39,052 bases of DNA from the NCBI GenBank assembly GCA_025358765.1, contig JANYIG010000289.1, forward strand, positions 1 through 39,052. The letters are read 5' to 3'. Source of the DNA: Candidatus Kapaibacterium sp. Lineage in GTDB: Bacteria > Bacteroidota > Ignavibacteria > Kapaibacteriales > UBA4661. Made by a program: the position numbers and the translations under genes. The notes under the pieces are model-generated. The model saw only the letters and a program-made list of their open reading frames with translations. It was not told the origin of the DNA and made no database searches. Below are positions 1 to 39,052 of this stretch, piece after piece (position 1 is the first letter of the stretch; the number at the start of each line of letters is the position of its first letter).

Positions 1-511
1 GCGCGTTGCTATCCACAACGAACCGTCGCGGCGGTCTTGAAGCAACGAAACAATAAGGTTGCCCGATAAACCATCATTCGTTGTATAGCTCGTGAATACA
101 CCGTTTTGAAGCCTATGCAATCCACCATTTGTGCCAAACCAAAGGGCGCTGGTATGGTCGCCTGCAATAGGAATTTCCAAAAGCTCATTCACCCAATTAT
201 TCTTGAGTGCAGGAGTGTTCGATTTATTGAATACCGTGAACCGCACACCATCAAACCGCACTAATCCTTCTTCCGTACCCATCCACACGTAGCCGTCGTG
301 CGTCTGGCAAAGCGCCCAAACGGAATTTTGCGGCAGCCCCTGTTCCGTTTTCCAGATGTGATGCGTGTAACGAGCGATAGGCACAGAAGGGTCAAGTCCC
401 TGCACCCGTGCGCCTTGTGGCAAAGGCGGAATGTGAACCGGCTGGTGTTGTGCGAAAGCCCGCACCGACAGGCACAGTAAGAACACAACGGCAAGAAAAA
501 AAATACGCATA
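1..511 (-). CDS. Reg_prop beta-propeller sensor, N-terminal part (runs off window)
   Basis: Reading the minus strand from the ATG at 509-511 gives 170 codons open to the window edge, so the gene continues beyond position 1. A GGAG ribosome-binding site lies about 8 bases before the ATG. Residues 1-21 form a signal peptide ending AFAQ. After it come two-component-regulator propeller (Reg_prop) signatures: IWKTEQGLPQNSVWAL near residues 53-68, GYVWMGTEEGLVRFDG next, then LWFGTNGGLHRL and DGLSGN...GSLWIATR. In this family such repeats build a periplasmic seven-bladed sensor propeller that is usually followed by a Y_Y_Y domain, a TM helix and a kinase or cyclase head. The head cannot be seen here. 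The head is probably a kinase or cyclase, because the neighbouring genes carry these heads; this is inference. Confidence 0.85.
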
Positions 512-575
512 CTTTCTACTCCAGAATTATGCCGGCTTTTGTTAATCATATATTCACATCCTGCTTTTATCGTTG

Positions 576-671
576 CTACGCAGGTAATTCTACGATAAAT
601 ATTGTTCCTTTGCCTACTTCACTCTCGACGGTTATCGTCCCACCGTGTTTTTCCATAATACTATGCGCTAA
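576..671 (-). pseudogene. Histidine kinase C-terminal remnant
   Basis: Minus-strand translation upstream of the TAG at 576-578 gives about 31 codons ending in SIMEKHGGTITVESEVGKG and then TIFIVELPA. This is the last part of a HATPase_c domain (end of the G2 box to the final strand). It resembles the end of the kinase at 21124-22527 (SIIEQHGANIAVSSEVGVG) more than the AHDLKNP-type kinases. Nothing upstream in this frame continues the ATPase, and the Uma2 gene begins about 110 bases away. It is therefore a truncated leftover and not an expressed kinase. Confidence 0.75.
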
Positions 672-782
672 AATGTTCATAACAACGATAGATGAAGAGT
701 GTCGCAATGATTGGAAGTTTGCGCCGAAAGCCATAGATTACAGAAAATTAGTCTTTTTTACGCAGTTCAGGGAAATAAAAGT

Positions 783-1409
783 ATGACCACGCTTCTTGAG
801 GCTTCCCGTGCTGGTACGAACGGTCGTACAGAGCGCATCAGCGTTGCAGAGTTCCGTCGGATGGAGTTCGACGACACCGATACCTTTTTTTATGAACTTC
901 TTGATGGAGAACTTGTGGCAAAATCTGCTCCTTCGCCGTTGCATCAACGCATTTCACGCAATATTTTTCGCGCGATGGATACATATGTCGTTTCCAACAA
1001 TCTCGGCGAAGTCCTGTACGCGCCTATTGACGTGTTTTTGGACGAGCACAATGCCTCACAACCAGACGTACTGTTTCTTTCGGCGGGCAACCAACATTTA
1101 GTAACGCCCGACGGCATACAGGGCGCACCAGACCTTGTGGTAGAGATTATTAGCCCAAGCTCCATCAAACGCGACCGAGGCGACAAAATGAAACTTTACG
1201 AACGCTGCGGCGTGGGCGAATATTGGCTTGTGGATGCGCGGACGCGCTCGGTGGAAGTGTATGTGAATACGCTGGTGGATGGTGTGCAAGATTTTGAACT
1301 CCGCGAGGTGTTTTCGGAAGAAAGCACAGAGCTTGTGTCCGTACACTCATTCGTGCTGAAGGAGTTCATAATGCCGATTCAAGCGGTGTTTGATGGTGCC
1401 AGTTTGTAA
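783..1409 (+). CDS. Uma2 family PD-(D/E)XK endonuclease-like protein
   Basis: The product is 208 residues long, typical for the Uma2 (DUF820) family. A longer reading from a TTG at 711 is possible, but the ATG at 783 follows AGGGA and gives the usual N-terminus. Visible motifs are YELLDGEL (residues 37-44), QPDV (D95), DLVVEIISPSS (E121) and DRGDKMKLYERCGVGEYWLVD (133-151). These correspond to the acidic residues and lysine of the restriction-endonuclease-like fold. The family is expanded in cyanobacteria, Chloroflexi and Chlorobi, and the role of most members is unknown. It is one of only two plus-strand genes in the signalling cluster. It sits exactly between a kinase remnant and a cyclase remnant, so it probably arrived in, or survived, a deletion scar. 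Confidence 0.88.
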   Translation: MTTLLEASRAGTNGRTERISVAEFRRMEFDDTDTFFYELLDGELVAKSAPSPLHQRISRNIFRAMDTYVVSNNLGEVLYAPIDVFLDEHNASQPDVLFLSAGNQHLVTPDGIQGAPDLVVEIISPSSIKRDRGDKMKLYERCGVGEYWLVDARTRSVEVYVNTLVDGVQDFELREVFSEESTELVSVHSFVLKEFIMPIQAVFDGASL

Positions 1410-1410
1410 G

Positions 1411-1545
1411 AAACCACGTCCGCATCATTCCCTTGCCTTTAATCTCAATCTCCCCGCGCTCCTCGAAGAGGAAACGGTCATTGGTTACTTGGTCATTTGT
1501 TGATTGGTCGCTGGGTACGCTTTCCACCAATGACTGATGACCAAT
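1411..1545 (-). pseudogene. Adenylate cyclase C-terminal remnant
   Basis: The minus strand here encodes TNDQVTND, then FEERGEIEIKGKGMMRTWFLT, the tail that ends the intact cyclase at 5069-7051. Bases 1411-1468 match 5090-5147 with only three differences in 58. The catalytic domain is absent: the preceding sequence is the stop codon of the kinase at 1593. The reading frame remains open from about 1659 to 1366 but has lost any cyclase start, and its N-terminal part only shadows the kinase gene. The kinase-then-cyclase order copies the intact pair 7029-9293 / 5069-7051, so this is the stump of a deleted partner cyclase. Confidence 0.8.
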
Positions 1546-1592
1546 GACTACTGTCGGACGGCTCCCAAGCCGTGCGACGGGTACCATGCGTG

Positions 1593-4289
1593 TTACATCG
1601 GCAGCTCCACAATAAATGTCGCCCCCCGTACGCCTTGTTCCGGTGTGCTCTCCACCCACACGCGCCCGCCATGCAACTCTACAATTTGCTTCACAATCGC
1701 CAGCCCAACACCGCTTGAACTTTCACCGCCCGTCGGCTGTGCCGAGAGCCGCTGAAAATGACCAAACACGGTTGTTTTGTCTTCCAGCGTTAAGCCCGGA
1801 CCTTCGTCGGCAACACTCAACCTCAACACCGGATGCTCCACATCATCTGCCGCATCATTTACCACATCTACGCCCACACCAATCGCCGTGCCGTGCGGCG
1901 CGTATTTGACGGCGTTCGACACCAAATTGTCCGTCACCTGCCGCAGGCGCTGCCAATCGGCGTTAATCCAACACTCTGCCGGCGTAGTGAGCGTTATGGT
2001 TTGTTGTTTGTCGGTGGCAGCGGGTTGGTAGAATGCAACGGTCTCGCGCACGAGCGAACTCATGTCCATTGGCTGTTTGGCAATCTCCATTTTGCCCATG
2101 TCCGCCGCCGCCGTGTCCAGCAGGTCTTGAACGAGTTTGAGCATTCGTTCAGCCGTTGCGCCAATATGCTGCACAAAGGTAGATTCTTCGCTCGCTGCGG
2201 GGATGGATTCCTGGAGGATATAGACGAAACCCGTAATCGCGCCAAGCGGGTTTTTGAGGTCGTGCGCGGCGATGGAGAGCATTTTTGTTTTGAAGGTGTT
2301 GGCTTCGGCTAAGTTTGTATTCACCTCTTGCAACTCCGTGTTCGTCATTTGAATTTGTGCGGCTTGGGCTTCCAGCATGCGCTGTTGGCGCAAAATCTTC
2401 GTGTTTGCGCGTCCGCGCTGCCAATAGCCGAAGACGGCTCCACCCAACAACATCGCCAGCAACCCCGCTCCGCCAATGATGGCATTGCGGATGAGCGCTT
2501 GCTGCTCGCCTGCGGCGCGGAGCGTCACGAGCTGTGCCTCGCGCTCACGCGATTCGATGGTGTTTTGCAGCACGGAAGTCTGCTCGGCATTTTGGGCGCT
2601 GAAGAGCGAATCATGCAGCATAGAATATTGTTTGAAGGCAAAAAGCGCGGGTACATGCTGCTGCAAACCTTCGTGTACGCGGGCAAGCTGGCGGTAGCAG
2701 TCTGCCAAGTCGTTGCCACGCTTGCCGCGTTTCTCCCAAAATTCAACGGCACGACGCGTGTACTCAAGCGCCTTGCCAAACTGACCGGCATCGGCGTAGA
2801 GTTCGCCAAGATTTTGAAACTGCTCTGCCAGACTTTCATTAGAAAACAACCCTTCGGCAACAGCCTTCTCCCCTACATCCTGAACTCGTAATTCCAGCGC
2901 AATACCTTCCTGAAACCGCCCTTGTTTGCAATACACAAACCCGATATTGCCTTCGTATGCGACGCAGAACAGGGAGTCATGACGAGTACGCCGAAGCCGC
3001 GCCACAGCTCTTGCCCTGTGGTAGTAGGTTACTGCCGAATCGAAAAACAAGCCTTGTTTTCTGTATATTTCGCCTACTTGATTGAGCGCCCCGCACAAGG
3101 CGCTTGAATCCTTGCATTCTTCCTGCAGCACAACGGCTTTTTGTGCTGCTTGCAGAGCGCGGTCATACTGCCGCAGCGACGTGTACGCCAAAGCAATGCT
3201 GTAGAACGTCCACGCCATGTTTTGTTTTCCTTGGGCAAATGCGCTTTGCTCTGTTCCCTGATGGCGTTCCTCTTCGGTAATCGCCTCGCACAACGCTAAT
3301 AAGCGGGAATACAATTCTATCGCCCATGGCAAACCACGGTAGTCAGCCCTCAGAGCATCACCGACCCTCCAGTAAATATTGGCAGCCAGAGATTTATCCC
3401 CCATCTGCTCCACATTGCGAGTGGCTTCTTCGGCAACCTTGAGTGCAGTGGCGTACTCACCGAGGGACGCATACGCCGAAGCAAGACTGGCAAGGATAAA
3501 CGGAATATTACCAAACCCAACGTCAGAACGTTTGGCTGTGGCGAACGCTTCCTTATACACTTCCACAGCCCGTTTGCCATTGCCTTCTTTGCCGTAAGTG
3601 TAGGCAATATTAAGGAGGCACATCACTATTTCCCGAACATTATCTATCGCTTTGGCAAGAGCGAGCGCTTGTTCAAAATATACACGCCGTTGCGCCGGGA
3701 TTTGCTGCTGGTAGCCAATTTGTTGCACAATCCGGGAAACCAACTCTTTGTCATTTATTTCGCGTGCCAGTGCCAGCGCCTGCTCAAGTTCAGCGATGGG
3801 TTTTGCTACAATTTCGGCAGAATAGAGATGCGTTTTAGCAAGCCAGCGTTTGTCGCCCAAACGCTGAAAAATGCCTTGCGCCCGCTCAAGCAGCGCATTT
3901 CCGGCAGCTGTAAACATCTCCAGCAGTGAGAAACGTACCACAATCGCCTCAGCAATACCACGCTCGTAGCCGAGCCGTGCCGCAAGCGTGTCTGCCTCGT
4001 TCAGGTGGGAAAGCGCGGTGTCTTTGGCGCGAAGCGAAAAATCACCAAAATACCTTTTCAACAGTTCTGCTGCGCGGTTCAGGCGATTGGCGCGGGCGGT
4101 GTCTGGCGTTCGCTGGGCGGCGAGCAGGCGTTCGAGCGAGTCGAGCTCGCGGCGTTCTTTGGACACGGGCGGCAGTGCCGTCTGCGCGGCAAGCGGCACA
4201 CCTGGCATTAAGCTGACTACGAACGTGATTACGAAGACGACAAGCCAAAATTGGGCGCGGGTGGAAGCAAGTACGTAAGCAAGTTTCAT
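1593..4289 (-). CDS. Periplasmic-TPR sensor histidine kinase (HK1)
   Basis: The protein has 898 residues. A signal sequence (about 15-36) is followed by a long TPR region (about 45-570) with repeats such as AFAQGKQNMAWTFYSIALAY. A TM helix lies near 602-622. Next come one 28-residue coiled-coil module (starting RQQRMLEAQ), a HisKA domain with phospho-acceptor H676 in AAHDLKNPL, and a HATPase_c with N box DNLVSNAVKY (about 787), G1 DEGPG (828) and G2 GVGLAI (860). The TPRs should lie in the periplasm and sense a protein or peptide ligand; the kinase head is cytoplasmic. No receiver domain is fused. The gene is followed immediately by a cyclase remnant, so it has lost its likely partner. The start at 4289 is the only ATG that gives a signal peptide. 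Confidence 0.9.
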   Translation of the reverse strand: MKLAYVLASTRAQFWLVVFVITFVVSLMPGVPLAAQTALPPVSKERRELDSLERLLAAQRTPDTARANRLNRAAELLKRYFGDFSLRAKDTALSHLNEADTLAARLGYERGIAEAIVVRFSLLEMFTAAGNALLERAQGIFQRLGDKRWLAKTHLYSAEIVAKPIAELEQALALAREINDKELVSRIVQQIGYQQQIPAQRRVYFEQALALAKAIDNVREIVMCLLNIAYTYGKEGNGKRAVEVYKEAFATAKRSDVGFGNIPFILASLASAYASLGEYATALKVAEEATRNVEQMGDKSLAANIYWRVGDALRADYRGLPWAIELYSRLLALCEAITEEERHQGTEQSAFAQGKQNMAWTFYSIALAYTSLRQYDRALQAAQKAVVLQEECKDSSALCGALNQVGEIYRKQGLFFDSAVTYYHRARAVARLRRTRHDSLFCVAYEGNIGFVYCKQGRFQEGIALELRVQDVGEKAVAEGLFSNESLAEQFQNLGELYADAGQFGKALEYTRRAVEFWEKRGKRGNDLADCYRQLARVHEGLQQHVPALFAFKQYSMLHDSLFSAQNAEQTSVLQNTIESREREAQLVTLRAAGEQQALIRNAIIGGAGLLAMLLGGAVFGYWQRGRANTKILRQQRMLEAQAAQIQMTNTELQEVNTNLAEANTFKTKMLSIAAHDLKNPLGAITGFVYILQESIPAASEESTFVQHIGATAERMLKLVQDLLDTAAADMGKMEIAKQPMDMSSLVRETVAFYQPAATDKQQTITLTTPAECWINADWQRLRQVTDNLVSNAVKYAPHGTAIGVGVDVVNDAADDVEHPVLRLSVADEGPGLTLEDKTTVFGHFQRLSAQPTGGESSSGVGLAIVKQIVELHGGRVWVESTPEQGVRGATFIVELPM

Positions 4290-4354
4290 AAAAAAACAAC
4301 AGCGTTGAAGTGACAGTGTATTGAAGGCTTACCAACCCGCAATATGGCAATAAT

Positions 4355-4384
4355 TTCGTATTTTGCTACGAGAAGTTTTGTCAA
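4355..4384 (-). promoter_or_regulatory. Possible sigma70-type promoter of HK1
   Basis: On the minus strand TTGACA (4384-4379) is separated by 18 bases from TACGAA (4360-4355), about 65 bases before the HK1 start codon. The -35 box is perfect and the -10 box is weak (T, A and one further match). It lies in the divergent gap shared with the plus-strand gene at 4413. Confidence 0.3.
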
Positions 4385-4412
4385 TACCAATTCAAATATT
4401 CCTTCAAAAATA

Positions 4413-5072
4413 ATGACCGACCAAGAACTCAAAGACCTTGTTGCTTCGCTCGCCGTGGCGCAGCGCGAAAACGAGCTAATAATGATTGAAGAACGCCGCA
4501 AAACCGAAGAAGAACGCCGCAAAACCGAAACCCTGTTCGTCGAAGAGCGCAAAAGAACAGAAGCCATGCTCGCTGACGAACGCCGCAAAACCGAGGAAGA
4601 ACGCCGCAAAACCGAGCGGGTGCTTCGTGAACTCGGTAAACAAATTGGAGGGCTTGGGAATAAATTCGGCTCCTTCACCGAAGGATTGGCATTGCCCTCC
4701 GTTCAGAGCTTGCTCTTTGAGCGCTTTGGCGTGGAAGATTTTATGCCCCGCCGCAGAAAACGCGTCGGAACCGCAACCATTGAGCTTGACGCTTTAGGCA
4801 TTGTGAATGGCACACGGAATGAGGCATATATTGTGGAAATCAAAAGCCATCTCCGAAGCGAGGCTGTGCAACAAATGAAGGACATATTGCAAAAGTTCCG
4901 CACGATGTTTCCGGAGTATGCGGCATTGAAGCTGTATGGAATTATTGCTGCTGCCGACGCGAGTGCAGATGCCCTGAAGGAGGCACAAGATGCGGGGTTG
5001 TATGCGCTCACGTTCGAGGATGACCTGATGCGCTTTCATGACGAAAACGGCTTTGTGCCGCGAGCATATTAG
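4413..5072 (+). CDS. DUF3782-type coiled-coil PD-(D/E)XK nuclease-like protein
   Basis: From the ATG at 4413 the protein has 219 residues. An in-frame ATG at 4344 would add 23 poorly conserved-looking residues, and neither start has a clear ribosome-binding site. Residues 20-70 are a charged coiled coil made of near-identical EERRKTE units. The C-terminal half carries IELDALGI (D126) and AYIVEIKSHL (E142, K144). This D...ExK spacing fits the restriction-like fold of the DUF3782 / DUF3782-like family, which is frequent in cyanobacteria and Chlorobi and has no settled function. The stop overlaps the stop of the convergent cyclase gene by four bases. DNA-binding or cleavage activity is inferred from the motif alone. 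Confidence 0.75.
   Translation: MTDQELKDLVASLAVAQRENELIMIEERRKTEEERRKTETLFVEERKRTEAMLADERRKTEEERRKTERVLRELGKQIGGLGNKFGSFTEGLALPSVQSLLFERFGVEDFMPRRRKRVGTATIELDALGIVNGTRNEAYIVEIKSHLRSEAVQQMKDILQKFRTMFPEYAALKLYGIIAAADASADALKEAQDAGLYALTFEDDLMRFHDENGFVPRAY
4489..4620 (+). repeat. In-frame coding repeats (EERRKTE coiled coil)
   Basis: The unit GAACGCCGCAAAACCGA(A/G) recurs four times, with a diverged copy (gagcgcaaaagaacagaa) between. Pairs of near-identical units are spaced 18 bases apart. All spacing is a multiple of three, so gain or loss changes coil length without a frameshift. Confidence 0.85.
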
Positions 5073-7051
5073 GGTGAGACTGCCGTCAAAAACCACGTCC
5101 GCATCATACCCTTGCCTTTAATTTCAATCTCCCCACGCTCCTCGAAGGTGAATTGGTTATTCGTCATTGGTTGGTTCGTCATTGGTGGATGTTCACCTGT
5201 CACACGAACGCCCAATGACGAACGACCATTGACCAATGTCAGTCTTTGATACACTTCCTCCGTAACGTGTATCTTCCCCGCTTCCCCGTGCGATTCCATG
5301 CGGCTTGCAGTATTCACCGTGTCACCCCAAAGGTCATAAATAAACTTCTGTTTGCCAATAACACCCGCCACGACGGAGCCCGTGTGGATTCCTACGCGCA
5401 CTTCCATTGGCACGCCAGATTGCGAAGCAAAATCTCGAATCTCTTGCACTATCGCCAGCGCCATTGTTGCGGCAGCTTCTACGTGGTCAGCACGTGCAAC
5501 GGGGATACCACTTGCAACCATATACGCATCGCCGATAGTCTTGATTTTCTCCAAACCAAAGTGTTCTGTCAATCCGTCGAAAATCGAGAATACCCAATCC
5601 AACATTGTGACAATCTCTTCAGGCGAATTTTGTGCCGAAAGCTGCGTAAACCCTACGATGTCTGCAAACAGAACCGTTGCTTCTATAAAGTTCTCCGCTA
5701 TCGGTCGCTCGCCAGTCTTTAAGCGCTGCGCGATGGATTTTGGCAACACATTCAGCAGCAATTTTTCCGATTCACTGCGCTCCTGTTCCACAAGCCCGTA
5801 TGCTTCAGCAAGTTGTGTGTTCGCTTGTGCGAGTTCTACATTTCGTAATCGGACAATTTCGGCTTCTTTTTGCGACTTCTCTGCTTGAAAACTCGCCCGC
5901 AGGTTTTTGAATTGCATATTTTGCTCGTCGCCCGTCACCTGCTCTTTAATGCGGTGAAATGCCTTGAAGTGCCAAAGCGCCCGCGCTGGATTATTCACCT
6001 GTTCATAGACTTCCGCAAATGCCTGATGAATGCGGAATATTTTGGGTTTGGCGTTAATTTCTTCTGCTAATGCCAATGCTCGGTTCAAATATTCAAGCGC
6101 TATATCGGGGATATTTTGCTTTGCAAATAAATTTCCTAAATCAAGAAGTGTCGTTGTCAATCCCTGTTTGTGTCCTATTCGCTCGCGGATGACAAGGCTC
6201 TCGTTATAGTATTGAAGCGCTCGTTCGGGGTCTCCAAGTTCTTGATAGACTGTGCCAATATCTTGTAAGGTTCGCGCAGTGGAAGCACCATTACCAGTAC
6301 GTTCGTTAATTTCAAGGCTCTGAAACAAATAGTCATGCGCCTTCTGGTACTCGCCCAAACGAATACAAACGCTCCCGATTCCGTTCAGTGTACGGGCTTT
6401 GGCAAAACTAATGTCCACGCCTTCGACTATCAGGTTTTGTAGGATGTCAAGGGATTGTTGATAATAACCTAAGGATTGCGGGTAATCGTTCAAATCAAAA
6501 TAAAATGTTCCCAACGAATACAAACCCCACGATTCCGCTTGCCTATCGTTCACAGACCGTGCCATATCAAGCGATTTCAGTGCATACTCCAACCCTTCCT
6601 CGTAATCACCCAACCCCCAATACACAAAACCCAACAGGAAGTACACCCGCCCAATACCACCAACGTCTTTACGCTGCTCAAAAATGCGTAGTGCTTCGTT
6701 AGCGTACTCCATTGCTGCCTCAGCGTTGGAATAAAAACTTGCCCTCATCCCCAACACAACCGATGAATACGCTATACCAATTTCATAATTGATGCCATGC
6801 GAAAGGGCAAATGCTTCTTGTGCTTGGGAAAATGCAAGTTCCGTGTCGGTATTTCGCAACAACCACGCACTCACATTCAGCGCGTCCACCTGTTCGATGA
6901 TCGCCCGCATTTGCTCCGCCGTTTGCTCTTGGGTCTGTGTTGGTGTTATCACTGACATAGGGCTTTCTGACTGCTCTGTACCGATTATGCTATCCTCTCC
7001 GCTGTAGAATGTTTGGAATTCCATCATTTCATCCATGTTCGTGGTTTTCAT
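5069..7051 (-). CDS. Cytoplasmic TPR adenylate cyclase, class III (cyclase A)
   Basis: The chosen ATG at 7051 has a GGAG site about nine bases upstream and gives 660 residues. It overlaps the end of HK2 by 23 bases. There is no signal peptide or TM helix, so this cyclase should be cytoplasmic. TPRs fill about residues 50-370, then a short coiled coil and the LLLNVLP connector, then the catalytic domain from about 460. Metal-binding D464 (FADIVGFT) and D508 (IGDAYMV) are present. The adenine-selecting pair K504 and D573 and transition-state residues N580 and R584 are intact, so ATP is the predicted substrate and cAMP the product. The C-terminal tail ends in GEIEIKGKGMMRTWFL. The overlap suggests translational coupling with HK2. 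Confidence 0.9.
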   Translation of the reverse strand: MKTTNMDEMMEFQTFYSGEDSIIGTEQSESPMSVITPTQTQEQTAEQMRAIIEQVDALNVSAWLLRNTDTELAFSQAQEAFALSHGINYEIGIAYSSVVLGMRASFYSNAEAAMEYANEALRIFEQRKDVGGIGRVYFLLGFVYWGLGDYEEGLEYALKSLDMARSVNDRQAESWGLYSLGTFYFDLNDYPQSLGYYQQSLDILQNLIVEGVDISFAKARTLNGIGSVCIRLGEYQKAHDYLFQSLEINERTGNGASTARTLQDIGTVYQELGDPERALQYYNESLVIRERIGHKQGLTTTLLDLGNLFAKQNIPDIALEYLNRALALAEEINAKPKIFRIHQAFAEVYEQVNNPARALWHFKAFHRIKEQVTGDEQNMQFKNLRASFQAEKSQKEAEIVRLRNVELAQANTQLAEAYGLVEQERSESEKLLLNVLPKSIAQRLKTGERPIAENFIEATVLFADIVGFTQLSAQNSPEEIVTMLDWVFSIFDGLTEHFGLEKIKTIGDAYMVASGIPVARADHVEAAATMALAIVQEIRDFASQSGVPMEVRVGIHTGSVVAGVIGKQKFIYDLWGDTVNTASRMESHGEAGKIHVTEEVYQRLTLVNGRSSLGVRVTGEHPPMTNQPMTNNQFTFEERGEIEIKGKGMMRTWFLTAVSP

Positions 7052-9293
7052 TCGTCGTGGCTCCGTTCGTTGTGTCTTCGGGAATAGTAGAAAAGCTGCT
7101 TGGCAATGCAACAACAAATGTAGCACCTCGCATAAACTCGCTTTCGCACCAGACATGACCTTTCATAGCTTCTACCATTTTCTTTACAATTGAAAGCCCC
7201 AAGCCTGTCGAATCCTCACCTGCTGTTGGTCTCGCCGACAAGCGGGCAAATTTCCCAAAGAGTTTTTGCTGGTCGTCAACGCTCAATCCAGGACCTTCAT
7301 CTATTACGGCAATCAACGACCACGAACCAGCATCCAACCGAGGTTTGCCTTGACCATCCATGTTATTAATTGAATACGATTGATCACTCATAACGGATAC
7401 TCGAACAGTGGTATGACTCGGCGAGTACTTAATGGCGTTCGAGACAAGATTATCCATAACCTGTGTGGTTGCATATTCGTCTGCCCATGCGACAACGGGC
7501 GTTTCAGGTGCATCAAAGTGGAGGGTAATATTTTTTGCACGTGCACGGGGTTGGTAGTTGTCCACCACGCGAGCAACAATTTCACCCAAATTAAAAGGCG
7601 TAATTGTCACTTTCATACCGCCGCGCTCTATGGCGTTTACATCGAGCAAGTTTTTGATGAGGGTAAACATACGCTCTGCGGCATTGAGGATGTCGCCCGA
7701 AAACTCGCGTACGTCTTTCGTCGTGAGCTTTTCTGCCTCATCATTCATGATTTTCGCCAACATACGAATGCCCGTAAGCGGGTTTTTCAGGTCGTGGGCG
7801 GCAATACCCAAAAATTCATTTTTTTCGATATTGAGGTCTCCAAGCTCATCATTTTTATGTTCAAGCATGGAGTTAGCCACGTACAATTCGGCATTGGAGC
7901 GTTTGATTTCCTCCGCTTGCGCTTCCAATTCATGGCGCTGCGCCATAATTTGTTCGTTGTGACGACGCAAAGCCTCCTCAGATTTTTGTTTTAACCGAAA
8001 ACGATTCGCAAATAGCACAAGAATCACCGCCAACACCGCAAAACTACTAATCACCATGTCGCGCCAATTTTTTGCACGAAACTCTTTGAGTTCACTTTCA
8101 CGCTGGAGAACGCGGATTTCAATGTTCTTCTTGTCCGTTTCGTAGCGCGTTTGTAATCCAGCAATCGTTTGGGCGCTCTCTTGGCTAAAAATCGAGTCGT
8201 TCAAATGGGTATAACGGCGAAAATAGCGCAACGCCTCCGGCGCATTATGTAAACTATCGTAGGCATCGGACAGTAGTTTACAAGCATCTTTCTGTTCGCC
8301 GGCAGCCCCTATGACTGTTGCAATAGCGAGGGCTTTTTTCGCAATATCCAACGCTTGTTGGGGTCGGTGAAGCGCGTTGTACACCAAACCAATATTATTC
8401 ATCAACACGGTAGCGCCACGTCTGTCGCCTAATTCCTCGAACATCGTGACGGCTTTGGCTTGGTAAGCAAGCGCACTGTCGAAGTGGCGTAACTTCTGGT
8501 GTGTAGCGCCAATGCCACCAAACGCAAGCGCCACGCCATGTTTATCGTGGACATCTTCGCACAAATGCCGCATAATCTCGTACTGCTCAAGTGCGCGTCC
8601 GTACTCGCCTTGTGCCTGATACACGCCGCCAATGTTGTAGTATGAAAGGGCAACAGCTCGTTTTCCGACACCGAAGCGCTGGCGCAATTCGAGCGCTTTT
8701 TGTTGATAGTCCAATGCCATCACATAATTGCCCTCCAGACGATACACCACGCCAATGTTCATCATCACCCGCGCACGCCAAGCGGTATCATCTAACGTTT
8801 CCAAAATCCCCAACGCCTGAAGATAATAATCCATCGCCTTCCCAAAGTTTGCGCGACTTTGATATACACCGCCGATATTGTTGAACACTTCACCCATACC
8901 TTGTTTAACCTTCAAACGCTCAAAGAGTTTGTATGCTTTGGTATGATACGCAAGTGCCGTGTCGTATTCGTCGAAAAAGCGGTATAAAATACCAAGTTCG
9001 TTCAGAGCATTTGCGTAGCCAAGCGAATCACCTATACGCAGCGCCTCCGACTCTGCTCGACGAACGTACTGCAGAGCCTTCTGAGGCTCACGGGTATCAT
9101 ACTCAGTTGCAAGGAGAACCAACGCATTGACGACGGGCGGTGTGATTGCCCGTGTGTTCTGTGCTGCGTACGCGGCTTTCACGACGCTCTCAAGGCTGTC
9201 AATATTGACTTCCTGACTGCTCCCCGTTTGCGCTCGTCCACGACCGGCACAACAGCAAAGCAGCACGAATACTATACACACTCCTCGCTTCAC
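7029..9293 (-). CDS. Periplasmic-TPR sensor histidine kinase (HK2)
   Basis: The protein has 754 residues and begins with GTG at 9293; a signal peptide ends near residue 21 (GRAQ). About six 40-residue TPRs (ALNELGILYRFFDEYDTAL and similar) occupy residues 55-350. A TM helix lies at 413-430. A 28-residue coiled-coil module plus one extra heptad leads to HisKA with H500 (AAHDLKNPL). The HATPase has N box at about 614, G1 DEGPG (665) and G2 GLGLS (697). The last 20 residues are a low-complexity tail rich in T, N and E. The stop lies inside the start region of cyclase A, so the two are probably made together. The start codon is uncertain because no good ribosome-binding site is visible before the GTG. 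Confidence 0.88.
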   Translation of the reverse strand: MKRGVCIVFVLLCCCAGRGRAQTGSSQEVNIDSLESVVKAAYAAQNTRAITPPVVNALVLLATEYDTREPQKALQYVRRAESEALRIGDSLGYANALNELGILYRFFDEYDTALAYHTKAYKLFERLKVKQGMGEVFNNIGGVYQSRANFGKAMDYYLQALGILETLDDTAWRARVMMNIGVVYRLEGNYVMALDYQQKALELRQRFGVGKRAVALSYYNIGGVYQAQGEYGRALEQYEIMRHLCEDVHDKHGVALAFGGIGATHQKLRHFDSALAYQAKAVTMFEELGDRRGATVLMNNIGLVYNALHRPQQALDIAKKALAIATVIGAAGEQKDACKLLSDAYDSLHNAPEALRYFRRYTHLNDSIFSQESAQTIAGLQTRYETDKKNIEIRVLQRESELKEFRAKNWRDMVISSFAVLAVILVLFANRFRLKQKSEEALRRHNEQIMAQRHELEAQAEEIKRSNAELYVANSMLEHKNDELGDLNIEKNEFLGIAAHDLKNPLTGIRMLAKIMNDEAEKLTTKDVREFSGDILNAAERMFTLIKNLLDVNAIERGGMKVTITPFNLGEIVARVVDNYQPRARAKNITLHFDAPETPVVAWADEYATTQVMDNLVSNAIKYSPSHTTVRVSVMSDQSYSINNMDGQGKPRLDAGSWSLIAVIDEGPGLSVDDQQKLFGKFARLSARPTAGEDSTGLGLSIVKKMVEAMKGHVWCESEFMRGATFVVALPSSFSTIPEDTTNGATTNENHEHG

Positions 9294-9344
9294 GTGAATG
9301 ATATTTTTTTCCCTACATCATTTAGGATTGAATGTTGATAATTG

Positions 9345-11645
9345 CTACGTTATTTGACGTTGAACCGACGGTATTGTCGGCAACTCAACGTAAAACGTCG
9401 CACCGTGACCAAATGTACTTTCGCACCATACATGCCCGTTCATGGCTTCTGTCAATTTTTTTACAATAGATAACCCTAATCCCGTCGAATGTTCGCCACC
9501 GGTCGGCTGCGCGGACAATCGTGTGAATTTTCCAAAGAGCTTCATCTGATCTTCCACGCTCAAACCGGGTCCTTCGTCTTTGACGCGAAACCGCATTGGA
9601 GGCTGAGAATTGAGAATTGAGAATTGAGAATTTCCCATAATTTCCACCCAGATAGTCCGCTCTTTCGGCGAATATTTCAGAGCGTTCGACACGAGATTTT
9701 CCAATACCTGTACAGTGAGTGCTTTGTCGGCGTACACCATTACTGGTGTTTGTGGCGGTATGAATTGAAGGGCGATTGATTTTTCGTGCGCCCGTTGAGC
9801 ATATTTCTCCACAACGCCTGTCACAAGCGGCACGGCATCGAAATTTTCCAGCATAAGGTTGAGGCTGCCGGATTCAATGGCGTTCGTATCCAAGATATTG
9901 ATGACAATCTCGTTCATCATTTGTGCCGTCTCCTCTATCATTTGCATAGCAGACAGGATGTCCGATTGCGACATGCGCTCGTAATACCGTTGCACGGTGG
10001 AGGATGCCATGATGATGCTGGTAAGCGGGTTTTTGAGGTCGTGGGCGGCAATACCCAAAAATTCATTTTTCTCCTCATCCAAACGTTCAAGCTGCACATT
10101 TTTCTCTTGGAGCGCACCGTTGGCAAGCTCAATTTCTACAGCTTGATCTTCCAGAAGCATCTGCTGACGCACCATTTCCATGTTGAGCTGTTCAAGACTA
10201 TAGTTTTTTTCGACAAGCTCGTTGTTGAGCATTTGGACTTCGGCGTATGCCTCTTCAAGCTGAATATTTGCTTGTTGAAGCTCTCCGTTTTTGAGTTCAA
10301 TTTCACTTGCTTGCTCTTCCAAGATGTCCTTTTGACGCAGAATTTCGCCATTCGCAACGCGCAAGTCGGCGTTTTTACGGCGATTGAGAACATAACCATT
10401 CGTCACAAACGCACCAGCAGCACAAACGACGATAAAACCAATCATCAAGACATTGCGAAGAATAATTTGGCTCGACTTCTCGCTTTCGAGCAGAGCGATG
10501 TGCTGGTCACGTTTTTCGTCATCATAACGATGCTGCAAATCATTGATTTGATGAGCTTTCTGAACGTTTACAATGGAATCATTCAGCACGAGAAACCGCT
10601 TTTGATGCTCGAATGCAGCAGCAAAATTGCCCTGCGCCGAATCCACACGCGCAAGCTCCGCGTACGCACGAAGTTGAAGTTCTTTTGCTCCGATGGCAGC
10701 ACTCGCCTGCAAACCGTGTTGTAGATGCAGCCCTGCCGAATCAAGAATACCTAAAGCCATATAGATTGCGCCAAGGCTTATGAGCGACACCGCAACACCT
10801 CGTTTATTGTTGCTTGTTTGTTGGATTGAGAGAGCTTTTCGGTGAAATTCTAACGCTGAGGCATATTCGCGCTGACGGTAATACACATCGCCGATATTGT
10901 TCAGTTCGAGTGCTGAACCGTCCGTCTCACCTAACGCTTGCATCAGCGAAAGCGAACGAAGAAAATATCCTAATGCCTTGTTGAGTATGCCTTGCTGACG
11001 GTATATTTCGCCCACATTATTTAATGACTGAGCCATACTGCTCTTGTCGCCAGCAGATTCGCAAATCGCCAAACCTTTACGATGATATGCAAAGGCTTTA
11101 TCGCTATCCCCTTGATAGCGATATATTTCACCAATATTGTTAAAATAAATTGCCATTTTGCTACTGTCGCCCTTGCGCTCGGCAATCCCCAAGGCTTTCA
11201 GGAAATACTCCAACGCCTGATAATACTCCTCACGTGCGTAATACACCGTGCCAATGTTGTTGTACGAAGCACCAATAAGGTCATCATCACCTAATTCCTG
11301 CCGAATGCTGAGTGCTTGATGATGCAGTCGCAGTGCTTTCTCGTACTCGCCACGCTGTCGCCAGACAACGCCTTGATTGTTGTATCCGGCGGCTTCGCCA
11401 CGCCGAAAACGGAGTTTTTGTGCAAGTTGCAAGGCTTCTTCCGCGTAGGAAAGTGCTTTCTCGCCGCTCACAGAGCGGTACTCCTTCGAGAGGGCATTGA
11501 GCAGATTCACGTGCGAAGTATCTTGTACGGCAGGAGTGAGGAGGGTTGTCAGGCTGTCAATCGTGCGGTTTTGCGCCGTAGCGGTCATCGCCACAAACCA
11601 GGTGAATATTCCTGTCCGAAGTACGCATTTCCAGAATAGTCTCAT
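9345..11645 (-). CDS. Periplasmic-TPR sensor histidine kinase (HK3)
   Basis: The ATG at 11645, behind an AGGA site, gives 766 residues; an in-frame TTG two codons earlier is less likely. A signal peptide ends near residue 24 (ATAQ). TPRs run from about 45 to 330 and a TM helix from 400 to 418. The stalk is three 28-residue coiled-coil units (437-520). HisKA follows with H535 in AAHDLKNPL. The HATPase N, G1 (DEGPG) and G2 (GLGLS) boxes are intact. Between the N and G1 boxes a short insert, NSQFSILNSQ, is encoded by a four-copy heptanucleotide repeat. The nearest gene is 51 bases downstream (HK2), so co-transcription is plausible. Confidence 0.9.
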   Translation of the reverse strand: MRLFWKCVLRTGIFTWFVAMTATAQNRTIDSLTTLLTPAVQDTSHVNLLNALSKEYRSVSGEKALSYAEEALQLAQKLRFRRGEAAGYNNQGVVWRQRGEYEKALRLHHQALSIRQELGDDDLIGASYNNIGTVYYAREEYYQALEYFLKALGIAERKGDSSKMAIYFNNIGEIYRYQGDSDKAFAYHRKGLAICESAGDKSSMAQSLNNVGEIYRQQGILNKALGYFLRSLSLMQALGETDGSALELNNIGDVYYRQREYASALEFHRKALSIQQTSNNKRGVAVSLISLGAIYMALGILDSAGLHLQHGLQASAAIGAKELQLRAYAELARVDSAQGNFAAAFEHQKRFLVLNDSIVNVQKAHQINDLQHRYDDEKRDQHIALLESEKSSQIILRNVLMIGFIVVCAAGAFVTNGYVLNRRKNADLRVANGEILRQKDILEEQASEIELKNGELQQANIQLEEAYAEVQMLNNELVEKNYSLEQLNMEMVRQQMLLEDQAVEIELANGALQEKNVQLERLDEEKNEFLGIAAHDLKNPLTSIIMASSTVQRYYERMSQSDILSAMQMIEETAQMMNEIVINILDTNAIESGSLNLMLENFDAVPLVTGVVEKYAQRAHEKSIALQFIPPQTPVMVYADKALTVQVLENLVSNALKYSPKERTIWVEIMGNSQFSILNSQPPMRFRVKDEGPGLSVEDQMKLFGKFTRLSAQPTGGEHSTGLGLSIVKKLTEAMNGHVWCESTFGHGATFYVELPTIPSVQRQIT
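9605..9632. repeat. Heptanucleotide microsatellite (GAGAATT)x4 inside HK3
   Basis: Four perfect tandem copies of GAGAATT lie in the HK3 coding region, in the loop between the N and G1 boxes. The unit length is not a multiple of three, so gain or loss of one copy would shift the frame upstream of the ATP-binding G boxes. Confidence 0.95.
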
Positions 11646-11820
11646 AGGCAAAATTCCTCATAAAACCACAATCGTTATCAGGGCAATATACGGACAATGA
11701 CGACGATTGCACGGACTCTATTTACGGAAAAGCGACCTCAGAAACAAGTTTGCAGAAAAATTTCTTTGATGAGAAGTTGACCGAACCTCATATTGATGAC
11801 TCGAAGCGACACTATATCAT

Positions 11821-13023
11821 TCAGTCAGTGAGAGGGAACGCCACGACAAACGTTGCGCCATGCCCCAATTCGCTTTCGCACCACACACTCCCGTTCATTG
11901 CTTCCACCATTCGTTTGACAATCGAAAGCCCTAAGCCCGTTGAATCCTCACCACCTGTTGGTTGCGCCGTCAAACGCATAAACTTTCCGAAAAGTTTTGT
12001 TTGGTCTTCAGCACTGATGCCAGGACCTTCGTCCTTCACGCAAAGGTGAATGGAAGATTCAGCATTGAGTACCGACACCCACACCGAACGCCCTTGTGGT
12101 GAGTATTTTACGGCATTGGAAACAAGATTTTCTACAATCTGCATCAAGGCAACTTCATCAGCAAGAATGATGGTACTTGAGGCTTCGCAGACATAATGGA
12201 GTGCAATATCTTTTTTTAATGCTCGAGGACGAAAATTCTCAACAACATTTTCCACCGTTGTTGCCAGCGAACAATGCACTATGGTAAGGTTGAGATTGCC
12301 CTGCTCAATGGCATTAATGTCCAACAGCCGAGAGATAAGGTCAAACATACGCTGTGAGGACGATACAATCATCCGAGCAAAATCTTCCACCTGTTCGCGT
12401 GACAGGTCAGGCACGGTTTCTATCATCGAAGCCAAACCCATAATGCCATTGAGAGGATTTTTCAAATCATGTGCGGCAATTCCCATAAACTCATCTTTTT
12501 CCTTGTTGAGTTCTTTGAGCTGTGCGTTTGCTTCGTGCAGTTCCGCATTTGTTGATTGAATCTCCCACGTCCGCTGTTGCACGGTCTGCTCAAGGCGTTG
12601 GTTGTATTCAGATAAATGCAGCATCAATGCTTTATTTTCGAGTTGTAAATGGTAATACTCGACCGCACTATCTATCGTCATTTTTAAATCGTGTTCCGTC
12701 CAAGGTTTGGTAATATAACGATACACTCCGGCATCATTAATCGCCGATATGACAGCACCAACATCGCTAAACCCTGTCAGCACTATACGAACAATATCGG
12801 GATACAACGGAATAATCTCTTGCAAAAACTCAACACCCGACATTCGCGGCATTCGCTGGTCAACAATAACAACGTGAACAGGCTGCTCTTTAAGCAATTC
12901 TAATGCTTCATGCCCACTAAGAACCGCATGAATCGTATAGTGCCGACGGAATGTGCCTTTAAAAACAGTGAGATTATGTTCTTCATCGTCAATAAACAAA
13001 ACAATGGGCTGTTGGGCATCCAT
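11821..13023 (-). CDS. Receiver-histidine kinase fusion (REC-HisKA-HATPase)
   Basis: The protein has 400 residues and no membrane segment. An N-terminal receiver (about 6-122) shows the acidic pocket D12/D13, phospho-acceptor D55 (VDQRMP), T83 and K106 (TKPW). A coiled coil (about 125-178) links it to HisKA with H185 and a complete HATPase ending at the stop. REC before kinase is the order of soluble relay kinases that receive phosphate from another kinase and pass it on. The neighbouring TPR kinases are natural donors, but pairing is inferred. The TKPW motif is common in receivers of this relay type. The ATG at 13023 is the only sensible start. Confidence 0.92.
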   Translation of the reverse strand: MDAQQPIVLFIDDEEHNLTVFKGTFRRHYTIHAVLSGHEALELLKEQPVHVVIVDQRMPRMSGVEFLQEIIPLYPDIVRIVLTGFSDVGAVISAINDAGVYRYITKPWTEHDLKMTIDSAVEYYHLQLENKALMLHLSEYNQRLEQTVQQRTWEIQSTNAELHEANAQLKELNKEKDEFMGIAAHDLKNPLNGIMGLASMIETVPDLSREQVEDFARMIVSSSQRMFDLISRLLDINAIEQGNLNLTIVHCSLATTVENVVENFRPRALKKDIALHYVCEASSTIILADEVALMQIVENLVSNAVKYSPQGRSVWVSVLNAESSIHLCVKDEGPGISAEDQTKLFGKFMRLTAQPTGGEDSTGLGLSIVKRMVEAMNGSVWCESELGHGATFVVAFPLTD

Positions 13024-13150
13024 AAATGTTCGTAGTTAAGCGTGAAAAAAAAGCATGTATCTCTGTCAATAATTTAGGCGTTATCGTTTTGGAGCAAAAA
13101 AAATATTTCGCATGTACCCTTGTAGCTTGCAGATAGCTTCCATACTGTAT

Positions 13151-13166
13151 GCAGAATAAATTCTGC
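13151..13166. repeat. Short perfect palindrome downstream of HK4
   Basis: GCAGAAT-AA-ATTCTGC is a 7-bp perfect stem with a two-base centre, six bases after the HK4 stop. No T-run follows on either strand, so a simple intrinsic terminator is not supported. It may be a dispersed extragenic palindrome. Confidence 0.5.
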
Positions 13167-13172
13167 GCTCCG

Positions 13173-15368
13173 CTAATACGGCTCTGTGATGGGCAATTCC
13201 ATAATGAACATTGCGCCGTTGCCGGCTTCACTTTCGCACCAAACCTTACCATTCATCGCCTCGACCATCTTTTTCACAATCGAAAGCCCTAAGCCCGTCG
13301 AATGTTCGCCCCCAGTCGGACGGGCAGATAGGCGCGAAAATTTGCCGAAAAGTTTTCCTTTGTCTTCCGCACTTAAACCAGGTCCTTCGTCTTGCACCTC
13401 CAGTCGCAGATACGTCTGCAACCGCATGGATGGTCGCACACCGCTTGGAATCTCCGGTAACGGCTGTTCTTCGTGCGTCGTAAATTTTTTGAGGCGTAAC
13501 CACACGTGTTTGCCCTGCGGAGAGTATTTTACGGCATTGGAGAGCAAATTATCCAAAACTTGGTGTAGCAGTTGTGGATCGGCGTTGATGATTTGATCAG
13601 GCGCTTGATTATCAAAGTGAATGGTGATGGCTTTATCGGAAGCCCGTGCTGTCCAATCATCCATTAATTTTTCAACCACATCTGCTGGTGATACTGGCTC
13701 AGGCGACACCTCAAATTTACCGGATTCTAAGGCATTCAAATCTAACAGATTTAAGATAATTTGCCGCATTCGCCCAGCCGTCGTTTCTATGCGGGTGATG
13801 GATTCTAAAATATCCTCGCTCGTCAGTTTGTCGTAATAACGCTTGATGGTTCCTGCCGACATGATAATTGAAGCGAGCGGGTTTTTCAAATCGTGTGCTG
13901 CTATGGCAAGAAACTCGTTTTTCTGATCGTTCAATTCGTGAAGCTGAACATTACGTTCTTGCAACTCGTAATTTGCCATCTCAATTTGCCGCGACTGCTC
14001 TTCAAGTTGATGTTGTTGGTGCTCAAGATTCACGTTGAGTTCAAGGAGTTCATTATTTGCAAGCTCGATTTCATGCGCCTGTTCCTCCAAGAGTTTTTGT
14101 TGATGATGCAAATCAAAATTCATCTCCTGCAAACCTGTATTCGTAATTTCAATCTCCCGTGCTTGCTCCTCCAAAAGCGTTTGCTGCCGCAAAATCTCCG
14201 TGTTTTGCTGCGAGAGTAGCTTATTTGCTTTTTTCTGACGACGATTGCTGCGGAAAAATACAGAAACGAGTGCAAACACAAGCACCAGTCCTGTTCCAAG
14301 CGCAATAATAATCAACACCTGTAGTTGTTTTTCTTTCGTCAGCAAATCAATTTGCGCCTGTCGTTTTTCCGAAGCCAACATCGTTTCCAAATCAGCAATT
14401 TTTCGTATGCTTTCCTCGCCCGTGATGGAATCCTTCATCGTCGAAAACATCGTTTGGTACTGCAACGCCTTCTGGTACTCGTTTTCGGCGGTATAGATAA
14501 GCGAAAGCGTCTGACTGGCTTGTTTCATCCATTCTATTTCGCCTGTTTCTTTGGCTAGCGTCATTGCTTTGAGTGCCGATTGCTCCGCCCTTTTATACGC
14601 GTTTGTTTTGTAATACACCATCGCAACACTACTTAAAATCTGAGCAACCGCAGATTTATTACCAATTCGTTCATTAATGGCGAGCGCCTTCAGAAAACCC
14701 TGCAACGCAAGCGTATAGTTACCCTGCCGCGAGTAAAGCGTTGCTATTTCCGCAAAAACATCTGCCGTTGCTTCCGGGTCGCCACCTTGTTCGATGATGG
14801 CAAGTGATTTCATCAGATATTCAAGCCCCGTAGAATGTTTGCCCTGACGGGAGTATATGGCACCAATGTTCTCCATAGCAGCAGCAATGCCAGATTGGTC
14901 ATGAAGCGCTTCGTAGGTTTTGAGCGTTCTCTCAAAATACTCCAACGCCAGCGCGTAGTTGCTTTGCCCCATGTATAACAGCCCGATATTGTTCAGCGCG
15001 GGTGCTATCAGCGATGAATCACGACTTTCTTCGCTGACTTTGAGGGATTTAAAATGGTAGTCTAAGGCTTGCGGGTAGTTCCCATGCCGCCGATAGACAA
15101 GCCCTAATATATTGAACGCTCGCGCCATACCAGCTTTGTATTTCAACTGCTCCGCCAGCCCCAACGCCTGCAAACCGTATTCAATGGCACGATTGTGGTC
15201 AAATGTTCGATATTCCCAACAGAGCTTATTAAGGGCATCAACTTTCGCAGCGTCTCGCACCACAGAAAGCACGTGCTTCAAGCTATCCACAACGTTTTTA
15301 TTTTGGGTGGGGGCAGGGTATGCCGAAAAAGAACACGTAACAAGAAGAATCACAACGAGTATTGGCAT
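13173..15368 (-). CDS. Periplasmic-TPR sensor histidine kinase (HK4)
   Basis: The protein has 731 residues. A signal peptide ends near residue 20, and TPRs occupy about 40-310 (ARAFNILGLVYRRHGNYPQA and similar). A TM helix lies at 351-372. The stalk contains three consecutive 28-residue coiled-coil repeats (395-478) and then enters HisKA with H492 in AAHDLKNPL. The HATPase boxes are complete: DNLLSNAVKY near 606, DEGPG near 660 and GLGLS near 692. A loop of about 30 residues is inserted between the N and G1 boxes, at the same place as inserts in HK2 and HK3. Gaps to both neighbours are short (about 150 and 90 bases), so it may have its own promoter. Confidence 0.92.
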   Translation of the reverse strand: MPILVVILLVTCSFSAYPAPTQNKNVVDSLKHVLSVVRDAAKVDALNKLCWEYRTFDHNRAIEYGLQALGLAEQLKYKAGMARAFNILGLVYRRHGNYPQALDYHFKSLKVSEESRDSSLIAPALNNIGLLYMGQSNYALALEYFERTLKTYEALHDQSGIAAAMENIGAIYSRQGKHSTGLEYLMKSLAIIEQGGDPEATADVFAEIATLYSRQGNYTLALQGFLKALAINERIGNKSAVAQILSSVAMVYYKTNAYKRAEQSALKAMTLAKETGEIEWMKQASQTLSLIYTAENEYQKALQYQTMFSTMKDSITGEESIRKIADLETMLASEKRQAQIDLLTKEKQLQVLIIIALGTGLVLVFALVSVFFRSNRRQKKANKLLSQQNTEILRQQTLLEEQAREIEITNTGLQEMNFDLHHQQKLLEEQAHEIELANNELLELNVNLEHQQHQLEEQSRQIEMANYELQERNVQLHELNDQKNEFLAIAAHDLKNPLASIIMSAGTIKRYYDKLTSEDILESITRIETTAGRMRQIILNLLDLNALESGKFEVSPEPVSPADVVEKLMDDWTARASDKAITIHFDNQAPDQIINADPQLLHQVLDNLLSNAVKYSPQGKHVWLRLKKFTTHEEQPLPEIPSGVRPSMRLQTYLRLEVQDEGPGLSAEDKGKLFGKFSRLSARPTGGEHSTGLGLSIVKKMVEAMNGKVWCESEAGNGAMFIMELPITEPY
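13935..14186 (-). repeat. Three tandem 84-bp units encoding a coiled-coil stalk
   Basis: Residues 395-478 of HK4 are three copies of a 28-residue unit beginning QQxxLEEQxxxIExxNxxL. Each unit equals four heptads, so copy number changes keep the coiled-coil phase. The same unit occurs in the other kinases and in cyclase B. Confidence 0.9.
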
Positions 15369-15459
15369 AATACAAAGCGATAAAAATGGGATGTTCCGTA
15401 CTGTTGATTGAATATGGGCTTGAAGGACATCATTACTCTATTTTACGCCAATACAATAG

Positions 15460-17529
15460 CTACGACGATTCCGATACTATAAAGTACGTTTTCATCAACC
15501 CTTTGCCCTTAATCTCAAGCTCGCCACGCTCCACAAAAACAAATTTGCCCTTTGTTGATAGGTCATTGGTTATTGGGGAAAAATCTTGTTCGTGACGACT
15601 GACCAACGTTGCATGGCTATTGACCAATGAGAGTCTTCGATAGACTTCCTCCGAAACATGAATTGTATTTGCTTCTCCATGCGATTCCATCCGGCTTGCC
15701 GTATTCACCGTATCGCCCCAGAGGTCGTAAGAAAACTTACTTGTACCAAGCACACCCGCCACAATGGGACCCGTATGAATACCAATACGAATACTCAATG
15801 GGGTATTGAGCGTTGAAAGTTGCTTACGTAAATGATTGCCTTGCTCATCATCCGTTCTCCACGAACCGCTTTCAATCGCATGGAGCATCGCCAGCGCAAG
15901 CCGTGCAATCCGTTCGCAGTGGTCGTCCGTCACTTTGGGAACACCACCAACGACCATATAATTATCGCCTATCGTTTTGATTTTTTCCACGCCATGCCGA
16001 CGCACCAAATCATCAAAGGTCGTGAAGATGCGGTTCAAAAGCTCAACCAGCGCTTCGGGTGTGATTTGCGCGGAAATCTGTGTGAAACCTACAATGTCCG
16101 CAAACAGTACCGTTGCGCTCGGAAAGCTATCCACAATCGTCTGCTCGCCCGCTTTCAAGCGCTCGGCAATCGCTTCGGGCAAAACATTGAGCAGCAAGGA
16201 CTCCGCCTTGAATTTTTGTGCTTCGAGGTTTATGTTGAGGTGGTTTATTTTCTCCACGGAGCGCGACAACTCAAGGTTTTGCTCTTGAACTTGCGTGTTA
16301 ATAATTTCGATTTCAACGGATTGATGCTCTAAAATCTCCTGCTGCCGCAAAATTTCATTGTTTGCATTCAGCTTTTGACGATAACCAATAGTCACCACCA
16401 CTACTAATGCCACGAGCAGCGCAATCCCAAGAACCAATGTGTTCTGGCGCGTGGATTGAAGCTGCTGTTCGTGCTCAAGTTCTTCTATTTCTTTGTCTTT
16501 CTGGGTACTCATAAAACGTGCTTCCAACTCAGCCACTCGCTGAGTATTTTCTTTACTGAACACAGAATCCCGTAACGCGACCGAACGTTTGTACGACCGC
16601 AATGCCTCGCGGTCGTTGCCCATAGCCGCATACACCTCGGACATGGTGGAATGGGCCTCCTGCTCGTGCAAGACTATGCCAATATTCTCTGCCACATCAA
16701 TAGCTGTTTGCAACGCCTCTAATGCCTCGTTGTATCTGCCAAGCACCCGATAAATTTTACCTAAATTATTCAGCGAAAAGCTATAGAGTTCGTTTTCGCC
16801 TGTTTTTTTGCGAATAGAAACGGCTCTCAGGCAGTATTCAAGCGCTCTTTGGGATTCTTTTTGCTTGAGATACACTTCAGCAATATTATTAAAACAATAT
16901 GCCTGTCCTGATGAATCCTTGAGGTCTTGCCAGATGACAAGTGTTTTGAAAAAATACTCTAATGCACGGTCATAATCTCCTTGTTTGTCGTACACCCGAC
17001 CAATATTATTGTACGAATCCGCCGTACCGGCACGGTCTGCAAGCAAACCTTTGATGGCTAATGATTGGGAATACATCTCCAACGCAAACTGGTATTTGCC
17101 CTGCCGCATGGAGACAAGCCCAATATTACTGAGCGTGTTGGATATACCTCGTTTGTCACCGATGCGCTCCCGAATCGTCAAGGCATGGTGCAAATTCTCC
17201 AATGCGAGGTCGTATCTGCCAAGGCTTTCGTAATTAACGCCAATATTATTAAGCCCATATCCAAGACCTATACTATCGTTGAGCTTGATAGCGAGTGCAA
17301 TTGACTGTTGCGCGTAGTCCATAGAGCGCGAAGGACTACGGTCGCGGTAATGCCGTGCGATACGTCCCAGAAGGCGCACTACGCTTGTGTCTTGACGTTT
17401 TTCGACTTCGTATCGCTTCAACACGGATTCCAATGAATCAACGAGGTTATCTTGCGCTATGGCATGACGAACACTACTCACAGACAGGAGTGTTAAGACC
17501 ATGACGATTATGGCGAACAATTGCTTCAT
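15460..17529 (-). CDS. Periplasmic-TPR membrane adenylate cyclase, class III (cyclase B)
   Basis: The protein has 689 residues. A signal peptide ends near residue 25 (AIAQ) and about six TPRs fill residues 50-310. A TM helix lies at 365-383. One 28-residue stalk unit (RQQEILEHQ...) and the LLLNVLPEAIAERLKAGE connector lead to the catalytic domain at 474. D478, D522, K518, D602, N609 and R613 match the full catalytic and adenine-binding set, so it should make cAMP. An insert of about 20 residues (near 552-575) precedes the second half of the domain. Its ATG overlaps the stop of cyclase C (ATGA), so the two cyclases are co-translated and could form heterodimers; that last point is inference. 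Confidence 0.92.
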   Translation of the reverse strand: MKQLFAIIVMVLTLLSVSSVRHAIAQDNLVDSLESVLKRYEVEKRQDTSVVRLLGRIARHYRDRSPSRSMDYAQQSIALAIKLNDSIGLGYGLNNIGVNYESLGRYDLALENLHHALTIRERIGDKRGISNTLSNIGLVSMRQGKYQFALEMYSQSLAIKGLLADRAGTADSYNNIGRVYDKQGDYDRALEYFFKTLVIWQDLKDSSGQAYCFNNIAEVYLKQKESQRALEYCLRAVSIRKKTGENELYSFSLNNLGKIYRVLGRYNEALEALQTAIDVAENIGIVLHEQEAHSTMSEVYAAMGNDREALRSYKRSVALRDSVFSKENTQRVAELEARFMSTQKDKEIEELEHEQQLQSTRQNTLVLGIALLVALVVVVTIGYRQKLNANNEILRQQEILEHQSVEIEIINTQVQEQNLELSRSVEKINHLNINLEAQKFKAESLLLNVLPEAIAERLKAGEQTIVDSFPSATVLFADIVGFTQISAQITPEALVELLNRIFTTFDDLVRRHGVEKIKTIGDNYMVVGGVPKVTDDHCERIARLALAMLHAIESGSWRTDDEQGNHLRKQLSTLNTPLSIRIGIHTGPIVAGVLGTSKFSYDLWGDTVNTASRMESHGEANTIHVSEEVYRRLSLVNSHATLVSRHEQDFSPITNDLSTKGKFVFVERGELEIKGKGLMKTYFIVSESS

Positions 17530-19763
17530 ACTATTGCCTCCTGTCCCGTCGTGTGCTTGCCCACCAGAAAATACGTCTGCATCATGCCCTTACCTTTAAT
17601 ATGCGTAATGCCACAATCTTCAAACTCAAAATCCTTGCAAAGTTTTTCGTGTACCTCTGCCGTACAGTGGATCTTGCCCGCCTCGCCGTGAGATTCCATG
17701 CGTGATGCTGTGTTGACGGTATCGCCCCAAAGGTCATAGTTGAATTTTTTTGTGCCGATAACGCCCGCAATCGCTTCCCCTGTGTGCATCCCAATCCTTA
17801 CAGACAGCCCAATAATCCCCATCGTCTCTGCCAAATGGCGCAACGCTTCGTGCATTTCCAATGCCAATAATGCAACCGCTGCCGCAGCATCTTCATGAAC
17901 AGTCGTGCCTGATGCCCTCCTGTGTGGAGTTGGTGAACTACAATGGGCGCTCGGAAGCCCGCCCACAACCATATATGCATCGCCGATGGTTTTAATTTTC
18001 TCCACACCAAAACGTTCAACAAGCTGATCGAACTCGGAAAATACGGAATCTAACAACGATACTAATGCTTCCGGCTTAATACGGGCTGAAAGCCGCGTAA
18101 AACCTGCAATATCGGCAAAAAGAACCGTCACGTTCGGGAGTTTATCGGCTATCGTCTGCTCGCCTGCTTTCAAGCGCTCGGCAATACGCGGCGGCAACAC
18201 GTTGAGTAGCAAATCTTCCGATTTTTCGCGTTCCGAAGCAATACCCACATTTTTTTTGAGCAACTCCATATTCGTGAACATAATTTGCTGCGATTGTTCG
18301 TTCAATACCTCAAGCTGACGCTGAATTTCTTCGTTTGCATCGTGCAGTTGCCCGTTTTTTGTCTCCAATTCTTTCGTGCGCTCGGCTACAACGCTCTCCA
18401 ATTCTTCCTTCTGGCGTTCTATCAACCGTTGTTTTTCGCGTTCTTGGTCAATCGCCTGACGGGAAAGCTCTTGGACGTTGAGGAGCTGTTCGCCAATTTT
18501 TTGGTTCATATTTGCAAAATGCCGCGCCACGTACAGTGCCATTGCAACGGGCATGGATAAAAATGTTCCGTATTGCGTGAATGCTTGCCAACCAAGAGCG
18601 AGCTTCCACCCCGCCAATGTGCTAATAATCAAGCTAACCGACGTAACCAAAAACATACTTACCCCCACTCCGATTATCACCGCTCCATCACGCTTACGAC
18701 GAATAGCAACAACAACAATACGACAAAATTCCGCAAACTGTACCGTTACCACCACCAACAATAGCACGTTCCAAGAAGAAATCGGCAATATAAATCGCCC
18801 AATAACCAACCCCACCGCCGACGGCACAACAAACCATAACCGATGACGCAAAGGCTGTTCATACACGATTGTGTAAAGCGCCGCCGACAGTGATAATATC
18901 ACCATCGCCAATGCTACCACAAAAGCGATTTCATTCCACACCAAGCGCTCTCTGGTTGTATGCAAATACAACCGCGCATAATACGAGAAGCACACGCCCG
19001 CGAGCATTACGGAAAACACCGCCAAATAGAGATTTGTTTTGTTGCTTTGCACGTAAACATACATGGCATAATGCAATAATGCCAATAAAATCAATATTCC
19101 AATAGGAACCATAGCAAAAATGATCGTCACCGTGCGATCAGCAGCATAACGCTGGAGGCGGCTTGCGGACTCGCCCATGGCAAACGAAAAACCTAATGTT
19201 CCTTTTAAGCCTTGCCCGTAACGGTTATTCAATGTACGCAGTCGCGCATCGGAGTACCGCAGTGCCAGAACATGGCGTGGCGAACTATCGAGAAAGAGCG
19301 GGACGGGGCGGGCTTGTGTGTGGAAAGCTTTTTCGAGGGTTGCATCAGCGCTTACAATACCAAAACGGTTTACCAACCGACCGTCACAATACAGCTCCGA
19401 AGCGCCAAAATGGTTCATCACCACCGCAACCGTCGTGTTGTAGAGTGAAGAATCTACTTCCAGCACAAGACGGAACCACCCAAGCCCAGACCAGAAGTCA
19501 TCGGCAAGGGTGTCAAGAGCGAGCATAGTCGGCAAAACACGCCAATTGGAATCATTCAATGTAGGTAGCGTATAGGCAAGATTATCGCCCGTGCGAAATT
19601 TCCACCATGTTTCCGTTCCAACAACACGGTTATTCGCAAGAGAATCAGCGGCAATACGAAGAACTGCCCTCTGCACGGTATCTGTGTCGGCACGCAACGA
19701 CGGCACGCACCACCACAAAAAGCAGGTAAGAAAAAATAGTGGCAACCGATGGAAAAATTTCAT
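17526..19763 (-). CDS. 7TM-type membrane adenylate cyclase with jelly-roll-like sensor (cyclase C)
   Basis: The protein has 745 residues. After a signal peptide (1-25) comes an extracytoplasmic domain (about 26-205) with WFRLVLEVDSSL and ELYCDGRLVNRFG, typical of galactose-binding or 7TMR-DISM-associated beta-sandwich sensors. About seven hydrophobic helices lie between 212 and 430. A long coiled coil and the LLLNVLPPRIAERLKAGE connector precede the cyclase at 547. Catalytic D551, D595, K591, D677, N684 and R688 are intact, which predicts adenylate cyclase activity. A basic, serine-rich insert of about 17 residues follows GGLP (near 604). No TPR is present, which sets it apart from its neighbours. 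Sugar or other small-ligand sensing is inferred from the domain type. Confidence 0.9.
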   Translation of the reverse strand: MKFFHRLPLFFLTCFLWWCVPSLRADTDTVQRAVLRIAADSLANNRVVGTETWWKFRTGDNLAYTLPTLNDSNWRVLPTMLALDTLADDFWSGLGWFRLVLEVDSSLYNTTVAVVMNHFGASELYCDGRLVNRFGIVSADATLEKAFHTQARPVPLFLDSSPRHVLALRYSDARLRTLNNRYGQGLKGTLGFSFAMGESASRLQRYAADRTVTIIFAMVPIGILILLALLHYAMYVYVQSNKTNLYLAVFSVMLAGVCFSYYARLYLHTTRERLVWNEIAFVVALAMVILSLSAALYTIVYEQPLRHRLWFVVPSAVGLVIGRFILPISSWNVLLLVVVTVQFAEFCRIVVVAIRRKRDGAVIIGVGVSMFLVTSVSLIISTLAGWKLALGWQAFTQYGTFLSMPVAMALYVARHFANMNQKIGEQLLNVQELSRQAIDQEREKQRLIERQKEELESVVAERTKELETKNGQLHDANEEIQRQLEVLNEQSQQIMFTNMELLKKNVGIASEREKSEDLLLNVLPPRIAERLKAGEQTIADKLPNVTVLFADIAGFTRLSARIKPEALVSLLDSVFSEFDQLVERFGVEKIKTIGDAYMVVGGLPSAHCSSPTPHRRASGTTVHEDAAAAVALLALEMHEALRHLAETMGIIGLSVRIGMHTGEAIAGVIGTKKFNYDLWGDTVNTASRMESHGEAGKIHCTAEVHEKLCKDFEFEDCGITHIKGKGMMQTYFLVGKHTTGQEAIV

Positions 19764-19853
19764 ACACGAACGCCATTATGGGACGAAAGAATTGGCAGCA
19801 ATGTGATACATCTTCACCGAAAAACCGAAATAAGAACGACAGATTCTCGCGGT

Positions 19854-21119
19854 TCAGCTTTCGTAACGGCTGTTTACCTGATGTCTATCATTGGTGACTT
19901 CTTCGACGTAAGCAGGAAATTCGACGCAAAATGTCGCACCGCTGCCCGCCTCACTTTCGCACCACACACAAGCATTCATAAGCTCTACAAGCCGTTTGAC
20001 GATAGAAAGCCCCAGACCCGTCGAATGCTCACCACCCGTTGGTTGCGCGGTAAGCCGTACAAATTTTCCAAAGAGTTTTGTTTGGTCGGCGGCGCTAATG
20101 CCAGGACCTTCGTCTTTTACACGTATCAAGCAACAAGGGGCGGATAGCAAGCCCGATAGAGCTTCTGCCTTGTGAGCCGAAACCCAAACATTTTTTCCAT
20201 GCGGCGAATATTTCACGGCATTGGAAAGCAGGTTATCAACAACTTGCATCAGTGCTTTATCGTCTGCCAGCGCAATCAACTCAGGTGAGTTGGCATAATG
20301 AATGTTGATACCCTTGCGAGCCGCTTGGAGACGGTATCGCTCGACAATTGCCAGCACAAGTCCGTCTATATGTATGGGTTTCACCATGATTGGCATACTA
20401 CCGCTTTCAATCATTTCTACCTTGAGCAGATGGTCAATCAATTCTATACCCCGCTCGGCAGACGAATCAATCACTTTCGCCAATGTCGCAATAAGTGTCG
20501 GCGTTAATTCATCCGCCTCCAGAATGATTTCAACGCTTGTTCGGACCGAACTGAGAGGGTTTTTCAAATCGTGTGCAACAATACGAAGAATTTCTCTCCG
20601 TTCGTAATTCATCTCGGCGAGCGCTTTGTTAGCCTCTTCCAAACGGACAAGTGCTTTTGTAAGGGCTGCGTTTTGTGTGGATACATCGTAATGCTCGAAC
20701 GATAAACGCACGGCTTCTAACAAATCCGCATTTTTCCACGGTTTTGTAAGAAAACGGTACGCATGACCAAGATTGATACTATCAATAATCTCCGCCACAT
20801 CTGCATACCCCGTCAAAATCACACGCACCGCATTCGGCACAAATTCGTTTGCCTTTGCCAAAAATTCAGCACCAGAAATGCCGGGCATCCGTTGGTCAGC
20901 GATAATTACCTCTGGCATGAACCCTTGTGACAACAACGTAAGCGCATAATCCCCTGACTCTGCGGTTTGTACCTCATAAACATCGGCAAACAGATTTTCT
21001 AACAACGTCAACAGCGCTACTTCATCATCCACAATCAGCAGCTTTCTATACGACGGCTTTTCCAACTGTACTTGTGATGGCTGCAGTCCCGTAAACGCCG
21101 TTGTTTTGATGGTAAGCAT
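19854..21119 (-). CDS. Receiver-histidine kinase fusion (REC-HisKA-HATPase)
   Basis: The ATG at 21119 gives 421 residues and lies four bases after the stop of HK5; an upstream in-frame extension inside HK5 is rejected. The receiver (about 25-140) has D31/D32, phospho-acceptor D75 (ADQRMP) and K126 (TKPW). A coiled coil leads to HisKA with H183 in VAHDLKNPLS and a complete HATPase with DNLLSNAVKY, DEGPG and GLGLS. The layout repeats that of the gene at 11821, so the two are paralogues. The tight spacing with HK5 indicates one operon, with HK5 the probable phosphodonor. Confidence 0.92.
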   Translation of the reverse strand: MLTIKTTAFTGLQPSQVQLEKPSYRKLLIVDDEVALLTLLENLFADVYEVQTAESGDYALTLLSQGFMPEVIIADQRMPGISGAEFLAKANEFVPNAVRVILTGYADVAEIIDSINLGHAYRFLTKPWKNADLLEAVRLSFEHYDVSTQNAALTKALVRLEEANKALAEMNYERREILRIVAHDLKNPLSSVRTSVEIILEADELTPTLIATLAKVIDSSAERGIELIDHLLKVEMIESGSMPIMVKPIHIDGLVLAIVERYRLQAARKGINIHYANSPELIALADDKALMQVVDNLLSNAVKYSPHGKNVWVSAHKAEALSGLLSAPCCLIRVKDEGPGISAADQTKLFGKFVRLTAQPTGGEHSTGLGLSIVKRLVELMNACVWCESEAGSGATFCVEFPAYVEEVTNDRHQVNSRYES

Positions 21120-21123
21120 GGAA

Positions 21124-22527
21124 TTACTTTCTGAGAATGGGGTATTGATGATGGGAAGTTTGCCACGATGAAACAGCGTCTGTCGCCTTTGAAAACGGGA
21201 ACGTAAGCACAAATGTCGTACCCACGCCAACTTCAGATGACACTGCGATATTCGCGCCGTGCTGTTCGATGATACTTTTGCTAATGCTCAAGCCTAATCC
21301 GCTATTATCACCACCTTTGGCGGAAAAAAACGGCTCAAAAATATTCTGCTGTAGTTCATCGGACATTCCCGCGCCATTGTCCCGAACACGAATAACGATG
21401 CCACCTGATGCCGATTCTGATGTTGGCAAACATTCCCCCTCCAAACAGATATGCGTTGCACCTGCTTGAGCCGCATTCACCATTAAATTCAAAAATACCT
21501 GATTGATTTCTGCGAAATTGGCACTCAGACTCAAGTGTTCTTCAAATGCCGTTTCCACAACTATGCCTTTGAATTGATACCGAAAAATCTGAATCGTCGA
21601 GCGGAGTTCTGTGGCAATATCACCCATCTGTGCGCCCACACGCTGATGTTTGGTAAAGTTTTGCAGGTTATTCACAATCTGTTTTACGCGCTCGGAGCCT
21701 TCTAACGCCACATCGAGCATCTTTACTGCTTTTACCATCATCGTGCGGAAACCGTGCGCCTCGACGGATTTGCTACCCGCTTCGTCCAACAGGGAGAAGA
21801 AAAACTCATTGATTGCGCTCATGGTGTGCTGAACGCTCTCTAATGCTGAATAAACAGCCGCGTTCGGATTATTGATTTCGTGCATCACTCCCGCCGTCAG
21901 CATCCCGGCGGTACTCATACGTTCGCTGTGAACAAGTTGCGCTTCTTTTTCTTTGAGTTCACGTAATGCAACGTCCAATTGCCCATTCTTTTCTTGCAAT
22001 TCCACGTTTGCCGAGACGATTTCGTGGACTAAATCATCACGAAGCGCCATCTGCGTACGAATCTCGGCGTTCGCAATGTCAATCAGTGAGAGTGCCGACT
22101 CGACCTGAATATTTTTTTCGTTCAACTCGGCATTCGTACGTTCAATAAGACGTGATTGCTCAGTTTGTATCACGATTTGACGACGAACTTCCTCATTCGC
22201 TTCGGAAAGTTGGAGATTGTTCTCCACCAGCATATTGTTGAACAATTGAATATCTTGCGCCTGTCTGTTGATAATATCTTGCTGCTGCTGAAGGTCAGCA
22301 TTCGTTGCCCGCAACTGTTCTTCGGACTTGCCTTTCAGCCTGTATTGATACATAAATATCCCGAACAACACCAACACAAGCACCAACACGACGAATAATA
22401 TCCACGTCACCATCGTAAACTCAAAGGCAAAACCTGCATAGTGAACGTCACCATACTGAAAGCCAAATACTGCCACAACAGGCACAATCAGCCACAACGG
22501 GAAGGAATATTGTACGGTATAGCTCAT
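21124..22527 (-). CDS. Membrane histidine kinase, HPK4/NtrB-like head (HK5)
   Basis: The protein has 467 residues. Two hydrophobic segments (about 8-26 and 38-60) suggest a short membrane anchor with almost no external domain. A long coiled coil (65-205) follows. The dimerisation box is VMHEINNPN with H216, which differs from the AHDLKNP box of the other kinases and matches the HPK4 group. The HATPase has NLMVNAAQAG, DNGAGM, FEPFFSAK and GLGLSISKSI. It may sense membrane state or a signal through the coil. It forms a two-gene unit with the REC-kinase downstream. The kinase remnant at 576-671 is its closest relative in the window. Confidence 0.92.
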   Translation of the reverse strand: MSYTVQYSFPLWLIVPVVAVFGFQYGDVHYAGFAFEFTMVTWILFVVLVLVLVLFGIFMYQYRLKGKSEEQLRATNADLQQQQDIINRQAQDIQLFNNMLVENNLQLSEANEEVRRQIVIQTEQSRLIERTNAELNEKNIQVESALSLIDIANAEIRTQMALRDDLVHEIVSANVELQEKNGQLDVALRELKEKEAQLVHSERMSTAGMLTAGVMHEINNPNAAVYSALESVQHTMSAINEFFFSLLDEAGSKSVEAHGFRTMMVKAVKMLDVALEGSERVKQIVNNLQNFTKHQRVGAQMGDIATELRSTIQIFRYQFKGIVVETAFEEHLSLSANFAEINQVFLNLMVNAAQAGATHICLEGECLPTSESASGGIVIRVRDNGAGMSDELQQNIFEPFFSAKGGDNSGLGLSISKSIIEQHGANIAVSSEVGVGTTFVLTFPFSKATDAVSSWQTSHHQYPILRK

Positions 22528-22602
22528 CTGTTATTCACGTGTACGCTCATGAAAATGGAACCAACGATGTTCCCGTGCGCGAGGAAACGCCGATGTACGT
22601 TC

Positions 22603-22632
22603 CTTTTGACGGGTTTCTGCACCCGTCAAAAG
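22603..22632. repeat. Perfect 12-bp inverted repeat
   Basis: CTTTTGACGGGT and ACCCGTCAAAAG are exact complements around a six-base centre (TTCTGC). It lies 76 bases upstream of the HK5 start codon and about 480 bases after cas5. No T-run follows on either strand, so an operator, transcript hairpin or mobile-palindrome origin is more likely than a terminator. Confidence 0.8.
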
Positions 22633-22694
22633 TACGCATTTTCACCCACGCAGCAAAAACAGAAGAACACAAGGCACGGCATACTTCCCTATTA

Positions 22695-22730
22695 AAATAG
22701 AGCAGCCCATTTAAAAATAGAACAGCCCAC
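22695..22730. repeat. Two 16-bp direct repeats, period 20
   Basis: AAAATAGAGCAGCCCA (22695-22710) and AAAATAGAACAGCCCA (22715-22730) differ at one base and are 20 bases apart, roughly two helical turns. The spacing would suit a dimeric regulator binding one DNA face, but a short remnant of a mobile element is equally possible. Confidence 0.75.
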
Positions 22731-23108
22731 TTCGGGATTTCTGTCCGTCAGCAGGCTGTGTTTTGGATAAAAAATTGAGCGCCTTCCTCCAGAAGCGAAT
22801 GGAGGCAAAATGCGGGATTACATGGCGGGCAGAGTTTTTTCTTCAACTCTTTTTAACGTTTTAAGAGTTCATAATGGGTTACTCTTTTTGTCCGCGGTTT
22901 TATGGCAGGGCGCTTTGGGCGCTCACTTTATCTCATTAGCAAGGTGATTGTTTACTGGTTACCAGCCGTATTGATTTGCTGTTCCAGCGTTTTGTTCACC
23001 CACTATTTTCCACAATGGTTCGAGTAAGGTTAAACATTGCATCACACAACAAAGAGCTTTCAATACCGTATCGGTTCGAGTACAGATGGAACATTATGAA
23101 ATGCTACA

Positions 23109-23936
23109 CTACGAATGTTTTTTGTAAATTTTCCCCCTGCTGGTTCCTTCAAGCCTTCCGGCAATTAAATAGGCTACAATTTCCGTTTTTTTGTCACCGC
23201 AAAGCCACCAGTGCGGAAATGCTGTTTTCCAAGCTTGTTGTTTATTATTCGGTTTGATGCGCGACAACGTTACAATCATCAGCTGTTTTCCCTGCTGAAG
23301 CCATTGTTCCATCTGTTCTGGCGGAACCTCACCGCTTGGAAGGTAGATGACCTCACTATGCTGGAGATGACAAGCCGGAGAGTATTCTTCTACTGCTCCG
23401 CACAGCGAGCATAAAGAATCATGCGTTCCCAAATGCGTCAGGTTCTCCAAGCCGCACCGAATAGAACGTTCAAATGATTCGGGGGCAGCCACATACAACG
23501 TCATTGCGCCCTCGACCAGTGCATGTTCGCGCGTGGCTTGGCTGATGTTGGTCAGTCCAAAGCGAGGATTGACACCCTTTCTACGATCTTTACCGATATA
23601 TTCTACATCGTAGCGCCGGATTTGGTGAAAGGCGCGAAAAAAAATCATTCCCGCTGGCGCATCCACACACACCTTCAGCAAATGTGCGTTTTGCAAAATC
23701 GCTTGCGCTTCCTCCGCCTTTCCTACACGAAATAACGATGAGGCAATACCGAGAATAACCGTCGTTGGCGAAACTACCGGTGAGCCGACGGCAGCGGCAA
23801 AAACTGAACGAGGGTCGCGGTAGGAATACGTATGGAACGTGTACTGCGCTCGCAGCCACTGCAACGCTTCAAGCTGCTCGCCTCCAGCAAGGTTGTTGCT
23901 CCCAACTACATGCTCGCTCCGCGTTTTTTGTCTCAT
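23109..23936 (-). CDS. cas5: Cas5-like Cascade subunit
   Basis: The protein has 275 residues, last of four overlapping genes. The N-terminal half (TFHTYSYRDPRSVF, then SPVVSPTTVILGIASSLF at 52-69) follows the Cas5 RAMP pattern in which a proline-rich strand leads into a helix of the ferredoxin-like fold. Cas5 caps the 5' handle of crRNA in type I Cascade. Residues 176-193 carry C176, C179, C189 and H190/H193, a possible zinc knuckle that is not a standard Cas5 feature. The ATG overlaps the cas7 stop by four bases. Identification rests on the N-terminal pattern and on position after cas7, and the divergent C-terminus prevents subtype assignment. Confidence 0.75.
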   Translation of the reverse strand: MRQKTRSEHVVGSNNLAGGEQLEALQWLRAQYTFHTYSYRDPRSVFAAAVGSPVVSPTTVILGIASSLFRVGKAEEAQAILQNAHLLKVCVDAPAGMIFFRAFHQIRRYDVEYIGKDRRKGVNPRFGLTNISQATREHALVEGAMTLYVAAPESFERSIRCGLENLTHLGTHDSLCSLCGAVEEYSPACHLQHSEVIYLPSGEVPPEQMEQWLQQGKQLMIVTLSRIKPNNKQQAWKTAFPHWWLCGDKKTEIVAYLIAGRLEGTSRGKIYKKHS

Positions 23937-25114
23937 AGTCCGCTTTTTATGTGCAAGATGTTGCGGATGTTAGGCAACACATCAAGCAATTGACGCACAT
24001 CGGCAAATGCCCATGCCCATGTATCCACGCCGTTTGCAAGACCAAGCATTTCCGTAGCGTACTGCTCGTTTAATGCTACAGGCTCTTCATCACGTTGCAA
24101 TGAGATTTTGATGGGGGAGACAAACGGCGCTGTTCGTGCCGATGAAAGCACGATAGCGCCTTCGGTTAAAAAAACATGCGGAGCCCACGCTGACACTTTT
24201 GCGCCCGTTGGTGAAGCAATGCTGTTAATCATTGCCTCTACAAGCGCTAATTGTCGGCTGGATTGTTCTTCGAGGCTCACAGCAAGACGCTCGGTGTTTG
24301 GTTGCAAATACCAATAATCATCCGTACCGATCCGATGCAAGTCGGCTCGCATCACACCACCGTAGATATTGGAACGCATCGTCTGGCTGAATAACCGTTG
24401 ATTCCCACCCGGACGATATGCCACGTGCTGTGTGACGGCAACGTCCTGCGGCTGCTCGCTTACGAGCCAACCTACATCAAAAACGGAATCGCGCTTTACG
24501 GTGTACGGCGCTCCACCGTCACTTTTGCCTCCGATGTCCGCCATATCGCGCATTATTTCTTGCTCTGGAGCAATTTTCTGATTTGCCTTGACACTGTGCG
24601 CCATGTTTTCAGGCGCAGCACGTTTGTTAGATTTTTGCGAGGATTGCAGCACGACCGCCTCCGGCGCAACGTGTTCTTCTATCGAGGATTCCGTTTGTTG
24701 GTCTATTTGGAGCGCATCCCCTTTTTCTGCAAATGCCGCTAAGAAACCACCCACGTCAATCACGGCACAATCTTGCAGCGACCGTCGCACAGCAGCATAG
24801 AGTTCTTGTGGGTTACTCTTAGAAAGTTTTTCGGTGCCCAACTCCCGCGCTTTTTTACGGATGGCAAAAATACTGCGATCTGGATGAAGTGCTTGACTAA
24901 AAGAAAGTATAGGCAAATCACGCACCTCGCAAAGACCCACAAAGTTTTTTAGAATGTGTCGTCGCAAAATTTCGCCGCTGATGCCATCGTACGTAGCACT
25001 ACCAACGTCTATCCGGCGGGGCTGCATGAGATTGCCACCATCCGATCCTTCGTTGTTCAGCGCATGGAACCCAAGCCCCAAACGATATGATACAGACATG
25101 CTCCAAAGTTTCAT
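23933..25114 (-). CDS. cas7: Cas7, DevR/Csa2 family Cascade backbone
   Basis: The protein has 393 residues. The DevR/Csa2 pattern is clear: SVSYRLGLGFHALNNEG (7-23), the TYDGISGEILRRH segment (41-53) and, later, FDVGWLVSE with RSNIYGGVMRADLHRIG (247-263). Cas7 polymerises along the crRNA spacer in type I Cascade. A polar stretch at about 130-205 (rich in Q, E, S, K) interrupts the fold and makes the protein somewhat longer than many family members. The ATG overlaps the upstream stop (ATGA), so it is translationally coupled to the large-subunit gene. The family assignment points to subtypes I-A or I-B, the group that also includes the Myxococcus DevTRS proteins. Confidence 0.85.
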   Translation of the reverse strand: MKLWSMSVSYRLGLGFHALNNEGSDGGNLMQPRRIDVGSATYDGISGEILRRHILKNFVGLCEVRDLPILSFSQALHPDRSIFAIRKKARELGTEKLSKSNPQELYAAVRRSLQDCAVIDVGGFLAAFAEKGDALQIDQQTESSIEEHVAPEAVVLQSSQKSNKRAAPENMAHSVKANQKIAPEQEIMRDMADIGGKSDGGAPYTVKRDSVFDVGWLVSEQPQDVAVTQHVAYRPGGNQRLFSQTMRSNIYGGVMRADLHRIGTDDYWYLQPNTERLAVSLEEQSSRQLALVEAMINSIASPTGAKVSAWAPHVFLTEGAIVLSSARTAPFVSPIKISLQRDEEPVALNEQYATEMLGLANGVDTWAWAFADVRQLLDVLPNIRNILHIKSGL

Positions 25115-26595
25115 GCCGCCTGCCCTGCCGGAACCGGCATCGAAATTGGCATCGGAGAAGGCTGGTGTTCACGGTACGTGCTTTGCTGAATCAAGTACAT
25201 GCGGAATAAATCCCGAAATGCCTCGAACTCACGACGGTCGTCGCCAACGCTTGCGAGCAAAGCTATCGGGTCGAAATCCTCCTCGCGGTGGATGGTTGCT
25301 ATGGCAGGATTCCGGCGGTGCGCTTGTTCAAGCAGGGTTAGTGCGCGTTCGCGGAAGGCTTTTGGCGTTGAAGCCGAGCGCAAAATGCTCACTTCGTCAT
25401 ACCACGCTTTGCCTTTGTTTTCGGCGGTGCGCTGGCGTGTTTCCCAAATCGCTGACGAAACGGCTTTGGCAAACTTCCGAACAGCTTCATAACCGCTTCC
25501 ACTACTGCCTCCGGCTACGTTGCCGCTCCAATTTGTATAGCTCATGGTGAATATCTCCTGTACATCGGTTGGTTGTGTAAAAATATTGAGATAACGGTTG
25601 GTGCTTTGCGTCAGACAACGTAATTTTTCTTGCCCTGTAATCAAGGCAGAAAGGCGCTTTGGTGTTGGTTGCATCACCCATTCCGCCATTGTCAGGCAGT
25701 GAGCCGTAAAATCCGTACTCACGTTGTTATTAGTCGTGTCCCATGCTTTGTAAAGCAGTAATGTATAGCTTTCCAAAATATGCGATGCCATTCTATGTGA
25801 CTGTAGTTTGCTGAGAAGAGTTGATTGAATTGCAATAACTCCAGAAAAATTATAGTTACCTCGTGGAGCATAATTGGTGTTATAGGCAACAGCCACTAAA
25901 CAATCCGCACAATCGTTCTCCAAAACAAGCAATGAAGCCTTCAGAGCTAATAGATATAAAACTTGCACACAGAGTACACTCGGAATAATAATGCTGCCCT
26001 TGCCGAATCCAGTAAGATTTATGGAGGTCACGACTTCTGGCACAGAGCAACGCCCCTCAAATACAGGCAAGAATCGGATGCCCGCGATTTCCTCCATACG
26101 AGATTGCCCCGCAAACACCAACAGCGCATCGGCAAGCGGCAACACAGCTTTCATGCCCTGCCCTGCTTCTAAGCCCCTGTATTTTATGGCGGCACCGTCA
26201 CGAACACCCGCTTTTATGGCACTATCGGGGTTTTCAAGTGGCAAAGCCACGTTCAGAAGCTCGCCAGATGGATACGTGGTATTGGTATGCAACGCCGCAT
26301 GAAACTGCGCCATAAAAGCATCATCACTCGGCTTCAGAGCGCCTCGACGTAAGGCAATAAGCCATTGCTGGAGGATTTGTTGCGATTCAGATTGTTGCAC
26401 ATAGTTGCTGTTTTCGGTGGGGCAAGCATTCATCCTCGTTTGAAGATGCCAAGCGTGTCCGGCATCGTGCATAAAAACTTCACACTGAACATCATCGGAA
26501 TAAATTTCAAGCGCCCCATACAGCCGTAAAACATCCAAAAACGGCAACCCCGTTTTGGGAATATGAAGTATTGATGTGCTGTTCATGTCTTTCAT
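25111..26595 (-). CDS. Probable Cascade large subunit (Cas8-type), family not assigned
   Basis: The protein has 494 residues and starts at an ATG behind GAGGA. Its place between cas6 and cas7, its size and its overlap with cas7 fit a Cas8 large subunit, which recognises the target-flanking motif and recruits Cas3. The N-terminus (HIPKTGLPFLDVLRLYGALE) has the type of opening seen in several Cas8-like proteins, but I do not recognise a named family. No HD or helicase motif is present, so it is not a Cas3 fusion, and no GGDD palm motif is seen, so it is not Cas10. The C-terminal 25 residues are proline-rich. Function is inferred mainly from context. Confidence 0.6.
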   Translation of the reverse strand: MKDMNSTSILHIPKTGLPFLDVLRLYGALEIYSDDVQCEVFMHDAGHAWHLQTRMNACPTENSNYVQQSESQQILQQWLIALRRGALKPSDDAFMAQFHAALHTNTTYPSGELLNVALPLENPDSAIKAGVRDGAAIKYRGLEAGQGMKAVLPLADALLVFAGQSRMEEIAGIRFLPVFEGRCSVPEVVTSINLTGFGKGSIIIPSVLCVQVLYLLALKASLLVLENDCADCLVAVAYNTNYAPRGNYNFSGVIAIQSTLLSKLQSHRMASHILESYTLLLYKAWDTTNNNVSTDFTAHCLTMAEWVMQPTPKRLSALITGQEKLRCLTQSTNRYLNIFTQPTDVQEIFTMSYTNWSGNVAGGSSGSGYEAVRKFAKAVSSAIWETRQRTAENKGKAWYDEVSILRSASTPKAFRERALTLLEQAHRRNPAIATIHREEDFDPIALLASVGDDRREFEAFRDLFRMYLIQQSTYREHQPSPMPISMPVPAGQAA

Positions 26596-26609
26596 TCATA
26601 TCCTCTGGT

Positions 26610-27461
26610 TCATATTTTTTTGTTCATGTCAACTTCGACCATACCCATACCCATCGCATTATGCTCACCAAAGCCGCATTCGTAACCTACTTGCAATAAT
26701 TCCGATGCTCCAGAAATACGAAACGGTGCTTGAACACCGATAATATCAATCGGAAACTGCCCATGTTCGTGCATCGTGATTTTTTTTGTTATGCGCCCAT
26801 GCCGCGCACAGTAGTCAGCATCCCATTCGATGGTAAGCGGCTCGCAGGTTATTTCTTTACCCGTTAAGAGCGTATATTTCCGTGTAAGATTCCCCGTAAG
26901 CACACGACTAAATTCTTCTGTGTCGCTGGGGCGAAGATAGTATTTCTGCAAACGCCCACTATGGAACCGTTTTGTAGCACAAACTATCGGTGAAAGCGCT
27001 TGAAACCTCATTGTGTCGGAAACTGAAATGTCGGGAGCTTGCTCCATGCTCGTTACTTCAAACGTTACATTCCCTCCGCCCGTGCAAATGCTGATGTTAC
27101 CTTGCTTTAATAAGCCTGTCATCATGTACCGCATAAATGTTTCAGCAAGAGGCGAGGTCACTCGCAGCTCCACCTGTGGCTGATAAAGCCGTATTACGCC
27201 GTCTGCAATTTGCATACCGCGCAAACCCTTGTCGGCTCCCGTAAAGCGAAGCGCAAACGTAAAGAGCTTGTATATTTTATTTTGCAAACGAAACCCAATT
27301 TCATGGAGGTTTGCAGCAAAATCTGGCTCTGCGAGGCTTACCAGACCATAAATCGCGCTGGAAAGTGCGTGGTGGTAATTCGCAGAAAGCGTGAACGCTC
27401 CTGTTTCGCGGGAGAAGGCATCATGCTTCTGTTGGGCAGTAAGCCCGATGTGGAACCGCAT
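26610..27461 (-). CDS. cas6: Cas6 CRISPR RNA endoribonuclease
   Basis: From the ATG at 27461 the protein has 283 residues; a TTG 16 codons earlier is not needed. MRFHIGLTAQQ, SANYHHALSSAIYGLV (26-41) and LHEIGF...KLFTFALRF follow the Cas6 N-terminal pattern. The C-terminal glycine-rich loop GFGEHNAMGMGMVEV is diagnostic of Cas6. Y29, H53 and K62 are candidates for the catalytic triad by comparison with archaeal Cas6; this mapping is tentative. Cas6 cuts precursor CRISPR RNA in repeats and stays on the 3' handle. It is the first gene of the operon, 14 bases before the large-subunit gene. Its presence implies that a CRISPR RNA is processed, though no array is in the window. Confidence 0.88.
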   Translation of the reverse strand: MRFHIGLTAQQKHDAFSRETGAFTLSANYHHALSSAIYGLVSLAEPDFAANLHEIGFRLQNKIYKLFTFALRFTGADKGLRGMQIADGVIRLYQPQVELRVTSPLAETFMRYMMTGLLKQGNISICTGGGNVTFEVTSMEQAPDISVSDTMRFQALSPIVCATKRFHSGRLQKYYLRPSDTEEFSRVLTGNLTRKYTLLTGKEITCEPLTIEWDADYCARHGRITKKITMHEHGQFPIDIIGVQAPFRISGASELLQVGYECGFGEHNAMGMGMVEVDMNKKI

Positions 27462-27519
27462 AGTTGAGCAATGATGTAGTAAAGAGCTGGCAGTTAATTG
27501 CACAGACAACTTACCCAGA

Positions 27520-27532
27520 AGCTCGCAGAGCT
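27520..27532. repeat. Small palindrome in the cas6 leader
   Basis: AGCTC-GCA-GAGCT lies about 60 bases before the cas6 ATG, next to a second stem CCCT-AAA-AGGG at 27539-27549. Either could be an operator or a leader hairpin. Both are short enough to occur by chance. Confidence 0.4.
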
Positions 27533-27621
27533 ACAATGCCCTAAAAGGGTCATTTTTACGGGCTGATTGGGGTTTGTCAGAGGCGAGGCGGTGTCTCGCA
27601 CGTAGGAGGAAGATAATTTGA

Positions 27622-27638
27622 TGGAAGTCCGACTTCCA
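27622..27638. repeat. Palindrome between cas6 and the DUF1579 gene
   Basis: TGGAAGT-CCG-ACTTCCA lies 18 bases after the stop of the minus-strand gene at 27656. There is no following T-run, so it is at best a weak terminator. A related GGAAGTT/AACTTCC arm pair is found at 38281-38324. Confidence 0.5.
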
Positions 27639-27655
27639 CAAAGGCAAGTTCCATC

Positions 27656-28189
27656 TCACTTTTTTCGCGTGTACAAAGCGTCGAAATTTATTATCCACGT
27701 TGTTCCGCCATCACGGGAAATCTCTATCACTTGGCGAACTTGTCCGCTTTGAAGCGGTGTGAGTGTCGTTCGGTCGAGAATGGTTGTCCCTTTCGGAGTT
27801 CGTACTTCCCCTTGAAAACGAACGCCGCCATTGGAAAATTCGGCAATGAGATGTTTTTCTTTCAAACCACCAACGACGCTGGCATTTTGCGTTATCCACA
27901 CTTGTTTCCAGTCGCTCGAAGCCTTGTTGTAGTAAAACAGGCTTTTGCCTTCGCCGCCCTCACTACCGCGCCAATGCTCCATAAGAGCACAGCCATCAAG
28001 AATTTTTTCAATGCGGTTCACGCCTACTTTTTCGCCTTTTTCATTGACAACATCCCACTCGCCCACCCAGAAATCTAATTTTCGGTACAGTGAATCTTGT
28101 TCGCAAGGATGAATGTTTTGGGCAAATGCGGACACAGACAACGCCATAGCAATGATAAGCCATACAAGGCTGATTGTTCCATATTTCAT
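27656..28189 (-). CDS. Exported DUF1579-like beta-barrel protein
   Basis: The ATG at 28189 is preceded by GGAGGA and lies two bases after the stop of the upstream gene, giving 177 residues with a signal peptide ending SAFAQ. The body begins LDFWVGEWDV and ends FDALYTRKK. This is the pattern of DUF1579-like proteins, which are predicted lipocalin-like barrels (FWxGxW opening) of unknown ligand. It should be periplasmic. The C-terminal domain is paralogous to that of the upstream gene at 28192, so the pair probably arose by duplication. Confidence 0.75.
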   Translation of the reverse strand: MKYGTISLVWLIIAMALSVSAFAQNIHPCEQDSLYRKLDFWVGEWDVVNEKGEKVGVNRIEKILDGCALMEHWRGSEGGEGKSLFYYNKASSDWKQVWITQNASVVGGLKEKHLIAEFSNGGVRFQGEVRTPKGTTILDRTTLTPLQSGQVRQVIEISRDGGTTWIINFDALYTRKK

Positions 28190-28191
28190 CG

Positions 28192-29124
28192 TCATTTCCT
28201 CCGTGTGTACAGCCCGTCGAACGCAATAGTCCATGTTTTGCCGTCGTCGGTGGATGCTTCCCACAGCTGACGTACTTTATCCGCGCCAAGGTTGTAAAAT
28301 GTCATTTTTCCCATCTGTTTTTGTCCTTGCGGATTAACCGATTCGCTGCGGTACTTCATAGCTTTTTCCGCAGTGTCATATTCGCCAAAAAACTCAATCA
28401 CCGTGCCGCCGTTGTCGTTCCAGAACTGCCGCCACTTGCGCTCTACAGCATCGTAGATGTTAAAACTTTTGCCGACGTAACCGCCTTTGGTGTAGTAATT
28501 TTCAACAATAGTACAATTCCCATTTGCTCGTTCTATCACGCTCAGAGCGGTTGGCGCAGCAGTTGGCGTGGTATATGGGCGCACATCCCATTCACCCACC
28601 CAAAAATCAAATTGCCTGTGTTCCGGAACTGCGTCGCAAGCGGCGCACAGATTTTTTTCTGCTTGCGTCACAATCTTGGTATAGCGAGGCTCTGTGCGAA
28701 CAGCATCAAAATCGGCTTCCATTGCCAACCCTTGATGAGAGACGGCATAACCACCTTGTACAACGTGTTGCAGCGCATCGAGTGATTTGTCTTTTTGCTT
28801 CAACACCGCATACACGCGAGCAAGCCGAAACGTGGCGCTCGTGGTTTGGAATCCGAGGTTGACCGCTTGTTGGTAAGGCGCGACGGCTTCTTTGTGTTTC
28901 CCCAGCCCGTGAAACGAAATGCCAAGACGAAACCACGCAGCACCATTTTTCGGCTCTTCCTTTACGATTGTTTGATACCGAGCGGCGGCGTTCTTCCAAT
29001 CTTGTTGTTGAAAAAACGTGTTTGCTTCGGCGCGGGCAGCGGAGTCTATGGGGGCTGCATTGGCTAAAGTTGCAAGTAATAGAACGTGCAAGAGCAGCGC
29101 CATACAAGTAGTTATAGATTTCAT
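28192..29124 (-). CDS. Exported TPR + DUF1579-like barrel protein
   Basis: The protein has 310 residues. A signal peptide ends near residue 23 (ANAA). Residues 30-130 hold about three TPRs (AAWFRLGISFHGLGKHKEAV). A DUF1579-like domain begins at FDFWVGEWDV (about 171) and ends FDGLYTRRK. It is a fusion of a protein-interaction module to the barrel found alone in the next gene. CxxC (CAAC) stands at the domain junction. The downstream gene starts two bases after its stop, so the two are co-expressed. Role unknown; a periplasmic ligand-binding function is inferred from the fold. Confidence 0.75.
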   Translation of the reverse strand: MKSITTCMALLLHVLLLATLANAAPIDSAARAEANTFFQQQDWKNAAARYQTIVKEEPKNGAAWFRLGISFHGLGKHKEAVAPYQQAVNLGFQTTSATFRLARVYAVLKQKDKSLDALQHVVQGGYAVSHQGLAMEADFDAVRTEPRYTKIVTQAEKNLCAACDAVPEHRQFDFWVGEWDVRPYTTPTAAPTALSVIERANGNCTIVENYYTKGGYVGKSFNIYDAVERKWRQFWNDNGGTVIEFFGEYDTAEKAMKYRSESVNPQGQKQMGKMTFYNLGADKVRQLWEASTDDGKTWTIAFDGLYTRRK

Positions 29125-29231
29125 GGTAATTGCGGTTACTATACTATTGGATAAATTTTGGTTACTCTAAATTTTTAAAATCCTTGTAGAGCATTGAAAT
29201 TCAGACGCTTTTAAGCACTTATTTTATCCCT

Positions 29232-29702
29232 CTATTTTTTGCTATCGGCGGCAATTGTATGATAGTTTTCAGACGAGACCGGAGTTAGATATGACCGCAA
29301 TTCCTTGTAGCTAAGTCCCAGAGGCAACCGCAGACCTTGAGGACTCGTTTGTTTGATTATGTCTCTAAATCGCTCTTCTCGTAACGCAAAAGCTGTGCTG
29401 TCAGAATATTCCGTCATCAGCATCAAATGCTGATTGCCAGCAGAATCCACCAAGGAAAGGAGCAGTTTGTATGATGAAATATATCCATTCGTCAGGGCTA
29501 TATCTCGATACACTTTCCAGTTATTTTCATAAAAAAACAACACCTCTTGACGTTTCGAACTGCTTATCTTGTAATAGTCAACGGAAGTGATGGTGTTTCT
29601 GTGCTGTATAGCTGGTTCTTGACCACAGAGTCCAAAATAGAAGGATAGACAGCAACATACGCCGAGAGCAAAACGTTGACGATAGTAATGTGATTGTCTC
29701 AT
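29232..29702 (-). CDS. Small exported protein of unknown function
   Basis: From the ATG at 29702, which has GGAG nine bases upstream, the protein has 156 residues. A signal peptide is rich in cysteine (GVCCCLSFYFGLC). The mature part contains NNWKVYRDIALTNGYISSYK and LLSLVDSAGNQHLMLMTEY, a pattern seen in Bacteroidetes exported proteins that may adopt a dimeric alpha-beta barrel fold. I do not recognise a named family. It is last in the run that starts at the hydrolase gene, with a 118-base gap before it, so a separate promoter is possible. Confidence 0.65.
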   Translation of the reverse strand: MRQSHYYRQRFALGVCCCLSFYFGLCGQEPAIQHRNTITSVDYYKISSSKRQEVLFFYENNWKVYRDIALTNGYISSYKLLLSLVDSAGNQHLMLMTEYSDSTAFALREERFRDIIKQTSPQGLRLPLGLSYKELRSYLTPVSSENYHTIAADSKK

Positions 29703-29820
29703 GATTGCAGTCTCCAAATAATAGAGTTTATCTCGAATAAGGTTTCTGAGCATTTGGAACGGAGTGTGCTGCTTTGTTGAAGGGAAAAGTCTCGGAATAC
29801 AACTCCAATCATTACCATCC

Positions 29821-31338
29821 TTACTCTACCACAAACGCATACAGCGAACCATCCAGACCGCCGATGACAAGGGTTTTTCCTTCGAGTATAGGAGCTGCTA
29901 CAAAACCATTTTGAAATTGACCTACAGGCTCCGGTACAGCAATACGCCACGCAAGAATCCCTGTTTTTTTGTCCAATGCTGTAACACTTCCACTGTGCCT
30001 TGTCATATAAGGATTTGTCCCACCAACGCCCAGATAGACAAATTTATCGGTAACGCAAGGACGATTCCACGTCCAGCCATACACATCTGTCCGCCATAGA
30101 ATACGAGCATCGTTAGGATCGTAACAGGTTACGCGTCGTAAATCAGACGATCCAATATACATGAGACCATTGGACACGACCGGCGAGGATTCTACCCAAG
30201 AGCCAAAGAAAGGTGAGCGCCACAAAATATCACTCGTTGCTGGATTCAAACCATACAAAACAGCTCCGCGTGTTCCTACGATGAGCTTGCCGTCAATCAG
30301 CGTCGGTGTGCCGTTGATAGTGCCTTTCATATCTTTCTTCCAGACCTCTTTCCCGGTTGCGCGGTCAAGAGCGTAGAGAAAATTATCCCACGTCCCAAAA
30401 ATAACGTATGCGCCAAACGCAAAAGCATCGGTACGGATTTTTCCTTGTGCTTCCGTTCGCCACACTTGTTTGCCTGTTGAAGCGCTAACAGCATGAAAAC
30501 TTCCATTCCCAGAGCCAATATACAGAATAGTATCAAGCAGTATGGGTTTGGGAGATTTTGTGTCATATGTGTCGCGGTCATTTACTGCCTGGTGTGGCAA
30601 AATTCTTGAAACTTGTGCATCGCCAAGGTCATACCGCCAGAGTTCTTTGCCTGTATTCCGATTCAGTTTGAACATAAATCCATTATCGCAAACGAAATAA
30701 ACTGCTTCCTCTGTAACCAGCGCCTCGCCATGAATCGGTCGCCCAGCGCTAAATGTCCAGATAAATTTACCGTCAGTAATTCTTATTGCTTGAAAAACAC
30801 CGCCTGTTGTACCAATGTACACGGTGCTATCGCGCACAGCCGCTGTTGCATATATTGGGCTGCCTAATTTCACCTGCCATTTAGGATTTGGTCCTTTGGG
30901 GAAATTGGGCATTGGTGGCTCTGACGGTAATTTATCCGTCCTCTGGAGAACGACAGAAACTCCTCCGCTAAAACCTGTGCCTTTAATGATACCATTATGT
31001 AGGGTAAGCGACATTCCTAAGGCTTCGAGGATTATAGCTTCTCCGTTTTGTTTGATGCCTCCGGGCAACTCAAGCCCATAAAAATTCATGATAGGTTGAT
31101 AAAAGAACGATTTCCATTCTTTGGTGTTTTCTCGCCTAAATTCTAAGCCAATCTCATATTTACCTGGTGCGTATTTCTCAGGCGAGTATTCCAATGTCCC
31201 CAACCATTTTCCTTCGAGAGAATCAAGAGATACAAAGATTTTTGATTCTTTTAGGGGTGGAGAATAGAAATGATTCCTTGCATTGCCCTCTGCAACAAGA
31301 GCAAAGAAAAGAAGCAAAAAAATGGCTGTAAAGTTCAT
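29821..31338 (-). CDS. Exported PQQ-type beta-propeller protein
   Basis: From the ATG at 31338 the protein has 505 residues with a signal peptide (NFTAIFLLLFFALVAEG). Residues 35-140 form an N-terminal beta domain, and the rest is a propeller of PQQ-like repeats such as LYALDRATGKEVWKKD and MFKLNRNTGKELWRYD. Calcium and PQQ-binding cysteines of true quinoprotein dehydrogenases are not seen, so an enzymatic role is unlikely. A binding or assembly role in the periplasm, as in BamB-like proteins, is possible. It starts 52 bases after the DUF2911-TPR gene. Confidence 0.82.
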   Translation of the reverse strand: MNFTAIFLLLFFALVAEGNARNHFYSPPLKESKIFVSLDSLEGKWLGTLEYSPEKYAPGKYEIGLEFRRENTKEWKSFFYQPIMNFYGLELPGGIKQNGEAIILEALGMSLTLHNGIIKGTGFSGGVSVVLQRTDKLPSEPPMPNFPKGPNPKWQVKLGSPIYATAAVRDSTVYIGTTGGVFQAIRITDGKFIWTFSAGRPIHGEALVTEEAVYFVCDNGFMFKLNRNTGKELWRYDLGDAQVSRILPHQAVNDRDTYDTKSPKPILLDTILYIGSGNGSFHAVSASTGKQVWRTEAQGKIRTDAFAFGAYVIFGTWDNFLYALDRATGKEVWKKDMKGTINGTPTLIDGKLIVGTRGAVLYGLNPATSDILWRSPFFGSWVESSPVVSNGLMYIGSSDLRRVTCYDPNDARILWRTDVYGWTWNRPCVTDKFVYLGVGGTNPYMTRHSGSVTALDKKTGILAWRIAVPEPVGQFQNGFVAAPILEGKTLVIGGLDGSLYAFVVE

Positions 31339-31390
31339 ATTCAGAGATGAAAAAGAAATAGAAGAAATGTCATTTTCAAATTGAGAATTC

Positions 31391-32584
31391 TTATTCCACA
31401 AAATTTTTATTCGCTTTTAATTTCTCTACTGCGGTTTTGATTTCTTGTTTTTTGTCATCTGGCGCGAGCAATAATGCTTGTTGTGCGGAGTTTAACGATT
31501 TTTTTAACTCGCCCACCACTGCATAGCCATTTGCTAAACCCCAATGTGTTGACCAGTCTTTCGGAAACTTTAACTCGTTTTTTTGAAATACTTTCAGCGC
31601 CTCGTCGCTCTTTTTTTCGGCAAGTAAGAACGTTCCGTAATTCAGAATGCCTTGCGATGTGGAAGTAGGATGATTGAGAGCTACGGCAATAACGGAATCC
31701 GCTTCCTTCATTCTGCCCAAGCGTACAAGCACTTGCGCTTTTGTCTGCAACGTAATAAAATTGATATTGATGGGATTGGCGGCTAAATCTCCCCACAAGG
31801 TATGACATTCCAACGCACGATTCATCCACTCCAATGCTTCTTCGTAATTGCCTTTATATGCGTTCAAACAAAACCGCGCCCCACTCAAATAATCCTGCCA
31901 GCCAAATCCTTTACCCGATGTGAGTTCAAGGCGAATTTGTGCCAGATGAATATCGGCAATATTCGGCACAGTAATGATTATCGGCACCCGCAATTTTTCC
32001 CAAATAAGAGAAAGCGTCGTGGAGGCAAGTTCACGCTCGGTAAATTCGTAGGTGAGGTCGCCGTGAAACTCGGCGGCTTGTGGCTTGACCTTGACGCGCA
32101 AGGCATCCATAGCGGGGTCGTAGAAAAAACTCCCCCACGATTTCGGGTTTTTGGAAAAAATAATCGTCCATTGGCTTGAATCAGGGATCACATGGAAGCC
32201 ATACACCCCGGCAGCAAGTTTTTGCCCTTCGATGCTCACATCATGCGAGAAGGCAATGGTTGTATTTTCATTGGCTCCGGCACGCCATGGGATTTCTTTC
32301 GGCATGGTACTGCCCACTCTGTATGGGTTTTCGCTCATACCGTAGGGAACGAGCTTTCCCCAGACTTCGCCTGTGCGGTCTTTACCACCCCCATGCGCTT
32401 TCACGCTTGGACTGCTGTAATTCACCGTCACCTTCACGAGTCCCATCCACTGCGAGACTTCGGCGCGTTGGTTTCGTCCGGCTGGATAGCCGGAGATTTG
32501 GGCAAAAAGGTTTGGTGACGGTGCCCAACAAATGATAACCATCAAAGGCGTAAGCCATCGGATTGCCACAAAGTTTGATTTCAT
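31391..32584 (-). CDS. Exported DUF2911-TPR protein (copy 1)
   Basis: The ATG at 32584 follows AAGGAAA and yields 397 residues with a signal peptide ending LFAQ. The DUF2911 domain (about 35-215) shows VNYSSPSVKAHGG, GEVWGKLVPYG, WRAGANENTTIAFSHDV and SIEGQKLAAGVYGFHVIPD. TPRs follow at about 240-390. DUF2911 is a beta-sandwich family common in Bacteroidetes and related phyla with unknown activity. This copy is paralogous to the one at 33857, and the rhodanese gene lies between them. It ends 52 bases before the propeller gene. Confidence 0.85.
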   Translation of the reverse strand: MKSNFVAIRWLTPLMVIICWAPSPNLFAQISGYPAGRNQRAEVSQWMGLVKVTVNYSSPSVKAHGGGKDRTGEVWGKLVPYGMSENPYRVGSTMPKEIPWRAGANENTTIAFSHDVSIEGQKLAAGVYGFHVIPDSSQWTIIFSKNPKSWGSFFYDPAMDALRVKVKPQAAEFHGDLTYEFTERELASTTLSLIWEKLRVPIIITVPNIADIHLAQIRLELTSGKGFGWQDYLSGARFCLNAYKGNYEEALEWMNRALECHTLWGDLAANPININFITLQTKAQVLVRLGRMKEADSVIAVALNHPTSTSQGILNYGTFLLAEKKSDEALKVFQKNELKFPKDWSTHWGLANGYAVVGELKKSLNSAQQALLLAPDDKKQEIKTAVEKLKANKNFVE

Positions 32585-32610
32585 GTAGTAATTTCCTTCA
32601 GAAAAAATTA

Positions 32611-33810
32611 TCAAAACAGTCCGTCATGATTCACCACAAAATTTCGTGCTTCCTTGCAACTTTCTATGTTGAAGCCTGACCAAATAAAATCGTAAAGACT
32701 GTCCATTGTATAAACTGCCGTGTAACCTTTGTCGGATAGCATTTTAGAGAGAACGAATGCCCCGGGATTGCCATAGACCAGTATTGATGCTTTTTTGTCG
32801 GCGGGCAATTGTTGTGCAGCAATACTTGAGACACCCACATTCACGGCATTTTTGATATTGCCTAAGTTTTTCCAGAATTTTTCGTCTTTGTTCTCAAATT
32901 CTGCTTTCGGGCGGGCATCGTACACGGTGAGATTGCGCGAGCGTTTGAGCAAGTTCACGGCTTGTTCGGCATCAATGCAGTGAAAGGGAGGCGTGTGTTC
33001 TAGCAGCAGCAGCCCCTGTGCATTTGTCAGCAAGCCATCAATGCCACCCAAAAGATGATACACGGTCTTAAATCCACCAGCCGTCAGTTGGCTTGCCGCC
33101 CGTGCTGCATCACCATCACTGCCTGTTGCGTACACAAGGACAGGGCTATTTTTATGTGCATTCAGTTCTCCAATGCGCTCCTGAAATTTCACGTAAGGAA
33201 TGTTGATTGCACCTTTAACCCTGCCGATATTGCGGTCGGCGGCGCTATCTTTCAATGCAAACTGCGTTGCGGGGCGAACATCCACTATGACTAATTTTTT
33301 TTCTTTCGCGTAGAGCGCGATTGCTTCCTGTACAGAAAGGTTCTTGTAGGGAAGATTTGTCTGCACCCATTCTTGTTTGCAGGGAAACTCTTTTTCGGTT
33401 AATTGGGTTAGTGAAGACATTCCGCCGTTTAAGTTGTAAAAATTCGTAAATCCACTTTCCGCTAATAATTTACTCACTCTGCGGCTGCGCTGGCTATGCG
33501 AGCAGTAAATCACCAGTGTTTTGTTTTGGTACTGCTCCATCGTAGTCATATTTTTTTTCATCGAATCAATACCAATATTGATAGCGCCTTTCAAATGCCC
33601 AATGTTCAAGCTGGTGGAAGCAGACGTGTCGGAAAACTCCCCTGCCGACCGCACATCCAAAAACACAATATCGGACTTCTCCTGTACCAATTTGCAAAAA
33701 TCCCGCGCAAAGATTGTTTTGTATAAGCTGTCGGATTTAAAGGGCAATTGTGCGAAAGATCCCATGGAAGCTGCAACGAGACATATGAATATGGAAAGAA
33801 AGTTTTTCAT
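32611..33810 (-). CDS. Exported triple-rhodanese-domain protein
   Basis: The protein has 399 residues with a signal peptide ending FAQ (about 21). Three rhodanese domains follow at about 30-140, 150-265 and 275-390, each with FLDVR/IVDVRP/VYDARP strands and a GAINIG-type turn. Only the first has the catalytic cysteine, C103 in VIYCSHSQRSRR. The second (VYATGSDGDAA) and third (VYGNPGAF) lack it. The first domain may transfer sulfur or act on a persulfide; the others probably bind ligands or partners. Its partners in the operon are the DUF2911-TPR paralogues on each side, at 26 and 46 bases. Confidence 0.88.
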   Translation of the reverse strand: MKNFLSIFICLVAASMGSFAQLPFKSDSLYKTIFARDFCKLVQEKSDIVFLDVRSAGEFSDTSASTSLNIGHLKGAINIGIDSMKKNMTTMEQYQNKTLVIYCSHSQRSRRVSKLLAESGFTNFYNLNGGMSSLTQLTEKEFPCKQEWVQTNLPYKNLSVQEAIALYAKEKKLVIVDVRPATQFALKDSAADRNIGRVKGAINIPYVKFQERIGELNAHKNSPVLVYATGSDGDAARAASQLTAGGFKTVYHLLGGIDGLLTNAQGLLLLEHTPPFHCIDAEQAVNLLKRSRNLTVYDARPKAEFENKDEKFWKNLGNIKNAVNVGVSSIAAQQLPADKKASILVYGNPGAFVLSKMLSDKGYTAVYTMDSLYDFIWSGFNIESCKEARNFVVNHDGLF

Positions 33811-33856
33811 ACTGTATGGTATTTACGAAAGGTTGGGTTAGCAAAAGAATTCCTTT

Positions 33857-35047
33857 TTAGCTATTCATATCCTTTCCTGCCTCTAATTTTTTAATTGCTT
33901 GCTCAAGCGATGATTTATTCACTGGGTCAGGCGCTTGTGCGAGTGCTGTTTTAGCATAGCTGAGAGCTTGTTTGTAATCGCCTATAGCCGAGTATCCACG
34001 AGCCAAACCCACGTTCGTCGTAAATACATTCGGGTTCTTGGCTGCATTTATTTTGAACACTTCCAGCGCTTCTTGGACTTTCTTTTGTGATAGCAATTGC
34101 CGTGCATAGAGATGAATTTCCGTCACGTCACCAAGCGGAAGCGCCTGTTTCATCAACTCATCCGCTTCTTTGATTCTACCGAGCTTCGTAAGAATTTGCG
34201 CTTTCAGACTCAGGCTCGGAAAAGTTTTCCGTCCAACGAATGTCGCATTCACCGCATAATCCGCCCACTGTAGCGCTTCTTCTAAATTGGTATTGTTGTC
34301 CAAACAATATTGCGTTGCTTGCTGCCAATTCTTGGAATCGTATCCCGTCGCGCCGCGAAGCTCATTGCGCATGGCATTGATATAATTATTCACAATGTTT
34401 GGCACTTCAATCTTGAACGGAATTTTAAGATTTTCCCAAGCAAGCTGCCCCGTTGCAGAATTGAGTTTGCAATCGGTAAACTCATAGGCCAGATATTGAT
34501 GAAACTCTGCGGGTTGTGGTTTGACTTTGACACGCAACAGGTCTTCGGATTCTTTGTAGAAATAACTTCCCCACGAACTGGTATTACTCGAAAAAATCAG
34601 AGTCCATTCTTTCAGAGAATCGGGAATAATATGAAAGCCGTACGCTCCTGCGACAAGTCTCTGTCCTTCAATCAGTACATCATGCGAAAAAGAAATTGTC
34701 GTATTCTCATTCGCCCCTGCCCGCCAGGGCTTTAAGCCTTCCGACCACGGACGCTGCGAGCCAAATCCTAAATCGCTCAAGCCCCACGGCACGAGCTTGC
34801 CCCAAATCTTGCCCGTGCGGTCTTCGCCCTGCGGCGTAATAACACTGGGGCGGCTGTATTCAATACTGACTTTTACTAAACCAATATACTGTGTGGTCAC
34901 TGCTTTTTGATTCCCTCCGCTTGGAGGAGCAGTCATTCTAAGAATCCCTTGCGCGTAGAGTGCTTGAAATTGAATGATTGCAAGAAGTATCAACAAGAGA
35001 CCACAAGCAAAAAATGAAGTGGCTGAAAAGGCTCTGGGGGTTTGCAT
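33857..35047 (-). CDS. Exported DUF2911-TPR protein (copy 2)
   Basis: The ATG at 35047 gives 396 residues with a typical signal segment (FFACGLLLILLAIIQF). A GTG at 35095 would overlap the upstream gene and adds a long polar N-terminus, so it is less likely. The DUF2911 domain includes SIEYSRPSVITPQGEDRTG, GKLVPWG, WRAGANENTTISFSHDV and LIEGQRLVAGAYGFHIIPD. TPRs follow at about 235-390 (VGLARGYSAIGDYKQAL). The layout matches copy 1. The C-terminal ends in a short charged tail (KKLEAGKDMNS). Confidence 0.85.
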   Translation of the reverse strand: MQTPRAFSATSFFACGLLLILLAIIQFQALYAQGILRMTAPPSGGNQKAVTTQYIGLVKVSIEYSRPSVITPQGEDRTGKIWGKLVPWGLSDLGFGSQRPWSEGLKPWRAGANENTTISFSHDVLIEGQRLVAGAYGFHIIPDSLKEWTLIFSSNTSSWGSYFYKESEDLLRVKVKPQPAEFHQYLAYEFTDCKLNSATGQLAWENLKIPFKIEVPNIVNNYINAMRNELRGATGYDSKNWQQATQYCLDNNTNLEEALQWADYAVNATFVGRKTFPSLSLKAQILTKLGRIKEADELMKQALPLGDVTEIHLYARQLLSQKKVQEALEVFKINAAKNPNVFTTNVGLARGYSAIGDYKQALSYAKTALAQAPDPVNKSSLEQAIKKLEAGKDMNS

Positions 35048-35087
35048 GACTCTTTTTAAAAAATATTGTTCTGAATAATCATGTTGT

Positions 35088-36017
35088 CTATTCACGCAAA
35101 AACTGTCGGACTGCCGCTAAATACTCCGTTTCTTTGTCAAGCCAGCCATAATGAGCGCAATTCTCCAGCAATACTAATTGAGAGCGTGGAATCACCTTGT
35201 GAGCATATTCGGCTGTTTCGACCGTAATAATATCGTTCTTACCCTGAATAATCAGCACAGGGCGCTGAAAGTACCGTAATTGTTCGGTACAATCGAATGT
35301 GATTGCCCGAAGGTTTGCAAAAACGAGTCCATTGATGGCGGAGTTTCCCTGTGTGAGGCGTTCAGCAATGATGGGGACATGTTTTTTGTCGAAGACATAA
35401 GCCGGAGCAAGGAACTTACCGCGTTGTAACCGCGCATGATAACTGGTGTCGCCTTGACCGATGCGCTCTGTCCAGTATGCTAATGAATCTCGCTCTTGTT
35501 GCGTCAGTCGTGCATTGATACGTTCCCCGGCATATTTCATAAAATCAAGGTTTATACCGCCCGACGACGAAAAAATCACCTTATCAATCCGCTCAGGATG
35601 CAGCGTTGCATAATACGCTGCGAGCAGCCCTCCAAACGAATGCCCCAAAACCGTCCATTTTTCATAACCACAATGCTTTCGGAGCGCCTCTATATCTTCC
35701 ACCATCAGGTGCATGGTAATAGTGGACGTGTCCAACGTAGCAAGCATTGATTTTCCCGTACCACGTTGGTCATAGATAATAGTACGATGTCCATCAGAAA
35801 GTTTTTGTGCTATATCAACAAACCCATTGCTATTCATCCCTGGACCACCGTTAATAATCAGTATTGGTGACCCCTTCATACCAAACGTGCGGTAAAAAGT
35901 CTTGACTCCATGCGACGGGACAAAACCGAATTCCTGTGCTTGAAGTACTGACGTAACAACCAACCAACAACAGATAACCGCAAGGCTGATACGGTGAGTA
36001 TGGTAGTATGATTTCAT
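35088..36017 (-). CDS. Exported S33-type alpha/beta hydrolase (proline iminopeptidase-like)
   Basis: The protein has 309 residues with a signal peptide ending LQAQ. INGGPG (55-60) is the oxyanion-hole region and YDQRGTGKS (82-90) is characteristic of prolyl aminopeptidase relatives in family S33. The nucleophile is S127 in GHSFGG, the acid D262 (GKND) and the base H289 (CAHYGW). The triad is complete, so it should be active, probably on a small peptide or ester in the periplasm. The substrate cannot be read from sequence. It starts 53 bases after the beta-lactamase-like gene, so co-transcription is likely. Confidence 0.88.
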   Translation of the reverse strand: MKSYYHTHRISLAVICCWLVVTSVLQAQEFGFVPSHGVKTFYRTFGMKGSPILIINGGPGMNSNGFVDIAQKLSDGHRTIIYDQRGTGKSMLATLDTSTITMHLMVEDIEALRKHCGYEKWTVLGHSFGGLLAAYYATLHPERIDKVIFSSSGGINLDFMKYAGERINARLTQQERDSLAYWTERIGQGDTSYHARLQRGKFLAPAYVFDKKHVPIIAERLTQGNSAINGLVFANLRAITFDCTEQLRYFQRPVLIIQGKNDIITVETAEYAHKVIPRSQLVLLENCAHYGWLDKETEYLAAVRQFLRE

Positions 36018-36070
36018 TGAAAAAAAGGTAATTAAAATGAAAATGTTGTTATTATATCTTCCGTGCGAGT

Positions 36071-37510
36071 TTATTTCTTTTTCAATTCTTCCAGTTTTCG
36101 CTTGGCATTTTCATTCCGCGAATCCAACTGAACGGCTTTTTCAAGCTGCGCGATAGCGTTTTTTGTATCGCCGAGTGCCATATACCCTTCGCCGAGACTA
36201 TCGAACAGATTGGAATTTTTCGGGAATAATGTCGTATTGAGCTTGAAGATTTCTAATGCCCATTCCGATTTTTTTTCTTTCTGCAAGAGTGCATACCCAA
36301 AACGGTTAAAAAATCCCGGTCCCGGCACTTCAAAGTCATTTTCTCGCAATACTGTTTTATAGTCCGCCACAAACTTTTGTATGCCTTGCTCTTTGATGTA
36401 CTTGTACATTGCCATCGGCACAGGCAATGGCATCTGCGGTACGGGTTTGTTCTGAAGAATACCACTTATTCTTGTGCCAACTTCTTCGGCGGCTTGAAAT
36501 TCATCGTTCACATTGGCGCAAACAATGATGGTGTAATTGAGATTGCCGAGTTCTATCACGATCGAGTTCCATCCGGGCAAACCGCCTGCTGCTGCACGTC
36601 GCACCTTGGAGCGTAACTCGTTCCAATTTGCTGTCGGCGGCGTTGCGGAATAGCGTCCGTAAAACAACATCTTCGATGATGGCTGCAATAAACGTTCGTC
36701 GTTCAATAAAGACCGCGAAAAGAGCAACAAATCTCCGACGGTGGAATACACACCTCCGGCGGGTGACGGATGAAATGTTCGGCTAATCTGACGTTCGTTG
36801 TACTTATCGCCGTTCAGTGAAAACATCGTTCCCATTGCCGTATTCTGCGCCCCCATTCCAGCCGAAAAAAACGTGGAATTATTCATACCAAGCGGCTTAA
36901 AAATGCGATTGACAATATTGTCCGCATAGATCGATCTGGTAATTTTTTCAATGATTGCGCCAAGCACAACGTATCCTGAGTTAGAGTAACGTTGCTCCGA
37001 CCCCGGCTTGAAAAACAAGGGCTTTGTGCGGATGATTTGCAAAATTTGGCTCACGGTCGTATCGCGTTCCGGCTTGAAGTCGGGATACATCAGGTAATCT
37101 CCCATGCCTGAGCGCATCGTGAGTAAATGTTCAATCGTCACTTTTTTTGCAATATCATCAGGAAAATCGGAGAGATGCTTGCCAACGGGGTCAGTGAGCG
37201 CGAGCTTTCCTTCTTGCACAAGCTGGAGAATGACGACTTGCGTAAAATCTTTCGTTAGTGAACCGATATTAAATTTGGTGTCGGCGCTGAGAGGAGTTTT
37301 TTTCTCCCAATCTGCATAGCCGAACGAACGTTGATAGATGATATTTTCTTGCTCCGCAATCAGAATATTGCCAGAAAATAAGTCTTGTTTTACAAGCTCC
37401 TGTGCAAAATTCTGTATGCGCTGCATAGTCGAGTCCGATGGCTGTTCCGCAGCAAACGCAATCGCCGCACCAACACAAAGAACAAGGAGGAAAGTAGAAA
37501 AAGTTTTCAT
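36071..37510 (-). CDS. Exported serine beta-lactamase-family hydrolase with TPR tail
   Basis: The ATG at 37510 gives 479 residues with a signal peptide (FSTFLLVLCVGAAIAFA). The class C beta-lactamase/DD-peptidase-like fold shows SxxK as S84-LT-K87 and YxN as Y175-S-N177. The third motif is replaced by AGGLPGWNS, as in esterase-like members. TPRs fill about 400-475 (NLFDSLGEGYMALGDTKNAI). Such proteins often act as D-aminopeptidases, esterases or peptidoglycan enzymes. The enzyme should lie in the periplasm. The 160-base gap upstream of its start probably holds the promoter of this run of genes. Confidence 0.87.
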   Translation of the reverse strand: MKTFSTFLLVLCVGAAIAFAAEQPSDSTMQRIQNFAQELVKQDLFSGNILIAEQENIIYQRSFGYADWEKKTPLSADTKFNIGSLTKDFTQVVILQLVQEGKLALTDPVGKHLSDFPDDIAKKVTIEHLLTMRSGMGDYLMYPDFKPERDTTVSQILQIIRTKPLFFKPGSEQRYSNSGYVVLGAIIEKITRSIYADNIVNRIFKPLGMNNSTFFSAGMGAQNTAMGTMFSLNGDKYNERQISRTFHPSPAGGVYSTVGDLLLFSRSLLNDERLLQPSSKMLFYGRYSATPPTANWNELRSKVRRAAAGGLPGWNSIVIELGNLNYTIIVCANVNDEFQAAEEVGTRISGILQNKPVPQMPLPVPMAMYKYIKEQGIQKFVADYKTVLRENDFEVPGPGFFNRFGYALLQKEKKSEWALEIFKLNTTLFPKNSNLFDSLGEGYMALGDTKNAIAQLEKAVQLDSRNENAKRKLEELKKK

Positions 37511-37670
37511 AGATGGTTTATTGAAAAAAAATAGAACCCGGGAATTACGATTCCAATCTACCAAGAATGAAAGAGATTTTATGTTAATAGCTTGTTAAAC
37601 AGACGTTAAAGAAAAGCTAATGTGTTCGCTATACGAGTTGTTCCGATTGCTTGTGTGCTGGCTATTGTAC

Positions 37671-38201
37671 TTATCTCAAACCCAGCGTTTGAAAATATTC
37701 CACTACCGTCGCAGCATCTACGCCACCTTTTTGAGCGTGAGTCAAGAGCGAGATTCCGTGCGGACCTCGTGCAGTCTTGAGGTCAGGATAGGCATTTATC
37801 ATAGCCCGCACAATCTCCAATTTCCCCAGCATGGCGGCAACAAAAATATCCATCCGTGCGCCTTTGCTGATAAGGTATTCAGCGATTTCCCGATTGCCCA
37901 TATGCCCCGCCCCGCCTATCGCCATTTCAAAATCGCCGCCACCCCAATCCCACGTGGCATTAAGCAATGACGGTATTTCTGCAAGCATCTCTTTGGTACG
38001 CTCAAATTTCGCATGACCTGCTCCAACAAATTCACGAACAAATTCGGGCTTGAGTGGTTCGGGGCGTTGTTTGACGGGCTTATCTTGCAGTAGTTTTTCT
38101 TGCTGTGCGTGTACTGCATCACCCAAAATGATAACACCGGTGACACTAACAACGGCAGTGTGGAGAAACCCGCGCCGCGTAGAGGTTTGTGAAGTCGCCA
38201 T
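37671..38201 (-). CDS. Tat-exported ankyrin-like protein
   Basis: The ATG at 38201 gives 176 residues. STRRGFLHTAVVSVTGVII at residues 7-25 is a twin-arginine (Tat) signal with a following hydrophobic stretch. Residues 90-170 hold ankyrin-like helices: NREIAEYLISKGARMDIF, LGKLEIVRAMINAYPDLK and a final GISLLTHAQKGG. A GGGDFEMAIGGAGHMG stretch precedes them. Tat export suggests folding before transport. The protein would act as a periplasmic binding module. No enzyme motif is visible. The gene is the first of the exported run, transcribed away from the intergenic region at 38202-38608. Confidence 0.82.
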   Translation of the reverse strand: MATSQTSTRRGFLHTAVVSVTGVIILGDAVHAQQEKLLQDKPVKQRPEPLKPEFVREFVGAGHAKFERTKEMLAEIPSLLNATWDWGGGDFEMAIGGAGHMGNREIAEYLISKGARMDIFVAAMLGKLEIVRAMINAYPDLKTARGPHGISLLTHAQKGGVDAATVVEYFQTLGLR

Positions 38202-38608
38202 AGTTGTGGATTCGATTAATGGATAAAAAGGATTATTGCTCCAAAGGTTGTTCGGAAAATAAGGTCTCAAATGGAGTACGAACGGAAGTTCGTCAATGAT
38301 TACATCGCCTTGCAAACTTCCGTTTACACTCCGAGGCTTTATTTTTTTTCACCAGCCCTAAGTTACGATAAAATTGCTACCCTTTTGCCACAAAACATCT
38401 TCTGCACGTCGCTTTGTATCTTGCTTTTCCTCTGACTTTTCGTACCGAACGGATTTGAGCGCAGAGGCTGACCGAAAGCGTCAAGAGAACACAGAAAATC
38501 TACACGGTATAAGAAAGAGAAGGCTACAGGTTATTTTCAAACTCTCCCCACGGGTACGTGGCTCCCTGACTCTGTACTCTTTATCTACACCTCAGGTAAT
38601 GGGCATCA
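38202..38608. other. Gene-free intergenic region
   Basis: This 407-base stretch has no credible gene on either strand. It contains the inverted repeat at 38273-38332 and a small hairpin CCACG-GGTA-CGTGG at 38548-38561. It is also the likely promoter region for the exported protein genes transcribed leftward from 38201. Confidence 0.6.
38273..38332. repeat. Large imperfect inverted repeat in intergenic region
   Basis: Arms GGAGTACG+AACGGAAGTT (38273-38290) and AACTTCCGTT+TACACTCC (38315-38332) pair over 15 of 18 positions around a 24-base centre. The core AACGGAAGTT/AACTTCCGTT is perfect. A T-run (ATTTTTTTT) follows on the plus strand at 38341-38349, but there is no plus-strand gene upstream. 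It resembles a palindromic element or a bidirectional structure more than a clear terminator. Confidence 0.6.
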
Positions 38609-38992
38609 TTATCTAAAAAAGCCGTTCGAGGACGATTCATATTTACTATTTCCTTTCATTGGCTGCTGCATATATGTACGAAAATGCTCATCAGCCCACT
38701 GTAGCCAGTACATTTCATCACGGTGTGTTTCTATTCTTTTATTTTGCGCCTCCAAGCGAATCAAATGCCGCAGATTGATCGTCGGTGGAAGCGGGGTTAG
38801 AAGTCGTGATTTGATGAGCCGCTCAATATATTCAACTTCTTCCCGCGCTATGGACATATCAATCATTTCCACTCTGCGCGTGGCAAGTGTTCCTTGTGAA
38901 CAGGACGTGGTAAATGTGGTGAGTACAAACACCGTAGCGCTGAACATCATGCCGCAAGATATGGACGCAATGCGTCTGGTAACAGGTTTCAT
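38609..38992 (-). CDS. Small predicted lipoprotein
   Basis: The ATG at 38992 follows a strong AGGAGG site six bases upstream, giving 127 residues. The N-terminus is basic (KPVTRR), then hydrophobic, and ends at a lipobox-like TTSC with C31. The mature part has no recognised domain. It is charged and helical (SIAREEVEYIERLIKSRL) and ends EDSSSNGFFR-like in a polar tail. A membrane-anchored function is inferred. It is the last gene in the window and its 5' upstream region (38993-39052) is the only flanking sequence seen. Confidence 0.75.
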   Translation of the reverse strand: MKPVTRRIASISCGMMFSATVFVLTTFTTSCSQGTLATRRVEMIDMSIAREEVEYIERLIKSRLLTPLPPTINLRHLIRLEAQNKRIETHRDEMYWLQWADEHFRTYMQQPMKGNSKYESSSNGFFR

Positions 38993-39052
38993 AACAATCC
39001 TCCTGAGTGATAAAAAGGTGAAAAAGACGCAACGCGTCTGGATATATTCCAC

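Follow-up and report, generated by a model that had tools for sequence, protein, structure and literature searches.

What does a type I Cascade operon do when cas3, adaptation genes and a CRISPR array are all missing beside it? The question is raised by a contig (C25) of a Candidatus Kapaibacterium draft genome, whose 39,052 nt are the window analysed here. Four cas genes, in the order cas6-cas8-cas7-cas5, occupy about 4.35 kb of the minus strand (23109-27461), and their frames are all open. The features of the locus, in the order of their coordinates, are as follows.

22716..22955, plus strand: truncated copy of a host gene, next to the operon at its 3' end, to the left of cas5
23109..23936, minus strand: cas5, 275 aa, predicted fold nearest to type I-A Cas5
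23933..25114, minus strand: cas7 (DevR/Csa2 family), 393 aa
24497..24685 (approximate), minus strand: internal insertion in Cas7, about 60 polar residues, absent in all aligned relatives
25111..26595, minus strand: cas8-like large subunit, 494 aa, probably of the Cas8a (I-A) lineage
26610..27461, minus strand: cas6, 283 aa, predicted pre-crRNA endoribonuclease

The four components and their identification

The genes are tightly coupled, all on the minus strand, and lie at the place given in the earlier note. Four bases are shared by cas8 and cas7 and again by cas7 and cas5, and 14 bases separate cas6 from cas8, with AGAGGA, a plausible candidate for a ribosome-binding site, directly before the cas8 ATG. 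The most likely start of cas6 is the ATG at 27461 (the mechanical open reading frame opens at a TTG, at 27509). The G+C content at codon position 3 is 0.47-0.50 in the four genes, similar to that of the flanks. There is no space among them for a separate gene encoding a Cas11/Csa5 small subunit, which may be part of Cas8.

Profile searches, which the earlier note had proposed as a check, place Cas6 (PF01881, 2.8e-28) and Cas7 (PF01905, 6.2e-26) above the Pfam cut-off. Cas7 also matches the Cas7a profile (4.7e-12) and falls within the DevR/Csa2 family, while Cas6 is further matched by TIGR01877 (2.1e-29), by PDB 5yi6 (3.5e-14) and, among the PADLOC profiles, by Cas6b (3.1e-47) ahead of the type IV Cas6 (5.8e-34).

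Of the four identifications, that of the large subunit is the least secure. Taken alone, the protein matches the Cas8a profile of PADLOC weakly (E 0.031), Foldseek alone gave no Cas8 match, and sequence searches of solved structures gave nothing useful for either Cas8 or Cas5. We read it as a probable Cas8 because it lies in the position of cas8, because six homologues 38-42% identical to it match Cas8a (best 5.7e-14), and because the six best matches in a structural comparison were all type I-B or I-C Cascade chains (Z 4.7-7.0), taken as large subunits by their length and found with a low-confidence predicted model (mean pLDDT 54). Cas5 likewise matches its profiles weakly (0.038-0.14), but the assignment is supported by where the gene lies, by the predicted fold and by 28% identity (6e-23) to the equivalently placed gene of an annotated Allomeiothermus cas operon. 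For the Cas5 model (mean pLDDT 62), the four best matches are type I-A Cascade chains (Z 11.1-11.5, rmsd 3.8-4.1 over 174-194 residues), the first chain of another type following at Z 8.8, which points to a predicted I-A fold. The earlier description of a complete complex is supported for the gene set, which looks complete. Cas8, Cas7 and Cas5 appear to form a divergent type I-A-like module.

Relatives of the operon and the origin of its Cas6

A Cas7 alignment of two rows, used to scan 84,980 species genomes for relatives, returned one distant and six close ones, the latter with 47-49% segment identity (54-57% over the alignment). The close relatives belong to Chloroflexi, Binatia, Bacillota and Ca. 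Methanoperedens, and their proteins are 38-42% (Cas8), 54-57% (Cas7) and 46-50% (Cas5) identical to those of the operon. Each of the six has, right before cas8, a gene for a Cas3 of about 800 aa with a helicase and a C-terminal HD domain, the HD profile covering about residues 565-789 in those scanned. The gene also lies beside cas8 in outgroup loci, i.e., those of the Allomeiothermus silvanus plasmid pMESIL01, of Calidithermus and of G481, a genome from the same class as the host. The locus of G481 (contig C14, L043, 2492-8423) is a distant I-A-like member in which Cas3 is split into separate helicase and HD genes.

The earlier note had held that normal loci carry cas3 near these genes, and had suggested a comparison with related genomes. 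Every relative inspected has cas3 beside cas8 and none is devoid of it, so that its absence here is a real departure. Since lineages with cas3 lie on both sides of the operon in the trees, this absence is most simply explained by loss. The I-A-like relatives have in common with the operon the order cas8-cas7-cas5 and mostly overlapping genes, but they carry cas3 upstream and, as far as their contigs extend, a larger Cas6, cas1/cas2/cas4 and arrays. The operon is without all of these, and the Cas6 encoded upstream of its cas8 is a different one. We also considered the N-terminus of Cas8 as proof of a junction. The operon protein is devoid of an extension of about 20-25 residues (W..A...L..FGG) found in the six cas3-bearing relatives, but so are the outgroup Cas8 proteins, which weakens this argument.

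The subfamily of the operon's Cas6 differs from that of the larger Cas6 (PDLC01477) of the cas3-bearing relatives, and has matches in 59 of the 395 genomes of the host phylum, with up to 45% identity. At ten loci inspected in context, the homologue is typically the first gene of an effector operon, or near one. These operons read as Cas10/Csm/Cmr at L079, L080 and L085-L087 and as type I-B-like at L081, L082 and L084, gene identities here being assigned by BLAST against the Cas proteins of the host genome and by reading, not by profiles. At L087, the Cas6 relative adjoins an array whose repeat ends in ATTGAAAC / GAATTGAAAC, as in both arrays of the host genome. This kind of Cas6 is frequent in the host phylum and unlike that of the relatives, so that a phylum-type Cas6 now stands in the position of cas3, an arrangement that none of the relatives inspected shares. 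The operon is then a chimera, in which a Cas6 of the type III/I-B kind of the host phylum occupies the place of cas3, and both the loss of cas3 and the recruitment of Cas6 are probably derived states. The enzyme keeps its predicted catalytic residues: Tyr38, His53 and Lys65 align with the catalytic triad of Pyrococcus furiosus Cas6 (Tyr31/His46/Lys52) and are invariant or nearly so among ten homologues. The endoribonuclease active site is thus probably intact, and its activity is predicted.

Are the other three genes still under selection? We defined deep invariants as the residues invariant across the close relatives and the outgroups, leaving out the operon proteins. The latter keep 79 of 81 such residues in Cas7, 26 of 29 in Cas8 and 26 of 28 in Cas5, at a mean identity of 39-55% to the close relatives. 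Together with the open frames, this agrees with the earlier view of intact genes under selection. Such conservation argues that the lineage was long under purifying selection; it does not date the loss of cas3, and may be older than that loss. The operon has a longer branch than any of the six close relatives in all three trees (Cas7, Cas8 and Cas5), and the excess is relatively greatest in Cas8 (1.08 against 0.38-0.56), a weak hint that would fit a release from contact with Cas3.

The contig and the other CRISPR systems of the host

Neither a search for repeats nor k-mer periodicity revealed a CRISPR array in the 39-kb contig, nor did a fuzzy search that used the two resident repeats, and tblastn with the proteins of the relatives revealed no remnant of cas3 or cas1 there. 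No cas2, cas4 or transposase was seen among the window proteins profiled, and the contig yielded no Rfam match and no tRNA. The flank genes scanned are of TPR, kinase, PQQ, rhodanese and hydrolase types. From 1593 to 21230, consecutive TPR/histidine-kinase-type genes lie on the same strand with about 65-80% DNA identity in parts, and this run is an expanded family of sensor genes. Counterparts of flank genes, 58-81% identical and in part syntenic, occur in other genomes of the family, all of which are without the operon; the contig therefore belongs well with the rest of the genome, whereas the operon is an accessory element. As to its source, a phage origin was rejected after phage records and three scans of viral contigs gave zero matches, and a plasmid origin after plasmids provided distant relatives only.

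The operon is present in one of the ten genomes of the family, and its Cas8 has two matches, both weak and distant, among 395 genomes of the phylum and 391 of the class. With the operon in a single genome, no comparison bears on its long-term retention without cas3. Next to cas5, the remnant at 22716-22955 comprises the upstream region and the first ~27 codons of a lipoprotein-like gene, 78% identical to its intact counterpart on another contig (C161, 2030-2270), the remainder of the gene being missing beside the operon; it marks the boundary of a rearrangement. This boundary, the single occurrence and the array and adaptation genes missing in cis are all in line with a relic, i.e., an operon that recombination brought in or rebuilt, whose cas3 was lost a short time ago and which is now disused, too recently for decay to have set in. 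We regard this as unlikely, if not very much so. The four frames are open and closely packed, their composition at codon position 3 resembles that of the flanks, and the deep invariants are retained. Furthermore, Cas6 comes from another lineage and has its triad intact, and a plausible ribosome-binding site follows its gene, which speaks for an operon that was rebuilt and not just broken.

The genome (a draft of 4.86 Mb on 362 contigs, 98.25% complete and with 2.31% contamination) encodes two further type I loci, both I-B. One (C133) is complete: its genes, cas6-cas5-cas3-cas8b-cas7-cas4-cas1-cas2, are accompanied by an array with at least 7 repeats, GTTTCAATTCCTCAAAGGTGCGATAAATAC, that continues past the contig end. 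The other is apparently split over two contigs, which most likely represent one locus: C342 carries a partial cas1, two repeat copies, cas8b-cas7-cas5, a small gene and a cas3 broken by the contig end, and C226 the rest of cas3 and, by reading, a Cas6-like gene. The partial cas1 (L005, 1-456) and the two-copy repeat GAATAAGGATTGAAAC (1159-1250) have a nucleotidyltransferase-like gene between them, and this array appears to be eroded or to have been truncated in the assembly. The small gene, between cas5 and cas3 (L005, 5672-6103), encodes 143 aa without a PADLOC match, in which the motif RFRDMISHH resembles HepT/HEPN by eye. The repeats of both host arrays end in ATTGAAAC. A pattern scan for repeats ending in TTGAAA(C), on contigs long enough to be kept, revealed only these two arrays; an additional two-copy match on C73 looks like a chance match, and the reversed-pattern control gave six.

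The earlier statement that cas3, adaptation genes and array are missing is thus correct for the contig and not for the genome, which has I-B cas3, cas1 and arrays elsewhere. Could the cognate genes simply have escaped assembly? The draft is fragmented, and the C133 array and the C342 cas3 both lie at contig ends, which shows that this assembly tends to break in CRISPR regions. A cognate cas3, together with cas1-2 and an array, might then be absent from the draft or lie on an unassembled plasmid. This is improbable: the genome is 98.25% complete, and the cas3 of the relatives adjoins cas8, a position that is assembled here and holds cas6.

The Cascade of the operon might instead be one part of a split interference system, borrowing the array and Cas3 (and Cas1-2-4) of C133 or of C342/C226, a possibility that the earlier note had raised against its own reading. 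Arrays with the ending ATTGAAAC are present in the genome, and C133 encodes a full HD-helicase Cas3, the sole match in the host to the Cas3 profile of the I-A-like relatives (1.4e-22). No cas3 of the operon's own I-A-like lineage was found in the draft genome, and both genomic cas3 genes sit in the I-B loci. There they accompany full Cascades of their own: like the operon, the two systems are of type I, but they encode their own cas6, cas8b, cas7 and cas5, and their Cas8b families are unlike the Cas8 of the operon. A cognate Cascade normally recruits Cas3 through Cas8. The result that the earlier note named as its refutation thus applies only by half. We find such sharing distinctly unlikely.

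A putative DNA-binding complex

The reading that we favour, tentatively, is that of an I-A-like Cascade that has lost Cas3 and acts as an RNA-guided DNA-binding complex fed in trans. It is favoured because Cas6 has kept its triad and because the array at L087 and the resident arrays have the same repeat end. Cas6 would cut CRISPR transcripts made in trans, most likely those with repeats ending in ATTGAAAC, e.g., from the C133 array, to give mature crRNAs carrying a AUUGAAAC handle. Cas7 would polymerise on the crRNA, Cas5 and Cas8 would cap it, and the complex would bind matching DNA. As the complex has no Cas3 to itself, it would silence or roadblock the target (a plasmid, a phage or a host gene) and not shred it. 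We infer the assembly of the complex, the use of arrays in trans and the non-destructive binding from what is present, i.e., the gene content without a cognate cas3, the Cas6 triad, the conservation of residues and host arrays with a fitting 3' end. Two points speak against a binder fed in trans: the resident I-B systems already have their own Cas6, and the contig is without array, leader or nuclease. A more specific version, in which a stable, selected chimera of a cas3-less I-A-like module and a type III/I-B Cas6 uses co-resident crRNAs as a natural RNA-guided repressor or roadblock, is possible but doubtful.

Type I variants without cas3 are known. They include I-E2 and I-F4, which are fused to HNH, and CASTs such as the Mu-linked I-A system CasMu-I (PMC12669027; PMC10910872). 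A cas3-less I-C is thought to be a DNA binder (PMC12669027; PMC10910872), type IV-A acts by inhibiting transcription (PMC12669027), and 'Cascade-only' loci were discussed in 2011 (PMC3150331). Each resembles the operon in part. The I-E2 and I-F4 variants are, like it, type I Cascades that are typically without cas3, but they have HNH fused to Cas5 or Cas8f, whereas neither HNH (Pfam) nor another nuclease domain was detected in the operon proteins. Type IV-A and the 'Cascade-only' type U also consist of an effector module without nuclease and adaptation genes (PMC3150331; PMC12669027). However, type IV has Csf-type Cas7 and Cas5 and DinG, whereas the operon has I-A-like Cas8, Cas7 and Cas5 with type I DevR profiles, and no DinG was seen in the contig. 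CasMu-I, too, is a type I-A-like Cascade without cas3, which it lost (PMC10910872; PMC12669027), and the operon might accordingly be a transposition guide whose transposon was lost or lies elsewhere. This is very improbable: CasMu-I has a Mu transposase, whereas neither a Mu-like transposase, among the window proteins profiled, nor transposon end repeats were seen in the 39 kb. In the literature searched, the cas6-cas8-cas7-cas5 form of the operon is undescribed, although a prior description is still possible.

Elsewhere, type I effectors that lost Cas3 became transposon guides, precise nucleases and likely DNA binders. If the reading of an RNA-guided binder fed in trans is true, the operon would be a Cascade rebuilt by module swap and kept as a pure DNA binder, without a link to a transposon or to a new nuclease. 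With its four genes, this compact operon would be a testable candidate for a programmable silencer.
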